The notes beneath the pieces are model-generated. The model did not search any database, was not told the origin of the DNA, and worked only from the letters and a program-made list of their open reading frames with translations. Positions 1 through 64,000 of a stretch of DNA of 64,000 nt are shown here, piece after piece. Origin of the DNA: Acidobacteriota bacterium (GTDB taxonomy: Bacteria; Acidobacteriota; Thermoanaerobaculia; Thermoanaerobaculales; Thermoanaerobaculaceae); assembly GCA_004298115.1 (NCBI GenBank), contig SCRJ01000140.1, positions 28,974-92,973 on the forward strand, read 5' to 3'. Each line of letters starts with the position of its first letter. Position 1 is the first letter of the stretch. Position numbers and translations under genes: made by a program.

Positions 1-196
1 CGCCGGGCGCTTCGGGGACCTCGATCTCCCCTCGGTCCTCGTGCAGCGCGAGGCGTTCGTCGCCGTTCCCCTTGCCGACCTCGCGCCCGAATTTCCGCAT
101 CCCCTGCTGGGGGCCACGATCGGCGAACTCGCCCGCGCGGCGTCGGCGGCGGCGTCCCATCCGCCGGAGCCGCTCGATGTGGAGCTCCTCCGGTGA
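1..196 (+). CDS. folK: FolK-like pyrophosphokinase, C-terminal end (partial)
   Basis: Only the last 64 codons are in the window (frame from base 2, stop TGA at 194-196). The peptide reads RFGDLDLPSVLVQREAFVAV, then PLADLAPEF and HPLLGATIGELAR. This resembles the end of 6-hydroxymethyl-7,8-dihydropterin pyrophosphokinase, where a DL.LPH....R.FVL.PL..IAP...HP pattern closes the fold. The usual His after LP is Ser here. Its stop overlaps the GTG start of the next gene (GTGA), so the two are translationally coupled. The neighbour is a pteridine-reductase-like SDR, which supports a folate role. The call rests on a short tail, so it is moderate. Confidence 0.6.
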   Translation, partial: AGRFGDLDLPSVLVQREAFVAVPLADLAPEFPHPLLGATIGELARAASAAASHPPEPLDVELLR

Positions 197-927
197 CCGC
201 GCCGGCCAAGGCCGTCCTCGTGACCGGCGGCGCGGTCCGCCTCGGGCGCGCGATCGTGGCCGAGTTCGCCCGCGCAGGCTGGAGGCCGGCGTTCACCTAC
301 CGCTCCTCGGCCGCGCCCGCGGCGGCGTTCGCGGCCCAGCTGCGCGCCGGCGGTACCCCGGCGCTGGCGATCGCCGCCGACCTCGACGACCAGCGGGCTC
401 GGGTGCTCGTCGCCGAACGCGTCCAGGAGGAGTTCGGCGGCCTCGACGCCCTGGTCAACAGCGCGGGCGTCTTCCCGCGCACCCCGTTCGCCGACCTCAC
501 CCCCACCCTCCTCGCCGATGCGCTGCGGACCAACCTCGAGGCGCCGCTGTTCCTGACCCAGGCGTGCGCCCCCGCCCTTCGCGCCCGGCGCGGCGCGGTC
601 GTGAACATCGCGGACGTCTACGGGATGTTTCCCCTGCGCCACCACCTGGCGTACTCGGTCTCCAAGGCGGCGCTCATCGCCGCGACCCGCGCCCTGGCGG
701 TCGAGATGGCGCCCGAGGTGCGCGTCAACGCCGTCGCTCCCGGAATCGCCGTCTTCCCCGAGGGGTACGACGCGGCGGCCCGCGAGCGGCTCTTGGGGAG
801 GACCCTGCTGCACCGCGAGGGCGGGGCCGCGGAGATCGCCCGCACGGTACGCTTCCTCGTGGAGGGGGTGGACACCGTCACGGGTCAGGTGGTGACGGTG
901 GACGGTGGACGGAGCGTGGCGCTGTAA
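193..927 (+). CDS. SDR-family reductase, pteridine reductase/FolM-like
   Basis: A 244-residue classical short-chain dehydrogenase starting at GTG 193. The nucleotide-binding motif is TGGAVRLG (residues 11-18): the Arg in place of the usual middle Gly is the TGxxxRxG variant of pteridine reductases (PTR1, FolM). It is followed by the TYRSS strand end typical of that group, NSAG, and the catalytic YSVSK. The C-terminus has VNAVAPG and VDGG, both standard for SDRs. PTR1/FolM enzymes use NADPH to reduce dihydropterins such as dihydromonapterin. Coupling to the folK-like gene upstream fits this. A generic 3-oxoacyl-ACP-reductase-like activity cannot be excluded. Confidence 0.75.
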   Translation: MTAPAKAVLVTGGAVRLGRAIVAEFARAGWRPAFTYRSSAAPAAAFAAQLRAGGTPALAIAADLDDQRARVLVAERVQEEFGGLDALVNSAGVFPRTPFADLTPTLLADALRTNLEAPLFLTQACAPALRARRGAVVNIADVYGMFPLRHHLAYSVSKAALIAATRALAVEMAPEVRVNAVAPGIAVFPEGYDAAARERLLGRTLLHREGGAAEIARTVRFLVEGVDTVTGQVVTVDGGRSVAL

Positions 928-986
928 GAGCGCGCAAAGGCGGAGGCGGCCGTCGGCGAGGGTGCCGGCGGGGCTTGCGCCGCCGC

Positions 987-2159
987 TCAACCGACGAGCG
1001 GTGATGCGACCGGCCGCAGCGGCGGCGCGGCCAGCCAGTACGGCGCCAGTGCCGGTAGCGCGGCCAGCGCCCGGGCCGGCGACACGCTGCCCGCGACCAT
1101 CCCGGCGAAGACGGCCATGACGGCGCGGTTCCGCACCCCGAACCGAAACGCGTGGCGGGGCGAGGCGTAGAACAGCCGCGCCGCCATCCGGGCGGCCGCC
1201 AGCTCGAACCGCATCCCGGCCATCATCCGGTCGTACGCGGCCAGCGGCCGGTGCGAGCCGAGGTAGCGGAGGATCGCCTCGGCGGCCGTGTTGCCGCTCT
1301 TCACCGCGTAATAGATCCCTTCCCCGAACAGCGCGTCGGAGAGACCGGCCGCGTCGCCCACCAGCACGACGTTGTCGCGCGCGAGCGTGGGAGCCGCGGG
1401 CGCCACCGGGATGAGCAGGGCCTTGACCTGGATCCGCTCGTGCCGCCGCAGGATCCGGTAGCGGGCGATGAACGCGTCGAGCAGCGCCCTCATGTCGCGG
1501 TTGCCGGGCCGTCTCGCGAACCGGTAGAGCCCGACGTTGAGGTGGTCGCCTTTGGGAAACACCCAACCGTAGCCAGCCGGAATCACCCCAAGGTCGAAGA
1601 CGCAGGTGCCGCCCATCATTTCCAGCGTTCCGGGCGCCGGCCACAGCAGCGCTTCGATCGCCGGCGCCATGCGCGGCTTCGCCCCCGGGAAGAGCCGCGC
1701 GCGGACGCGGCTGTACACGCCGTCGGCCCCGACCAGCACCCTCGCCGTGACCGTTCCGCTCCCGGTCGTGACGCGCACGCCAACGGCGTCGGGTTCGAAG
1801 CCCTCGAACGTCTCGCGCTCGCGCAAGGACGCGCCCGCCGCGACCGCCTGCACCGTCATGAACGCGTCGAGCGCCGCCCTCTGCGCCATCCCGCCGGTGC
1901 GCGGCAGTGCGCACACGACGGGGTTCGCACCGGCGTACGCGATCAGCGCGCTCCCGATCTCGCGCTCGATCACGGGCGCGAGCGAGAACGGCGCCTCGCG
2001 CAGCGTCTTCGCCGACAGGCCGCCGCCGCAGACCTTGTGCCGCGGCAGCGCCTCCTTCTCGAGCAGGAGGACGCGCGCGCCGGCCGCCGCCAGCCGGTAC
2101 GCGACGGTGTTGCCCGCGGGCCCGCACCCGACCACCACGACGTCGAACTCGGCCGCCAC
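987..2159 (-). CDS. FAD-dependent oxidoreductase, geranylgeranyl reductase family
   Basis: A 390-residue flavoprotein. It opens with the dinucleotide-binding motif VVVGCGPAGNTVAYRLAAAG followed by an acidic strand end (LLLEKE). The family motif PRHKVCGGGLS, GADGVYSRVR, YGWVFPKGDHLNVGLY and the C-terminal FAD motif VVLVGDAAGLSDALFGEGI are all present. Geranylgeranyl-reductase-type enzymes reduce isoprenoid double bonds in lipids or quinone side chains; the substrate here is unknown. I chose GTG 2159 because the Rossmann strand begins four residues later; GAGGAGG abuts this start. It faces the SDR convergently and is divergent from the lipid kinase gene, 75 bp away. Confidence 0.82.
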   Translation of the reverse strand: MAAEFDVVVVGCGPAGNTVAYRLAAAGARVLLLEKEALPRHKVCGGGLSAKTLREAPFSLAPVIEREIGSALIAYAGANPVVCALPRTGGMAQRAALDAFMTVQAVAAGASLRERETFEGFEPDAVGVRVTTGSGTVTARVLVGADGVYSRVRARLFPGAKPRMAPAIEALLWPAPGTLEMMGGTCVFDLGVIPAGYGWVFPKGDHLNVGLYRFARRPGNRDMRALLDAFIARYRILRRHERIQVKALLIPVAPAAPTLARDNVVLVGDAAGLSDALFGEGIYYAVKSGNTAAEAILRYLGSHRPLAAYDRMMAGMRFELAAARMAARLFYASPRHAFRFGVRNRAVMAVFAGMVAGSVSPARALAALPALAPYWLAAPPLRPVASPLVG

Positions 2160-2234
2160 CTCCTCATCATAGCCGCCGCGAGCCGGACTCGCTCGCAGGT
2201 CGTGCGCGCGCCGGGGTCCCGTATACTCCGCCCG

Positions 2235-3116
2235 ATGATCACGATCGTGAATCCGGCGGCCGCGGGCGGCCGCCTCGGCAAACAGTGGCCGCGTGTGCAC
2301 CGGCGCCTCGGGCGCGCCGGCTTCGCCTCGCCCGTAGCGTTCACGCAGGCGCCGGGCCACGCGACCGGCATTGCCGCCGATGCCGTGCGCCGGGGCGAGA
2401 CTCTCGTCGTCGCCGCCGGCGGCGACGGCACGATCTGCGAGGTCGTGCAGGGGCTCCACGACGCCGGCGGGGCCACGCTCGGCATCCTCCCCCTCGGGAC
2501 CGGCAACGACGCCGCCAGGACGCTCGGACTGCCCCTGGGCCTCGAGGCGGCCGCGCGGACGATCCTGGATGGTCACACGCGGGCGGTGGACCTCATCCTC
2601 GCCGGCGACCGCGTCGTCCTCAACGCGATCGGCATCGGCCTGCTCGGCGCGATCAACGTCAACGCCGCCTCGATCAAGCTCGTGCGCGGCATCGTGGCCT
2701 ACCTCGGGGCCGCGGCGGGCACGCTGTTCCGCTACCGCTGTCCCGAAATCCGGCTCACCGACGGGACTTTTTCCTACCGGGGCGCCATGACGATCCTCGC
2801 GATCCACAACGGCGTCACCACCGGCGGCGGCTTCCCCCTCACGCCCGCCGCCGTCCCCGACGACGGCGCGCTCGACGCGTGCCTGGTCGAAGGCACCGCG
2901 GTTCCCGCTCGCCTCGGCCGCCTGGTCGCCGCCGTACGCGGCACGCTGGCGCAGCGCCCCGGCTCCCACGAGCTGCGCTTCACCCGCCTCGAGCTGGAAA
3001 CCGCCGTGCCCATCCCCTGCCACCTCGACGGCAACCCTTCGTCGATCGAGCCGCCCGGAATGACGTTCTCCGTCCTGCCCCACGCTCAGATCGTGATCAT
3101 CCCGTCCGGAAGGTGA
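2235..3116 (+). CDS. Diacylglycerol kinase-family lipid kinase (YegS/DgkB-like)
   Basis: A 293-residue protein starting at ATG 2235. It begins ITIVNPAAAGGRLGKQWP, the N-terminal strand and Gly-rich turn of the DAGK catalytic fold. The nucleotide-binding signature VVAAGGDGTICEVVQGL is followed by LGILPLGTGNDAARTLG, the second family signature. The C-terminal beta-sandwich ends in HLDGNPSSIEPPGMTFSVLP. These enzymes phosphorylate diacylglycerol or related lipids using ATP at the membrane face. No transmembrane segment is seen. It is transcribed divergently from the flavoprotein gene and may serve lipid recycling; the exact substrate cannot be read from sequence. Confidence 0.88.
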   Translation: MITIVNPAAAGGRLGKQWPRVHRRLGRAGFASPVAFTQAPGHATGIAADAVRRGETLVVAAGGDGTICEVVQGLHDAGGATLGILPLGTGNDAARTLGLPLGLEAAARTILDGHTRAVDLILAGDRVVLNAIGIGLLGAINVNAASIKLVRGIVAYLGAAAGTLFRYRCPEIRLTDGTFSYRGAMTILAIHNGVTTGGGFPLTPAAVPDDGALDACLVEGTAVPARLGRLVAAVRGTLAQRPGSHELRFTRLELETAVPIPCHLDGNPSSIEPPGMTFSVLPHAQIVIIPSGR

Positions 3117-3154
3117 CGGGCCCCCCGGTTGAAGCGTCGCGCGAAGGCGGCGGG

Positions 3155-3643
3155 TTACGTGCGCTCCAGGAGCTTGACGTACCGGAGCGTCTCCGGTTCG
3201 TACCCGAGGTGCTCGTAGACGGCGCGCGCCCTCCGGTTGCCGGCGAAGACCGTCAACGTCAGCCTGTCGAAGGCCATCTCCCGCGCCCAGCGCTCCGCTG
3301 CGCGCATCAGGACGCCGGCGACGCCGCGCCCTTCGGCGTGCGCCGCGACCGCGATGATGCCGACGTGGCCGTGCTCCGCCTCGGTGAAGTAATCGCGGAC
3401 CCGTTCCAAGAGGACGAAGCCGAGCGGCGCCCCCTCCCCGTCCGTCGCCACGAGCACGGTGGTGCCGGCCGGCGGCGCCGCGAAGTAGCCGCTCACCGCC
3501 CGCGCCTCGCCCCCGACCAGTTCCGCCGCCGAGCGCCACGACGGCGGCCCGAACTCGGAAAGCCTCTCCACCGCCCGCAGGATGAAGGCACGATCCTCGG
3601 CCCGTGCCGGCCGAACGACGATGTCAGGCAATGCCTCGACCAT
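3155..3643 (-). CDS. GNAT family N-acetyltransferase
   Basis: A 162-residue protein from ATG 3643. It has the GNAT N-terminal strand IVVRPARAEDRAFILRAV, the acetyl-CoA motif region VGIIAVAAHAEGRGVAGVLMRAAERWARE (V-x-x-x-x-G-x-G pattern) and a typical end, LTVFAGNRRARAVYEHLGYEPET, where the Asn and Tyr of motif B lie. It belongs to the RimI-like acetyltransferases, but the acceptor is unknown. It converges with the lipid kinase gene, and 205 bp separate it from the end of the downstream histidine kinase gene. The reading frame stays open further upstream, but nothing family-like is encoded there. Confidence 0.85.
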   Translation of the reverse strand: MVEALPDIVVRPARAEDRAFILRAVERLSEFGPPSWRSAAELVGGEARAVSGYFAAPPAGTTVLVATDGEGAPLGFVLLERVRDYFTEAEHGHVGIIAVAAHAEGRGVAGVLMRAAERWAREMAFDRLTLTVFAGNRRARAVYEHLGYEPETLRYVKLLERT

Positions 3644-3848
3644 GCCGCACCGTATCAGGAACCGCGAGCCCCCGCCACACCGCCGCGGCCCGGGCCACGG
3701 CCGAGATCGACGCGACGCACGCAACGGGATGGATGCGACAGGCGCCTCCTGAGACTGGCCAGGGCAGACATTGGCGGCGTTGAGGTACCGTCCGCCCCCG
3801 AGCACGTCGCGGAGACCAACGTTCATGGGTGCGGCGGCAACACCCCGA

Positions 3849-5327
3849 TCAGGCCGTCACCGGCTCGGCCGGCAGCGTCACCACGAAGCACGTCCCCTGC
3901 CCCGGCGCGCTGCGGACCTCGACCCGTCCACCGTGCTGCTCCGCCGCCGCCTTGACGATCGCGAGCCCGAGCCCGGTTCCTTCGCTGCTGTGGCTGCGCG
4001 CGTTGGAGGACCGGTAGAACTCCTCGAAGACGCGCCCGAGGTCCGCCGCCGGGATGCCGATTCCGGTGTCTTCCACCTCGAGCTCGATCGCCCCGCCGCG
4101 CCGTTCCAGGCGGACCTCCACGTTGCCCCCGCGCGGCGTATAGCGGATCGCGTTGCCGACCAGGTTGCCGGCCAGCTCACGCAGGGCGGCGGCGTCGCCG
4201 ACGATGGTGGCAGTCTCGCCGGTGATGCGGACGTTCAACGTGACCCCGGCGCGATCGGCGGCCGGGCGCGCATCCTCGGCCGCCTCGCGGACCATCGCCG
4301 CCAGGTCGACCGGCGCCAGCTCGACGGCCAGCCTTCCCTCGCGTGCACGCGCGAGCGTCAGCAGGTCGGCGGTAACCTGCGCGAGGTCGCCGGTCCGCGC
4401 CTCGATCCGCCGGATCAGCCCGACGGCCGGCCGGGGAAGCTCGCCCGCCACACCGGCGAGCAGCGCGCTCATCGTCGTGCGCATGGTCCCCAAGGGCCCG
4501 CGCAGCTCGTGCGCAACCTTGCGCAGGTACTGCGACTTGGCCCGCTCCGCCTGGCTCACGCGCTCGAGCGCCGCGGCCAGGGTTTCCGCCTTGCGCGAGA
4601 CCTCGAGCGAGAGCACGACGACCTCGCCTTCGCGCCGCCGCAGCCGGTCGGCGATCGTGCTGCCGATGTACGCCGAGAGGTAAAGGGTCGTCGCGAAGAC
4701 GAGCAACTGCGCCGAGACCACGGCCGGATCGCGGTACGCCGTCGGTGTCCAGGCGCCGCCGAGCGGCCAGTGACGGACGAGGCCGAGCCCCTCGGAAGTC
4801 GCCACCGCGGCGATCAGCGCCACGCTCCAGCTCGCGTGCACGAACGTCGCCGGGCGCGAGAACAGGATCGAGGCGATGATCACGTGGAAGATGAAGAAGT
4901 AGAGGAACGGGTTCTCGACCCCTCCGGAGAAGTGAAGCAGCACCGCCAGCAGCATCAGGTCGATCGCGACCTGGAGGTTCGCGAAGAGAACGGCCGGTCC
5001 GGCCGACCCGACATCGCCCGCCCCGCCCGGTGACGACGGGAGCAGGAAGCGGACGAGCGGCCGGGTCCACGGCCACTCGCGGTGCGCCTTGCCGGCGTGC
5101 AGCCTCCGCAGCCAGAGCCAGTAGAGCCCGTTGCTGAGCGCCAGCGCGGCGAACGTGAGGTACAGACGCCACATCGGGAGGTGGACCGGGAAGACCCTGC
5201 GGGCCACCTCCACGAAGAGCGCCACGCCCGCCACGGCGAGCCAGCGCAGGCGGATCAGCCACCCCAACCGCTCGCCCAGCTCGGCGGAAACCGGCAACGA
5301 GCTCGAGATCGATGCGGTCGCGTCCAT
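3849..5327 (-). CDS. Membrane sensor histidine kinase with RegB-like quinone-site motif
   Basis: A 492-residue kinase and the last gene of the hydrogenase operon. The N-terminal half holds about six hydrophobic segments (residues about 25-225). Between two of them is GGVENPF (residues 135-141), an exact match to the GGxxNPF heptapeptide reported for the quinone-binding site of RegB/PrrB kinases. The HisKA box is KVAHELRGPLGTM with phospho-acceptor His273. N, G1 and G2 boxes are intact (ELAGNLVGNAIRY, VEDTGIGIP, EGTGLGLAI). The redox-active Cys that RegB carries near its H-box is absent; the only Cys I see in the kinase core is near the C-terminus. It lies 48 bp after the receiver gene and probably phosphorylates that receiver. 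Confidence 0.85.
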   Translation of the reverse strand: MDATASISSSLPVSAELGERLGWLIRLRWLAVAGVALFVEVARRVFPVHLPMWRLYLTFAALALSNGLYWLWLRRLHAGKAHREWPWTRPLVRFLLPSSPGGAGDVGSAGPAVLFANLQVAIDLMLLAVLLHFSGGVENPFLYFFIFHVIIASILFSRPATFVHASWSVALIAAVATSEGLGLVRHWPLGGAWTPTAYRDPAVVSAQLLVFATTLYLSAYIGSTIADRLRRREGEVVVLSLEVSRKAETLAAALERVSQAERAKSQYLRKVAHELRGPLGTMRTTMSALLAGVAGELPRPAVGLIRRIEARTGDLAQVTADLLTLARAREGRLAVELAPVDLAAMVREAAEDARPAADRAGVTLNVRITGETATIVGDAAALRELAGNLVGNAIRYTPRGGNVEVRLERRGGAIELEVEDTGIGIPAADLGRVFEEFYRSSNARSHSSEGTGLGLAIVKAAAEQHGGRVEVRSAPGQGTCFVVTLPAEPVTA

Positions 5328-5375
5328 CCCCCGTCACCCTCCCACGGTGGGTTCCCGGTCGGTCCTCGGCGGTCC

Positions 5376-5804
5376 TCAGCCCTTGCGGGCCAGTTCGAGC
5401 GCTCTGGAGACGACGCGCACCAGATCGGCCGGTGCCACCGGCTTGTCCAGGAACTCCTGCACCGGAAGGTACTCGCCGGGACGATAGCTGCCGTCGCCGC
5501 TCTCGGGGTAGAAGCGGAGATCGGTCTTCGAGTGGATCGCGGAGACGATGACGATCGGCACCTCGCGGAAGTACGACCCGGGCATCTGCCTCAGCTTCCA
5601 GACGAAGTGAAACCCCTCGGTGGCGTCCGGCATCATCACGTCGAGCAGGATGAGGTCCGGCCTCTCGGCCTCCACCGTGGCGATACCCTCGGCGGGGCCG
5701 GCGGCGTCCACGACCCGATAGCCCTCCTTCTGCAGCAAAAGCCGCATCACGGCGACCAAGTCGCGGTCGTCGTCGACGATCAGGAGCTTGGCCTTCTCGC
5801 TCAT
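5376..5804 (-). CDS. Single-domain response regulator (receiver only)
   Basis: A 142-residue receiver with no output domain. The acidic pair is in LLIVDDDRDL, the phospho-acceptor Asp is in LILLDVMMPD, the conserved Ser is in VIVSAIHSKT, and the conserved Lys is in FLDKPVAP. Between the Ser strand and the Lys there is an insertion of about 20 residues (RFYPESGDGSYRPGEYLP), longer than in a CheY-type domain. Its ATG overlaps the stop of the hydrogenase small subunit gene by 4 bp, so it is part of the operon. Without a DNA-binding domain it must act through a protein partner or as a phosphate relay. Confidence 0.88.
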   Translation of the reverse strand: MSEKAKLLIVDDDRDLVAVMRLLLQKEGYRVVDAAGPAEGIATVEAERPDLILLDVMMPDATEGFHFVWKLRQMPGSYFREVPIVIVSAIHSKTDLRFYPESGDGSYRPGEYLPVQEFLDKPVAPADLVRVVSRALELARKG

Positions 5805-6313
5805 CCGTGCGCCTCTTTCTGCAGTATCCCACCCTGGGCAAGCTGGTCAAGCGACTCCTGCCTGAGGTGCTCCTCGGCCACCTGCTTCGGCACGAGGCCG
5901 AGCGCCAGCGCCACCCCGTAGAGGATCGCCTCGGGCCGGGGCGGGCAGCCGGGCACGTAGAAGTCGACCGGGATCACCTTGTCCGCGCCGCCGAGGACGT
6001 TGTAGGAGTCGAACCACGCGCCCCCGCCGCAGGCGCAGGAGCCGATCGCGAACACCAGCCGCGGGCGCGGCACCGCATCGAGGAGCCGCCCCAGCGCCGG
6101 CGCCACCTGTCGGGTGACCGGCCCGCTCACGACGACCGCGTCGGCGTGGCGCGGGGACCCGACGAGCTTGATGCCGAAGCGCTCCGCGTCGTAGTACGGG
6201 GTGAGGACGTTGATCACCTCGATGTCGCAGCCGTTGCAGGCACCGGCGTTGGCGTGGTAGACCCAGAGGGCCTTGCCGAACGCCTTCTTGCACGCCTTCT
6301 CGAGAAGCGCCAT
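5801..6313 (-). CDS. hyfI: Group 4 [NiFe] hydrogenase small subunit (NuoB/HyfI-like)
   Basis: A 170-residue protein from ATG 6313, homologous to complex I NuoB and HyfI/HycG. The four cysteines for the proximal [4Fe-4S] cluster are visible in ACNGCDIE, GSCACGGGAW and VPGCPPRPEAI. It is shorter than E. coli HyfI (about 250 residues), lacking a C-terminal extension. This subunit passes electrons to the NiFe site of the large subunit. It is the last structural gene; its stop overlaps the receiver gene start by 4 bp, and the preceding membrane subunit gene ends 2 bp before its start. Confidence 0.9.
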   Translation of the reverse strand: MALLEKACKKAFGKALWVYHANAGACNGCDIEVINVLTPYYDAERFGIKLVGSPRHADAVVVSGPVTRQVAPALGRLLDAVPRPRLVFAIGSCACGGGAWFDSYNVLGGADKVIPVDFYVPGCPPRPEAILYGVALALGLVPKQVAEEHLRQESLDQLAQGGILQKEAHG

Positions 6314-6315
6314 CC

Positions 6316-7830
6316 TCACCTCCCCAGCGTGGCCAGCACGTTCGCGGCACGGTCGAGCAACGGGAACGTCAGCCGCGGAAACACCCCGAGAACTACGCAT
6401 GCAACCGCCAGCGCCACCATCGGCCCCCACATCGTCGCGGGGACCTCGCGGGCCGCGGCCGCGGTAGCGGGGGCGTGCCCCCAGAACACCGTCCGCGCGG
6501 CGCGCAGCAGCACCACCATGGTGAGGAAGCCTGCGGCGATCGCGATCGCCAACGCCCACCACATGCCGGCCTTCGCCAGCGCGAGGTAGACGGTGAGCTT
6601 GCTCAGGAACCCGTTGAACGGCGGCAGCCCGGCGATCGCGAGCGCGCCGATCACGAAGCACGCGCTGGTGATCGGCATCCGGTCGCGCATCCCGGCCAGC
6701 TCGCTGATCCGCCGGGTGCCGGTGGCGTAGATCAACGCCCCGACGCACATGAACAGCAACGCCTTGATCAGCGCGTGGTTGAGCAGGTGGAACAACCCCC
6801 CATAGCAGCCCAGGTAGGTGCCCACCCCGATGCCGGCCACGACGTAGCCGATCTGGCTGACCGAGGAGTAGGCGAGCAGCCGCTTGAGGTCGTCCTGCGC
6901 CAGCGCCATGACGATCCCCAGCACCATCGTGAACACCCCGAGCGCGACCACGAACACCGCGAGCGTCGGCCAGCGCGGGTAAAAGATGCTCACCGTCCGC
7001 GCCAGCGCGTACACCGCCATCTTGATCATCACGCCCGACAGCAACACCGAGATCGGCGTCGGCGCCTCGGCGTGCGCGTCCGGCAGCCAGGGGTGGAACG
7101 GCGCGATCCCCGCCTTGGTTCCGAACCCCACGACCAGGAAAGCGACCGCGATCAGCGCCGTCGCGGGCGGGATCAGGTGCGCGACGCCGCGCACCTCGCT
7201 GATCAGCAGCGCCTGGCCGCCGGTGAGCCGGTTGGTCGCCGCCGCCGCCGCGTAGACAAGGACGCACCCGAAGAGCGCGAAGGTGATGCCGATCGTGAGG
7301 AGCATGAGGTACTTGTAGCCAGCCTCCAGGCCCCGCTTGTCCCAGTGGAAAGCGACCAAAAGGCCCGAGGTCAGCGTGGTCGCTTCGACTGCGACGTAGA
7401 GCATCACGATGTTGTTGGTGACGCACCCCCACACCATCGTCGCGATGAACCAGAGGAAGAGCCCGTAGAAGGTGGGCAGGCGCTGCGCCGCCGCCGCTCC
7501 GACCCGCGTCGGCAGGCCCGGCTGCTTGACGTAGCGCAGCGAGTACAACGCCGTCAGCGTGCCGACGATGCCGATGGCCAGAACCAGCAGGACCGAGAGC
7601 CCGTCGACGCGCAGCTCGTTGCCCCAGCCCGTGAGCACCGCACCGTCCACGACGCGTCGCGCCATCTCGAGGCCCAACAGCGTCACGCCGAGCGGCGCCG
7701 CGACGGCCAGGAATTGAGTGAGCCGGGCACCCAGCCACCGGCCGAAGAAGGCGAGCGCGCCGGCGGCGAGCGGCACCAGGAACGCCCACGCCGGCATGCT
7801 CGAAGCGATGGTCGCCGCCTGCTCGCTCAT
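6316..7830 (-). CDS. hyfF: Hydrogenase membrane subunit, antiporter-like (HyfF/NuoN-type)
   Basis: A 504-residue, about 14-helix protein of the NuoL/M/N-MrpA/D family. Key landmarks are LPDAHAEAPTPISVLLSGVMIKMAVYAL, which includes the helix-8 Lys, and the broken-helix region LLNHALIKALLFMCVGALIY. Members form the ion-translocating arm of complex I and of energy-conserving hydrogenases. This is the third such subunit in the operon, matching the HyfB/HyfD/HyfF set. It lies 2 bp before the small subunit gene. The HyfF label follows position and size (HyfF is about 526 residues); phylogeny would be needed to separate it from HyfD-like proteins. Confidence 0.85.
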   Translation of the reverse strand: MSEQAATIASSMPAWAFLVPLAAGALAFFGRWLGARLTQFLAVAAPLGVTLLGLEMARRVVDGAVLTGWGNELRVDGLSVLLVLAIGIVGTLTALYSLRYVKQPGLPTRVGAAAAQRLPTFYGLFLWFIATMVWGCVTNNIVMLYVAVEATTLTSGLLVAFHWDKRGLEAGYKYLMLLTIGITFALFGCVLVYAAAAATNRLTGGQALLISEVRGVAHLIPPATALIAVAFLVVGFGTKAGIAPFHPWLPDAHAEAPTPISVLLSGVMIKMAVYALARTVSIFYPRWPTLAVFVVALGVFTMVLGIVMALAQDDLKRLLAYSSVSQIGYVVAGIGVGTYLGCYGGLFHLLNHALIKALLFMCVGALIYATGTRRISELAGMRDRMPITSACFVIGALAIAGLPPFNGFLSKLTVYLALAKAGMWWALAIAIAAGFLTMVVLLRAARTVFWGHAPATAAAAREVPATMWGPMVALAVACVVLGVFPRLTFPLLDRAANVLATLGR

Positions 7831-7882
7831 GTTGCGCTCCCCACTCCTCCCAGCTCCGTCATGCGCCCTCGCCGAACCCGCC

Positions 7883-8557
7883 CTAGCGCTGCAGCTCGCG
7901 CAGAGCGAACGTGTCGGTCGTGCCGAACTCCTTGCGCACCCCGGCGATCACGTACAGCAACAGGAAGACCGTCACGACGACCTCGGTGGCGACACCGAAC
8001 AGCGTGGTCTCGGGCAGCTCGGGCGCCAGGCTCACCAGGCTCAGGTGCACGCCGTTCTCGAGCAGGCACAGGCCGATCACCGTCTTGGTCGCGTCGCGGC
8101 GCGTCAGCACGCAGTAAAGGCCGAGCGCGAAGACCGTCGAGGTCACCGCCAGGTTGGTGCGGAACACCCCTCCCTGTGCCAGCGTCGTCGGGGCGAACAG
8201 CGCGACGTGACCGTGGGTGAAGCGGTAGAAGCCGGTCATCAGCAGCGCCGCCACCACCACCGAGGGGCCGAAGCCGATCAGCGGCTTGATCTCGCGGTCC
8301 TCGCCATGGCCGATGAAGCGGAACAGGAACCACGGCGTCAGCACCGCCTTGGTGATCAGCGCCACCGCCGCCCACCAGTAGAGCGACGGGTTGACCGCCG
8401 CGAAGCTGGCGACCAGCCCGACGATCAGCAGCGCCTGCGCCGAGTACGCCATCGCCGCGAAGCGCAGGCGCCGCACCTCGACCGCGACGACCGAGGTGAT
8501 CACCACCACCATCGAGAGCGTCTGGATCAGCTCGCCGTTGAGCCCCGCGGTGCTCAC
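7883..8557 (-). CDS. hyfE: Hydrogenase-4 component E (NuoK-like membrane subunit)
   Basis: A 224-residue protein with about seven hydrophobic helices, matching HyfE (about 216 residues). The C-terminal half resembles NuoK/MrpC: it contains GLCLLENGVHLSLV, in which the buried Glu and nearby Asn correspond to the conserved NuoK helix. Its product should sit between the hydrogenase head and the antiporter-like subunits as part of the ion path. The start overlaps the stop of the ferredoxin-like subunit gene by 4 bp (8554-8557). A 52-bp gap separates it from the next gene. Confidence 0.87.
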   Translation of the reverse strand: MSTAGLNGELIQTLSMVVVITSVVAVEVRRLRFAAMAYSAQALLIVGLVASFAAVNPSLYWWAAVALITKAVLTPWFLFRFIGHGEDREIKPLIGFGPSVVVAALLMTGFYRFTHGHVALFAPTTLAQGGVFRTNLAVTSTVFALGLYCVLTRRDATKTVIGLCLLENGVHLSLVSLAPELPETTLFGVATEVVVTVFLLLYVIAGVRKEFGTTDTFALRELQR

Positions 8558-9003
8558 GATCTGCCTCCGCTACCGGTGCGAAACCCCGTCCTGTCCATGC
8601 GGTCGAGCGGCGTCGGCGGCACGTAGCAGCGGCCGCAGCGCTGGCACGGGCCCATGAACACCTCGAGCCGCATCACCATGTCGTCGCCGCGGTCGGTCGC
8701 GGTCTCGAACTGCTGGCTCATCGTGATCGCCTGCTCCGGGCACACCTCCTCGCAGCGGCCGCAGTACGTGCACCGCCGCCACTGGAACTCGAGCACGCGG
8801 AGGAGCTGGCCCGCATCGCGCACCTGGATGACGCCGGCCGGACACACGTTGGCGCAGCCGCCGCAGCCGAAGCAGCGGTCGGGATCCAGCGTGATCTTGC
8901 CGCGGAAGCCCGGAGCCGGATCGTGGGGTGCGAACGGATACGGCAGCGTCACCCGCCCCGCCTTGAAGCAGATCAGCGCCTCCCGCAGCTTGGCTGTCAG
9001 CAC
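8554..9003 (-). CDS. hyfH: Hydrogenase ferredoxin-like subunit (HyfH/NuoI-type)
   Basis: A 149-residue protein from GTG 9003, which is preceded by GGAGG seven bases upstream. Two [4Fe-4S] motifs, CFGCGGCANVCP and CTYCGRCEEVCP, match NuoI and HyfH, which bridge the electron-input module and the small subunit. A third Cys group, CQRCGRCY, near residue 130 is extra and could hold another metal or be structural. The final residues TGFRTGSGGRS look unstructured. It is placed directly after the NuoH-like gene, with 4-bp coupling to the hyfE-like gene. Confidence 0.9.
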   Translation of the reverse strand: MLTAKLREALICFKAGRVTLPYPFAPHDPAPGFRGKITLDPDRCFGCGGCANVCPAGVIQVRDAGQLLRVLEFQWRRCTYCGRCEEVCPEQAITMSQQFETATDRGDDMVMRLEVFMGPCQRCGRCYVPPTPLDRMDRTGFRTGSGGRS

Positions 9004-9014
9004 GATTTCGCCTC

Positions 9015-9932
9015 CTACATCCCGATCACCGCGAAGGCGAGGGCCGCCAGCGCAGAGAGCGCCACCCGCATGTAGTAGCCCATCGCCTGCTCGATCCGCA
9101 ACCGCGGGTTGACCGCGTCGACCACCCCCACGAGGACGAGCACGGCCAGCGCCTTGACCAGCGTCAGCACGGCGTCGAGCGGCACGACGCCGAGGTGCGG
9201 CCACGGCACGAACACCTGCACGAGCAGCAGAGCGAAGATCAACTGCTTGGCCCACATCGCCCAGCGGAAGACGGCCAACCGCGGGCCGCTCTGCTCGATC
9301 AGCGGTCCGCCCATGATCTCCTGGTCCGCCTCGGGGATGTCGAACGGCAGCTTGCCGGCCTGCGCCTGCAGCGCGAGGAACAGGGCGACGGCGGCGATCG
9401 CCATGCTGATGGTCGGGCCGTGCTCGGCGTTCCACGCGAGGATGCCGCCGACCGAAAGCGTCCCCGCCTTGACCGCGCCGACCACCAGCGCCACCGCCAG
9501 GACCGGCTCGACCGAGAGCAGCATCATCATCTCGCGCGAGCCGCCGACCGCCGCGTACGGACTGCCGCTGGCGAAGGCGGTGAGAATCAGAGCCACGGCG
9601 CTGGTCGCCGCCACGTAGATCAGCACGATGAGGTCCCCGGCGAACCCCAACGGCGGCGCGGCGCCGAGCGGCACCAGCGTCGCCAGCAGCAGCACCGAGC
9701 CCAACGTGAGGGCCGGTGCGAGCGCGTACGGCAACCCGCCGGTGGTGCGCAGGTCCTCCTTGCCGAGGAGCTTGAGCAGGTCGAGGTAGGGCTGGGTGAG
9801 CGGCGGCCCCTGACGCGAGTGGACGATCGCCTTGAGCTTGCGCATGACACCCTCGACCAGCGGCGAAAGCAGCAGCGCCACCGCCACGTTGAGCAGGGCG
9901 AGTGCGAGCGCGAGCAGCGGTGCGGTCGTCAT
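9015..9932 (-). CDS. hyfC: Hydrogenase membrane subunit, NuoH/HyfC-like
   Basis: A 305-residue protein with about eight transmembrane helices, starting at ATG 9932. The first cytoplasmic loop has KLKAIVHSRQGPPLTQPYLDLLKLLGKED, the group 4 form of the NuoH signature (R-Q-G-P-P, Y-x-D-x-x-K). The loop FDIPEADQEIMGGPLIEQSG carries the acidic residues that line the quinone-like or proton entry channel in relatives. It anchors the catalytic head to the membrane. The start overlaps the stop of the large subunit gene by 4 bp. Length is close to HyfC (about 320). Confidence 0.92.
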   Translation of the reverse strand: MTTAPLLALALALLNVAVALLLSPLVEGVMRKLKAIVHSRQGPPLTQPYLDLLKLLGKEDLRTTGGLPYALAPALTLGSVLLLATLVPLGAAPPLGFAGDLIVLIYVAATSAVALILTAFASGSPYAAVGGSREMMMLLSVEPVLAVALVVGAVKAGTLSVGGILAWNAEHGPTISMAIAAVALFLALQAQAGKLPFDIPEADQEIMGGPLIEQSGPRLAVFRWAMWAKQLIFALLLVQVFVPWPHLGVVPLDAVLTLVKALAVLVLVGVVDAVNPRLRIEQAMGYYMRVALSALAALAFAVIGM

Positions 9933-11629
9933 CGCCGTCCTCCCCGGAGCGTCAGTTCGCGCGACATCGCGAGCAGCTCCTGGCGTGAGTAGACCCGGCG
10001 CGAGTGCGTGCTCACGTCGATCGCCTCGACCCGCTCGGTGCAGGAGAAGCAGGGGTCCAGGCTGCCGAGCGTGATCGGCACGTCGGCGATCGCGGCGTGG
10101 TCGATCATCGCCGGCATCGCCTGCAGGTTCGGGTAGGTCGGCGCGCGCACCCGCCAGCGGTACGGGCGGTTGTCGCCGCCGGTCATGACGAAGTGCACGG
10201 CCTCGCCGCGCGGCGCCTCGACCACCGAGATGCCGATCCGGTCGCGCGGGATCTCGTCCTTGACCTCCGCCAGCACCTCGCCGGCGGGGAGCCTGGCCAG
10301 GCCCTCGCGCACCTGGCGGATCGAGTCGAGCAGCTCCTCGACGCGGACCAGCACGCGCGCCCAGGTGTCGCCCGCCTGCTGCGTGCACAGTCGCGGCGGC
10401 ACCTCATCGTAGGCGGCGTACGGGTGGTCGAGGCGCGCGTCGATCGGCACGCCGGAGCCGCGCGCCGGCGGCCCCACCACGCACACCTGTCGCGCCCAAT
10501 CGCCCGTCAACACCCCGACGTTCTTGGTCCGCGCCAGCAGCGTGGTGTCGCCGACGATCGCGTCGCGCACCGCCACCGACTCGCGCTCGACCTCGTCGAC
10601 CACCTTGAGGACCTTCGCGACGACAGTCGCCGGCAGGTCCCGGCGCAGGCCGCCGATCGTGTTCATGCCGTATGTCTTGCGGTTGCCGCTGATCTCCTCC
10701 GCGAGCCACATCACCGGCTCGCGCATCCGCCAGGTCTGCATCAGCACCGTGTCGAAGCCGAGGATGTGGCCCGCGATCCCCAGCCACAGCAGGTGCGAGT
10801 GGACGCGCTCGAGCTCGAGCATGATCGAACGGATGTAGCGGGCGCGCCGCGGCACCTCGATGCCGGCGGCCTTCTCCACCGCCTGGCAATAGGCGGTCGA
10901 GTGGATGAACCCACAGATGCCGCAGATGCGCTCGGCAAGGTACGGGATCTCGTTGTAGGTGAGCGTGCTCTCGCCGAGCTTTTCGATGCCGCGGTGGTTG
11001 TAGAAGCCGCGATAGTCGCAGCCGACGACCGTTTCGCCCTCGACGAACAGCCGCCAGTACGAGGGCTCCTCGAGCACTGGGAAGAAGGGCCCGATGGGCA
11101 GCACGCTCGCGCCCTCAGGCGGCTGTTTCGGCACCGGCGCCACGCCCTCGGCCGCGGGCGGGCGGTAGTCGTAGGGGAAGTCGCGGCGCAGCGGGAAGAG
11201 GCCTTCGGGCCAGTCGTCGGCGAGCAACAGGCGGCGCGGGTCGGGGTGCCCGTCCGGCGTCACCCCGACCGCGTCGCGGCACTCCCGCTCCGCCCAGTTG
11301 GCGCCCGGGACCAGCGCCGCGATCGAGTCGACGTGCGGGTCATCGGGACTCACCGCGCACTCGAGCACTACGAACAGGTGCTCGCCGTCGAGCGAGAAGA
11401 GGTAGAGGACGCGATAGTCCGCCGACAGCGGTCGGGCGTCGATCCCCACCGTGATCAGGAAGCGCGCCCGCAGCCGCAGCAGCTCCTCGGTCGCGCTGCG
11501 GAGTTCCTCGGGGGCTACCACGAGACGGAGGGTGTCGGGTGGCCCCTGTGACGCGGCCCGCAGGCCCGCGCCGATCTTCCGGGCCACCGCCTCGTTCACC
11601 TGCGCCGCGACGCCCAAAACGCTCGCCAT
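9929..11629 (-). CDS. hyfG: Group 4 [NiFe] hydrogenase catalytic large subunit (HyfG-like, NuoC-NuoD fusion)
   Basis: A 566-residue fusion of a NuoC-like domain (about 1-165) and a hydrogenase large-subunit/NuoD domain. All four Ni ligands are present: L1 motif ERICGICGFIHS (Cys236, Cys239) and L2 motif DPCFSCTER (Cys527, Cys530). These are missing in true NuoD, so this is a hydrogenase. After Arg533 there is a tail of about 33 residues of the kind removed by a maturation endopeptidase; a HycI-type protease gene lies upstream in the same operon. It belongs to the Hyc/Hyf-related branch by motif; the exact group 4 subtype needs a tree. Confidence 0.94.
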   Translation of the reverse strand: MASVLGVAAQVNEAVARKIGAGLRAASQGPPDTLRLVVAPEELRSATEELLRLRARFLITVGIDARPLSADYRVLYLFSLDGEHLFVVLECAVSPDDPHVDSIAALVPGANWAERECRDAVGVTPDGHPDPRRLLLADDWPEGLFPLRRDFPYDYRPPAAEGVAPVPKQPPEGASVLPIGPFFPVLEEPSYWRLFVEGETVVGCDYRGFYNHRGIEKLGESTLTYNEIPYLAERICGICGFIHSTAYCQAVEKAAGIEVPRRARYIRSIMLELERVHSHLLWLGIAGHILGFDTVLMQTWRMREPVMWLAEEISGNRKTYGMNTIGGLRRDLPATVVAKVLKVVDEVERESVAVRDAIVGDTTLLARTKNVGVLTGDWARQVCVVGPPARGSGVPIDARLDHPYAAYDEVPPRLCTQQAGDTWARVLVRVEELLDSIRQVREGLARLPAGEVLAEVKDEIPRDRIGISVVEAPRGEAVHFVMTGGDNRPYRWRVRAPTYPNLQAMPAMIDHAAIADVPITLGSLDPCFSCTERVEAIDVSTHSRRVYSRQELLAMSRELTLRGGRR

Positions 11630-11639
11630 CGTCCGCTCC

Positions 11640-13646
11640 TCACCCGACCAGCCCGAGCACGATCGCCACCACGGCGACCGCGCCGACGACGATCCAAAGG
11701 AGGTACACCTGCGGCACGCCGACGTGGCTGCGGCTCACCGCGCCCGCCGCCCGCTCGACCAGCCGGGCGGCCGGCCGGTAGGCCCACGCGTCGACGTCGA
11801 AGGCACGCCGCAACCCGCCGGGGAACGCCGGCACCCGCCAGCGGATGCGCGGGTAGATCCCTGCGAAGGCGTGTTTGAACGGCAGGTAGAAGCTCGACGC
11901 CGCGTAGCGCACGGTGGCCGCGGCGTGCTCCTCGCCCCCGGTCCACACCGCGACCTCGCGCCGCCCGGCGCCGCCGGCGCGCTGCAGGCCGTAGGCGACG
12001 AACGCGAGCACGACCATCCCGCCCGCCACCACCAGCGGCGACCACAGCGCGAGCGCGGCCCCGCCGCCCGTGACCGCCAGGCCCCACGGTCCGCCGAGAA
12101 GCTCGGAGGCGCTCGGCACCGCGATCGGGACGCTGGCCGCCGCCGCATCGCGGATGAAACGCAGCGGCCAGAACGGAAGCACGCCGAGCAGCACGCAGAG
12201 CGCGGCCAGGACGACCTGCGCCGCCGCCATGGTGGCCGGCACCTCGCTCACCCGGCGCTCCGGGTTCGGCTGCCCGAGGAAGACGGCTCCGAGAACCTTC
12301 AGGAACGACGCCAGGGTCGCGAGCGAGATGAACATCGCCACCAGGCCGAGGATCAGGAAGAGCGGCTGCGCCATCCCCGCCAGCAGACAGGCGGCGACGA
12401 TCAGCCACTTGCTGGCGAACCCGTTGAGGGGCGGCACGCCGGCGATCGCCAGCGACGCCACCGTTGACGACCCCGCCGTCAGCGGCATGGCGGCGGCCAG
12501 CCCGCCGAGCCGGTTCATGTCGCGCTCGCCGGTGCGGTACAGCACGGCGCCGGCGCCGAGGAACAGGCACGCCTTGAAGCAGGCGTGGTTGGCGGCGTGG
12601 AACAGCGCGCCCACGATCGCGAGCGCGCCCAGGGTCGGCGCCGTCCGCAAGCAGGCGATGCCGACCCCGAGACCGAGGCAGATGTAGCCGATCTGGCCGA
12701 TGGTGTGGAACGCCATCAGCCGCTTGCTGTCGGTCTGGCGCAACGCCGTCAGCGTGCCGACGAACAGGGATGCCGTACCCGCCAGCGCGATCGCGATCCC
12801 CCACCCGACCGCCGCGGCCGAGGCCGGCAGGAGCGCGCCGAAGAAACGCACCAGTCCGTAGATCCCCAGCTTGACCAGGGCGCCCGAGAGCGCCGCGCTC
12901 ATTCCCGACGGCGCCACCGGATGGGCGTCGGGCAGCCAGTCGCCCATCGGCAGCACCCCGGCCTTGGTGGCGAAGCCGATGAAGAGGAGGCCGAGCACGG
13001 TGTGCGCCAGCAACGGCCGCGTGGCGAGCAGCTGCGCGAGCGCCGCCAGCAGATCGCCGAAGTGGAACGAGCCGCACTGGCGCCAGAGCACGAGCGCCGC
13101 CACGACCATGCACAGCGTCGCCGCGTGGGTGATCACGAAGTACTTCCACCCGGCGCGTTGGCTGGCGGCGTTCTCCCGCTCGAAGGTGACCAGGAAGAAC
13201 GAGGTCAGCGTCATGAGCTCCCAGCACACCAGGAAGAAGAGGAAGTCGGAGACGACCAGCACGCCGACGATCGCCGCGAAGAACACCAGCAGGATCGGAT
13301 AGAACTTCGCCAGCGTGTTGCCCGCGAAGTGCGTCATGTAGTCGACCGAGTAGAGCGTGGCGACCACGGCGATCGTCGCGACGATCGCCAGGAAGAACGC
13401 CGACAGCGGGTCGACCACGACCGACAGCCGCGCCCCCAGGTCCGGCAGCGCGAGCACGGTCGCCTCGCCCTCGGCCCGCGATGAGAACGCCCGCACCACG
13501 ACGACCCAGATGGCCGCTGCCGCCGCCGCCACGAACGCCGTGCTCACCCACCCAGCGAGCCTGGCCCGGCGCGCCAGCGCCAGGCTCGCGGCGGCGCCCG
13601 CCAGCAGGACCGCGATCGCGACGGCGAGCAGTTCGGGGGTGGTCAT
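11640..13646 (-). CDS. hyfB: Hydrogenase membrane subunit, long antiporter-like (HyfB-type)
   Basis: A 668-residue, about 16-helix NuoL/M-family protein, very close in length to HyfB (672). It shows LPMGDWLPDAHPVAPSGMSAALSGALVKLGIYGL (helix 7-8 region with the key Lys) and ALFHAANHACFKACLFLGAGAVLY (discontinuous helix 12). A C-terminal extension of about 200 residues follows the 14-helix core, containing a charged segment (about residues 560-600) and a final hydrophobic helix. It should form part of the ion-pumping arm. It lies 10 bp before the large subunit gene and 4 bp after the preceding antiporter-like gene. Confidence 0.88.
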   Translation of the reverse strand: MTTPELLAVAIAVLLAGAAASLALARRARLAGWVSTAFVAAAAAAIWVVVVRAFSSRAEGEATVLALPDLGARLSVVVDPLSAFFLAIVATIAVVATLYSVDYMTHFAGNTLAKFYPILLVFFAAIVGVLVVSDFLFFLVCWELMTLTSFFLVTFERENAASQRAGWKYFVITHAATLCMVVAALVLWRQCGSFHFGDLLAALAQLLATRPLLAHTVLGLLFIGFATKAGVLPMGDWLPDAHPVAPSGMSAALSGALVKLGIYGLVRFFGALLPASAAAVGWGIAIALAGTASLFVGTLTALRQTDSKRLMAFHTIGQIGYICLGLGVGIACLRTAPTLGALAIVGALFHAANHACFKACLFLGAGAVLYRTGERDMNRLGGLAAAMPLTAGSSTVASLAIAGVPPLNGFASKWLIVAACLLAGMAQPLFLILGLVAMFISLATLASFLKVLGAVFLGQPNPERRVSEVPATMAAAQVVLAALCVLLGVLPFWPLRFIRDAAAASVPIAVPSASELLGGPWGLAVTGGGAALALWSPLVVAGGMVVLAFVAYGLQRAGGAGRREVAVWTGGEEHAAATVRYAASSFYLPFKHAFAGIYPRIRWRVPAFPGGLRRAFDVDAWAYRPAARLVERAAGAVSRSHVGVPQVYLLWIVVGAVAVVAIVLGLVG

Positions 13647-13650
13647 GGCC

Positions 13651-15114
13651 TCACCTTCCGATCCACTGCACGAGCGGGATGCCGAACGCCGGAGCGACCA
13701 GGCAGCCGAGCATCAGCACGACGAGCGCGGCCGACATCGCCGGCGGCGGGTCGGAGTTGACGCACGCCACCGGCGTCGTCTCGCCGAGGAACACCTTCTG
13801 CGCCACGTGCAGCAGCCAGGCGAACGAGATCAGGCTCTCGAAGAGCACCAGCGTCACCACGACCGGCCCGATCGCGCCGGCGAGCCGCATCGCGCCCGCG
13901 ACGATCATGAACTTGCTCCAGAAGCTGCCGAACGGGGGCACGCCGGCGACCGCCAGCACGCCGACGAAGAACGCCGTGGCCGTGAGCGGCATCGTGCGCG
14001 CCACACCGGCGAGGGCGGAGATGCTGCGCGAGCCGGTGACGTACGCCACCGCCCCGACGCAGAGGAACAGCGCCGCCTTGCCGAAACCGTGGCAGAGGAT
14101 GTGCAGCGCGGCGCCGCGCAGGGCGGTAACCGATCCGAGCGCCCCGAGCGCGACGCCGAGCATCACGTACCCGAGGTTGGCGATCGTCGAGTACGCGAGC
14201 AGGCGCTTGAGGTCGTCCTGGATGAAGTAGTAGGAAAGCGCGACGAATATCGTCACGAGCGCCATCGCCCCGGCGAGCATCGCCACCGCGGGCGGCACCT
14301 CCGGGTTCGCGACGACGACGCGCGCCATCAGGTAGACGCCCGCCTTGACCATGGCCGCGGCGTGCAGGTACGCGGAGATCGGCGTCGGCGCTGCCATCGC
14401 GTCGGGCAGCCAGGTGTGGAACGGCACCTGGGCGGCTTTCGCCCAGGCGGCGATCAGCAGCATCACGAGCACCGCGGCGCGCCAGTCGCCGGGGAGCTGC
14501 CCCAGCGCCGCGAACTCGAACGAACCGGTCTTGACGAACAGCACGCAGATGGCGCCGAGGAAGAACAGACCGCCGGCGCCGGTCATCACCAGCGCCTTGA
14601 ACCCGGCGGCGAGGCTCCTCGGGGTTCCGTAGTAGGAGATCAGCGCCCACGAGCAAACCGTCGTCATCTCCCAGAAGATGAACAGCTGGAGGAAGTTCGG
14701 CGAGATCGCCACGCCCACCATGCTGGCCAGGAAGAGGAGCAGCCAGAAGTAGTAGCGGCCCTGCCCCGCAGGGCCCTCCGGGTGTTCCCGATTGGCGGCG
14801 GAGAGGTACCGGGTCGAGTACAACACGGTGAGGAAGCCGATCACCGTCACCACCAGCAGCAGGATGCAACCGAGAGGGTCAAGCAGGACGCCGGGCACCG
14901 GTGCGGACGCAGTCCCGGCGAGGAACGGCAAGTCGCCGAGCGTGACCCGATAGCTCACACCGTACCCGGCGAGACAGCACCACACCGCGAGAACCGCCAC
15001 CACTGCCGCCGCCGTTGCCGCAACCCAGCGGGCGAACGCTCCCTTCACCACCGCTGCGACCGCCGCCGCCAGCGCCGGCAGGAGGACCATCAGCACGAGC
15101 ATCCAGCTCAGCAT
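13651..15114 (-). CDS. hyfD: Hydrogenase membrane subunit, antiporter-like (HyfD/MrpD-type)
   Basis: A 487-residue, about 14-helix member of the NuoL/M/N family; HyfD is about 479 residues. Landmarks are VPFHTWLPDAMAAPTPISAYLHAAAMVKAGVYL, with the conserved Lys, and ILCHGFGKAALFLCVGAVAYVTGSRSI. Together with the other two antiporter-like subunits it suggests three potential ion channels. The start overlaps the protease gene by 7 bp. Of the three it looks the most NuoM/MrpD-like by motif, but assignment to HyfD rather than a Mrp-type subunit is tentative. Confidence 0.82.
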   Translation of the reverse strand: MLSWMLVLMVLLPALAAAVAAVVKGAFARWVAATAAAVVAVLAVWCCLAGYGVSYRVTLGDLPFLAGTASAPVPGVLLDPLGCILLLVVTVIGFLTVLYSTRYLSAANREHPEGPAGQGRYYFWLLLFLASMVGVAISPNFLQLFIFWEMTTVCSWALISYYGTPRSLAAGFKALVMTGAGGLFFLGAICVLFVKTGSFEFAALGQLPGDWRAAVLVMLLIAAWAKAAQVPFHTWLPDAMAAPTPISAYLHAAAMVKAGVYLMARVVVANPEVPPAVAMLAGAMALVTIFVALSYYFIQDDLKRLLAYSTIANLGYVMLGVALGALGSVTALRGAALHILCHGFGKAALFLCVGAVAYVTGSRSISALAGVARTMPLTATAFFVGVLAVAGVPPFGSFWSKFMIVAGAMRLAGAIGPVVVTLVLFESLISFAWLLHVAQKVFLGETTPVACVNSDPPPAMSAALVVLMLGCLVAPAFGIPLVQWIGR

Positions 15115-15626
15115 GACGCCGACCTCTCCGCCCCCGAAGGGCCACAGGGCGCGACGCGCCCCGACGGCAGCACGTCGATCAGCAGCTCGGCCAGGCTCGC
15201 CGCGCTCGCGGCGACCTCTGGGCTCGGCGGCATCGCGAGCTCGGTGTGCCCGGGTTGCACCGCCAGCACCGCGACGCGCGCGCCGGTCTCCCGCCGCACG
15301 ATCTCCATCAGCATGGACAGCGGCATGCGATGGGTCGACGCCATGTACGACGACAGCTCGCGGGCGGAAAGCAGCGCCGCGGTGCCCGGCGCCTCGCCGA
15401 GGTCGATCGCGTCGAAGAACAGCACGGCGTCCGGCGAGGCCGTGATGGCGGCGAGGACGAAATTCTCCGGCACGTCCTCGGCGTCGATGACGAGCGCGCG
15501 CACCCGTCCGGCGAGGAGGCGGGCCAGCAGCGAGCCGAAGGCGTCGTCGCCGCGCACCGGGTTCCCGATGCCGACGATCGTGACGGCGCCAGAGAGAAGC
15601 TCCGCGAGCTCCGCGCGCAGGCTCAC
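15108..15626 (-). CDS. hycI: Hydrogenase maturation endopeptidase (HycI family)
   Basis: A 172-residue protease from GTG 15626; the GTGA overlap with the preceding flavoprotein stop decides this start. The family signature VGIGNPVRGDDAFGSLLARLL carries a Ni-sensing Asp. FFDAIDLGEAPGTAALL and STHRMPLSMLMEIV match HycI, where the second Asp and the His complete the metal site. The enzyme clips the C-terminal tail of the large subunit after NiFe insertion. That substrate is encoded three genes downstream and has a matching tail. No hyp maturation genes occur in the window, so the rest of the assembly machinery is elsewhere. Confidence 0.88.
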   Translation of the reverse strand: MSLRAELAELLSGAVTIVGIGNPVRGDDAFGSLLARLLAGRVRALVIDAEDVPENFVLAAITASPDAVLFFDAIDLGEAPGTAALLSARELSSYMASTHRMPLSMLMEIVRRETGARVAVLAVQPGHTELAMPPSPEVAASAASLAELLIDVLPSGRVAPCGPSGAERSASC

Positions 15627-16444
15627 TCCGTCATCTCCCGGATCTGCCGGTAGGTGAAGACCGGACCGTCGCGGCAGACGTAGCGGTGGCCGATGCAGCA
15701 GTGGTTGCACTTGCCGACCCCGCACTGCATCATCCGCTCCAGCGTCGAGATCACCGAGTCGGGGCTGAACCCCCGCATCAGCAGCTCCTGGACGACGAAC
15801 TTGATCATGATCGGCGGCCCGCAGACGTACGCCAGCGTGGTGGCCGGCTTGAGCTCGGTCCTGTCGAAGAGGACCGGCACCATGCCGACGTTGCCGGTCC
15901 AGCCGGTTTCGCCGCGATCGACGGTGACGTGGATCTCGACGTCCCCCCGCCTCGCCCACTCCTCGAGCTCGTCCTTGTAGACCAGGTCGGTGGGCGTGCG
16001 GGCGCCGTAGAGGATCGTCACCTTACCGAAGCGGTCGCGCTCGTCGAGCACGTTCCAGATCAGCCCGCGCAGCGGCGGCAGGCCGATGCCGCCGCCGATG
16101 AACAGCAGGTCCTTCGCCGTGGCCGCGGCCACGTCGAAACCGTTGCCGCACGGCCCTCGCACGCCGACCTCGTCGCCGGCCGCCAGGGTGTGCATCGCGT
16201 CCGTCAGCACGCCCGTGCGGCGCACCGTGGTCTGGATGCACTCCGTCCGTGTCGGGCTCGAGGCGAAGCAGAACGGGGCCTCGCCGACGCCGAACACCGA
16301 CAGCTCCATGAACTGCCCCGGTGAGAACGTGAAGTCGCGCGGCTCGCCGCCCTGGCGGAGAACGAGGTCGAACGTCTTTGTGTCCGGCGTCTCGTCGCGG
16401 ACCGCGGCGATCCGCGCCACCCGCGGCAGGAACAGGTTATCCAT
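15623..16444 (-). CDS. FAD/NAD(P)-binding electron-transfer subunit (sulfhydrogenase gamma/HydG-like)
   Basis: A 273-residue ferredoxin-NADP-reductase-fold protein. The N-terminal barrel has FSPGQFMELSVFGVG, the flavin-binding stretch. DLLFIGGGIGLPPLRGLI is the NAD(P)-binding loop. The C-terminus carries a [2Fe-2S] motif, QCGVGKCNHCCIG followed by a fourth Cys in YVCRDGPVF, as in dihydroorotate dehydrogenase PyrK, AsrB and the gamma subunit of Pyrococcus sulfhydrogenase. It can exchange electrons between NAD(P)H and Fe-S partners. It overlaps the beta-like gene by 8 bp and couples to the protease gene by 4 bp. The specificity for NADH or NADPH is not evident. Confidence 0.87.
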   Translation of the reverse strand: MDNLFLPRVARIAAVRDETPDTKTFDLVLRQGGEPRDFTFSPGQFMELSVFGVGEAPFCFASSPTRTECIQTTVRRTGVLTDAMHTLAAGDEVGVRGPCGNGFDVAAATAKDLLFIGGGIGLPPLRGLIWNVLDERDRFGKVTILYGARTPTDLVYKDELEEWARRGDVEIHVTVDRGETGWTGNVGMVPVLFDRTELKPATTLAYVCGPPIMIKFVVQELLMRGFSPDSVISTLERMMQCGVGKCNHCCIGHRYVCRDGPVFTYRQIREMTE

Positions 16445-17489
16445 GCCACTCTCCCTTGCGGATCGCGGCCACGACGGCCGGCATGTCGCTGGTCCCCAGG
16501 CAGACCTTCACGCAGCGCCCGCAGCCGACGCAGCCCACCGCGCCGTCCCGGCGGAAGTACTGGGCGCTCACCTTGTGGAAGAAGCGCCGCTTCACCCGCT
16601 CCCGGTGCGCCTCGCGGGGGTTGTGGCCGGACGCCTCGAGCGTGAAGGCGCGGAACTGGCAGGAGTCCCAGGTGCGGCAGCGGACCCAGCGCCCGTCGCG
16701 CGCCTGGTCCTTCACCGAGAAGCAGTAGCAGGTGGGGCAGACGAAGTTGCAGGCGCCGCACTCGAGGCACGTGTCCGCGATCTCGTCCCACAGCTCCGCG
16801 CTCACCCGGCCGACCGACACGCGCCGCATCGCCGAGGCGAAGTGGCACGTTTCCGGGCCGAACGCCCGCTTCGCCGCCTCCTCCAGCTCGTGCCGCAGCG
16901 CCACCTCGTCGGCCCGCCCCGTCCGGAACAGGTCGGCCGACGGCTCGAGGAGACGGCCGCCCTTCTCGCTGCCCACCTCGGCGAGGAAACGGTCGCCGAG
17001 ATCGGTGAGCTGGACGTCGAACGAATCGGCCAGGAACGGCCCGGCGTCGCAGCAGATGCAGAAGCCGAACGCACAGGGCGCGACGCACGCCACGCTGACC
17101 GAGGTCACCGCGGCGGCGCGCCGAAGGTACGCCGCGTCGGCGAGGTCGTACTCGTGCACCCGCGTGAGGAACTCGATCCCCTTGACGTCGCAACTGCGCA
17201 ACCCGAAGAGCACCCGCGGCGTCTCGTCGTAGACCGGCTCGACCACGAAGCCGCCGGGACCCCTCCCGATCGAGACGAGAGGGTCCGTCTGCGGCAGCAC
17301 CGCCTGCTTCGGCGGGAGCAGCGGGATGTCCCCGCCCCACTGCACCTCGAGGGGAGAGGAGATCCTGCGTAAGATGATGTCGCCGGCCCGGGCAGACGTC
17401 GGCGCGAGGACCTCGGCCCTCTCCATGAGGCGGCCGATCCACTCGCGCATCCTCTCCTTGCCGATCGTGCGAGCCGCGTTTGAGTGCAT
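16437..17489 (-). CDS. 4Fe-4S dicluster electron-transfer subunit (sulfhydrogenase beta/AsrA-like)
   Basis: A 350-residue protein of the HydB/AsrA type. It has an N-terminal region with several Cys (FGLRSCDVKGIEFL, CVAPCAFGFCICCDAG), then two ferredoxin-like motifs: CLECGACNFVCPTCYC near residue 240 and CVGCGRCVKVCLG near residue 325. The second is followed by TSDMP rather than a usual Pro. Such subunits carry electrons between a flavoprotein gamma subunit and a catalytic partner. Here that partner is either the hydrogenase or the FdhF-like subunit, whose gene ends 19 bp upstream. The beta-gamma order is as in sulfhydrogenase and anaerobic sulfite reductase operons. Confidence 0.86.
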   Translation of the reverse strand: MHSNAARTIGKERMREWIGRLMERAEVLAPTSARAGDIILRRISSPLEVQWGGDIPLLPPKQAVLPQTDPLVSIGRGPGGFVVEPVYDETPRVLFGLRSCDVKGIEFLTRVHEYDLADAAYLRRAAAVTSVSVACVAPCAFGFCICCDAGPFLADSFDVQLTDLGDRFLAEVGSEKGGRLLEPSADLFRTGRADEVALRHELEEAAKRAFGPETCHFASAMRRVSVGRVSAELWDEIADTCLECGACNFVCPTCYCFSVKDQARDGRWVRCRTWDSCQFRAFTLEASGHNPREAHRERVKRRFFHKVSAQYFRRDGAVGCVGCGRCVKVCLGTSDMPAVVAAIRKGEWHG

Positions 17490-17508
17490 TCGCGCTCCCG
17501 AAGGTCCT

Positions 17509-19419
17509 TCAGGCCCGTTCGACGGCCACGCTGGCCACGCTGCGCCCGCCCATCGCCGGCGCGAGCCCGTCGCGGAGCGCGAACGGCACCACGACGACGC
17601 CCGCCGCCAGATCGGCGCGCATCAGCGCCGGCGCCACCGCCTCCCCGCCCGCCGACTTGAGCCGCACCGGCCAGCCCTGGCGCACTCCGAGCCGCTCCAT
17701 CGCCTCCTTGGACAGCTCCACGAACCCACCCGGGAACAGCTTGCGCTGCGCGACGGATTCGCGGCACAGGGTCGGGGAGTAGCGCACGAGCGGATCACGT
17801 CCCCAGTCGAACACGCCGTTCCACAACGCCACGAACGGCGCAGGTTCGACCGGCTCGCACGGCGTCAGCGGACCCAGCGAACGGCGCCGGAGGCCATTGC
17901 GCTCTCCTTTCGGCGCCACCCCGACCTGGTCGAGCTCCCGCCAGCGCGGGGCGGCGTCGGGAGGCACCGCCCGGGCGATCTCCCGCCGCACCCCTTCGGC
18001 GCTTTCGTACTCCGCGGCCGGCCCGAGGCGCCCGAGCATCGCCCCGAGCACGGCCCACCCGGGCCGCGCCATCCCGGGCGGGCCGACGGCCGCGCGGACC
18101 CGCCGCAAGCGCCCGTCCAGCCCGGTGACGGTGCCGTCGTTCTCGGCGAAGCTGGCGATCGGCAGCACCACGGTGGCGAGCTCGAGCGCCCCCGTCGCGA
18201 ACGCGTCCAGCAGGACCACGCACTCCATCCGCCCGAGCGCCTCGCGCGCGAGCGCTCCGGCCGGCAACACCACGCTCGGGTCCTCCGCCACGATCACCGC
18301 GCCCCGCGCCGCGGACAGCATCGCGGTCGCGTCCAGCCCCGTCTCACGTGCGGGCGGCACGCCCCAGACGCCCTCGAGACGGCTGGCGGCCTTCTCGTCG
18401 GACAACGGCGCGAACCCCGGCAGGAAGGCCGACGACGCGCCGACCTCGCAGGCGCCCCGCAGGTTGCCGCGCGCCGGCAGCATCAGCAAGGGGCTCCCGT
18501 CCCGATCCAGGTGGCCGGTCGCCGCCGCCAACGTGGCAACGTCGCCGGCGAGCCGCCGCAGGTCGGTCGCGTCCCCCACCAGCGGGGCGACCACGATGCC
18601 GGCCCGCTGCGCCTGTGCGTACCACCCCGCGGCGCGCGCCACCGCCTTGCTCACCTCGACCCCGGCAAGGCTGCGGCGCAGCTCGTCGAAGGTTTCGCCG
18701 GCGGCGACGATCGTCGCGGTGTCGAGCCGCCCGGTGGCGAGCGCCGCCGCCGCAAGCTCGAACGTCACCGCGCGCTCGCGCCCGGGTGGGGCGGCGATCG
18801 CCAACGTCGCAAGCCTCGTCATCTGTGAGGCGACGGCGCCGATCGTCACCAGCCGGCACCCCGCCTTCCGGGCGCGGACGATCGCGCCCGCGACCTGCGG
18901 GTGGGTCACGGCCACGTCGCCCTCGACCAGGACGATCACGTCGCACCCCTCGAGGTCGGCCACCCCGCCGCTCCCCGCATGCCGCTCGGTGACGTCGTGG
19001 AGGCCGTCGAGCAGCGGCTGATAGGCCGGCGACAGGCACGTGCCGACGTGCGGGGTCTGCAGCGCTCCTCGCGCCATCCGCACCGCGAGGTAGTTCTCCT
19101 CGTTGGTGGCGCGCGCGGATCCCAGCACGCCGATCGTCCGTCCGGCGCGCCGCATTGCGGCGAGGCTCCCGGCGGCCGCGTCGAGCGCCGTCTCCCAGGA
19201 GACGGGACGCATCCGTCCGTCGTGGCGCAGCAACGGCTCGGTGAGGCGTTCGCCCCACGCCGGCGCTTCGTGGCTCGCCCAACCGCGGGCGCACAGCCTC
19301 CCCCGCGACACCGGGTCGCTCGCGCTGGGGATGACGCCTTCCGTCCTTCCCTCTCTGGCAAGCAAGTAGAAACCGCAACCGCAGGGGCAAAACGGGCAGG
19401 TGGTGAGGACAGGGTCCAC
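17509..19419 (-). CDS. Formate-dehydrogenase-like molybdopterin-fold subunit lacking the Mo ligand
   Basis: A 636-residue protein from GTG 19419, with GGAGG eight bases upstream, and the first gene of the hydrogenase operon. The N-terminal Fe-S site is Cys8-x2-Cys11-x3-Cys15-x27-Cys43. Residues 100-117 (GSARATNEENYLAVRMAR) match FdhF closely. In an ungapped alignment to E. coli FdhF, recalled from memory, the Sec140-His141 pair falls on Ala132-Tyr133 (codons GCC TAT at 19026-19021). The catalytic Arg (Arg333 in FdhF) appears kept in PARGNLRGACEVG, with two residues missing beside it. The Lys that links cluster and cofactor is Arg45. It may be a degenerate, NuoG-like relay or use another substrate. 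Confidence 0.82.
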   Translation of the reverse strand: MDPVLTTCPFCPCGCGFYLLAREGRTEGVIPSASDPVSRGRLCARGWASHEAPAWGERLTEPLLRHDGRMRPVSWETALDAAAGSLAAMRRAGRTIGVLGSARATNEENYLAVRMARGALQTPHVGTCLSPAYQPLLDGLHDVTERHAGSGGVADLEGCDVIVLVEGDVAVTHPQVAGAIVRARKAGCRLVTIGAVASQMTRLATLAIAAPPGRERAVTFELAAAALATGRLDTATIVAAGETFDELRRSLAGVEVSKAVARAAGWYAQAQRAGIVVAPLVGDATDLRRLAGDVATLAAATGHLDRDGSPLLMLPARGNLRGACEVGASSAFLPGFAPLSDEKAASRLEGVWGVPPARETGLDATAMLSAARGAVIVAEDPSVVLPAGALAREALGRMECVVLLDAFATGALELATVVLPIASFAENDGTVTGLDGRLRRVRAAVGPPGMARPGWAVLGAMLGRLGPAAEYESAEGVRREIARAVPPDAAPRWRELDQVGVAPKGERNGLRRRSLGPLTPCEPVEPAPFVALWNGVFDWGRDPLVRYSPTLCRESVAQRKLFPGGFVELSKEAMERLGVRQGWPVRLKSAGGEAVAPALMRADLAAGVVVVPFALRDGLAPAMGGRSVASVAVERA

Positions 19420-19633
19420 TGCCTTCCCCTCCCGGCCGGTCACCCGCCGGCGGCCGCGGATCGCGTGCGCCCGGCGCACGCCCGCTCCCGGCGTTCCCGT
19501 GACCTCGTTCCTTGCGACAAGGCCCGGAGGCTACAGCCGGCGCGAGTCAGGGGTCCGCGGGCGCCCCAAACGGCCGGGGACCGTCATTCGCGGGCTTCGC
19601 GCCGCCTGCCTCTCATGTGAAAGTCCTAACAAT

Positions 19634-19662
19634 AACGTAACCGCATCCCCCGCCACTGTCAA
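19634..19662 (-). promoter_or_regulatory. Candidate promoter of the hydrogenase operon
   Basis: On the minus strand a perfect -35 hexamer TTGACA (19662-19657) is followed after 17 bp by TACGTT (19639-19634), a weak -10. It is the best sigma70-like match seen in the 325-bp gap between the DinB-like gene and the operon start. It would give an untranslated leader of about 200 nt. I see no clear factor-binding palindrome or -24/-12 element here. Confidence 0.4.
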
Positions 19663-19744
19663 GTCCACGGGACCGCGATCCGATCGGCCTCGGAGCCCGG
19701 AATGAATCGACCGGGCAAGGGCCGGTCGCCGGGATCCCGGCGCT

Positions 19745-20278
19745 TCATCCGCGCGGCGGCACGCCGTACTTCTCGCTTAGGATGGCGACGTGGTGCTCCA
19801 CGTGGCCGGCCATCACGAACGCGATCGCCCGCACCGAGATCTCCTTCCCGCTCGCGACCCCCCTTCGCTGCCAGGCCGCCGCGGGCAGGTGCCGCAGCAA
19901 GTGCAGGGTGGCCGCGCGGACGGCCGCGAACTCGTCGAGGAGTTCGGCCAGGGCGACGCCGTCGTGACCCGCGAGGCGGGCGAACTCGTTCTCGTCGAAC
20001 GGGGGCAGCGCCGCCTTCTCGCCGCGTGCGAACGAGAGCGCGCGGTAGCCGAACACCCGCTCGGCGTCGGCGCAGTGTCCGACCACCTCGCGAACGCTCC
20101 ACTTCCCGGCCGCGTAGCGGAAACCGGCGCCCGCCTCCGACAGACCGCGCAGCATCCGGCCCGCCGTCGTCGCCTGCTCCTCCAGCGCCGCAACCGGGTC
20201 CTCCCCGGGCACCAGCGCGACGTAGCGCTCGAAGTAAAGCGCGTACTCTCCGGCCTCGGGCCTCCCCACTGTTGGCAT
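19745..20278 (-). CDS. DinB-like four-helix metalloprotein
   Basis: A 177-residue helical protein. It has the DinB/YfiT-type pattern: GKWSVREVVGHCADAERVFGYRAL in the first half, with the first metal His, and MAGHVEHHVAIL near the end, with the remaining histidines. Such proteins bind Zn, Ni or Fe; known relatives are thiol S-transferases, including bacillithiol transferases, or have unknown function. The ATG at 20278 follows a GGAGG-containing stretch. It lies alone upstream of the hydrogenase promoter region, and nothing ties it to hydrogenase function. Confidence 0.82.
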   Translation of the reverse strand: MPTVGRPEAGEYALYFERYVALVPGEDPVAALEEQATTAGRMLRGLSEAGAGFRYAAGKWSVREVVGHCADAERVFGYRALSFARGEKAALPPFDENEFARLAGHDGVALAELLDEFAAVRAATLHLLRHLPAAAWQRRGVASGKEISVRAIAFVMAGHVEHHVAILSEKYGVPPRG

Positions 20279-20341
20279 GGCGCACCTCCTCCCGTCCCAG
20301 CGTACCAGTGCAGCCGCCGCCGGGCCGTCGGCCCATCATGA

Positions 20342-20370
20342 GAAAAGGGGCGGAGAGAACCTCCGCCCCT
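20342..20370 (-). terminator. Rho-independent terminator of the cDPGS-family gene
   Basis: A perfect 10-bp stem (AGGGGCGGAG 20346-20355 with CTCCGCCCCT 20361-20370) and a 5-nt loop. Read on the minus strand it ends in TTTTC. It lies 37 bp beyond the stop of the GTPase gene, in the right orientation. Confidence 0.85.
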
Positions 20371-20372
20371 TC

Positions 20373-20393
20373 GGACCACCGACCACGGACCAC
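20373..20393. repeat. Heptamer repeat, three GGACCAC-like units
   Basis: Three tandem 7-bp units, GGACCAC CGACCAC GGACCAC, between the GTPase stop and its terminator. Bases 20381-20397 are a perfect 17-bp inverted copy of 21833-21849 on the other side of the gene and its leader. Function unknown. Confidence 0.7.
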
Positions 20394-20406
20394 TGACGAC
20401 GGCTCT

Positions 20407-21723
20407 CTACTTCACCACCTTGCGGACCATCCCCTCGATGACGTCCGGCTCGATCTCCTCGAGCTCGTACGTGACCTCGGCGATCGGCTTGTTGGTCTTG
20501 AGGATGCGGGTGAGGTCGATCGGCGTGCCCTCGACCACGACATCGCAGGGAGTCGCGTTGATCGTCGCCTCGAGGTCCGCGATCTGCCCGTCGGAGTACC
20601 CCATCGCCGGCAGGATGGCTCCGGAGTTCGGATACTTCTTGTAGGTCGCGGCGATCGTGCCGACGGCGTACGGCTTGGCGTCCACGATCTCGGAGGCGCC
20701 CGCGCTCTTGGCCGCGAACCACCCCGCGCCGTAGGTCATCCCGCCGTGCGTGAGCGTCGGGCCGTCCTCGACCACCAGCGCGCGCTTGCCCTTGATCAGC
20801 TCGGGCTTGTCCACGGTGATCTTCGAGGCGCACTTGATCGTGCGCGCGCCGGGGTTGAACTTCTTGCAGTTCTCCAGCACCTCTTCGACCTTGACGGGGT
20901 CGGCCGTCTGCACCTTGTTGATGATCAGCAGGTCGGCCATCAGGAAGTTGGACTCGCCCGGGTAGTACGTCAGCTCGTGCCCGGGACGGTGCGGGTCCAC
21001 GAGCGTGACCATGAGGTCCGGCTTGTAGAACGGCGTGTCGTTGTTGCCGCCGTCCCAGAGGATCACGTCGGCTTCCTTCTCCGCCTCGCGCAGGATCATC
21101 TCGTAGTCGACGCCGGCGTAGACGATGAAGCCGTTGTCGATGTGCGGCTCGTACTCCTCGCGCTCCTCGATCGTGCACTCGTGCTTGTCGAGGTCGGCGT
21201 ACGTCTCGAACCTCTGGCACGCCTGCTTCGCCAGGTCCCCGTACGGCATCGGGTGGCGGATCGCGACCACCTTCTTCCCCATCGCCTTGAGGATGTGCGA
21301 CACGTAGCGGGTGGTCTGCGACTTGCCGACGCCGGTGCGCACGGCACAGATCGCGATCACGGGCTTGGTCGATGCGATCATCGTCCGCTGCACCGAACAG
21401 ACGCCGAAGTTCGCGCCCCAGGCGATGACGTGGCTGCCCTTGTCCATCACGTACTGGTGCGGCACGTCGGAATAGGAGAACCACACGTCGTCGATCGCGT
21501 TCTCCTTGACCAGCTTCTCGAGATCGCTCTCCGGAAAGATCGGAATCCCCTTCGGGTACAGCTTGCCCGCAAGCGACGGCGGGTACACCCGACCCTCGAT
21601 GTCGGGGATTTGGGTGGCGGTGAACGCCACCACTTCCACCTCCGGGTTGTTCCGGAAGAGGCAGTTGAAGTTGTGGAAGTCCCGTCCCGCGGCTCCCATG
21701 ATCACGACCTTACGCTTCGCCAT
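20407..21723 (-). CDS. Cyclic 2,3-diphosphoglycerate synthetase-family P-loop GTPase
   Basis: A 438-residue protein from ATG 21723, preceded by AGGAGGTG. The N-terminal domain opens with KVVIMGAAGRDFHNFN, a nucleotide-binding-like fold. The central P-loop is AVRTGVGKSQTTRY, followed by ILWDGGNNDTPF and LLIINKVQTAD, a G4-like NKxx motif. The family is named for the archaeal enzyme that makes cyclic 2,3-diphosphoglycerate, an osmolyte and thermoprotectant. Bacterial members are widespread and their true reaction is mostly unproven. It has its own terminator and a highly structured leader, so it is probably a single-gene unit, separate from guaA upstream. Confidence 0.8.
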   Translation of the reverse strand: MAKRKVVIMGAAGRDFHNFNCLFRNNPEVEVVAFTATQIPDIEGRVYPPSLAGKLYPKGIPIFPESDLEKLVKENAIDDVWFSYSDVPHQYVMDKGSHVIAWGANFGVCSVQRTMIASTKPVIAICAVRTGVGKSQTTRYVSHILKAMGKKVVAIRHPMPYGDLAKQACQRFETYADLDKHECTIEEREEYEPHIDNGFIVYAGVDYEMILREAEKEADVILWDGGNNDTPFYKPDLMVTLVDPHRPGHELTYYPGESNFLMADLLIINKVQTADPVKVEEVLENCKKFNPGARTIKCASKITVDKPELIKGKRALVVEDGPTLTHGGMTYGAGWFAAKSAGASEIVDAKPYAVGTIAATYKKYPNSGAILPAMGYSDGQIADLEATINATPCDVVVEGTPIDLTRILKTNKPIAEVTYELEEIEPDVIEGMVRKVVK

Positions 21724-21726
21724 ATC

Positions 21727-21813
21727 CACCTCCTGTAGGTGCCGGCGTCTCCAGAACGCCGGGGCTCGGCATGGCGTACCGAGCTGCTCCGCCGGGTAAG
21801 GCTGAACCGGCGG
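21727..21813 (-). promoter_or_regulatory. Structured 5' leader with four adjacent hairpins
   Basis: Directly upstream of the GTPase ATG the transcript can form four perfect stems: 21789-21813 (7 bp, CCGCCGG/CCGGCGG), 21764-21784 (6 bp, GCTCGG/CCGAGC), 21742-21762 (7 bp, CCGGCGT/ACGCCGG) and 21727-21741 (5 bp, CACCT/AGGTG). The last one pairs the ribosome-binding site AGGAGGTG. This looks like a translation-control leader. I do not recognise a known riboswitch, and GC-rich DNA forms stems easily. Confidence 0.45.
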
Positions 21814-21836
21814 CTTAACTCCGTTATCCTTGGTCA

Positions 21837-21850
21837 GTGGTCCGTGGTCC
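21837..21850. repeat. Heptamer repeat, two GTGGTCC units
   Basis: Two tandem GTGGTCC units upstream of the GTPase leader. The containing stretch 21833-21849 is the perfect inverse complement of 20381-20397 (17 bp). Confidence 0.65.
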
Positions 21851-21902
21851 GACACCGACGACCCGCCCGCGGGAGACACTCCCCGCTCGTTGAGCGGACA
21901 AC

Positions 21903-21923
21903 GGTCCACGGTCCACGGTCCAC
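21903..21923. repeat. Heptamer repeat, three GGTCCAC units
   Basis: Three exact tandem GGTCCAC units, just downstream of the guaA stop. The unit differs by one base from the inverse of GTGGTCC found 53 bp away, so the arrays look related. Confidence 0.7.
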
Positions 21924-21930
21924 GACTGCA

Positions 21931-23463
<1,533 letters not shown>

Positions 23464-23549
23464 AGGCGGGCTGCAGCACAGCCCGCGGCATGCTACCAGT
23501 CCGACCCGAGCGCGGCAACCACACCCGTCGGCGCCGGCCGCGCCGTCGT

Positions 23550-23578
23550 TTGCCTCCCGGCCGGTCCGGCCTTACCAT
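23550..23578 (+). promoter_or_regulatory. Promoter of the outer membrane protein gene
   Basis: TTGCCT (23550-23555), a 17-bp spacer, then TACCAT (23573-23578). The start would lie about 35-40 nt ahead of the GTG. It sits in the 158-bp divergent gap with guaA. Confidence 0.5.
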
Positions 23579-23621
23579 ATCGTCAGTGACCGTCGCGCGA
23601 ATCTCAAGATGGAGGTGGATC

Positions 23622-24392
23622 GTGGCCGTTCGTCCCCGTCCGGCGAAGTCCGTCGCCGCCACCCAACGTTGCGTCTGGGCGCTCCTCCTCGGCGCCGCCG
23701 CGGCCGCCGCCGTTCCCGCGCGCGCCGCCGATGACGCGAACCCGTTCTATTTCACGGTGTACGTGCAGGACGCCTGGCCGAAGCAGAGCGTCACCAACGC
23801 CCAGATCCAGCAGATCAACGCGATGTTCGGCACGCGCTTCGACGACTGGAGCGACGTCGCCAACCTCAGTGTGGGCGCGCAGCTGTTCAAGCGGGTCTCG
23901 CCCCGCTGGAAGCTCGGCCTGCAGGTGGACTACAGCCAGGGGTCCATCAAGGGGAGCGCCACGGTCGCGACCGAGGCGGGCCCGGCGCGCCTGGCGTTCG
24001 AGCAGCGGTACAGCGCGTACGCGGACCTCTACCTCGTCGCTCACTACCTCCCCTGTCCGGCGTGCACGCGCGTGGTCCCGTTCCTGTACGGCGGCGGCGG
24101 CGTCGGCTACGAGAAGGACCGGACCACCCTGAGGCTCGCCAACGACTACGTCGACCAGGACCTGCTCGTCGACAACGACGGCTGGTTCCCGACGTTCTCC
24201 GCCGGTCTCGGGGCCGACGTGCCGCTCTCCCGCACGGGCCCGTGGTACGTCGAGGTCGGCGCGGCGTACGTCTGGGCGAGGATGACGCACACCGTCCCCG
24301 CCAGCGGCGCGCTCGCTCCGGCGCCGCGGGTGACCGCCGACGCCGACTTCACCGGGCCAAACGTCTGGATCGGCCTGGGGACGAGGTTTTGA
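23622..24392 (+). CDS. Outer membrane beta-barrel protein
   Basis: A 256-residue secreted protein. I chose GTG 23622, which has GGAGG six to seven bases upstream and gives a normal signal peptide: a basic start, then CVWALLLGAAAAAAVPARA with a likely cut after ARA. The mature part alternates polar and hydrophobic residues in barrel strands (SVGAQLFKRVSPRWKLGLQVDYSQG, FSAGLGADVPLSRTGPWYVEVGAAYVW) and ends in Phe (GLGTRF), the outer-membrane insertion signal. It resembles OmpW/OmpA-barrel-like proteins of unknown function. A longer frame exists upstream but lacks a sensible signal sequence. Confidence 0.8.
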   Translation: MAVRPRPAKSVAATQRCVWALLLGAAAAAAVPARAADDANPFYFTVYVQDAWPKQSVTNAQIQQINAMFGTRFDDWSDVANLSVGAQLFKRVSPRWKLGLQVDYSQGSIKGSATVATEAGPARLAFEQRYSAYADLYLVAHYLPCPACTRVVPFLYGGGGVGYEKDRTTLRLANDYVDQDLLVDNDGWFPTFSAGLGADVPLSRTGPWYVEVGAAYVWARMTHTVPASGALAPAPRVTADADFTGPNVWIGLGTRF

Positions 24393-24410
24393 AGGCCCGC
24401 CTCGCGCCGC

Positions 24411-25580
24411 CTACAGGTCCCGCAACGCCGACGCGACGGGCCGGCGCACCGCGCGAATGGCGGGCGGGACGCCGCCGACGAGGCCCATGACGAGGGCGAA
24501 CACGATCCCGTCGGCGAGCAGCGCCGGCGTGACCCGGAATGCGAAAGCCAGGTGCGAGAACGTCTGCCAGTTCATCGTGCCGGTCGTGAGCCCGTTGACC
24601 GGGAGCACCGCGATGCACCCGACCACTCCGCCCACGAGCGCGATGAACAGCGACTCGAAGAGGAACGAGAGCACCACCGCCGCGCGGCCGAAGCCGAGGG
24701 CGCGCATCGTCGCGATCTCGCGGGAGCGCTCAGCCACCGCCGAGTACATCGTGTTGAGCGCGCCGAACACGGCGCCGACCCCCATCACGAAGGCCACCAG
24801 GAAGCCCAGCACCCGGATGAGCCGCGTCAGGGCCCGGGACTGGCGCTCGTAGTACGAGGTCTCGCGTTCGACCTGCACCGACAGCCGCGGGTCGGCCGTG
24901 AGCGCGTCCTTGAACGCCGCAAACGCCGCCGGCGAGGTCAGGCGCGCCGTCGCCGACTGGAACACGTTGCCGGGCCGCTTGTACACCTGGTTGAGGACAT
25001 TGGCGTCGCACCAGACCTCGGAGTCGAAGGCGCTGCCGCCGGCGTCGAAGGCCCCGACGACGGTCCACGTCCCGCCGCCGAATCGGACCGTCGAGCCGAG
25101 GTCGAAGCCGGCGTAGGTGTCGATCGCGTTGCGCCCGACCACGAGTTCGGCGAGGCCGGGCTCGAAGAACCTGCCCCGGACGATCTTGACGTTGTCGCGG
25201 ACCTGCAGCGCCCTCGCCGAGACGCCCCGCACCTGCGCGTTGGCGACGGTCCCGCTCGACTTGAGCCGGAAGCCGGCGATGACGACGACCTCCCCGGACA
25301 CGAGCGGCCCGCGCGCGTCGCGGGCCACGCCCGGCGCGTCCTCGACGACGCGGAGCTCATCGAGCGTGACCGCGCTGACCATCTCCGAATCGGCGCCCGC
25401 CCGCCGCACGATCGCGTTGCGCGGCGAGCCCGAGGCGACCAGGGTGGCCTGAAAGCCGTGCGCCATCGCCAGCATCGCCACGAACACGCCGACCGTGCCG
25501 GCGATGCCGAGCACCGCCACCACCGCCGACGTCCAGCGCTGCAAGACGCTGCGGACGTTGTAGGCGAAAGGGATCGCCAT
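24411..25580 (-). CDS. ABC transporter permease, MacB/FtsX type (second)
   Basis: A 389-residue permease. One N-terminal helix (SAVVAVLGIAGTVGVFVAMLAMAHG) is followed by a periplasmic MacB-PCD-like domain of about 200 residues, then three helices (LIRVLGFLVAFVMGVGAVFGALNTMYSA, VVLSFLFESLFIALVGGVVGCI, LLADGIVFALVMGLVGGVP). The cytoplasmic coupling loop is AERSREIATMRALGFGRAAV, the FtsX-family hallmark. It pairs with the next permease and the ATPase to form a mechanotransmission-type exporter. The genes are 3 bp apart. Confidence 0.88.
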   Translation of the reverse strand: MAIPFAYNVRSVLQRWTSAVVAVLGIAGTVGVFVAMLAMAHGFQATLVASGSPRNAIVRRAGADSEMVSAVTLDELRVVEDAPGVARDARGPLVSGEVVVIAGFRLKSSGTVANAQVRGVSARALQVRDNVKIVRGRFFEPGLAELVVGRNAIDTYAGFDLGSTVRFGGGTWTVVGAFDAGGSAFDSEVWCDANVLNQVYKRPGNVFQSATARLTSPAAFAAFKDALTADPRLSVQVERETSYYERQSRALTRLIRVLGFLVAFVMGVGAVFGALNTMYSAVAERSREIATMRALGFGRAAVVLSFLFESLFIALVGGVVGCIAVLPVNGLTTGTMNWQTFSHLAFAFRVTPALLADGIVFALVMGLVGGVPPAIRAVRRPVASALRDL

Positions 25581-25583
25581 CGC

Positions 25584-26723
25584 TCATACCCTCCGCAGCG
25601 CGTCCACGACCCCGAGCCGCATCGCCGAGATCGCCGGCAGCGCGCCTGCGGCGGCGCCGACGAGGAGGGCCAGGCCGAACCCGAGCCCGATCGAGCTCCA
25701 CGGCAGGTAGAACGAGGCGAGCATGCCGCGGGTCGGGTCGCCGCCGAGGGTGAACAGCTTGGCGAGCGCCAGACCCAGCGCCCCACCCTGTCCGGCGATG
25801 AGGACCGACTCGCCGAGAACCAGACCGAGGACGCCCAGGTCCGAAAACCCCACGGTCTTGAGCACCGCGAGCTCACCGGTCCGCTCGCGAACGGCGATCG
25901 CCATCGTGTTCCCGGTGACCAGCAGGAGCGTGAAGAACACCACCGCGCCGATCGTCATGACGAGAAGCCCGATGTTCCCCATCTGCTTCGCGAACGACGC
26001 CGCGAACGCCTTCTCGGTCTGCGTCAACGTCTCGTACGGAGAGTTTGCGAAACCGTCGTCGATCGCCGCCGCCACCCGCACCGCGTCGTCGGGGTTCGCG
26101 AGCTTGACGACGTACCAGCCGACCGTGCCCTTGCCGAACTGGCGCTGCTCCTCGAGGTAGTCGTAGCGAAACAGCATCTGGGACGTGTCCACGTCCGGCC
26201 GTTTGCCATCGTAGATGCCGTCGAGGTTGAACTCCCACGCCCCCGTGAAGATCGCGCCGCGCAACGGGATGCGGTCCCCGACTTTCCACCCGAAGCGCTT
26301 CGCCAGGGAGCGCCCAACGAGGCACCCCTGCCGGTCGCGCAGGAACTCCGCGAGCCGCTCCTTCGGAACCACGTACTCCGAGTACACGTCGAACCACGTG
26401 TCCTTGTCCACCGCGAACTGCGGGAAGAAGTTGCGCTCGTCCTGGTAGACGCCGCCGAACCAGGTCGCGAACGTCACCGCGGCCACGCCCGGCACCCCCA
26501 GGAGCCGGTCGCGGTACGAGAACGGCAGCGGCATGATCAGCGACGTCTTGTTGATCACCGTGAGCCGGTCGGCCCCGGCGACGTCCGTCCCGCCGGAAAA
26601 CGCGCCGCGGATCGGGACGAGGACGCCGAAGAGGAAGAGCGCCACCGCGAACGACCCCACCGTCAGCGTCGTGCGCAGCTTCTTCCGCGCCAGGTTCGCC
26701 CACACCAGCCCGACGAACCTCAT
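25584..26723 (-). CDS. ABC transporter permease, MacB/FtsX type (first)
   Basis: A 379-residue permease with the same layout: an N-terminal helix (LRTTLTVGSFAVALFLFGVLVPI), a periplasmic domain, and three C-terminal helices. The coupling loop reads RERTGELAVLKTVGFSDLGV. It is distinct in sequence from its neighbour, so the transporter is probably a heterodimer, as in LolCE-like systems. The start overlaps the ATPase stop by 4 bp. Confidence 0.88.
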   Translation of the reverse strand: MRFVGLVWANLARKKLRTTLTVGSFAVALFLFGVLVPIRGAFSGGTDVAGADRLTVINKTSLIMPLPFSYRDRLLGVPGVAAVTFATWFGGVYQDERNFFPQFAVDKDTWFDVYSEYVVPKERLAEFLRDRQGCLVGRSLAKRFGWKVGDRIPLRGAIFTGAWEFNLDGIYDGKRPDVDTSQMLFRYDYLEEQRQFGKGTVGWYVVKLANPDDAVRVAAAIDDGFANSPYETLTQTEKAFAASFAKQMGNIGLLVMTIGAVVFFTLLLVTGNTMAIAVRERTGELAVLKTVGFSDLGVLGLVLGESVLIAGQGGALGLALAKLFTLGGDPTRGMLASFYLPWSSIGLGFGLALLVGAAAGALPAISAMRLGVVDALRRV

Positions 26724-27448
26724 GCCGGGATCCCCGCGGCGGCGGAGCCTTCCACCAGGGCGCCCTTGTCGAGGTGGAGCACAACCCCGGCGCGCTCCGC
26801 GGCGCGGGGGTCGTGCGTGACCATCAGGATGGTCTTGCCGTGTTCGCGCACGAGGCGGCCGAGCAGCTCCATGATCTCGTCGGCGCTCTTGCGGTCAAGG
26901 TCTCCGGTCGGCTCGTCGGCGAGCAGGAACGTCGCGTCGGCGACGATCGCCCGGGCGATCGCGACGCGTTGCTCCTGGCCGCCGGAGAGCTGGCGCGGGT
27001 AATGGTCCATCCGGTCGAGCAGGCCGACGACGCCCAGAGCGACCTCGACGTGCCGCCGCCGCTGGGCCTTGGAGAGTCTCGTGAGCAGCAGCGGCAGCTC
27101 GACGTTGGCGAACGCCGTGAGCACCGGGATCAGGTTGTACATCTGGAATACGAAGCCGACGTGGCGGGCTCGCCATGCGGTGAGCTTGGCGGCGGACATG
27201 TGCGTGATCTCGTCGCCCGCCACGGTGATGCTCCCCGACGTCGGCAGGTCGAGCCCTCCCAGCAGGTTCAGGAGGGTGGTCTTACCCGACCCCGACGGAC
27301 CCATGAAGGCGACGAACTCGCCCTGCTCGACGTCGAGGTTGAGGCCCTGCAGGACGTCGATCTCCTCGCTGCCGCGCCGGTACTTCTTGTCCAGGTGGCG
27401 TACCCGGATGAGACCGCCGCCGTTCCCCTCGCCGTCCACTCTGACCAT
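26720..27448 (-). CDS. ABC transporter ATP-binding protein, LolD/MacB type
   Basis: A 242-residue ATPase. Walker A is GPSGSGKTTLLNLLGG, the Q-loop is in FVFQMYNLIPVLTAFANVE, the signature is LSGGQEQRVAIARAI, Walker B is ATFLLADEPTGDLD, and the switch His is in MVTHDP. QMYNLIP is characteristic of the LolD/FtsE/MacB subfamily that powers extracytoplasmic mechanical work. The LSGGQEQ variant replaces the more common LSGGQQQ. It lies between the adaptor gene, 57 bp upstream, and the permeases. Confidence 0.93.
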   Translation of the reverse strand: MVRVDGEGNGGGLIRVRHLDKKYRRGSEEIDVLQGLNLDVEQGEFVAFMGPSGSGKTTLLNLLGGLDLPTSGSITVAGDEITHMSAAKLTAWRARHVGFVFQMYNLIPVLTAFANVELPLLLTRLSKAQRRRHVEVALGVVGLLDRMDHYPRQLSGGQEQRVAIARAIVADATFLLADEPTGDLDRKSADEIMELLGRLVREHGKTILMVTHDPRAAERAGVVLHLDKGALVEGSAAAGIPA

Positions 27449-27505
27449 ACCGACCTCCGTCCGGGCGGACCGTGCGCCGCCGCACCCCCGCTGCGAACCT
27501 CCCGT

Positions 27506-28732
27506 CTATCGCACCTTCACCCGTTCCCCGTCCCTCAGGCTCGCGGGCGGGCTGACGACGACCTCGTCGCCGGCCGCGACGCCCGCCGTCACCTCGACGT
27601 TCGAGCCCGCCGCCGCTCCGACGCTCACCGCGCGCCGCTCCACGACGCCATCGCGAACCACGAACACGACGTTCCGGCCGTCGGCCTGACGCACCGCGGC
27701 GTTCGGGACCAGCACGGCGGTGGACGCCTTGGCGCCGCGGGCCTCGTCGGCAAGGAACGAAACCTTCACCCCCATGTCGGGCAGAATCCTGGGGTCGAGC
27801 TTGTCGAGCGAGATCCGCACCTTCACCGTGGCCTTTTGCCGGTCGGCGGTCGGGATGACCGTCCGCACCTTCGCCGGGATGTGCCACTCCGGGTAGGCGT
27901 CGAGCACGGCGTCCACGCGTTGCCCGGGGACCACCCGCGCGATGTACGACTCGTTCACGTCGACCTCGATCTCGAGCGAGGCCATGTCCACGATCGTGGC
28001 GATCCCCGTGCGCGTGAACCCGCCGCCGGCGGAGACCGGCGACACCATCTCGCCGCGCTGCGCGTCCTTGGACACGACCATGCCGGCGAACGGCGCCCGC
28101 ACCGTGCAGTTGTCCACGTCCTGAACCGCCACCCCCACTTGCGCATCGGCGGCCCGCACCTGCTCGCGCACGGCGTCGATCTGCGCGCGCAGGCTCTCGG
28201 CGCTCGTGCGCGCCTGGTCGAGCGCCTGCACCGTCGCGACGCCGTCGCGCTCGAGGTCGCGCTGGCGCTGCAGCTCGCGCTCGGCGTTGGCCAGGTTCAC
28301 TTCGAGGCTCGCGACCTGGGCCGCGGTCGCGTCGCGCGACGTCCGCGCCGCAACCAGGCGGCGCTGCGCGTCGGCGTCGTCGAGACGGGCGAGGATCTGG
28401 CCCTCGCCCACCGGCATCCCTTCGTCGACGTACACGTCCACGACCCGCGCCGTGATCTTGGCGGCAACGGTGGCGCGCCGGCGCGGCGTGATGTAGCCGC
28501 TGGCGTTCAGCAGCGCGACCGCGCCGCCGGGGCCGGCAGGCCTGGCGGCGGCGGTCTCCACGACCGGCGTCCCGCGGAAGAGCCCCAGCGCCGCCGCGGC
28601 CACCGCGGCGAGCGCGACGACCGCGGCCGCGGCGAGGAGCCACCTCGCCCCGCCGCCCTTCGGCGTGCGGTCGCGATCGTCGATCCTCAGCGCGGAAAGG
28701 TCCGCCCCCCCGGTACCCCTGCTCTCGGCCAT
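27506..28732 (-). CDS. Periplasmic adaptor protein, MacA/HlyD type
   Basis: A 408-residue membrane-fusion protein from ATG 28732. A single N-terminal helix (LLAAAAVVALAAVAAAALG) anchors it. A split lipoyl domain is visible (NASGYITPRRRATVAAKITARVVDVYVDEGMPV and VRAPFAGMVVSKDAQRGEMVSP), with a predicted coiled-coil hairpin of about 100 residues between (LEVNLANAERELQRQRDLERDG). Beta-barrel and membrane-proximal domains follow. With the ATPase and two permeases downstream it forms a MacAB-like exporter; the outer membrane channel is not encoded nearby. Confidence 0.9.
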   Translation of the reverse strand: MAESRGTGGADLSALRIDDRDRTPKGGGARWLLAAAAVVALAAVAAAALGLFRGTPVVETAAARPAGPGGAVALLNASGYITPRRRATVAAKITARVVDVYVDEGMPVGEGQILARLDDADAQRRLVAARTSRDATAAQVASLEVNLANAERELQRQRDLERDGVATVQALDQARTSAESLRAQIDAVREQVRAADAQVGVAVQDVDNCTVRAPFAGMVVSKDAQRGEMVSPVSAGGGFTRTGIATIVDMASLEIEVDVNESYIARVVPGQRVDAVLDAYPEWHIPAKVRTVIPTADRQKATVKVRISLDKLDPRILPDMGVKVSFLADEARGAKASTAVLVPNAAVRQADGRNVVFVVRDGVVERRAVSVGAAAGSNVEVTAGVAAGDEVVVSPPASLRDGERVKVR

Positions 28733-28749
28733 CCTGACGCTCCTCCCGC

Positions 28750-29676
28750 TCACGGCCGCGGCCGCCGGTCGCCCCCACGGCTCCCGCCGGCCGCCGCCTC
28801 GTCCGGCCATGATACGCACGCTCGGCCCGGTCGGTCCCGCGTCAGGAACTCGAGGAGCGCCGGGGCCGCGCGCCGCCAGTCCGCCCAGCGGTGTCGGGCG
28901 CCGGGGATCGAGGCCGCGTCCACGGCGATGCCGCGCGCCCGCAGCGCGGCGATCAGATCCTCGGCGCCCGGCTCCCACTTGTCGGCCGAGCCGGTCCTGA
29001 CGTACAGCGGCGGCACCCGGCCGGGATCGGCGGCCGCGACGATGCGGAACAGGTCGTTGGCCTCGAAGCGGCTCTCCGCGCGGCTCCGGCCGAAGACGGG
29101 CTCGAGCAGGCGCCTGCGCCACCAGGTGCGGTCCTTCTCGTAGCGATCCCAGGCGAGCGGCTGCACCCACGGCGCCAGCGCGGCCGCGCGGCCGAAGACC
29201 TCGGGGTGGCGGAGCGCCATCTTGAGCGCCCCGTAGCCGCCCATCGAGATCCCCCACACCGAGCGCCGCGCCCGGCTGCCTCCGGCGCCCGGATAGCGCC
29301 GTTCCAGCTCCGGCACCAGGTCGTCGGCGACGAAGCTCTCCATCTCGGCGCGCGGGCTGTCGACGATGAACGTCCCCCGGTGGCGCGGGCTGGCGATGAC
29401 CACCGCAGGGATCGCCCCGCCCTCCATCATCCCGGCCGCGAGGTCGGCGAGACCGTGCCGCCGGAAGGAGGTCTCGCTCCCCCAGCCGTCGTGCAGGAAG
29501 ACCATCAGCAGGGCCGGCTCGCCGGGTCTCCACCCGGCCGGGAGGAGCACCTCCGTCGGCACGCCCGCGCCGGCGTGTGCCCCGTGCAGCACGACCCGCA
29601 CGGCGCGCATCCCCGCGCCCGCCGCCGGCTGGCAGGCCAACAGCGCCGCCGCACCCGTGAGAAACCACCGCCCCAT
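28750..29676 (-). CDS. Secreted esterase, esterase D/PHB-depolymerase-like (possible lipoprotein)
   Basis: A 308-residue alpha/beta hydrolase. From ATG 29676 a short signal sequence contains LLAC (Cys15), a possible lipobox. The nucleophile elbow is GISMGGYG with Ser144, in the context SVWGISMGGYGALKMAL typical of the esterase D and antigen 85-like group. The Asp is probably in RTGSADKWEPG and the His in GARHRWADW. The last about 25 residues are low-complexity and probably disordered. It sits 17 bp upstream of the adaptor gene and may share a promoter with the exporter. Substrate unknown. Confidence 0.8.
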   Translation of the reverse strand: MGRWFLTGAAALLACQPAAGAGMRAVRVVLHGAHAGAGVPTEVLLPAGWRPGEPALLMVFLHDGWGSETSFRRHGLADLAAGMMEGGAIPAVVIASPRHRGTFIVDSPRAEMESFVADDLVPELERRYPGAGGSRARRSVWGISMGGYGALKMALRHPEVFGRAAALAPWVQPLAWDRYEKDRTWWRRRLLEPVFGRSRAESRFEANDLFRIVAAADPGRVPPLYVRTGSADKWEPGAEDLIAALRARGIAVDAASIPGARHRWADWRRAAPALLEFLTRDRPGRACVSWPDEAAAGGSRGGDRRPRP

Positions 29677-29785
29677 TACAGACGGCAAGCGGCGGCCGGG
29701 GCGCGACATTCCGCCACCGGGACGCGTCCGGCCGCGGTCACGGGCTAGAATGCAGGGGCTGAGGGCCGTGTCCGCGGGAGGGTGC

Positions 29786-30742
29786 ATGTCGCTCGAACTG
29801 GCGCGCGAGGTTCTGACGACTGAGGCCGAGGCGATCCTGCGCGTGCGGGACCGCTTGGACGCAGCGTTCCTGCAGGCGGTCGACGTGCTCGTCGCCTGCC
29901 AGGGCCGGGTCGTATGGACCGGTATGGGCAAGTCCGGGATCATCTGTCGTAAGCTCGCGGCCACCATGGCGTCGACCGGGACGCCGGCGTTGTTCCTCCA
30001 CCCGGCCGAGGCGATCCACGGCGACATCGGAATGGTCGCCGCCGGCGACGTCGTCGTCGCGGTCTCGAACTCCGGCGAGACCGACGAGCTCGTCCGCCTC
30101 GTGGAGTACCTCAAGCGCCTCGACAACCGCCTGATCGCGATCACCTCCAACCCCGCCTCGACGCTCGCGGGCCATGCCGACGTCCACCTCAACCTGGGCG
30201 TGGATCGCGAGGCGTGCCCCCTGAACCTCGCCCCGACGGCCTCGACGACCGCCTCGCTGGCCCTGGGCGACGCCCTCGCGATGGCGGTATCCGTTCGCAA
30301 GGGCTTCAACCCGCAGGACTTCGCACAGCTCCACCCGGGCGGCAAGCTGGGGAAGAAGCTGCTGACCGCCGGGGACCTGATGCACGGCGGCGACCAGGTC
30401 CCGCGCGTGGCGGCGGACACCCCGATGAAGGACGTGATCTACGAGATGTCGCGCAAGGGGCTCGGGATCACCACGGTGCAGGACGGCGACGGCCGCCTCC
30501 TCGGCGTGATCACCGACGGCGATCTCCGGCGCCTGATGGAGGCCGATGCCGACCCTCTCGCCCGCAGCGCCGCCGAGGTGATGCACCCCGGAGGAGTGAC
30601 GATCGCTCCCGGAACCCTGGCGACCGGCGCTCTGCGCCTGCTCGAGACCCGGCGGATCACGTCGCTGATCGTCGCCGGCCCGGACGGCCGCGTGGCCGGA
30701 ATGCTGCACATCCACGACCTTTGGGGCGTCGGGTTGTTCTGA
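29786..30742 (+). CDS. kdsD: Arabinose-5-phosphate isomerase (KdsD/KpsF family)
   Basis: A 318-residue protein from ATG 29786, preceded by GGGAGGG. The N-terminal SIS domain (about 30-180) has GMGKSGIICRKLAATMASTGTPA and VVAVSNSGETDELVRL, the sugar-phosphate loops. Two CBS domains (about 200-318) follow, containing MSRKGLGITTVQDGDGRLLGVITDGDLRR. The enzyme converts ribulose 5-phosphate to arabinose 5-phosphate, the first step of Kdo synthesis, so the organism probably makes LPS. It is divergent from the esterase gene. Confidence 0.93.
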   Translation: MSLELAREVLTTEAEAILRVRDRLDAAFLQAVDVLVACQGRVVWTGMGKSGIICRKLAATMASTGTPALFLHPAEAIHGDIGMVAAGDVVVAVSNSGETDELVRLVEYLKRLDNRLIAITSNPASTLAGHADVHLNLGVDREACPLNLAPTASTTASLALGDALAMAVSVRKGFNPQDFAQLHPGGKLGKKLLTAGDLMHGGDQVPRVAADTPMKDVIYEMSRKGLGITTVQDGDGRLLGVITDGDLRRLMEADADPLARSAAEVMHPGGVTIAPGTLATGALRLLETRRITSLIVAGPDGRVAGMLHIHDLWGVGLF

Positions 30743-30798
30743 CGGCCCGGCCCGGGTACGGTCGCGGCGCGGCCGGCGGGAGCGCCGGACCCGGCCCC

Positions 30799-30827
30799 TT
30801 GTCAGCCGGCCGCAATCGAGGCACAAT
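30799..30827 (+). promoter_or_regulatory. Promoter of the fadN-fadA operon
   Basis: TTGTCA (30799-30804), a 17-bp spacer, then CACAAT (30822-30827). The palindromic operator begins at the last base of the -10, so a bound protein would block initiation. Confidence 0.55.
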
Positions 30828-30840
30828 GAACGGGCGTTCA
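30827..30840. promoter_or_regulatory. Palindromic operator upstream of fadN, TGAACGGGCGTTCA
   Basis: Perfect 6-bp arms (TGAACG/CGTTCA) with a 2-bp centre. The same palindrome, with the same flank CACAA, recurs at 38653-38666. The form resembles TetR-family operators of fatty-acid degradation genes. No regulator gene lies in the window. Confidence 0.6.
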
Positions 30841-30902
30841 GTCGCGGCGGTTTGGGGGGATGAAGATCCGCTGGCCGGCCGGGACGGGCAAAGGAGATAT
30901 CC

Positions 30903-33320
30903 ATGCGCAGGGAGATCCGCAAAGTCGGGGTGCTTGGTGCTGGCGTGATGGGCTCCGGGATCGCCGCACACCTCGCAAACGCCAACGTGCCGGTGCTGCT
31001 GCTCGACATCGTCCCGCCTCAGCTCACACCGGAGGACGAGAAGGCCGGCCTCACCCGCAGCGACCGGCGATTCCGCAACAAGCTGGCGCTCGCCGGCATC
31101 GAGAACATCAGGACGTCGCGGCCGTCCCTCCTCTACTCCAAGCGCTTCCTCCCCCTCATTTCCGCCGGCAACTTCGAGGACGACTGGGACAAGCTGGCCG
31201 ACTGCGACTGGATCGTCGAGGTCGTGGTCGAGCGCCTCGACATCAAGAAGCAGGTGTTCGAACGCCTGGAAAAGGTGCGCCGCCCGGGCGCGATCGTCTC
31301 GTCGAACACCTCGGGACTGCCGATCAAGCAGATGGTCGAGGGTCGCTCCGACGACTTCCGCAAGAACTTCCTCGTCACTCACTTCTTCAACCCCGTCCGT
31401 TACATGCGCCTGCTCGAGGTGATCGCCGGCGAGGAGACCGACCCGGAGATCGTCGCGTTCATGAGCGACTACGGCCAGTTCCTCCTCGGCAAGGGAGTCG
31501 TGTTCGGCAAGGACACGCCGAACTTCGTCGCCAACCGCATCGGCGTGTACGGACTGATGGCGACGGTGCACGCGATGGTCGAGATGGGCTACCAGGTGGA
31601 CGAGGTGGACGCGATCACCGGGCCGGCGCTGGCGCGCCCGAAGAGCGCCTCGTTCGGCACCGTCGACCTCGTCGGGCTCGACACCATGGTGCACGTGGTC
31701 CGCACGCTGCGCGAGGAGTGTCCCGACGACGAGGGGCAGCCGGCGTTCGCCGTGCCCGAGTTCGTCACCAAGATGGTCGAGAACAAGCAGCTCGGCCGCA
31801 AGACGAAGGCCGGCTTCTTCAAGCGCGAGAAGGGCCCCAAGGGCGAGAACGTGGACTTCACCCTCGACTGGCAGACCGGCCAGTACCGCCCCAAGGCCAA
31901 GCTCGACGCCCCGTCGCTCAAGCAGGCCAAGGGGATCCACGACGCCGGCGCGCGCATCAAGGCGGTGGTCAACGCCGACGACCGCGCCGGCGCGTTCGCC
32001 TGGCGCGTGACGCGCGATGCCCTCGCCTACTCCTCCCGCCGCCTCGGCGAGATCTCCGACACGATCGTCGACATCGACCACGGGCTCACCTGGGGCTTCA
32101 ACTGGGACCTCGGCCCGTTCGAGACCTGGGATGCGCTCGGCGTGGCCGACACGGTCAAGCGGATGAAGGCCGAGGGCGTCGAGCCGGCGGCGTGGGTCCC
32201 CGAGATGCTGGAGTCCGGCGCCGGAAGCTTCTACCGCGACGGCCTCGACGGCCGTGAGTACTACGACCCGCGCAGCAAGGGCTACCGGCTGGTGCCGCGG
32301 CCCGCGAGCTTCCTCGTCCTGCGCGAGATCAAGCGCCGCACGCCGGCGGTGTTCGAGAACGCCGGCGCGTCCGTCGTCGACCTCGGCGACGGGGTGGCGT
32401 GCGTCGAATTCCACTCGGCGCTGCAGCCGAAGATGAACCCGATCGACGACGACATCATGGACGTGGTCCACCGGGCGATCGGCATCGCGGAGAAGGATTT
32501 CCGCGGACTGGTGATCCACCACCAGGGGGAGCAGTTCTGCGCCGGCGCCAACCTGCTGATGATGCTCGAGGGGGCGATGAGTCAGCAGTGGAAGGCGATC
32601 GACACCATGATCCGGAAGTTTCAGGGGATGACGATGGGCCTGCGCTACGCCCGCGTGCCCGTGGTCACCGCGCCGTTCGGCTACACCTTCGGCGGCGGCG
32701 CCGAGATCACGATGGCGGGCGACCGCGTCTGCGCTCTCGCCGAGACCTACATGGGCCTGATCGAGGTCGGCGTCGGCCTCCTGCCCGCGGGCGGCGGCCA
32801 CGTTTTCATGCTCCAGCGCGTCCTCGACGGCCTCGACGAGCCGATCCTGTCGAACCTCCCGTTCATCCGCAAGGCGTTCGAGGACATCGCCATGGCGAAG
32901 GTCGGGACCTCCGCGGAGGAAGCCCGCGAGCTCAAGTACCTGCGGCCGATCGATCACGTCGAGATGAACAAAGATCAGCAACTGTGGACCGCGAAGCGGA
33001 TGGCGATCGCCATGGCCGAGGAAGGGTACCGGCCGCCTCTGCCGCGCACCTTCTTCCTGCCCGGACGCGAGGGGCTGGCCACGATCCAAACACTGCTCCA
33101 CAACATGAAGATCACCCACTGGATCTCCTCGCACGACGAGAAGATCGCGACCCACGTCGGCAACATCCTGTGCGGCGGCGACACGACCATCAACAACGCC
33201 GTGACCGAGGAGGCGATCCTCGACCTCGAGCGCGAGGCGTTCCTCTCGCTGCTCGGCGAGCCCAAGTCGATCGAGCGGATCCAGTACATGCTGATCAACA
33301 ACAAGCCGTTGCGGAACTGA
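30903..33320 (+). CDS. fadN: 3-hydroxyacyl-CoA dehydrogenase/enoyl-CoA hydratase fusion (FadN-like)
   Basis: An 805-residue bifunctional enzyme with the dehydrogenase first, as in Bacillus FadN and opposite to E. coli FadB. The NAD-binding motif is [37 protein letters not shown] holds the catalytic His. The C-terminal crotonase domain has [14 protein letters not shown] for the oxyanion hole and [17 protein letters not shown] with the catalytic Glu. It performs the hydration and oxidation steps of beta-oxidation. The ATG follows AAGGAG at good spacing. It is co-transcribed with the thiolase gene, 14 bp downstream. Confidence 0.93.
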
Positions 33321-33334
33321 AGGGAGCCTTGCCA

Positions 33335-34498
33335 ATGCCCAAAGCCGTGATCGTTTCCTACGCCCGCACCCCAATCGGCCGCGCCAAGAAGGGCAGCCTC
33401 AAGGACACTCGGCCGGAGGAGTTCGCCGCGCCGATGCTCCAGGCGCTCGTCAAGCGCACGCCCGGGCTCGAGCCCGCGATGGTGGACGACGTCATGCTCG
33501 GTTGCGCGATGCCCGAAGCCGAGCAGGGCATGAACGTCGCCCGCATGATCTCGCTCTTGGCCGGCTTCCCAGTCGAGGTTCCGGCCACCACGATCAACCG
33601 CTTCTGCTCCTCCGGATCGCAATCGATCGCCTGGGCCGCCGACGTCATCCGCTCCGGCAACGCCGACATCATCGTCGCCGGCGGTGTCGAGTCGATGTCG
33701 ATGGTGGCGATGGGCGGCAACAAGATCATCGCCGACCCGGCGCTCGTCGACGCGATTCCCAACGCCTACACCTCGATGGGCACCACCGCCGAGGTCGTCG
33801 CCCGCCAGTTCGGGATCGGCCGCGAGGAGCAGGACGCGTTCGCCCTACGCTCCCACCAACGCGCCGCCGCCGCGATCGCGGCCGGCAAGTTCAGGGACGA
33901 GATCGTGCCGCTGCACGTCCGCACCATGGACAACGGCGCGTGGCGCGAGTTCGACTTCGACACCGACGAGGGGCCGCGCGCCGACACCTCGCTCGCGGCG
34001 CTCGCGAAGCTCAAGCCGGCGTTCGACCCGCGCGGCACCGTCACCGCCGGCAACTCCTCGCAGATCAACGACGGCGCCGGCGCCGTCGTGATCATGTCGG
34101 ACACCAAAGCGGCCGAGCTCGGCCTCGAGCCGGTGGCGTTCGTTCAGAGCTGGGCCGTCGCGGGCGTCCCGCCCGACGTCATGGGCATCGGCCCGGCCAA
34201 GGCGGTGCCGAAGCTGCTGGCCAAGACCGGCCTCTCGCTCGCCGACATCGACCTCATCGAGATCAACGAGGCGTTCGCCAGCCAGTCGGTCTACTGCACC
34301 CGCGAGCTCGGCCTCGACCCCGAGAGGACCAACGTCAACGGCGGCGCGATCGCCACCGGCCACCCGCTCGGCGCGACCGGCGCGGTGCTGACCTGCAAGA
34401 TCCTCGGCGAGATGAAGCGCCGCAACGCCAAGCGCGGCATCGTCACCATGTGCATCGGCGGCGGCATGGGTTTCGCCTACCTGCTCGAGCGCCCGTAG
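33335..34498 (+). CDS. fadA: Acetyl-CoA acyltransferase (thiolase, FadA)
   Basis: A 387-residue thiolase from ATG 33335. The nucleophilic Cys is in [17 protein letters not shown] (about residue 91). [26 protein letters not shown] and the second active-site Cys in [13 protein letters not shown] are all present. It cleaves 3-ketoacyl-CoA to acetyl-CoA and a shortened acyl-CoA. With the upstream multifunctional enzyme it completes the beta-oxidation spiral, apart from the acyl-CoA dehydrogenase, which is not in the window. Confidence 0.95.
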
Positions 34499-34523
34499 CG
34501 AGAGCGGCCGGCGCGCGAGGCGA

Positions 34524-34554
34524 AGGGGCCCGCAGTCGCGGGCCCCTGTTCTTT
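34524..34554 (+). terminator. Rho-independent terminator of the fadN-fadA operon
   Basis: Perfect 10-bp stem AGGGGCCCGC (34524-34533)/GCGGGCCCCT (34538-34547), a 4-nt loop, then GTTCTTT. It lies 25 bp after the thiolase stop and just before the converging secreted-protein gene. Confidence 0.85.
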
Positions 34555-34576
34555 CGGCGCCGGAAGCGGCGGCGAG

Positions 34577-35839
34577 TCACCGCTTCGGGTTGTACGGTTC
34601 GTAGCACTTGCCCTGGAGGTCGTAGACGATTCGGAAGACGTTGTTCGATTCGCCGTTGGGGGGCGTCTCCGCCACGTCGTTGTCGTTGTCGAGCCAAAGG
34701 CTCAGGGTGTGCTTCCCGATCGGCAGGTACGCCTGGGTGTTGATCTGCCTCGTTTCGTTCGCCGCCAGGCTCAGCATGCTCTGGATCGAGACGACCTTCG
34801 CGTCCGCCCTGACCCGGTTGAGGAACTTGGCCGGCCCCGTCGGGACGCCCGTGAGGTTCACCATGTCGTACGACAGGTTGAAGGCGCACTCCGAGTTGGG
34901 GGAGCCGTGCATCGCGTCGGCCTCGGTGAGGACGACGCTCCCGCCCCACGGCACGAACTTGCCGCCCGCGCCGCCGATCGCGCCGCCGATCGTGATCCCC
35001 TTCTGGCTCGTGATGTCCGGCATCGGCTTCGGGGCCAGGATCTCGAAGTCCTTCCAGCCGCTGCTGAACGTCGTGATCCCCGGTTGCAGCTCCTCGCAGT
35101 AGACGCCGACCTTGTAGAGGCCGGGGCCGAGCGCCGCCGGGATCTTCACGGTGAGCTTCGCCGCCGTCCAGGCCACGACCTGGAGGTGGTTCTCCCCGCC
35201 CTTGTTGATGCACGGGACCTTCGTGCCCTGGGTCGGGCCCCAGGTCCCGTTCATCTCGAAGGTGTCGCCCGCGAAGCCGGAGCTCTTGCTCAGCGACGCG
35301 AGGTTGATGCCGCAGTTCTGGCCCGGCCCGCCGGGCGGCGGCCCGAGCGTCCCGCCGGTCTTGAAGCTGAACGCGCACCACGGGCTCCACGGTCCGGCCT
35401 GGATGGCGCTCATCCCCGGCGCGGAGGCGGTCTGCGTCCCCCGGACCCGCCACCGCCCCTTGTTGTCGCCGGGGAACGTGAACGTCGCCGTGGTGGCGCC
35501 CGACGTCGAGACGAGCTGCGGCGGCCCGACCTCGCTGTCCCAGTGCCCCACCTGACGGCAGTCGAAGCAGTCCACCTCGACCTGATATCCGTTGGACGGC
35601 GGCGCCGCGTTCCAGACGAAGTCGAGGACCCTGGGATAGTTGTGAAGTACGGCGCCACACGCCGGCCGGACCTGCACCGGCGCGCCGAGGCCCGGTTGCC
35701 TCAGGACCGGTGGGGCCTTCTCGACCTTGGTGACGGCCTGCGGCGGAGCGGCGAGGGCCACTCCCACCGCGAGGAACACGAGCACCGGTGCGATCGCCAG
35801 CACCGCGCTCACCCTCCCTGCGGACACCTTGACTCTCAC
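34577..35839 (-). CDS. Secreted protein with C-terminal CARDB-like domain
   Basis: A 420-residue secreted protein of unknown role. I chose GTG 35839, which follows AAAGGAG and gives a clean signal peptide (SAVLAIAPVLVFLAVGVALA). The mature part is beta-rich: a first domain with PRVLDFVWNAAPPSNGYQVEVDCFDC and WRVRGTQTAS resembles a fibronectin-like fold. Cysteines are spaced as if in disulfides. The end (GKHTLSLWLDNDNDVAETPPNGESNNVFRI) matches CARDB adhesion-type domains, including the acidic loop. Likely extracellular or periplasmic and binding other molecules. Confidence 0.7.
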   Translation of the reverse strand: MRVKVSAGRVSAVLAIAPVLVFLAVGVALAAPPQAVTKVEKAPPVLRQPGLGAPVQVRPACGAVLHNYPRVLDFVWNAAPPSNGYQVEVDCFDCRQVGHWDSEVGPPQLVSTSGATTATFTFPGDNKGRWRVRGTQTASAPGMSAIQAGPWSPWCAFSFKTGGTLGPPPGGPGQNCGINLASLSKSSGFAGDTFEMNGTWGPTQGTKVPCINKGGENHLQVVAWTAAKLTVKIPAALGPGLYKVGVYCEELQPGITTFSSGWKDFEILAPKPMPDITSQKGITIGGAIGGAGGKFVPWGGSVVLTEADAMHGSPNSECAFNLSYDMVNLTGVPTGPAKFLNRVRADAKVVSIQSMLSLAANETRQINTQAYLPIGKHTLSLWLDNDNDVAETPPNGESNNVFRIVYDLQGKCYEPYNPKR

Positions 35840-36159
35840 CTTGCGACTCCTTTCTCCTCCGGGCATCTCCTGGCGGCAACTCGGAGGGATCCGCAACGAG
35901 CGCATCCTCGTTGCGCTAGATTGGATCTCGACGCGGCTTGCCCGTGAGGCCACGGGGCGGCCCCGTGTACGAGCGACCCGTCGAATCGCCTGCGCGCTCC
36001 CGTGTCCCCGTTCCTCCCCGGAGGGGGCGGTTCGCCACGCCACCTCCAACAGGACAAACGACGCGGCGGCTCCGGACCGCACAGGCCCGGCCTCGAACCG
36101 GTCCCCTCGGGTGCGCGGGATCGGGCGATGACGGTGTCACCCGGGGCCCGACGACCGGA
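35840..36159. other. Intergenic region with a 9-bp inverted repeat
   Basis: A 320-bp gap between the secreted-protein start and the YraN stop. It holds CGCAACGAG (35892-35900)/CTCGTTGCG (35907-35915), a perfect 9-bp stem with a 6-nt loop, in the leader of the secreted-protein gene. No U-tract follows, so it could be an operator or a leader hairpin. I see no other gene. Confidence 0.5.
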
Positions 36160-36543
36160 CTACGTCGTTCCGTCCGCGCGGAAGGCGGCCCGGAGGTGGC
36201 GGAGGCGCGGGATCCATCCCCGGCCCTCCACGGCGATCACGTCGAAGCGGCACGGCGGGGCGGCGTCCCCGCGGTGGCTCAGGTAGACCCGGGCCAGACG
36301 CACCATCCGCCGCTGCTTTTCCGGCGTGACGGCGTCCTCGGGCGACCCGGCGCCGGTCCCGGTCCGGGTCTTGACCTCGACGAACACCAGGGTTGTGCCG
36401 TCCCAGGCGACGATGTCGATCTCGCCGAGCGGGCAGCGCCAGTTGCGTGCCTCGATGCGGTAGCCCTTGAGCCTCAGGAACAGGGCGGCGACCGTCTCCC
36501 CGCCCCTGGCGACTCGGCGGCGGCGGTCACGGTGGAGGCCCAT
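36160..36543 (-). CDS. yraN: YraN family (UPF0102) endonuclease-like protein
   Basis: A 127-residue protein of the PD-(D/E)xK-like fold. It has GETVAALFLRLKGYRIEARNWRCPLGEIDIVAWDGTTLVFVEVKTR: the Glu-Ile-Asp and the Glu-Val-Lys are the predicted catalytic acids and lysine. The family is common in bacteria and is suspected to act in DNA processing, but without a firm function. It follows the Fe-S oxidoreductase gene by 28 bp on the same strand. Confidence 0.88.
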   Translation of the reverse strand: MGLHRDRRRRVARGGETVAALFLRLKGYRIEARNWRCPLGEIDIVAWDGTTLVFVEVKTRTGTGAGSPEDAVTPEKQRRMVRLARVYLSHRGDAAPPCRFDVIAVEGRGWIPRLRHLRAAFRADGTT

Positions 36544-36571
36544 CGCGCGGCGGCCGGGACCCGCTCGCCCT

Positions 36572-38614
36572 TCAGTTGTCGGCCGCCGGCCGCGCGCCGG
36601 TCTGACCGAGCGCCTGCGCCGCCAGCGTGATCACGTCGACGGTCTGGGCGCTCTCCATCCCGAGCTCCTGCTGCGCGTTCCCCACCATGACCGCGCAGAA
36701 CGGGCAGGCGACGGCGACGTCCGCGGCGCCCGACTCCTGCAACTGGTGCATCCGGGTTTGGTTGATCCGTGTCCCGAGCTTCTCCTCGAGCCACATCCTC
36801 CCGCCGCCGGCGCCGCAGCACATCGCCTTTTCACGGGACAGCGGCGCCTCCTTCAGCGTGAGGCCCGGGATCGCGCCCATGATCGCGCGCGGCGCGTCGT
36901 ATTCGCGGTTGGTCCGCCCCAGGTAGCAGGGGTCGTGGAACGTCAGCTCGCGGCGCACCTCCGCGGTGAGCTGCAGCCGCCCGGCCGCGACCAGCTCGGC
37001 GATCAGCTGGGTGCCGTGCTTGACCTCGTAGTTCCCGCCGAAGTCGGGGTACTCGTGCGCGAGCGTGTTGAAGCAGTGCGGGCAGTTCGTGACGATCTTT
37101 TTGACGCCGCGCGCGTTCAACACCTCGACGTTGGCCGCCGCCAGCGTCTGGAAGAGGTACTCGTTGCCGAGCCGGCGCGCCGCATCCCCGGTGCAGCGCT
37201 CCTCCGAGCCCAGGATCGCGAACTTCACCCCCGCGGCGTGCAGCAACTTGACCAGCGCCTGCGAGGTCCGCTTGCCCGCGTCGTCGTACGACCCGGCGCA
37301 GCCGACCCAGAACAGGAACTCGAACTCGCCGCCGGCCGTCGCCACCGGCACGTCGAGCCCCTTCGCCCAGTCGCCGCGCGTCTCCGGCGCGAGCTGCCAC
37401 GGGTTGCCGTTGACCTCCATGCCGCGGAACGCCGGCTCCGCCTCGGGCGGGAACTCGGCCTTCTCGAGCACGAGGTGCCGCCGCATCTCCACGATCCTGT
37501 CGACGTAGGAGATGAACAGCGGGCACGCCTCTTCGCACCAGCGGCAGGTCGTGCACGCCCACACGACCTCCGGGTCGATCACGTCCCCGGCCAGCTCCCG
37601 CGCGGGCGAGCCGGGGGCACGCCCGGGATCGCCGATGATCTCGCCGGAGGAGGCCTTGAGGTGGTCGCGGAGCGCGATGGTGAGGTCGCGGGGGATCAGC
37701 GGCTTCTTGGTGATCGTGGTCGGGCACACGACCGTGCAGCGGCCGCACTCGGTGCAGGTGTAGAGGTCGAGGAGCTGCTTCCAGGTCAAGTCGGTGACCT
37801 TCGCGGCGCCGAGCGCGGTACCTTCGACGATGTTCTCGAGGTCCATCTTGCCGAGGCGGCCGGGCTGGTCGAGCGGCCTGAGCAGGACGTTCGGCAGCGA
37901 CGTGTAGACGTGGAAGTGCTTGGAGTACGGCAGGTAGTTGGCGAACACGTAGAGCGCCGCCACGTGCACCCACCACGCCCCGACGTAGAGCCTGTGCAAC
38001 GCCGCGGCCGACGTCCCCCCGAGCCACGCGCCGACGGCCGACGATGCCGGCGTCCACGCCCACGGCCCGGGCGAGCCCCCGGCGATCCGCGCTCCGTCCG
38101 ACAGCAGGTCGGTCACCATCAGCGCCGCGATCAAACCGAGGATAACCCAGGCGTCAGAGCTCAACTCGAGCCGCGCCGGCCGGGAGACCAGGCGGCGCCA
38201 CGCGGCGATCGCGACCCCGACGAGCACGAGGACCGCGAACACGTCCTTGGTGAGCAGGTAGGCGTGCCCGGCCCAGGTGTGCAAGAACGGCAACTCCCAC
38301 CCGCTCGTGAGCCCCTCGACCACCATGGAGAGCGACCGCACGGAGAAGACGAGGAACCCCCAGAAGATCAGCGCGTGCATCACTCCCGGCAGCGGTTCGA
38401 GGAACATCCGGCGCTGCCCGAGGAAGTAGACGAGCACGCCGCGGACCCGCTCCCCCCAGCGGTCCAGCACCACGCCTCTCCGGCCCGCCATCATGAGGGA
38501 GTACCGGCGCGAGAGCGACCACGCCACTCCCGCCACGGCCGCCGCCGTGAGCAGCACGAACCAGACCGTGTCGGCCACACCGAGGAACGTTCCCGTCGTT
38601 GCGTGGTAAGGCAT
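36572..38614 (-). CDS. Membrane-bound Fe-S oxidoreductase (heterodisulfide-reductase-like, ETF:quinone type)
   Basis: A 680-residue protein with an N-terminal NarI-like membrane domain of about five helices containing several His (for example PGVMHALIFWGFL and TWAGHAYLLTKDVF), which may hold b hemes. A ferredoxin domain follows: CTECGRCTVVCPTT and CTTCRWCEEACPLF. Two CCG-type segments come next: an N-terminal one around GCAGSYDDAG and TNCPHCFNTL, and a second with HDPCYLGRTN, CCGAGGGRMW and CPFC. This layout matches the enzyme that transfers electrons from acyl-CoA-derived ETF to menaquinone in anaerobic fatty-acid oxidisers. The shared operator with fadNA supports that job. Confidence 0.85.
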   Translation of the reverse strand: MPYHATTGTFLGVADTVWFVLLTAAAVAGVAWSLSRRYSLMMAGRRGVVLDRWGERVRGVLVYFLGQRRMFLEPLPGVMHALIFWGFLVFSVRSLSMVVEGLTSGWELPFLHTWAGHAYLLTKDVFAVLVLVGVAIAAWRRLVSRPARLELSSDAWVILGLIAALMVTDLLSDGARIAGGSPGPWAWTPASSAVGAWLGGTSAAALHRLYVGAWWVHVAALYVFANYLPYSKHFHVYTSLPNVLLRPLDQPGRLGKMDLENIVEGTALGAAKVTDLTWKQLLDLYTCTECGRCTVVCPTTITKKPLIPRDLTIALRDHLKASSGEIIGDPGRAPGSPARELAGDVIDPEVVWACTTCRWCEEACPLFISYVDRIVEMRRHLVLEKAEFPPEAEPAFRGMEVNGNPWQLAPETRGDWAKGLDVPVATAGGEFEFLFWVGCAGSYDDAGKRTSQALVKLLHAAGVKFAILGSEERCTGDAARRLGNEYLFQTLAAANVEVLNARGVKKIVTNCPHCFNTLAHEYPDFGGNYEVKHGTQLIAELVAAGRLQLTAEVRRELTFHDPCYLGRTNREYDAPRAIMGAIPGLTLKEAPLSREKAMCCGAGGGRMWLEEKLGTRINQTRMHQLQESGAADVAVACPFCAVMVGNAQQELGMESAQTVDVITLAAQALGQTGARPAADN

Positions 38615-38652
38615 CGTGTCCCCCCAATTTCGCCGCTCGTATTATGCCACAA

Positions 38653-38666
38653 TGAACGACCGTTCA
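38653..38666. promoter_or_regulatory. Palindromic operator between Fe-S oxidoreductase and GNAT genes, TGAACGACCGTTCA
   Basis: Perfect 6-bp arms identical to those at 30827-30840, with centre AC and the same left flank CACAA. It lies 39 bp ahead of the oxidoreductase start and about 90 bp ahead of the GNAT start, next to a minus-strand -10-like CATAAT (38646-38641). One site could control both directions. Confidence 0.6.
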
Positions 38667-38753
38667 GATTCCGCCTCTCACCCGCTGCTACAATCCGGGC
38701 CTCGGCGCGCCGTGCGCTGGCCACGTCCGTGGCCGCCGGCAGAAGGGGTTGAG

Positions 38754-39692
38754 ATGACGGGGAAGGTGAAGGTGCAGCCGGTCTCGCGGGTCGGCATGGA
38801 ACCGCTGGTGGCGATGGCCGAGCAGCTGCGCGCCTCACTCCCGGGATGGGAGGACACCGCGCCCGTCATCGCCCGCGGCCAGGCCCCGAGCGATCTCGCC
38901 CTCGACCTCCGGCACCTCGCGCTCCACGACGGCGACGGCTTCCTGACCATCAGCGTGGGCGACGAGGTGGTCGGCTTCGCCCCCAGTTTCGTCCGCTCGC
39001 GTCAGCTCAACTTGGCGCAACCGTGGCTGCTGCCCGAGTACCAGGGCGGCGAAGTGGCCGAGCAGCTCGTCCGCCGTGCCCTGGCGTACGGCGAGCGATC
39101 GGGCGCCGGCGAGTGCGCCGCCGTCGTGCACGGCGGCGCCCCGTGGCACGGCCTGCTCTTTCGCTTCGGGTTGCGCGCCCGCTTCTCGGTGTACCGCCTC
39201 GCGCTCGCGACCGAGACCGCGCGCGCCCTCGGCCGTGAGCTCGCCCTGTTCCTGCCCGGGAGCGAGCTGACGGAGGACGCGGTCAAGAGGCGCGCGGGGG
39301 CCGCCGACCTCGAGCGGCTCGATCGCCTCGTGCGCGGGGTGTCCCGCCCGATGGACCACGAGCACTGGATGACGGAGCGCCGCCTCCGGCTCGCCAAGGT
39401 GCGGGACGGCCAGCGCATCGCCGCGTACGCCTACGGCGGGCCCCGGCAGTGCGGTCCGGTGGCGGCGGCGACGCCCGAGGCCGCCCTCGCCGGCCTCGGC
39501 TGGGCGCTCCAGCTCGCGGCCGCCGGGGAGGCGGACGGGGACGTCCACCTCCTCCTCCCCGCGTCGTTCGAGGCCGGCGTCGAACACCTCCTCGACGCCG
39601 GCGCCCGGTGCCTCGCCGAATCGGTGTGGATGAGCCGCAGCCCCGGCGTGACCCTCGATCGCTACGTCCTGCCGTCGGCCACGATCAGCTAG
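38754..39692 (+). CDS. GNAT-like acetyltransferase of unknown substrate
   Basis: A 312-residue protein from ATG 38754. The N-terminal half looks like a GNAT domain: DGFLTISVGDEVVGFAPSFVRS followed by LLPEYQGGEVAEQLVRRALAYGE, a variant of the acetyl-CoA loop. The second half repeats the fold loosely (RIAAYAYGGPRQCGPVAAATPEAALAGLGWAL), as in double-GNAT proteins. It is transcribed away from the Fe-S oxidoreductase gene and may share its operator, so a role in acyl-CoA metabolism is possible but unproven. Its stop overlaps the RNase R gene end by 8 bp on the opposite strand. Confidence 0.65.
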   Translation: MTGKVKVQPVSRVGMEPLVAMAEQLRASLPGWEDTAPVIARGQAPSDLALDLRHLALHDGDGFLTISVGDEVVGFAPSFVRSRQLNLAQPWLLPEYQGGEVAEQLVRRALAYGERSGAGECAAVVHGGAPWHGLLFRFGLRARFSVYRLALATETARALGRELALFLPGSELTEDAVKRRAGAADLERLDRLVRGVSRPMDHEHWMTERRLRLAKVRDGQRIAAYAYGGPRQCGPVAAATPEAALAGLGWALQLAAAGEADGDVHLLLPASFEAGVEHLLDAGARCLAESVWMSRSPGVTLDRYVLPSATIS

Positions 39693-41937
39693 ACCGCCGG
39701 GGCCGGCGCCGCGCGCGCGCGCCGGCGGGACGCGGCCGCACGTTCCCGGCGTCCGGCGCGGGGACCCGGCGGGGGCTCCGCGTCCGTTCCGGGCCGCTCC
39801 GGCTGGGCGGCAGGATCGGCTCGAGGTTGACCTCCATGAACTCCTCGTTGATCCCCTTCACCCGGACGCGCAGTGCGTCGCCGAGGCGGAGAACGCGCCC
39901 CCAGCGCTGGCCCACCAGACGGTGTCCCCCCTCGTCGTAGCGATAGTAGTCGTCCTTGAGGTCCGCCACGTGGACGAGGCCCTCGACGAACGCTTCCTCG
40001 AGCTGGACGAACACGCCGAACGCGACGACGCCGGTGACGTGCCCGGAGAACTCCTCGCCGACGTGCGCCCGCATGAACTCCAGTTGCTTCCACTTGACCA
40101 CCTCGCGCTCGGCCTCGTCGGCCCGCCGCTCGGTGAACGAACAGTGCTGCGCGAGGTCCTCGAGGTCGGCCTCGGCGAGCGCCCTCTCGGCCCCCTGCAG
40201 CATCCCCCCGGTCAGCATAAGGCCGAGGAAGCGATGCACGATGAGGTCCGGATAGCGCCGGATCGGCGACGTGAAGTGGAGGTAGAACTCGGTGGCCAGA
40301 GCGTAGTGGCCCTTGCACGCCGGGGAGTAGGCCGCACGGGCGAGGGAGCGCAGCACCAACGCCTGCAGGAAGCGCTCCTCGGGCTTGCCCACGATCAGGT
40401 CGAGCACGCGCTGGAGCTCCCGCGGCGGCAGCTCGTCGAGGTCGCCCTTGAGCGCCACGCCGAACTCCTGCAACACCGCCTGGAGGTCCGCGAGCCGCCC
40501 CGCCGACGGGCGCTCGTGCACGCGGAAGAGCCCCGGTTGCCGCCCCCAGACCAGCAAGCGCGCGACACACTCGTTCGCGGTGATCATCAACTCTTCGATG
40601 AGGCGATGGGCGCGGTTGCGCGGAGCGGCCTGCACCCCGGTCATGAACCCTTCGGGGTCGAGCAGGATCTCCGGCTCCGGGAGGTCGAAGTCGATCGAGC
40701 CGCGCTCGCGCCGCCGCCGCCCGAGGCGCTGCGCCGCGACGTCGAGCAGCTCGAGCGAGCGTCGCACCCCGGCCCCCACGTCGGCGGGGAACTCCCCGCC
40801 CTCGAGCCAACCGAAGACCTCCGTATACGTGCAGCGCCGGCGGGAGCGGAACACGCTGCGCTCGGCGCGGTACCCCTCCACCGCCCCGTCGGACGTGACG
40901 AGGAACCGCACGGAAAACGCCAGACGGTCCTCGTCGGCCACCAACGAGCAGAGGTGGTTGGAGAGCTTCTCCGGCAGCATCGGCACGCAGCGCCCCGGCA
41001 GGTAGACGCTGGTCCCGCGTTCGCGCGCCGCGGCGTCGAGGCCGCCGCCGGGCCGGACGTAGTGGGACACGTCGGCGATGTGGACGAACACCTCGATGGC
41101 ATCGGCGCGCGCCGGGAACGCCGCGATCGCGTCGTCGAAGTCCCGGGCGGTCTCCCCGTCGATCGTGACCGCCGGATGGTCGCGGTGGTCGATCCGGCCC
41201 TCGACGTCCTCGGGGCGCACGCCGTCGGGAAGCGCCGCGGCCTCGCGCTCGGCTTCCGGCGGGAACTCCACGGGGATGGCGAGCTCGGCCAGCACCACGT
41301 CCTCGTCCACGCCGCTCTCCCCGGCGACGCCGAGCGTGCGCAGCAGACGGCCGCGCACCGGGCCCTCGCCCGGCACCTCGTCGACCGCGACCTCGACGAA
41401 CTCCCCCGGTCGCGGCAGCTCGGCCGGGACGGGATCGAGCACGACGTGCACGCCCACGCGGCGCGCGTAGGGATCGACCCACGGATGGAGCGGGTCGGGG
41501 ACGAACCGGCCCACCAGGGTGGGGCGCCGCCGGCGCAGGACCCGGACGACCTCGCCGTGCGCGTCCTGCACGAGCGCCCCGCGCCGGCGACGGGCGCCGC
41601 GGTGGATGAGGACCTGGTCGCCGTCCATCGCCGTGGCGAGCTTGTCGGCCGGGACCACGATGTCGGGGAGGTCGCGCTCGCCCTGCCGGACGATTCCGAA
41701 CCCGCGGGAGGTCAGCCGCAGCTCGCCGACGTAGAAGTCCGAGTACTCCACCGCCATCACGCGGCCCTTCGCGCGCACGACCTCGCCGCGCTCCTCGGCC
41801 TCGGCCAGCAGCGCCGTCAGCTCGCCGCGAGCGATGTCCTGCCCCTGGGCGGCCGCGAGGCGGCGCTCGAGTTGCGCCACCGTGATGCCGTCCCCGCGCG
41901 CCGACCTGACCTCGGCGACGATTTCTCTACGGTGCAT
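39685..41937 (-). CDS. rnr: Ribonuclease R
   Basis: A 750-residue 3'-5' exoribonuclease from ATG 41937. A winged-helix start (TVAQLERRLAAAQGQDIARGEL) is followed by cold-shock OB domains (GIVRQGERDLPDIVVPADKL), the RNB catalytic domain with Asp-rich DGETARDFDDAIAAF and GTSVYLPGRCVPMLPEKLSNHLCSL, and an S1 domain (FSGHVTGVVAFGVFVQLEEAFVEGLVHVADL). A basic, disordered tail of about 45 residues follows, typical of RNase R. It degrades structured RNA in the cytoplasm. Confidence 0.95.
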   Translation of the reverse strand: MHRREIVAEVRSARGDGITVAQLERRLAAAQGQDIARGELTALLAEAEERGEVVRAKGRVMAVEYSDFYVGELRLTSRGFGIVRQGERDLPDIVVPADKLATAMDGDQVLIHRGARRRRGALVQDAHGEVVRVLRRRRPTLVGRFVPDPLHPWVDPYARRVGVHVVLDPVPAELPRPGEFVEVAVDEVPGEGPVRGRLLRTLGVAGESGVDEDVVLAELAIPVEFPPEAEREAAALPDGVRPEDVEGRIDHRDHPAVTIDGETARDFDDAIAAFPARADAIEVFVHIADVSHYVRPGGGLDAAARERGTSVYLPGRCVPMLPEKLSNHLCSLVADEDRLAFSVRFLVTSDGAVEGYRAERSVFRSRRRCTYTEVFGWLEGGEFPADVGAGVRRSLELLDVAAQRLGRRRRERGSIDFDLPEPEILLDPEGFMTGVQAAPRNRAHRLIEELMITANECVARLLVWGRQPGLFRVHERPSAGRLADLQAVLQEFGVALKGDLDELPPRELQRVLDLIVGKPEERFLQALVLRSLARAAYSPACKGHYALATEFYLHFTSPIRRYPDLIVHRFLGLMLTGGMLQGAERALAEADLEDLAQHCSFTERRADEAEREVVKWKQLEFMRAHVGEEFSGHVTGVVAFGVFVQLEEAFVEGLVHVADLKDDYYRYDEGGHRLVGQRWGRVLRLGDALRVRVKGINEEFMEVNLEPILPPSRSGPERTRSPRRVPAPDAGNVRPRPAGARARRRPRRSS

Positions 41938-42017
41938 TGCGATCCTCCGCGCCGTTGACGGCGCTGCAGCGAACGTTGACAGTATCACCGCTCATGGGTA
42001 CACTCCCGGCGGCGCGT

Positions 42018-42104
42018 GCGAAAGTGGCGGAACTGGCAGACGCGCAAGGCTCAGGACCTTGTGAGCGCAAGCTCATGGGGGTTCAAATCCCCCCTTTCGC
42101 ACCA
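42018..42104 (+). tRNA. tRNA-Leu (anticodon CAG)
   Basis: An 87-nt class II tRNA. The acceptor stem GCGAAAG/CTTTCGC pairs fully, and CCA is encoded (42102-42104). The anticodon stem CAAGG/CCTTG encloses loop CTCAGGA, giving anticodon CAG for CUG codons. The long variable arm TGAGCGCAAGCTCA and the T-loop GTTCAAATC are standard for Leu. Confidence 0.97.
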
Positions 42105-42187
42105 ACTAACCTGACGATTCCCCCGGTTCCTTCCTGGCCACCGCAACGGCCGGGCACACCGGACCGCCCGCGGTCCTGCAGGCGTGA

Positions 42188-42538
42188 TCAATCGCCGGCG
42201 CTGCGAACGAAGCGCAGCGCGTCCTCACGCTCCCAGAAGATCGGGAAGATCGTCTCCAACCGCGTGAGTTTGAGCAACGCCTCCAGGCGGTGGTGCGGGC
42301 GGAAGAGGGCGACGCGCCGGTTCGCCCGCGTGAAGCGCTGCAGGTATCCGACCAACTCGCCGATGCCCGTGGAATCGACGTAATCGATGCGCGCGAAGTC
42401 GATCACGACGCCTCCCGCCGCTTCGTCGAACACCGCCTGCAGCTCCTTGGCGAACAGCTGCGCCGACTCGCCGAGCTTGATCGTCCCCTCGACCTCGACG
42501 ACCGTGACCCCGCCCTCGTCCGATCTGTTGACGCGCAT
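42188..42538 (-). CDS. STAS domain anti-sigma factor antagonist
   Basis: A 116-residue single STAS domain. The phosphorylation motif is IDYVDSTGIGELVGYL with Ser56, as in SpoIIAA and RsbV. Its usual partner is a small anti-sigma kinase, which is not encoded nearby. The ATG at 42538 follows a weak purine-rich stretch. It is followed by tRNA-Leu on the other strand and preceded by the dehydratase-like gene, 29 bp away, so it may belong to the same transcript. Confidence 0.9.
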   Translation of the reverse strand: MRVNRSDEGGVTVVEVEGTIKLGESAQLFAKELQAVFDEAAGGVVIDFARIDYVDSTGIGELVGYLQRFTRANRRVALFRPHHRLEALLKLTRLETIFPIFWEREDALRFVRSAGD

Positions 42539-42567
42539 CGTTGGCTCCCCCGCTTGGCCCATCTCCG

Positions 42568-42951
42568 TCACCCTGAGACCGTCACGTCGGCAACCGCGGC
42601 GAGTCCGCCGCCGCACAAGCCCCGGCAGCGAAACCGCCGCAGCCCCCCGAACGCCCCCAACTCGCGGACCTCGACCTCGAGTCGATCGCCCGGAGTCAAC
42701 GGCTGGAAGACCGCGACGCCGTTCAGGCCCACGAGACGCAGCGCGTTGCCGCGCTCGGGCCGCGTCACGACGAGAATCGCCTGCGCGAGGGCCTCGGCGA
42801 CGAGCGTCGCGGGCCACGGCGTCGATCCGGTGGTCGCACCGCCCGCGGTACCGAGCACGACGGCGACCCGCTCAGGTCCGTGCTCATCCGCCCGTTCGGC
42901 CAGCCGGAACGGAAAGCGGTGAGGAAGGGGGTCAGGCTCCGTCGACGACAC
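42568..42951 (-). CDS. FabZ/hotdog-like 3-hydroxyacyl-ACP dehydratase homologue
   Basis: A 127-residue small hotdog-fold protein. It reads PLPHRFPFRLAERADE, where PHR.PF corresponds to the HRyPFL start of FabZ, then WPATLVAEALAQAILVV, the central helix in which FabZ has its catalytic Glu (E in VAEALAQ), and LVGLNGVAVFQPLTPGDRLEVEV. The FabZ His in the active-site loop (usually HFPG..) is not clear here, so catalysis is uncertain. GTG 42951 lies inside the end of the ACP gene (20-bp overlap), which argues that it acts on that ACP. Confidence 0.65.
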   Translation of the reverse strand: MSSTEPDPLPHRFPFRLAERADEHGPERVAVVLGTAGGATTGSTPWPATLVAEALAQAILVVTRPERGNALRLVGLNGVAVFQPLTPGDRLEVEVRELGAFGGLRRFRCRGLCGGGLAAVADVTVSG

Positions 42952-43210
42952 CCTTGCTCCGCATGAATTCAACGAGGGCGTTCACCGACGCCAGGGCCTT
43001 GGCGCCGACTTCCTCGTCCTGGATGCGGACGCCGAAGACCTTCTCGATTCCGATCACGAGTTCGAGCGCATCGATCGAATCCAGACCCAGGCCGTCGCCG
43101 AAGAGGGGGGCCGCATCGTCGATGTCTCCGGGCGCGACCCCGTCGAGCTGCAGCCTGTCGATGATCAGCTGCTTGACCTTTGCATGCAATGGACTCCCGC
43201 TTGTCGGCAC
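42932..43210 (-). CDS. Acyl carrier protein
   Basis: A 92-residue ACP. The phosphopantetheine site is GLGLDSIDALEL with Ser45. The start is not certain: GTG 43210 has GGGAGG six bases upstream, while TTG 43234 and GTG 43216 lie in the same frame. It is not beside fabF/fabD as a primary ACP would be; instead it is followed by a FabZ-like gene. It is probably a dedicated second ACP for a special acyl chain. Confidence 0.88.
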   Translation of the reverse strand: MPTSGSPLHAKVKQLIIDRLQLDGVAPGDIDDAAPLFGDGLGLDSIDALELVIGIEKVFGVRIQDEEVGAKALASVNALVEFMRSKGVVDGA

Positions 43211-43249
43211 CAACACCCTCCCGTTGCGACTCAAGTATAGCCGAGAGCG

Positions 43250-43507
43250 TCAGCCGGATCGCCGCGGCGGCGGCGAGAGCCCGAGCTCGGCCCATGAACT
43301 CGAGCGCCCCGCGAACCCGATCGAGCACCTCTCGTGGTCCGCCGTCACCGGCAGCCGCCGCTCCCAGGTGAGGGCCGCCAACTCGGCGAGCCTGCTCGGC
43401 TCTCGACTGAGGTCGACGACCTCGCACGACACTCGCCTCCGGCGGAGGTCGGCGAGCAGGGCCGCGCAGTGCGGGCAGCCATCCGCCACGAAGACGGTGA
43501 CGCTCAA
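43250..43507 (-). CDS. Glutaredoxin-like protein
   Basis: An 85-residue protein with the redox motif CPHC (residues 11-14) right after the first strand (VTVFVADG). The rest, RRRRVSCEVVDLSREPSRLAEL and RRLPVT, follows the short glutaredoxin fold, with the cis-Pro region in RLPVT. TTG 43507 overlaps the era stop by 4 bp (TTGA), which fixes the start. A second Cys pair is not present. Reductant and target are unknown. Confidence 0.72.
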   Translation of the reverse strand: MSVTVFVADGCPHCAALLADLRRRRVSCEVVDLSREPSRLAELAALTWERRLPVTADHERCSIGFAGRSSSWAELGLSPPPRRSG

Positions 43508-44439
43508 TCGTCGTCCTCCACGCCGTCGGGCGGGGTCCAGGGGGCCTCCATCTGCTCGAGCTCGGAGAGGAACCTGGGGTCCTCGCGCCACCCCGGCCGG
43601 GCCTTGACCCGCAGGTCGAGGTAGACCCTGACGCCGAGCAACGCCTCGATGCGCACCCGGGCCGCGGTTCCGATCTCCTTGATCATCGCGCCCGCTCTTC
43701 CGACGATGATCCCCTTCTGGCTGTCGCGGTCCACGACAATGTCGGCAAAGATGCGCAGGAGCGTGTCCGGGCCGGAGCCCTGCTCCTCGAACTGGCGCAG
43801 GTGCACGGTCGAGGTGAACGGGAGCTCCTTCTCCACCCGCTCGAGCATCGCCTCGCGGACCAGCTCGGTCACGAAGAAGCGCTCGCTCTGCGTGGTGGTG
43901 AGCGAGGGGTCGAGCAGAGGCTCGCCCTCGGGGAGCAGCCCGAAGACCGTGTCCTTGAGCCGCGGGAGCCCCTCGCCGGTGAGCGCCGAGATCGGCACCA
44001 CGGCGGCGTAGCGATGCCGGGCCGAATAGAAACCGGTGCGTTCCGCCAGGCGGCCCGGCACGTCAGGGAGGTCCACCTTGTTGGGCAGCAGGACCACCGG
44101 GGCCTCGATCCCCTCCAGCAACCCGACGACGAACTCCTCGCCCCCGCCGGGGTCGGCGCCGGCGTCGAACAGCTCGAGGATCAGGTCGACCTCGGCCAGC
44201 GTGTCCCGCAGCGCGTGCATCATCTGGACGTTGAGCCGGTGCAACGGCCGGTGCACGCCGGGAAGGTCGAAGAGGACGGCCTGGCCTCGTTCCTCCGTGA
44301 GGACGCCGGTGATGCGGTGCCGCGTCGTCTGCGGCTTGGCCGAGACGATCGCGACCTTCTCGCCGAGCAGCGCGTTGACGAGCGTGCTCTTACCCGCGTT
44401 GGGGCGACCGAGGAGCGCGACCGTGCCGGAGCGCGTCAT
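43504..44439 (-). CDS. era: GTPase Era
   Basis: A 311-residue GTPase. G1 is GRPNAGKST (11-19), G2 is in KPQTTRHRI, G3 is DLPGVH (DxPG), and G4 is NKVD. The C-terminal KH domain reads GIIVGRAGAMIKEIGTAAR. Era binds the 3' end of 16S rRNA and assists 30S assembly. It follows the corC-like gene with a 4-bp overlap. The order ybeY-corC-era is conserved in many bacteria. Confidence 0.96.
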   Translation of the reverse strand: MTRSGTVALLGRPNAGKSTLVNALLGEKVAIVSAKPQTTRHRITGVLTEERGQAVLFDLPGVHRPLHRLNVQMMHALRDTLAEVDLILELFDAGADPGGGEEFVVGLLEGIEAPVVLLPNKVDLPDVPGRLAERTGFYSARHRYAAVVPISALTGEGLPRLKDTVFGLLPEGEPLLDPSLTTTQSERFFVTELVREAMLERVEKELPFTSTVHLRQFEEQGSGPDTLLRIFADIVVDRDSQKGIIVGRAGAMIKEIGTAARVRIEALLGVRVYLDLRVKARPGWREDPRFLSELEQMEAPWTPPDGVEDDD

Positions 44440-45686
44440 GAGGCGCCCTCGCCGTGGCGGCGGACGCGGACGCGGCGCAACCGGCGGCGGTCGACGTCGA
44501 CCACCTCGAGGTCGAGACCGTTCCAGAGCGTGCGTTCCCCCGGGCGGGGGACGTGCCCGAGCCGGTCCAGCACGAGGCCGGCCACCGAGTCGAACCCCAC
44601 CTCCCCGACCTCGGCGCCGAAGAGGTCCTCGAGCACCCCGACGTGGGCGGCGCCGTCCACGAGGTAGGCGCCGTTCCCCTCCGCCTCGACTTCGGGCGTC
44701 TCCCGTTGGTGTTCGTCCTGGATCTCCCCGACGATCTCTTCGAGGATGTCCTCCAGCGTCACGATCCCCGAGGTGCCGCCGTACTCGTCCACCACCACCG
44801 CGATCTGCTGGTGTGCGGCCTGGAACTCGCGCAGCAGGTCGCGCAGCGGCTTCGTCTCCGGCACGACGAGAACCGGGCGCAGCAGGTCGGCGGCGGCGCC
44901 CGCCTTGCCGTCGGCCAGGGCGCGGAGCACGTCCTTGACGTGCACCACGCCTTCGATCCGGTCCAGGGTCTCGCGGTACACGGGAATGCGGGTGAACATC
45001 GAGTCGGCGAAGAGGCGCTCGACGTCCGCAAACCCCGCGGCCGCCGGGAGCGCGACCATGTCGGTGCGCGGGGTCATGATCTCGCGCGCCACCGTGTCGG
45101 ACAGCTCGACGATCGAGGCGACGAGGACGGCGTCTTCCCGCTCGAGGATCCCTGCCTCCTCGCCGGCGCCGATGAACGCCTGGACCTCGTGCTCGTCCAC
45201 CTCTTCCTCGCCGCCATCCCCGGCCGCGTCCTCGCCGCCTTCGAACCGCGCCAGGAGGCGCAACAGCGCGGTCCATGGGCGGATGGCCACGAGCGTCGCC
45301 ACGGCCAGGCGCTCGACGCGCGCACCGCGCGCAAGCAGGAGGCCGACGGCCACCGCGACGAGCCAGCACACGGCCAGGACACCGACCAGCGTGGCCTGCG
45401 ACGCCCCCACCAACCGCCCCGCCCGGACCGCGACCAGCGAGAACAGCACGAGCACGAGGCCGGTCCCGGCCTGCAGGAAGACGATCACGCTCGCCTGCGC
45501 GTCGGAGCGGCGCGGTAGGCCCGGGAGCAGCGTCGCGCGCTGCACGAGAAGGCCCCCGAGTTGGATGGCGCCCAGGCGCACCACGGCCAGCATTCCGGTC
45601 GCCGCGAGCACCAGGAGCCCGAGCAGCGCAAACGCGGTCAGCACCGCGGTGATCGGGTTCGCCCACCACAGCGCCAGCGCCGTCAT
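44436..45686 (-). CDS. CorC/HlyC-family CBS-domain membrane protein
   Basis: A 416-residue protein from ATG 45686. Three to four hydrophobic helices (about 1-130, DUF21-like region), an acidic linker (GGEDAAGDGGEEEVDEHE), then ELSDTVAREIMTPRTDMVALP, which opens the CBS pair, and the transporter-associated CorC_HlyC domain at the end. Such proteins are linked to Mg/Co efflux. Start and stop overlap ybeY and era by 4 bp each, so all three are co-translated. Confidence 0.9.
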   Translation of the reverse strand: MTALALWWANPITAVLTAFALLGLLVLAATGMLAVVRLGAIQLGGLLVQRATLLPGLPRRSDAQASVIVFLQAGTGLVLVLFSLVAVRAGRLVGASQATLVGVLAVCWLVAVAVGLLLARGARVERLAVATLVAIRPWTALLRLLARFEGGEDAAGDGGEEEVDEHEVQAFIGAGEEAGILEREDAVLVASIVELSDTVAREIMTPRTDMVALPAAAGFADVERLFADSMFTRIPVYRETLDRIEGVVHVKDVLRALADGKAGAAADLLRPVLVVPETKPLRDLLREFQAAHQQIAVVVDEYGGTSGIVTLEDILEEIVGEIQDEHQRETPEVEAEGNGAYLVDGAAHVGVLEDLFGAEVGEVGFDSVAGLVLDRLGHVPRPGERTLWNGLDLEVVDVDRRRLRRVRVRRHGEGAS

Positions 45687-46114
45687 CGCAGCAACTCCCG
45701 CCGCAGACCCGCCTCGAGCGCCGCCATCTCGCCCGCGTCGGTCTCGTGATCGAAGCCGCAGAGGTGGACGAGCGCGTGCAACAGCAGGGTCTGGAGCTCG
45801 CGGTCGAGTCCGACCCCCGCGGCGGCGGCCTGCCGCCCGGCGGTCTCCAGCGAGATCGCGACGTCGCCGAGGTAGACGGGCCCGTCGGGCTGGGCGAAGC
45901 CCGCCGGGAACGAGAGCACGTCGGTCGCGGCGTCCTTGGCGCGGAAGTGACGGTTGAGGGTCCGAATCGTCGCGTCGTCGCACACCAGGACGCCGACCTC
46001 GACCGGCCCCGCTTTGAGCCGTTCGAGAGCGGCGACCGCGAGCCCTCGCAACGCCGCGGTCCTCCGGCCCCCGGGCCGCACCTGCCACCGGAAGGTCACC
46101 CGCGGCTCAGCCAC
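45683..46114 (-). CDS. ybeY: Endoribonuclease YbeY (rRNA maturation factor)
   Basis: A 143-residue metalloprotein. The Zn motif HALVHLCGFDH (H-x3-H-x5-H) is intact, and RxKDAATDVLSFPAG is the conserved substrate-loop motif. It processes 16S rRNA and takes part in ribosome quality control. It overlaps the pgpH gene by 8 bp and the corC-like gene by 4 bp. Confidence 0.95.
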   Translation of the reverse strand: MAEPRVTFRWQVRPGGRRTAALRGLAVAALERLKAGPVEVGVLVCDDATIRTLNRHFRAKDAATDVLSFPAGFAQPDGPVYLGDVAISLETAGRQAAAAGVGLDRELQTLLLHALVHLCGFDHETDAGEMAALEAGLRRELLR

Positions 46115-48377
46115 GGCGCTTCCGGTTGAAGTCGAAGCCCGGATAGTCGATGCGGTGATGGAACGCGTTCGTGAGCACCCAGAAGAACGCGGCCCCGATC
46201 TTCTCGATGTCCTTCAGCGTCAGCTCGCACTCGTCCAGTTGGCCGTCTTCGAGGATGTTCTTGACCATCTGGTCGAGCATCGACTGGATCCGCCCCGGGG
46301 TGGCGTCCGACAGCGTGCGGCTGGCCGCCTCGACCGCGTCGGCGAGCATCAGGATGCCCATTTCCTTGCTGCGGGGACGCGGGCCGGGGTAGCGGAACTC
46401 GGTCTCCTGCACCTCGCCGTGGTCGGGGTCCTCCTTCGCTTTGGCCTGCGAGTAGAAGTACCGGATCAGCTTGGTGCCGTGGTGGGTGGTGATCGCGTCA
46501 CGGATCGGCTCCGGCAGCTTGTACTGCCGCGCCAACTCCAGTCCCGCCTTGACGTGGTTCGACACGACCAGGGCCGACATCCAGGGCGTGAGGTTGTCGT
46601 GCGGGTTCTCGCCGCGCTGGTTCTCGACGAAATACTCCGGCTTCACGAGCTTGCCGATGTCGTGGTAGTAACAGCACACCCTCGCGAGCAGCGGGTTGGC
46701 GCCGATCGCCTCGGCCGCCGCCTCGGCGAAGTTGGCCATCGCCAGCGAGTGCTGGAACGTGCCCGGAGCCTCGAGCGACATCCGCTTGAGGAGCGGCAGG
46801 TTCGGGTTCGAGAGCTCGAGCAGCCGGATATCCGTGATCGTCCCGGTCGCGGACTCCAGGACGGGGAGCAGGAAGCTCGCCAGAGCCGCCGCGACCACGC
46901 CTCCGAGCGCGGCGGAGGCCACCTGCGCCGCCAGCACCGAGCCGTCCGCAACCTTGCCGTGCCAGAGCGCGAGCCCGAGCACGGCGACGGCGTTCACCCC
47001 GGCGACCACGGCGCCGACCCGCGCCAGCACGTAGCGCTCTTTGAGGCGCTGGGACGCGAAGCTCGCCGCGATCCCGGCGATCAAGGCGTAGACCGCGACC
47101 CCGGCGTCGCCCCCGAGCATGAGCGCCACGAGGACGCTCTGGCCGACCGCGAACAGCACACCCACCGGGAGACCGAACATGAGGCTGGCGATGATCGGGC
47201 CGGCGCCGTGCGGCAGCGCCGGCAGGTAGATCTCGACGTGGCCGAAGGTGTCGCGCACGAGGCTCGCGGCCACCCCCCGCGCGAGGAAGGCGAAGAACCG
47301 CTCCAGCACGAGCGTGGCCAAGGTGAGGCCGATCAGCGCCCCGAACCTGACCCGCGCCTCGTCCGCCGACGGGCTCTGCCGGCGCAGGTAGAAGAGCCAC
47401 GCCGCGCCGACCAGGGCGAGCAGGAGCGCGGCGCCCCCGAGGGGCAGCGCGGTCTGCGTCGGCGTGTTGCGTTCCGCGAGCGCCGCCAGCAGGCGCGCGG
47501 TCTGCCCGTTCACTTCGTCGCCCCGGCGGACGAGGATCTTGCCCCTGGGCAGGCGCACCGACACCTCTTCGACGGAGCTGGCGGCCTTCAACCGCCGGGC
47601 CAGCGTCTGGCCCCGGTCGAGCACGACGTTCGGGACCATCGCGCGCGCCACCATCGCGGCGAGCGGCGCCCGCCAGACGCGCGGGATCGAGGGCTCGCCC
47701 GAGAGTCGCTGCTCCACCACCTCGGCGAGGCCGGCGCCGCCGTCCACGAACCGGTAGACGTCGAGCTCGACCCGTTCGTCACCCGTTCCCGCGGTACGCA
47801 GCGTGATCCCGCGATCGGCCGAGTGCAGCAACTCCGTCCGGTCGCTGACCACCCCCTTCCGGTACAGGCCCTGCACCACCTCGCGCAACACGCCGAGCAG
47901 CTCCGGCGAGAAGTGCGCGGCGCGCAGCACCGCCGCCTCGTGCGGCCGGATCACCAGCGATCCCACCTCGCCGAGGCGCTGCGCGAGGTCCACGTCGTCG
48001 CCGCCGGGCTGCTTGCGGCCCTCCTGGAACACCCGGTCGAGCTTGTCCGTGAGCGCTGCGACGGTCCCCGGGTCGTAGACGTAGACGGGCAGCACCTCGA
48101 AGCTGGCGCGCCGCCGCTTCTCCTCCGTCGACTCGGCGTCCGGGAGGACGACGTCGCGATCCACGACGACGTCGGACGGCGCGATCTCGCCGGGCTTGAG
48201 CAGCGGTATCCGGCTCGGGCGCCCGGGGACCACGAGCAGCGACCCGAGGACGATGAAGAGCCCGTACCACGCCCACGTCTTGGCGAGCAACCGCCGGCGC
48301 AGCTGCACGAACTCGCCCCGGCGCACCGCGATCCGCGCCGCAGTGGTGCGGGCTTCCTTGGCGTCCTTGCCGTTCAC
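46107..48377 (-). CDS. 7TM-HD phosphohydrolase (PgpH/YqfF family)
   Basis: A 756-residue protein. An N-terminal helix, then an extracellular 7TMR-HDED domain of about 270 residues, seven helices (about 320-510), and a cytoplasmic HD domain. The HD motifs are PGTFQHSLAMANFAEAAAEAIGANPLLARVCCYYHDIGKLVKP, containing HDIG, with the metal His of QHS. The best-known member degrades c-di-AMP. The start overlaps the phoH stop by 4 bp; the phoH-pgpH-ybeY order is standard. Confidence 0.93.
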   Translation of the reverse strand: MNGKDAKEARTTAARIAVRRGEFVQLRRRLLAKTWAWYGLFIVLGSLLVVPGRPSRIPLLKPGEIAPSDVVVDRDVVLPDAESTEEKRRRASFEVLPVYVYDPGTVAALTDKLDRVFQEGRKQPGGDDVDLAQRLGEVGSLVIRPHEAAVLRAAHFSPELLGVLREVVQGLYRKGVVSDRTELLHSADRGITLRTAGTGDERVELDVYRFVDGGAGLAEVVEQRLSGEPSIPRVWRAPLAAMVARAMVPNVVLDRGQTLARRLKAASSVEEVSVRLPRGKILVRRGDEVNGQTARLLAALAERNTPTQTALPLGGAALLLALVGAAWLFYLRRQSPSADEARVRFGALIGLTLATLVLERFFAFLARGVAASLVRDTFGHVEIYLPALPHGAGPIIASLMFGLPVGVLFAVGQSVLVALMLGGDAGVAVYALIAGIAASFASQRLKERYVLARVGAVVAGVNAVAVLGLALWHGKVADGSVLAAQVASAALGGVVAAALASFLLPVLESATGTITDIRLLELSNPNLPLLKRMSLEAPGTFQHSLAMANFAEAAAEAIGANPLLARVCCYYHDIGKLVKPEYFVENQRGENPHDNLTPWMSALVVSNHVKAGLELARQYKLPEPIRDAITTHHGTKLIRYFYSQAKAKEDPDHGEVQETEFRYPGPRPRSKEMGILMLADAVEAASRTLSDATPGRIQSMLDQMVKNILEDGQLDECELTLKDIEKIGAAFFWVLTNAFHHRIDYPGFDFNRKRRG

Positions 48378-49336
48378 GCGCCGTTCCTGCGCCTGGCTTC
48401 GTCCCAGGCTTCGTACGCGGCGACCACCTTCTCCACGAGGCGGTGGCGCACGACGTCCTCCTTGGCGAAATCGAAGAAGCAGATCCCCGGGAGGTCGCCG
48501 AGGATCTGTCGCGCCTGCACCAGGCCCGACCCGCGCTCGTTGGGCAGATCGATTTGCGTGACGTCGCCGGTGATCGCCGCCTTGGAATGGAACCCGAGCC
48601 GGGTCAGGAACATCTTCATCTGTTCCGGGGTCGTGTTCTGGGCCTCGTCGAGGAGGATGAACGAGTCGTTGAGCGTCCTGCCGCGCATGAAGGCCAGCGG
48701 CGCGATTTCGATCACCCCGCGTTCGATGTGCCGCGCGACCCGGTCGTACCCCAGGATGTCGTAGAGCGCGTCGTACACCGGCCGCAGGTACGGGTTGACC
48801 TTCTCGACCAGGTCGCCCGGCAGGAACCCGAGGCGCTCCCCGGCCTCGACCGCCGGCCTCGTGAGCACGATGCGCTTGACCCGGTGCTCGGCGAGCGTCG
48901 CAGCGGCCATCGCGACGGCGAGGTAGGTCTTGCCGGTGCCGGCGGGGCCGACCGCGAACACGATGTCGGACTTCATGAGCGCCTGGATGAACAGCCGCTG
49001 CTTGATGTTGCGGGGCACGACCAGACGCTTGACGGAATCGGGGATCGAGGCGTCGGTGAAGAACTGGACCAGGTCGGTCTCGGGGTCCTCTTCGATCACC
49101 CGCAGCGCGGTCCGAAACTCCTCCTTGCCCACCGAGTAGCCGCTCGCCACGAGCTTGCCGAGTTCCTCGACCAGCTTGCCGGCCGCCGCCACCGCCTCGG
49201 GCTCGCCCTCCAGCGACACGGTATCGCCCCGGGCCGCCACCCGCACGCGCAGGCGCTCGGCCAGATACTTGAAGTTCTCCTCGAGCGTACCGGAGAGGAT
49301 CTCGAGGTCCCGCTCGGGAAGCGTGATCGTGGTCAT
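48374..49336 (-). CDS. phoH: PhoH family P-loop ATPase
   Basis: A 320-residue protein from ATG 49336 with an N-terminal KH-like segment ([24 protein letters not shown]), then the ATPase. Walker A is [15 protein letters not shown] and Walker B is [39 protein letters not shown] is the family signature. It is thought to work in RNA metabolism with YbeY, whose gene is two downstream. Confidence 0.95.
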
Positions 49337-49394
49337 GCGACTCCCAGGCCCTCCGACACGGCGCGGCACGTTCCGGTGATCGCCATGGTCGCGA

Positions 49395-49934
49395 TCAGGC
49401 GCGGCCGTGCCAAGGCGCGTCCGCCACCCCGGCCCGCAGGTTCAACCAGCGCGCCAACACGAACAGCGCGTCGGAGAACCGGTTCAGGAACGGGATCACG
49501 ACGCCGACCTCCTCGCCGGCGTCGCGCAGGCCCACGGCCTCCCGCTCCGCCCGGCGGCAAACCGTGCGCGCCAGGTGCGCGAGGGCCGCGGCGCGGCTTC
49601 CGGACGGGAGCACGAAGTTCCGCAGCGGTGGAAGCTCGCCCTCCATCTCGTCGATCCAGCGTTCCAACCACTCCGGTCGAACCACGTCGGCGGAGAGTTC
49701 GAATCGCCTGCGGGGATCGGAGAGGTACGCGCCGACCTCGAAAAGGAGCGCCTGGATCCGTTCCAACGCAGCCGCCGCGGGTGCGGCCCCAGACTCGGCC
49801 CGCAGGACGCCGACGACGGCGTTCAACTCATCGACGGCACCGTACGCCCCGACCCGCCGGCTCCCCTTCGAAACCCTCGAACCGTCACCCAAGCCAGTCG
49901 ACCCGTCATCGCCGGTCCGCGTGTAAACCTTCAC
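49395..49934 (-). CDS. Cob(I)alamin adenosyltransferase (PduO type)
   Basis: A 179-residue protein. The ATP-binding start VYTRTGDDGSTGLGDGSRVSKGSRRVGAYGAVDELNAVVG is intact, and the C-terminal RRAEREAVGL and NRFSDALFVLARWLN carry the conserved Arg, Glu, Asn and Asp. It makes adenosylcobalamin from cob(I)alamin and ATP. It is 58 bp from phoH and 4 bp from the hybrid kinase gene on the same strand; no B12 riboswitch is visible. Confidence 0.94.
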   Translation of the reverse strand: MKVYTRTGDDGSTGLGDGSRVSKGSRRVGAYGAVDELNAVVGVLRAESGAAPAAAALERIQALLFEVGAYLSDPRRRFELSADVVRPEWLERWIDEMEGELPPLRNFVLPSGSRAAALAHLARTVCRRAEREAVGLRDAGEEVGVVIPFLNRFSDALFVLARWLNLRAGVADAPWHGRA

Positions 49935-49938
49935 TGGC

Positions 49939-52056
49939 TTATGGTACCACCGTGGCGCCGCCGCCGCCCGGTCCCGTCACCTCCGCCACCTTGGCCAGGA
50001 ACTCGTCGAGCGAGAACGGTTTGATGAGCAGGCCCGCGGCCGCCAGGACGTCGTCCCCGGCGGGGTCGTAGCCGGTGCAGATGACCACGGGGAGCCCCGG
50101 GACGCTCTCGCGCAGGCGGCGCAGCGCTTCGCGCCCGTCCATGACCGGCATCACGAGGTCGAGCACGACCAGGGCGAACCGCTCCGGACCGGCCAGGACC
50201 TTCTCCACCGCTTCGCAACCGTTGCCGGCCTCCACGACCTCGTGGCCGACCGCCCGCAGCGCGGCCGCCAGGGAGGAGCGCACCATCTCCTCGTCATCGG
50301 CCACCAGGACCGCACCCCCGCGGCGGCGCGCCGGCGGCTCTTCCTCGATCGTCGCCACCGCGGCCCGGCCCGGGAACTCGATCCAGGTGCGCCCGCCGAT
50401 CGCGCCGGCCGGTGTCCCGCCGGTGCGGCCCCGGTGGCGCATGGCGATCAGCTCCGCCAGTGCCTGGGCGGTCCGGCGGGAGGCGAAGTGTTCGCGGTCG
50501 TGCCCTCCCTCCGCGCCGTCCTCGGCGGGGGCCGTTCCCGTGTCGGAGAACACCAGGCGGACGGACCCGGGCGTGCTCCCCTCCCGCAGGCCAACCTCGA
50601 CGGCTCCACCGAGTTCCATCGCGCCGACCGCCGCCGCCAGGCTCACGTCGAGCCAGAGCACGATCTGCGCGGCGTCCGCCATCACCCGGTCGTCCCCCAC
50701 CTCGCGACGGGTGGTCAGGCGCACCCCGGGGGGAAGGGCCAGAGCGGCTCTTCCGAGCCACCGCCCGACGACAGGCCCGAGCCGTACCGGGCGCATCGCC
50801 CCGCTGCCGCTGCGGGAGACCGACACGAACCGGCGCAGATCCTCGACCGCCCCCGTCACCAGCTGCTGCACCGCGGCCCTCCCCGCGCCCTGGCCGCCGG
50901 CCCCGGTCTCGTCCAGGATTCCGAGCAGCGCCTGGAAGTTGTTGCTGATCTTGTGCGCCAGGGAGGTCCCGAGCTGCGACAGCGCCCGGTCGCGCGCGGC
51001 CGCGGGAAAGTCGCGCGCATCGTTGCGCGTCCCCCCGACCTCCGAGGCGACGAACAGGACCCCGGTCGGGCCCGACCCGGCCCGCACCGGAAGCGCCCGG
51101 AACTCCACGGTCAGGGCGTCGCCGGCCGCGCAGCGGATCCGCGCCTGAGCGCTGGCGGGGTTGCCGCGCCGCGCCCTGGACAGCGCCGCCGTGACGACGC
51201 GCCGGTCCGCCGGTTCGACGATCGGAAGGAGCGGGCGTCCCTGGAAGCGGCGCGGTTCGTACCCCGTGCGCTCGAACAGCGCCGCGTTCGTCCACTCCAG
51301 GTTCCCGACGGTGTCGGTCACGACCAGGATGAGGGGCACGGCGGCTGCGATCGCTTCGACGACCGCCTCGGCCCGATGCCTGAGCTGCACTTCCTGCCAC
51401 GACACGTACACGACCGCCTCGTCGAACTCGTGCACGGAGGTCGCCGTCAGCTCCGCGGCGAAGGTGCGGCCGTTGTCGGTCGCCAGGTGCGCCACGACCG
51501 CGGCGCTCCCCCCGCCCCGCGCCTTGCGATCCCCGAGGCACGCCGCGACCCGCTCCCGATCGGCCGGCGCCACGAACGTCATGAAGTCGCTGCCGAGCAG
51601 CCGGTCGGCATCCCCGCGGGCGAGCTCCTGGGCGGCTCGCAGGTTCCCCCCCACCACACGGTGGGCGATGAGGCACACCACCGGCGCCCCGGCGTGGTCG
51701 GCCAGGCCGCGCCAGCGCGTCTCCCGCATCCGGCGCTGTGCCAGCCCCTGCCACCGCTGCGCTTCGCGCACCGCCGCCCGCCGCTCCGCGTCGGCGCGTC
51801 GCCAGGCCGCGACCGCCACCACCGCCCCCGCCGCCAGCAGCCCGAGCAGCAACACGGTTCCCAGCCCCGGCGATTTCGCGGCCCCGCCCGGCCCTCCCGG
51901 CGTCGTCGCGGCGGTCGCCGGCTTCCGACCGGTACCCGCCGGGTCCGCCGCGGGCCCGGCCGAACGGCCGGCCGCCAACGCCGCCACCCCCACCGCGCAT
52001 GCAGCCGCGGCGATGGCGGCGGCCCACACGGCGCGGCGTGCGTTCTCGCTGAACAT
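49939..52056 (-). CDS. Hybrid PAS sensor histidine kinase with C-terminal receiver, degenerate ATPase
   Basis: A 705-residue protein. It has two N-terminal hydrophobic segments (about 10-30 and 65-85), two PAS-like domains (about 110-340; ILVVTDTVGNLEWTNAALFERTGYEPRRFQG), and an H-box TSLAHKISNNFQALLGIL. The ATPase-like part has no clear Asn in its N-box (VLWLDVSLAAAVGAME), while VFSDTGTAPAEDG keeps a G1-like Asp. The receiver at the C-terminus is complete (LVADDEEMVRSSL, LVVLDLVMPVMDG, IKPFSLDEF). Kinase activity may be lost, leaving a receiver controlled by another kinase. Confidence 0.8.
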   Translation of the reverse strand: MFSENARRAVWAAAIAAAACAVGVAALAAGRSAGPAADPAGTGRKPATAATTPGGPGGAAKSPGLGTVLLLGLLAAGAVVAVAAWRRADAERRAAVREAQRWQGLAQRRMRETRWRGLADHAGAPVVCLIAHRVVGGNLRAAQELARGDADRLLGSDFMTFVAPADRERVAACLGDRKARGGGSAAVVAHLATDNGRTFAAELTATSVHEFDEAVVYVSWQEVQLRHRAEAVVEAIAAAVPLILVVTDTVGNLEWTNAALFERTGYEPRRFQGRPLLPIVEPADRRVVTAALSRARRGNPASAQARIRCAAGDALTVEFRALPVRAGSGPTGVLFVASEVGGTRNDARDFPAAARDRALSQLGTSLAHKISNNFQALLGILDETGAGGQGAGRAAVQQLVTGAVEDLRRFVSVSRSGSGAMRPVRLGPVVGRWLGRAALALPPGVRLTTRREVGDDRVMADAAQIVLWLDVSLAAAVGAMELGGAVEVGLREGSTPGSVRLVFSDTGTAPAEDGAEGGHDREHFASRRTAQALAELIAMRHRGRTGGTPAGAIGGRTWIEFPGRAAVATIEEEPPARRRGGAVLVADDEEMVRSSLAAALRAVGHEVVEAGNGCEAVEKVLAGPERFALVVLDLVMPVMDGREALRRLRESVPGLPVVICTGYDPAGDDVLAAAGLLIKPFSLDEFLAKVAEVTGPGGGGATVVP

Positions 52057-52236
52057 CGGCCTGGGCTATTCTATCGTGTCATCGTGGGGTCGATGGCTCG
52101 CTGCGAGCGCGCACCGGGCCCAGCGGCGAGCGGACGTCGCCGCGCCCGAGGAGGGTGTCATGCGGCCGGCTTCCTCTGCGATCGGCAGCAGCGACGGCTG
52201 CCCAAAGGTACGCTGACAGTGCGGGGGACCGTGTCG

Positions 52237-53391
52237 ATGCGCAAGCTGTTCCTCCTTCGACCCGGCGTGGTGTATCTGAACCACGGCTCGTTCGGGGCGT
52301 GCCCGCGCCCGGTGTTCGAGCGCTACCAGGCGTGGCAGCGCGAGCTCGAGGCCGAGCCCGTCGAGTTCCTCGGCCGGCGCTTCGCGGAGCTGATGCGCGA
52401 CGCCCGCGGCGCCCTGGCCGCGTTCGTCGGCGCCGGCCCGGACGATCTCGTGTTCGTGCCCAACGCCACGACCGGCCTCAACGCCGTCGCCCGCTCCCTC
52501 CGCCTCGGGCCGGGCGACGAGGTGCTCGCGACCGACCACGAGTACGGCGCCCTCGACCGGACGTGGACCTTCGTGTGCGAGAAGCGAGCCGCGCGCTACG
52601 TGCGCAGGCCACTGCCGCTGCCGATCCGATCGGCGGAAGAGATCATCGACGCGGTGTGGTCAGGCGTCACCGGCCGCACGAGGGTTCTCTTCCTGAGTCA
52701 CGTCACCTCGACCACGGCGATCATCCTGCCGGTGAAGGAACTGATCCGGCGCGCCCGCGAGCGCGGCATCCTCACGGTGATCGACGGCGCCCACGCCCCC
52801 GGTCAGATCCCTCTCGACGTCGCGGCGCTCGGCGCCGATTTCTACGCCGGCAACTGCCACAAGTGGATGAACGCGCCGAAGGGCTCGGCGTTCCTGTACG
52901 CCAGGGCCGGAGCGCAGCCGCTGCTCGAGCCGCTGGTCGTCAGCTGGGGGTGGCGCAGCGACCGCCCGGGGCCGTCCCGCTTCGTGGATGAGCACGAGTG
53001 GCAGGGCACGCGCGACATCGCCGCGTACCTCACGGTGCCGGCGGCGATCGAGTTCATGGCCGAGCACGACTGGCCGGAGGTGCAACGCGCCTGCCACGAC
53101 CTCGCCGCCGCCGCCCGCGACCGGATCAACGCGATCACCGGCCTTGCCCCGCTCACCCCCGCCGCCGGCAGCTGGTTCGGGCAGATGGCCACCGTCGCCC
53201 TGCCGCCCTGCGACCACGAAGCGCTGCAGCGCCGCCTCTTCGCCGAGTTCGGAATCGAGGTCCCGACGTTCGCATGGAACGGCGGCTCGTACCTCCGCGT
53301 CTCGATCCAGGCGTACAACGACGAGGCCGACGTCGACGCGCTCGCCGCCGCGCTCTCCCACCTGCTTCGCCGGCTGTCGAAGAACGGTTGA
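52237..53391 (+). CDS. Class V aminotransferase (isopenicillin N epimerase-like)
   Basis: A 384-residue PLP enzyme from ATG 52237. FLNHGSFGACPRPVFERY is written VYLNHGSFGACP here, the epimerase-like N-terminus. LFLSHVTSTTAIILPVKEL and VIDGAHAPGQIPLDV give the PLP-contacting Asp-His region. NCHKWMNAPKGSAFLY holds the Schiff-base Lys. The family covers cysteine desulfurases, kynureninase-like and epimerase-like enzymes, so the substrate cannot be set. It is divergent from the hybrid kinase gene, 180 bp away. Confidence 0.88.
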   Translation: MRKLFLLRPGVVYLNHGSFGACPRPVFERYQAWQRELEAEPVEFLGRRFAELMRDARGALAAFVGAGPDDLVFVPNATTGLNAVARSLRLGPGDEVLATDHEYGALDRTWTFVCEKRAARYVRRPLPLPIRSAEEIIDAVWSGVTGRTRVLFLSHVTSTTAIILPVKELIRRARERGILTVIDGAHAPGQIPLDVAALGADFYAGNCHKWMNAPKGSAFLYARAGAQPLLEPLVVSWGWRSDRPGPSRFVDEHEWQGTRDIAAYLTVPAAIEFMAEHDWPEVQRACHDLAAAARDRINAITGLAPLTPAAGSWFGQMATVALPPCDHEALQRRLFAEFGIEVPTFAWNGGSYLRVSIQAYNDEADVDALAAALSHLLRRLSKNG

Positions 53392-53725
53392 GGTACCACC
53401 GAACCGAACCCTCCTGAAGCCTGGTCGCACCGCCTTCCTACGGCAGAGTGGCGGCCGCTCGCCGTGCGGCTGACCCCGTCCCGGCCGTAGGTCAGGAGAC
53501 TCAACCCTCTGTCAAGGATGACCTTGCCATCTGCAATTGCGGGACGTATATTGAAAGAAACTTAATCCTGGAATTGGTTTCTATGGTCTTTCGCGTGGTG
53601 CCGCGTCTGCCGCCGGGTTTCTCTCTTCCCCGGGTAGCGGGGGGACGCTGCTGGCGCGGCCGCGAATCCGATCGGCACGAGGCCGACATCCCATCCGACC
53701 GGACCGCCAGAGGAAGGACGACCCC
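53392..53725. other. Intergenic region upstream of the TonB-dependent receptor
   Basis: A 334-bp gap with an AT-richer core (about 53505-53590) that holds the receptor promoter. The remainder, 53590-53725, would be a leader of about 165 nt ending in AGAGGAAGGACG ahead of the ATG. No gene or clear terminator is seen. Confidence 0.6.
53524..53552 (+). promoter_or_regulatory. Promoter of the TonB-dependent receptor gene
   Basis: TTGCCA (53524-53529), a spacer of exactly 17 bp, then TATATT (53547-53552). It is among the strongest sigma70-like promoters seen in the window. Confidence 0.65.
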
Positions 53726-56665
53726 ATGAGAGCCAGAAACGTGTCCGCCGTGCTCGTGTGCGCGCTGCTGCTCGCGGGCGCGGCCACCGGACAGAGGATC
53801 CCGACCGGCACCCTGACCGGCACCGTGACGGACGGCAAGGCGCCGCTTCCTGGCGTCACGATCACGGCGACGTCGCCCAACCAGCAGGGGGCCCGGACCG
53901 CGTACACCACGATCAACGGCGACTACATCCTCGACCTGCTACCGCCGGGCCTTTACACCCTCAGGTTCGAGATTGAGGGGTTCGAGACAGTGGACACGGT
54001 GGTCAGAGTTTCGGCGGCCCAGGCCTCGACGGTGAACGCCGTGATGCCGCTGGCCAAGGTGGCCGAGGAGGTCACCGTGACCGGTAACCTCGAGACGATC
54101 TCGACGACCGCCACCGACGCCGCGACCTACGGGTCGCACCTCATCCAGACCCTGCCGGTCAACCGCGACGTGTCCAGCTATGTGAACCTCACCGCAGGCA
54201 CGGTGCAGTTCGGCAACGCGGGGCAGCAGCAGATCACCGGGGCCGTCCCCTCGGAGAACCTCTACCTGATCAACGGCGCGGCCGCCGCTGACAACCTCTT
54301 CGGCAACTTCCTCCCGCTCTATATCGAAGATGCGATCCAGGAAGTCACCACCACGGTCAGCAGCGTGTCGGCCGAGTACGGCCGCTTCACCGGCGGCGTC
54401 GTCAACGTTCTGACGAAGTCGGGCGGCAACGAGTTCCACGGCTCGCTGCGCTTGGCCCTGTCGAACCCGAAGTGGACGGCGGCAACGCCTTTGACCATCG
54501 AACGCAGCGACGCCCTCGACAAGCTCTGGGAGGGCACGCTCGGCGGGTACATCCTGAAGGACACGCTGTGGTTCTTCCTCGGAGGCCGACACACCTCGCA
54601 GACGACCTCGACGCAGACCTACCCGCCGGTGAGCATTCCGTACGACTTCACCCAGGTCCAGGACCGCTACGAGGGCAAGCTGACGTTCTCGCTCACCCCG
54701 AACCACCGGGTCATCGGCTCGTACCTCCACGTGGACACCGACCAGACGAACTACGTGTTCCCCATTCCAGCCTACGACATGGACAGCGCCTACCCGCGGC
54801 AGATCCCGCAGGACATCGTCGCGCTCAACTACAGCGGCGTGCTCTCGAACGCCTTCTTCGTCGAGGGGCAGTACTCGAGCCGCGACATGACGTGGCTGAA
54901 CTCGGGCTCCCGCTACACCGACCCGGAACGCGGCACCCCGGTGTGGGACAGCCTCAACTGGGTTGTTTACAACTCGCCGATCTTCTGCGCCGTCTGCCCA
55001 GGAAGCCACGAGACCCGCGGCAACACCGACGTCTTCGCCAAGGGGTCGCTGTTCCTCTCGACCGAGAAGGTCGGTTCGCACGACCTGCGCTTCGGCGCGG
55101 ATCTCTTCGACGACCTGCGCAAGTCCAACAACTGGCAGTCCGGTACGGGGTACTTCCTGTGGGCTGACGAGGTCATCATCGCCGGCACCGGGACGAGCGC
55201 GAAGTACTACCCGGTCGTCGTCCCGGACAGCTCGTTCATGATTTACCTCCCGGTATTCCAGTTGAGCAGGGGCACCCACTTCAAGACGGAGTCGGGGTTC
55301 GTCAACGACGTCTGGCGCCTGAACACAAACTTCACGTTCAACATCGGCCTGCGCTACGACAAGAACGACGGCACTGACGCCTCCGGGACCAAGGTGGTGA
55401 AGGACTCGAAGTGGAGCCCGCGCCTGTCCGCAAGCTGGGACCCCAATGGCGACGGCGACACGCAGGTCGTCCTCGGCTACGCCGAGTACGTGGCAGCGAT
55501 CCAGAACGGCATCGCCGACAGCCAGTCCGTCGGAGGTCAGCCCGCTTCCATCTACTTCCTGTACGAAGGTCCGCCGATCAACGTGGACGGCCCCCAGGTC
55601 GAGACGCACGAGGCGCTGCGGCAGGTGTTCGCCTGGCTCGACAGCATCGGCGGGCCGATGGCGAACCCGCAACTGTGGTTCTGGGCGCACGTCCCCGGGT
55701 ACCAGGTCTTCATCGGCGACGACCTCAAGTCGCCGAGCACGACCGAGTGGACGGCCGGCGTCTCCCATCGCCTGGGCAGCCGGGGCATGGTCCGCCTCGA
55801 CTACATCAACAGGAAGTGGAAGGACTTCTACGTGGCCCGGGTGGACCGGACGACCGGCACCAGCGAGGATCCCTACGGCAACGTGTACGACAGGACGGTC
55901 ATCGAGAACGACAGCTCGCTGCTCCACCGCAAGTACTGGGGCCTGCTGCTGCAGGGAGACTACCGCGCGAGCGAGCGCCTGCAGATCGGCGGCAACTATA
56001 CCTACTCCAAGCTGTACGGCAACGACTTCAACTACACGAACTCCTATGCCGACACCGTGGCCTCATACCCCGAGTACCACGAGCCGAGGTGGTACAACCC
56101 GATGGGCTACCTGGCCGGCGATTACCGCCACAAGGTCAACCTCTACGCCTCCTGGGACGCCGTGAGCGCCAAGGTCGTCTCGGTGAACGTGAGCCTGCTC
56201 CAGCGCTACCTGTCGGGCCGGCCGTACTTTGCACAGTCGCAATGGGTGTCGGTGAGCCCCTACGTGACCAACCCCGGCTACGCGATGCCGCCGGATTTCA
56301 CGTGGTATGTGTTCACGCCGATCGACGCGTACCGGACCGGCGCCCTGCGCTCGACCGACCTCGCGATGACGTTCTCCTTCAAGCTCGCGGGCCTCGAACT
56401 CTACCTGAACCCGCGCGTTACCAACCTGTTCAACAACCAGGCGGTGATCAACCCGAACGTGACCGTGTACACCCGCTACAACAAGAAGTACCTCAACTGG
56501 TTCGACCCGTTCACCCAGACCCCGAAGGAGTGCCCGCAGGGCACGACGTGCAGTCAGGCCGACGGCTACAACTGGCAGAAAGGGCCCGACTTCGGCAAGG
56601 CCGTCCAGCCGACCGACTACCAGACCCCGCGAACGTTCGTGGTCAACGTCGGCCTGAGGTTCTAG
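53726..56665 (+). CDS. TonB-dependent receptor with N-terminal carboxypeptidase-regulatory domain (Oar-like)
   Basis: A 979-residue outer membrane protein. A signal peptide (VLVCALLLAGAATGQ) precedes a CarboxypepD_reg-like domain (TGTLTGTVTDGKAPLPGVTITATSP, GDYILDLLPPGLYTLRFEIEGF). A plug domain then has EEVTVTGNLETIST and VSAEYGRFTGGVVNVLTKSGGNEFHGS. The rest is a large barrel with aromatic strands ending NVGLRF, the C-terminal Phe insertion signal. Such Oar-like receptors are expanded in Acidobacteriota. The ligand is unknown. No obvious TonB box could be set. Confidence 0.92.
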   Translation: MRARNVSAVLVCALLLAGAATGQRIPTGTLTGTVTDGKAPLPGVTITATSPNQQGARTAYTTINGDYILDLLPPGLYTLRFEIEGFETVDTVVRVSAAQASTVNAVMPLAKVAEEVTVTGNLETISTTATDAATYGSHLIQTLPVNRDVSSYVNLTAGTVQFGNAGQQQITGAVPSENLYLINGAAAADNLFGNFLPLYIEDAIQEVTTTVSSVSAEYGRFTGGVVNVLTKSGGNEFHGSLRLALSNPKWTAATPLTIERSDALDKLWEGTLGGYILKDTLWFFLGGRHTSQTTSTQTYPPVSIPYDFTQVQDRYEGKLTFSLTPNHRVIGSYLHVDTDQTNYVFPIPAYDMDSAYPRQIPQDIVALNYSGVLSNAFFVEGQYSSRDMTWLNSGSRYTDPERGTPVWDSLNWVVYNSPIFCAVCPGSHETRGNTDVFAKGSLFLSTEKVGSHDLRFGADLFDDLRKSNNWQSGTGYFLWADEVIIAGTGTSAKYYPVVVPDSSFMIYLPVFQLSRGTHFKTESGFVNDVWRLNTNFTFNIGLRYDKNDGTDASGTKVVKDSKWSPRLSASWDPNGDGDTQVVLGYAEYVAAIQNGIADSQSVGGQPASIYFLYEGPPINVDGPQVETHEALRQVFAWLDSIGGPMANPQLWFWAHVPGYQVFIGDDLKSPSTTEWTAGVSHRLGSRGMVRLDYINRKWKDFYVARVDRTTGTSEDPYGNVYDRTVIENDSSLLHRKYWGLLLQGDYRASERLQIGGNYTYSKLYGNDFNYTNSYADTVASYPEYHEPRWYNPMGYLAGDYRHKVNLYASWDAVSAKVVSVNVSLLQRYLSGRPYFAQSQWVSVSPYVTNPGYAMPPDFTWYVFTPIDAYRTGALRSTDLAMTFSFKLAGLELYLNPRVTNLFNNQAVINPNVTVYTRYNKKYLNWFDPFTQTPKECPQGTTCSQADGYNWQKGPDFGKAVQPTDYQTPRTFVVNVGLRF

Positions 56666-56712
56666 CGATCACGCCACGGGCAGGCACTGGCTCTTGTCTC
56701 GTCGGAGCGCGA

Positions 56713-56979
56713 TCAGCGGTACGCGGCGCTACGATGCGCGATCCGCACCACCAGCACTTGCAGCTCCGCGCGCACGACCTCGTACACGATTCGGTAGCGG
56801 CCGACCCGCAGCCGCCTGAGACCGGAGAACTCGCCCTTGAGCGTGCCCCCCGCCAACGGGTCCGTCTTCAGGCGGTCGATCGCCTCGACAAGCCGCTCTC
56901 TCTCGGCCTTTGGGATTCGAGCGAGCGCCTTGAGCGCACTCTCCTTAATCTTGACCGAGTAGGCCACGCCGAACCTCAT
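56713..56979 (-). CDS. RelE/ParE-type toxin
   Basis: An 88-residue basic protein. It has the RelE fold pattern: YSVKIKESALKALARIPKAERERLVEAIDRL, then DPLAGGTLKGEFSGLRRLRVGRYRIVYEVV and VLVVRIAHRSAAYR. The RVGRYRIVYE core is the family hallmark. RelE toxins cut mRNA in the ribosome; ParE relatives target gyrase, and sequence does not decide. ATG 56979 overlaps the antitoxin gene by 35 bp; GTG 56967, with a GAGG six bases ahead, is an alternative start. Confidence 0.85.
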   Translation of the reverse strand: MRFGVAYSVKIKESALKALARIPKAERERLVEAIDRLKTDPLAGGTLKGEFSGLRRLRVGRYRIVYEVVRAELQVLVVRIAHRSAAYR

Positions 56980-57166
56980 CCCAGTCGAGCAGCGGATCGG
57001 CAGGGTCTTGCAACCGCTCGAGGCCCAACGTCAGATCCTCCTGATCCTCGAGGTAGTACTCGAGGGCCTGCCGAATGACCTCGGCGCGGCTGCGCTTCAG
57101 CCTGCGCGCCGCGACATCCACGTGCTTGACCAGCTCATCCGGCAATCGTGCACTGACCTGCGTCAT
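56945..57166 (-). CDS. Ribbon-helix-helix antitoxin (CopG-like)
   Basis: A 73-residue protein from ATG 57166, preceded by GGAGG. The N-terminal strand TQVSARLPDELVKHVDVAARRLKRSRAEVIRQALEYYLED is a typical ribbon-helix-helix DNA-binding domain. The tail LERLQDPADPLLDWDEVRRGLLGQD should bind the toxin. The gene order antitoxin then toxin with overlapping frames is standard. Confidence 0.87.
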   Translation of the reverse strand: MTQVSARLPDELVKHVDVAARRLKRSRAEVIRQALEYYLEDQEDLTLGLERLQDPADPLLDWDEVRRGLLGQD

Positions 57167-57185
57167 GGCGACCTCCGACAGCAAA

Positions 57186-57214
57186 TGAATACCATTGAAT
57201 GTCGATTGGTGCAA
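57186..57214 (-). promoter_or_regulatory. Promoter of the toxin-antitoxin pair
   Basis: On the minus strand TTGCAC (57214-57209), a 17-bp spacer, then TATTCA (57191-57186). The spacer carries CATTCAATG, related to TATTCATTT over the -10, which could be where the antitoxin binds. Confidence 0.45.
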
Positions 57215-57310
57215 GTGACATTACGAAGAGCCGGCGCCGCTGACCCCGGCCGGCTACTCAGCCCGACGTTGCTCGCGCTCCGGACCCGCCGGAACCATCG
57301 CCGCTCAAGA

Positions 57311-61783
<4,473 letters not shown>

Positions 61784-61904
61784 GGGCGCCCCCGGCTCCG
61801 TTGGAATCGCGGCACCGGGCGACCGAAACAACCTCCCACCTTCTCCCGCCCAAACGATGGGTCAACCTCGCGCTCGCCGGGGCGCGGGCGCCACACCACG
61901 CCAC

Positions 61905-62609
61905 TCACAGCGGCTCCGCCGTCATCGTCGTCCCCGCCGGGTAGCAGAATCTGAACACCACGACATCACGGCCAAAGCAGATCTCGTCGCCGTCGGCAAG
62001 CTCCACGGACCGATGGACCCTCTGGCCCCGCAGATAGGTCCCGTTCTTGCTCCCGAGGTCCTCGAGGACCGCCCGGCCGCCGGTGACCACGATGCGGGCG
62101 TGGCGTCGAGAGACACGCGTGGAGCTGATCCGCAGGACGGCGTCGTTCGTCCTTCCGATGACGTTCTCCCCTTCCCCCAGCGGGATCTCGCGCTCGCCCC
62201 ACACGACGCTGCAGGCGTGCGTCCCCATCGGCGGGGGCTTCTGTGTCGGTTCTGAGCGCTCCGGGACAACGGGTTCGGACGGCGGCTCTCCAATGAGTTC
62301 CACCGGGGCAATCAGCCGATACCCGCGCTTGGTGATGGTTTCGATGAATCGAGGCCGGCCGGCATCGTCCCCGAGGACCCGGCGGAGTTCGGCGACCGAC
62401 CGACTGAGCACCGACTCCGCCAGGAACGGCTTCGCCCAGACGGCCGCAATGATGGTGTCCTTCGAGACAACCTCGCCGTGATGCTCCGCGAGGAACGACA
62501 GCACATCCATGAGCCCTGGGCGGATCTTGACACAACCGTCTCCGAGCACGAGCCGGTTGAGGCGCGGCTGCACCAGGCACCCACCGAGGCGAAAATCGCC
62601 GATGCTCAC
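61905..62609 (-). CDS. Winged-helix and FHA-domain regulator
   Basis: A 234-residue protein. An OmpR/CadC-type winged-helix domain (about 1-100) has LRPGLMDVLSFLAEHHGEVVSKDTIIAAVW (here KIRPGLM), then SRSVAELRRVLGDDAGRPRFIETITKRGYRL. A Pro-rich linker joins it to an FHA domain (about 140-225): VIGRTNDAVLRISSTRVSRRHARIVV and LEDLGSKNGTYLRGQRV. FHA domains bind phosphothreonine, and a Ser/Thr kinase gene lies just downstream on the same strand. GTG 62609 sits directly ahead of the domain; the frame stays open to 62687. Confidence 0.85.
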   Translation of the reverse strand: MSIGDFRLGGCLVQPRLNRLVLGDGCVKIRPGLMDVLSFLAEHHGEVVSKDTIIAAVWAKPFLAESVLSRSVAELRRVLGDDAGRPRFIETITKRGYRLIAPVELIGEPPSEPVVPERSEPTQKPPPMGTHACSVVWGEREIPLGEGENVIGRTNDAVLRISSTRVSRRHARIVVTGGRAVLEDLGSKNGTYLRGQRVHRSVELADGDEICFGRDVVVFRFCYPAGTTMTAEPL

Positions 62610-62933
62610 GACCGCTTTGCCTTCTGTAATGATCCCTTGTACAACAATATAGGGCCGGAAGCGCCGGAAAGCGAGGGGGTTCGTCACCCAGCCCGTTCGG
62701 CGACCCCGCGGGGCCGATCCCCAGGGGCGGGCATCACACGAGGGCGAGTGAAGACCACCGGGCGTCTAAAGGTGCCGACAACCCGGCACGTCCCTTCCCG
62801 GAACCTACGACCCTGCCCGACACGGTTGCCGGGCAGGGTCCAATGTGGCGAAGGCACGTTGCGGGAACGCTCGAGGTGGCGGTCGCCCCACCTCCGCCCG
62901 GAACGGGGAGCGGTCCGCATCGCGCCAGCCCGA
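62610..62933. other. Intergenic region with an 11-bp inverted repeat
   Basis: A 324-bp gap between the hydrolase stop and the regulator start. It contains GACCCTGCCCG (62809-62819)/CGGGCAGGGTC (62830-62840), a perfect 11-bp stem with a 10-nt loop. It has no U-tract on either strand. It may end the hydrolase transcript or serve as an operator. A -10-like TATATT lies on the minus strand (62650-62645). No gene is seen. Confidence 0.55.
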
Positions 62934-64000
62934 TCACGCCTCCGGCACGAGCACGGCCACGCTCTTGCCGCCGAGCGTGCCGGTGACTTCGAAGTTCCCC
63001 ACGGGTCCCTGGGCCTGCCACTTGCCTTGGACGTGCAGCGTGCCGCCCTCCGTCCCCGATCCGCTCACCGTCAGATCGGCGGTGAACGACCCGTCGCCAG
63101 GGTTCCCGAGCATGGCCGGGGAACTCGGGCTCCAGGTCACCGTGCCGCTCACGGTCACGTCCTCGGCGAAGGCACACTCCGTGAGGGTCGCCGTCCAGGT
63201 CGTGAAGTCGCCGTAGTCGGTGGAGAACGTCCCGCCGCGAAGTCCCACCCCGCTCCCCCATCCGATGATGCTGCGCTTCATCGCGTCCGTGGCGGCGGCC
63301 ACCGCGACGGTCACGACCTTGCGCTCGTCGAACCCGATCGCGTTGTTGCCGCTCCGGTCGGCGTCGGCAGCCCGGGCCTCATGGGCCAGCCGAGGGAAAC
63401 GCCCAACCGCGGGCCACACGACATCGGGCGTGCTGGCGCACCTCCGGTCGTGGTCATCGACCTTCAACGTGCGGATGAACTCGGAGGCGAGTCTGGCCGC
63501 ACACGAAGACCAGAGGACTGTACCGTGGCCTGCCCCGGCCACCGGGACGAAGATGCCATCTGGGAAGAGGTCGGCGTACGGCCGGGTGATTTCGAAGGGG
63601 ATGACTCGGTCCATGTCGCCCGAGAGGACCAGGGTGGGCGCGCGGGTATACCGCGGATGACGCGGCACGACGGGCGAGGAGGGCGTCGGCACTTCCCACC
63701 ACAGGCCCTGCCTGCCGAAATCGAAGAGCAACCCGGTCCCCGCCTGCTTGGAGAACGGCGCGAAGTACCACGGGGGGAGCGCGCGGGCCGCGGCCTCGTA
63801 CTGGGCCTCGCGTACGGAGATCGGCTCTGACCACTCCCATGACGCTTCCATGTCGACGTTCGAGGTCGCAAGCATCGCCCCAGTCGAATAGTTGGTCGGG
63901 TCGCCGCCGTCGAACTCCAGCGTGAGGTGGAACTCAGCACCCAACCGCAAGAGCGGCGCCGGGTCGCCGCGCCAGAGCGCGGCCCCCGCCGCGAGCAGCT
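62934..64000 (-). CDS. Secreted alpha/beta hydrolase, TAP-like, 5' end outside the window (partial)
   Basis: At least 355 residues; the frame runs off the right edge, so the N-terminus and the nucleophile Ser are missing. The visible part has YFAPFSKQ, TLVLSGDMDRVIPFEITRPYADLFPDG with the catalytic Asp, and VAGAGHGTVLWSSCAARLASEFI with the catalytic His, matching the TAP-like C-terminal domain. After about residue 215 of the visible part comes a beta-rich extension of about 100 residues (GGTFSTDYGDFTTWTATLTEC, VTVSGTVTWSP, FTADLTVSGSGTEGGTLHVQG) not usual for the family. Confidence 0.8.
   Translation of the reverse strand, partial: LLAAGAALWRGDPAPLLRLGAEFHLTLEFDGGDPTNYSTGAMLATSNVDMEASWEWSEPISVREAQYEAAARALPPWYFAPFSKQAGTGLLFDFGRQGLWWEVPTPSSPVVPRHPRYTRAPTLVLSGDMDRVIPFEITRPYADLFPDGIFVPVAGAGHGTVLWSSCAARLASEFIRTLKVDDHDRRCASTPDVVWPAVGRFPRLAHEARAADADRSGNNAIGFDERKVVTVAVAAATDAMKRSIIGWGSGVGLRGGTFSTDYGDFTTWTATLTECAFAEDVTVSGTVTWSPSSPAMLGNPGDGSFTADLTVSGSGTEGGTLHVQGKWQAQGPVGNFEVTGTLGGKSVAVLVPEA

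Follow-up and report, generated by a model that had tools for sequence, protein, structure and literature searches.

A group-4 [NiFe] hydrogenase operon with a sulfhydrogenase-type module and an FdhF-fold protein lacking the catalytic residues of formate dehydrogenase

Gene content of the locus

The window, a stretch of 64,000 nucleotides from an Acidobacteriota bacterium, carries twelve co-directional minus-strand genes at 5801-19419. All twelve had been listed in the earlier note, and all are present and matched by HMMs, up to the GTG start of FdhX at 19419, which lies behind AGGGGAAGG. The tight packing described there stands for the overlaps (4, 4, 4, 7 and 8 bp) and for gaps of 2, 4, 10, 11 and 19 bp, and fails only before HyfF, where the gap is 52 bp. 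The locus also extends past HyfI to a response regulator and then a histidine kinase, which the note had missed. In many relatives, a response regulator gene likewise follows HyfI. The features are as follows.

17509..19419, minus strand: FdhX, FdhF-fold protein of 636 aa (Pfam and NCBIfam, alignments, start, open frame)
16437..17489, minus strand: HydB-like protein (sulfhydrogenase beta/AsrA family) with two four-Cys motifs (profile and PDB match, motifs)
15623..16444, minus strand: HydG-like protein (sulfhydrogenase gamma) with FAD/NAD domains and DHODB-type [2Fe-2S] cysteines (profile and PDB match, motifs)
15108..15626, minus strand: HycI-type hydrogenase maturation protease, GTG start (profile match)
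13651..15114, minus strand: HyfD-like antiporter subunit (NCBIfam, 496 bits, above the cut-off of 430)
11640..13646, minus strand: HyfB-like antiporter subunit (top NCBIfam match, under cut-off)
9929..11629, minus strand: HyfG, [NiFe] large subunit fused to a 30-kDa domain, L1 and L2 ligand motifs intact (profile and PDB match, motifs)
9015..9932, minus strand: HyfC/NuoH-like membrane subunit (profile match)
8554..9003, minus strand: HyfH/NuoI-like subunit with two four-Cys motifs (profile match, motifs)
7883..8557, minus strand: HyfE-like (NuoK-related) membrane subunit (profile match)
6316..7830, minus strand: HyfF-like antiporter subunit (NCBIfam)
5801..6313, minus strand: HyfI, hydrogenase small subunit (NuoB-like) with proximal-cluster cysteines (profile match, motifs)
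5376..5804, minus strand: single-domain response regulator, its start overlapping the HyfI stop (ATGA)
3849..5327, minus strand: histidine kinase with a PilS-like membrane region and a GGVENPF motif

HyfG is complete in its Ni ligands, as claimed before: the motifs RICGICGFIH and DPCFSCTER supply all four Ni/Fe cysteines. It is a Complex1_49kDa/HycE-like large subunit with membrane partners, and HycE is its top PDB match (421 bits). In profile searches the group-4 partner set is complete, comprising NuoB-, NuoH-, NuoI- and antiporter-like subunits, with three Hyf-type antiporter subunits alongside HyfC and HyfE, and the cluster motifs of HyfH and HyfI are intact. The same searches return no NuoE or NuoF among the operon genes, and the operon's large subunit is not the soluble group-3 type that marks group 3b. 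The HyfG tree places the proteins of operon types I and II as the sister group of FHL, a placement that carries warnings for long branches and letter make-up, L121 being the worst. HydDB, in the accessible part of its description, lists group 4f as "formate-coupled (putative), undetermined role" (PMC5037454).

The NAD(P)H-type module that had been noted beside this hydrogenase is recognizable in HydB and HydG. Pyrococcus furiosus sulfhydrogenase I (9nez) is the sole PDB match of HydB and the top PDB match of HydG; both proteins retain their cluster cysteines, and both score under the NCBIfam equivalog cut-offs. Like the NADPH enzyme SHI, HydG combines a single FAD/NAD domain pair with a DHODB-type cluster, and its NAD(P) binding is predicted from family matches only. 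Further matches of HydB and HydG are AsrA and AsrB, from anaerobic sulfite reductase. These would fit a sulfur or sulfite reductase arm, or another soluble enzyme, made of HydB, HydG and FdhX, which would stand apart from the hydrogenase and merely share the operon. However, profile searches find none of the catalytic subunits of a sulfite reductase among the operon genes, and the three genes stay with HyfG in both operon types although the antiporter sets differ, which makes a separate enzyme very improbable.

The active site of FdhX

The earlier note described FdhX as an FdhF-like subunit and left formate open as a possible electron donor. The fold part of that description stands. The formate dehydrogenase alpha model (TIGR01591) is the best model of FdhX, at 269.8 bits and below the cut-off of 666.25, and the predicted structure, aligned with 43/120 homologues, retains the formate dehydrogenase (FDH) fold. 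The catalytic residues, in turn, are missing, and this dead formate site had been overlooked. In alignments with E. coli FdhF and the C-terminal part of NuoG as references (L001-L007, L103, L124 and L125 omitted), FdhX lacks Lys44, Sec/Cys140, His141 and Arg333 (E. coli FdhF numbering). The window protein has Arg at Lys44 (19285-19287), Ala at Sec/Cys140 (19024-19026) and Tyr at the adjoining His141, and the quartet is wholly missing from it and from 12/12 of the loci L008-L019. Exceptions occur elsewhere: His is aligned at 141 in 5/11 type-II proteins, and L020 and L118 keep Lys44. Among the 120 FdhX homologues listed, Cys/Sec140 and Arg333 are each found in 0/120, and all four [4Fe-4S] cysteines in 113/120. 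Because Cys stands at position 141, next to 140, in 64/120 of them, the alignment register at 140/141 matters. The protein listings of the analysis gave 120 of 219 entries in one case and 120 of 5635 in another. Since FdhX has an FdhF fold without the catalytic residues, both a formate dehydrogenase function of this protein and formate as the electron donor are very unlikely.

FdhX is nevertheless no decaying pseudogene. Its matched frame holds no stop in 13/13 loci L008-L020 and in 11/11 type-II loci L106-L116, and its dN/dS is 0.32, with a range of 0.08-0.49 across the ten genes compared. A hidden selenocysteine is also ruled out, as the window gene has no internal stop codon. The host genome has SelB and tRNA-Sec matches above cut-offs, and neither an FDH nor a PFL above the model cut-offs. 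In the FdhX tree, which took 22/65 intact sequences, the values are 58/60 for FdhX I, 69/97 for FdhX II and 100/99 for the intact FDHs.

Some molybdenum chemistry may still be possible after the protein ligand is lost. FdhX might be an active molybdoenzyme that acts on a substrate other than formate, needs no ligation of the metal by the protein, and feeds or drains the hydrogenase alongside NAD(P)H. Consistent with this, the fold is kept, 42/109 FDH-conserved columns are kept in all type-I rows (the short L017 and L018 omitted), and the window FdhX has Ala at the ligand place, as arsenite oxidase does. Yet that place is variable, with ten kinds of residue among the listed homologues (Ile, Thr, Leu, Ala, Val, Ser, Pro, Gly, Met and Arg), and Asp202, Pro203, Asp478 and Arg581, some of which we take to be MGD contacts, are gone from all type-I rows. 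We consider such an enzyme unlikely.

Recurrence of the operon and its published annotation

The operon is found again in Acidobacteriota and in one Armatimonadota genome, and a smaller sister type exists. The neighborhood search proposed in the earlier note gives an identical gene order in 10/10 long type-I loci (L008, L010-L016, L019 and L020), to the end of each stretch, and HyfI is present in 11/11 genomes behind these ten loci and L009. Synteny thus rules out a chance neighborhood. This operon conservation is the one basis on which FdhX and HydB-HydG are predicted to be parts of the hydrogenase. Among FdhF-like proteins flanked by HydB and HydG, the intact quartet occurs in 0/23, and among quartet-bearing loci, HydB/HydG matches above 60 bits lie within 3-4 kb in 0/64. 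A HycB/HyfA-type linker above 50 bits is absent from 22/23 HydB-HydG loci, and the window operon has no such gene. E. coli HyfA matches above 50 bits are found in 0/11 type-I and 0/11 type-II HydB-HydG loci, and L118 has one, at 77 bits. The two FHL operons compared, L027 and L062, do possess the linker.

The earlier note did not recall this exact gene set from known systems. As a set it is not uncommon, since it recurs in Acidobacteriota and one instance, in the MAG SbA1, is published as "formate hydrogenlyase (fdhF, hyf operon)" in the accessible text (PMC6018796). Our L015 is SBA1_Contig_8, and its FdhX is P0101 (100%), named formate dehydrogenase H, which has Arg, Ile, Cys and Leu at the positions of Lys44, Sec/Cys140, His141 and Arg333. 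The SbA1 operon is the same as the one here and differs only in this published function, which is contradicted by the missing residues. A formate hydrogenlyase, in which FdhX would oxidize formate and HyfG make H2, has also been suggested for peat Terracidiphilus MAGs in the portions of text available. It agrees with the fold and best model of FdhX and with the annotation of earlier authors. In view of the lost quartet, the lack of Cys/Sec140 among the listed homologues, the low TIGR01591 score and the lack of a linker, we regard it as extremely improbable. A literature search with little reach into subscription journals found no publication that treats this gene set as an NAD(P)H-linked complex.

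Proposed electron path and relation to known complexes

The operon resembles several known systems in parts. With E. coli Hyf/Hyc (FHL, HydDB group 4a) it shares the HyfB-I subunits and HycI, and HyfG has HycE as its best PDB match, but here the HyfA/HycB linker is absent, the FdhF protein has no active site, and HydB and HydG are added. In P. furiosus sulfhydrogenase I (HydDB group 3b), HydB and HydG accompany a soluble group-3 hydrogenase; in the present operon they stand beside a Hyf-type large subunit and membrane antiporter subunits. Thermococcus litoralis FDH-MHY (fdhAB-mhyCDEFGH) likewise places an FDH-like gene and a group-4 hydrogenase in one operon; as described in the accessible text, that operon has eight genes, a HycB-like FdhB and no HydB or HydG (PMC2432063). 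Complex I shares a pyridine-nucleotide arm, antiporter-like subunits and a dead FDH-fold subunit with one four-Cys cluster site; in our alignment, E. coli NuoG has also lost the catalytic quartet. In contrast to complex I, the NiFe ligands are present here, the flavin module is HydB-HydG instead of NuoE-NuoF, and no quinone role is expected.

We propose that the locus probably encodes a membrane-type group-4 [NiFe] hydrogenase that passes electrons between NAD(P)H and protons/H2 and would be coupled to ion transport. FdhX is predicted to serve in it as a scaffold or as a relay with an iron-sulfur cluster, like NuoG in complex I, rather than as a formate dehydrogenase. Because FdhX lacks the catalytic residues, electron exchange between NAD(P)H and H2 is likely, rather than H2 production from formate. 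Electrons would pass from NAD(P)H to the FAD and [2Fe-2S] cluster of HydG, on to the two [4Fe-4S] clusters of HydB and the one of FdhX, and would then reach the NiFe site by way of HyfH and HyfI. The subunits would assemble into one complex, presumably coupled to the antiporter arm by analogy with complex I. The enzyme may be reversible, and the linked two-component pair may regulate it.

The potential of H2 is -414 mV at 1 bar and about -270 mV at 1 Pa, and that of NADPH is -320 to -370 mV. These potentials make H2 evolution downhill only when H2 is low; using scarce H2 to form NADPH would require the ion gradient. The free energy from NAD(P)H to H2 is small for pumping, which favors ferredoxin or another low-potential carrier as the partner, either by itself or in a flavin-based bifurcation that also involves NAD(P)H, with HydB-HydG as just one branch. 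Ferredoxin is also the partner that HydDB, in the accessible part, gives for most group-4 classes (PMC5037454). However, HydG with its one FAD/NAD pair and DHODB-type cluster is built as in SHI, and profile searches find no second flavoprotein in the operon; we hold such a partner to be rather unlikely. Returning to the NAD(P)H-linked hydrogenase, a bolder and more doubtful idea is that the input arm of complex I was invented in parallel. An FHL ancestor may have gained a sulfhydrogenase-type NAD(P)H module, after which its FDH died into a cluster relay like NuoG. The outcome would be a class of ion-driven H2 machines, linked to NAD(P)H and widespread in soil Acidobacteriota, that may run backwards on an ion gradient, making NAD(P)H from scarce H2.

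FdhX is a natural example, outside complex I, of an FDH fold that selection maintains in the absence of formate chemistry, and it therefore bears on the origin of NuoG. For annotation, Lys44, Sec/Cys140, His141 and Arg333 should be checked before a hyf-linked FdhF is named formate hydrogenlyase. For the H2 metabolism of peat and soil Acidobacteriota, as far as it is read from this operon, formate drops out and a testable NAD(P)H link comes in, and models built on such genomes change accordingly.

The operon and its relatives

The window lies on contig C199 of genome G000 (completeness 96.4%), and its nearest relatives in the set of recovered loci belong to Acidobacteriota, with the MAG palsa_272 closest of all. 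The earlier note had described twelve minus-strand hydrogenase genes, including sulfhydrogenase beta- and gamma-like subunits (HydB, HydG) and an FdhF-like protein, here FdhX; all twelve are present, in the order FdhX, HydB, HydG, HycI, HyfD, HyfB, HyfG, HyfC, HyfH, HyfE, HyfF, HyfI from 19419 down to 5801.

5801..19419, minus strand: the twelve-gene hydrogenase operon
17509..19419, minus strand: FdhX, the FdhF-like protein

The tight packing it reported holds for overlaps of 4-8 bp and gaps of 2-19 bp and fails at a single 52-bp gap. The large subunit HyfG has a complete set of Ni ligands, with both Ni/Fe ligand motifs in place, HydB and HyfH contain two four-Cys motifs each, and the small subunit HyfI has candidate proximal-cluster cysteines. 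In the antiporter-like proteins, lysine stretches were found by eye in HyfB (TKAGVLPMGDWLPDAH), HyfF (TKAGIAPFHPWLPDAH) and HyfD (AKAAQVPFHTWLPDAM); lysines of this kind act in proton transfer. At 20407-21909, a 500-residue protein adjoining GuaA has no match in NCBIfam, only a sub-threshold match to the cobW P-loop, and 96% identity to its counterpart in the related locus L008.

A neighbourhood search recovered the same order (type I) in L008, L010-L016, L019 and L020, to the end of each stretch, and HyfI was found in 11 of 11 genomes, those of these loci and of L009. One of the listed FdhX homologues, P0074, has a Gemmatimonadota name. A smaller sister operon (type II), FdhX-HydB-HydG-(HycI)-HyfB-HyfG-HyfC-HyfH-HyfI, occurs in 11 genomes of Acidobacteriota (L106-L116). 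It has one antiporter subunit and its own FdhX, likewise apparently dead; separate HyfD, HyfE and HyfF gave no match in these loci, and HycI was not seen in four of them (L110, L112, L113, L115). HyfG matches at E <= 1e-100 occur in 16 of 297 sampled genomes of the phylum, the window's own included, a patchy distribution. The HyfG tree unites type I (support 100/97, two ungrouped rows falling within it) with type II (94/93) at 94/90, and the pair then with four formate hydrogenlyase sequences at 96/96. Because the reference groups in this tree are few, we claim no HydDB label for HyfG.

The active site of FdhX

In E. coli FdhF numbering, Lys44, Cys/Sec140, His141 and Arg333 are all absent from FdhX of the window and of all 12 loci L008-L019; L020, placed in Armatimonadota by the HyfG tree, keeps Lys44 alone. 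Among 120 listed homologues, Cys/Sec140 and Arg333 never occur, His141 occurs twice and Lys44 three times, and all four cluster cysteines are found in 113, the other seven being gapped there. Counting against this reading, a Cys stands at the His141 place in 64 of the 120, so that the outcome is sensitive to an alignment shift of a single residue. In the phmmer alignment of FdhX with 7qv7_S, the FdhF of hydrogen-dependent CO2 reductase, VDHCARLCHAPT lies opposite VGTCLSPAYQPL without gaps, and LCIKG opposite LCARG. As a control, the four residues are kept in 64 of 65 further loci from the same search (L021-L085, exception L072). Of these 64, 49 carry an in-frame TGA within the frame that matched, and 15 are free of stops there.

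Of 109 columns conserved at >=95% in 65 intact sequences (the 64 loci and E. coli FdhF), 42 are kept and 33 lost in every type-I row. Asp202, Pro203, Asp478, Thr579, Gly580 and Arg581 are among those lost, and some of these are MGD contacts. E. coli NuoG, the known dead relative, keeps 40. Judged from these alignments, FdhX of the window appears dead and is very unlikely to be a formate dehydrogenase.

At 23 loci (11 of type I, 11 of type II, and L118) an FdhF-like protein is bordered by HydB and HydG, and none of these proteins has the intact quartet. Cys/Sec140 and Arg333 are absent from all 23, and Lys44 is kept in L020 and L118. A His aligns at 141 in five of the 11 type-II proteins, which counts against the dead-site reading. 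Conversely, none of the 64 quartet loci has a HydB or HydG match above 60 bits within 3-4 kb, a cut-off that weaker homologues escape, on contigs that are in some cases short. The two formate hydrogenlyase operons fetched (L027, L062) combine an intact quartet with a HyfA-like linker and are without HydB/HydG. L118 is mixed: alongside HydB and HydG it has an FdhF-like protein that matches poorly (90 bits) and a weak HyfA match of 77 bits. L118:345-15395 (G012:C21) represents a third arrangement, in which these genes are followed by hydrogenase and antiporter genes in a different order. Just upstream of FdhX in L010, on the opposite strand (5642-9307), are a second HydG (48%), a second HydB (33%) and a weak large-subunit match, perhaps a soluble group-3b hydrogenase.

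Regulatory genes and TGA-containing relatives

The window's locus extends past HyfI into a response regulator and a histidine kinase. The gene for the single-domain response regulator starts in overlap with the HyfI stop codon (ATGA), and the kinase gene, with a PilS-like membrane region, lies 48 bp beyond it. Among nine type-I relatives with fetched downstream DNA, the regulator follows HyfI in six (L171, L172, L176-L179), five of which also have the kinase; L173, L174 and L175 gave no match to either. In type II, the regulator lies within ~110 bp after HyfI in 10 of 11 loci (exception L106), followed by kinase genes. L105 matched neither. The window's kinase and four of the five relatives having it carry GGxENPF; GGxxNPF is a quinone motif of RegB, for which a literature search found no paper.

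In L105 (G113:C251; also L086, L147), the L1 motif of HyfG reads RICGI-TGA-GFIHS, where an in-frame TGA takes the place of the second L1 cysteine. This TGA may encode selenocysteine as a bridging ligand of the NiFe site: the remaining frame is open, SelB and tRNA-Sec matches in the genome exceed cut-offs, and a hairpin follows (-14.3 kcal/mol, z -1.84; 10 of 200 shuffled sequences scored as well). Selenocysteine in [NiFeSe] enzymes is known from L2 only. The DNA pattern matched in 4 of 396 genomes, however, and the other three matches are not hydrogenases. Since four of 15 family genomes have HyfG matches and the TGA is in that of L105 only, a sequencing error or a broken gene is possible.

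In L063:9347-12034, from a Candidatus Methylomirabilis MAG, the NuoG of a complex I operon has the complete formate dehydrogenase quartet in its FDH-fold part, the codon for place 140 being an in-frame TGA; the operon possibly encodes a formate-active complex I. A similar NuoG at L072:4842-7484 has lost all four.

Published assignments and the predicted electron path

The operon of MAG SbA1 was published as a formate hydrogenlyase (Hausmann et al., PMC6018796). Its contig, SBA1_Contig_8, is our L015, whose FdhX equals P0101 (100% over 636 residues), listed in the database as formate dehydrogenase H from Ca. Sulfotelmatobacter kueseliae. The residues at the four places are Arg, Ile, Cys and Leu, which contradicts the published function for this one MAG. 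A 2022 peat study (PMC9599518), compared by description only, suggested formate coupling from a formate dehydrogenase in a 'group 4b' cluster, and the HydDB paper (PMC5037454) lists group 4f as 'formate-coupled (putative)', role undetermined. In the portions of the open literature searched, we found no account of the complex as NAD(P)H-linked; its parts are known, and their combination went unrecognised there.

In the host genome, five stretches matched the formate dehydrogenase model, FdhX included, none above the cut-off, and no PFL exceeded its own. HypD is present, and contig C164 encodes a further full-length [NiFe] large subunit. Across L121 (G000:C158), L120 (G000:C74) and L122 (G000:C199:1-19999), the host has two more NuoB/NuoCD clusters, one of them on the window's contig, together with a Hyf-like large subunit that has no L1/L2 motifs. 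A formate dehydrogenase above the cut-off was found in three of 22 other genomes having the operon. In SbA1 (G402), five matches fall below the threshold; one of them contains an in-frame TGA within a 1099-residue frame, which fits the fdo-type enzyme listed by its authors (PMC6018796). Thus, cells with the operon can hold other formate dehydrogenases, the operon's own FdhX being the one predicted dead.

In the mechanism we propose, NAD(P)H would reduce FAD in HydG, and electrons would reach the NiFe site by way of HydB, the cluster of FdhX, HyfH and HyfI, while the antiporter arm would couple this flow to ion movement. Such an enzyme should work in both directions. Because the potential gap is small, H2 evolution and, at low H2, gradient-driven reduction of NAD(P)+ by H2 are equally plausible.
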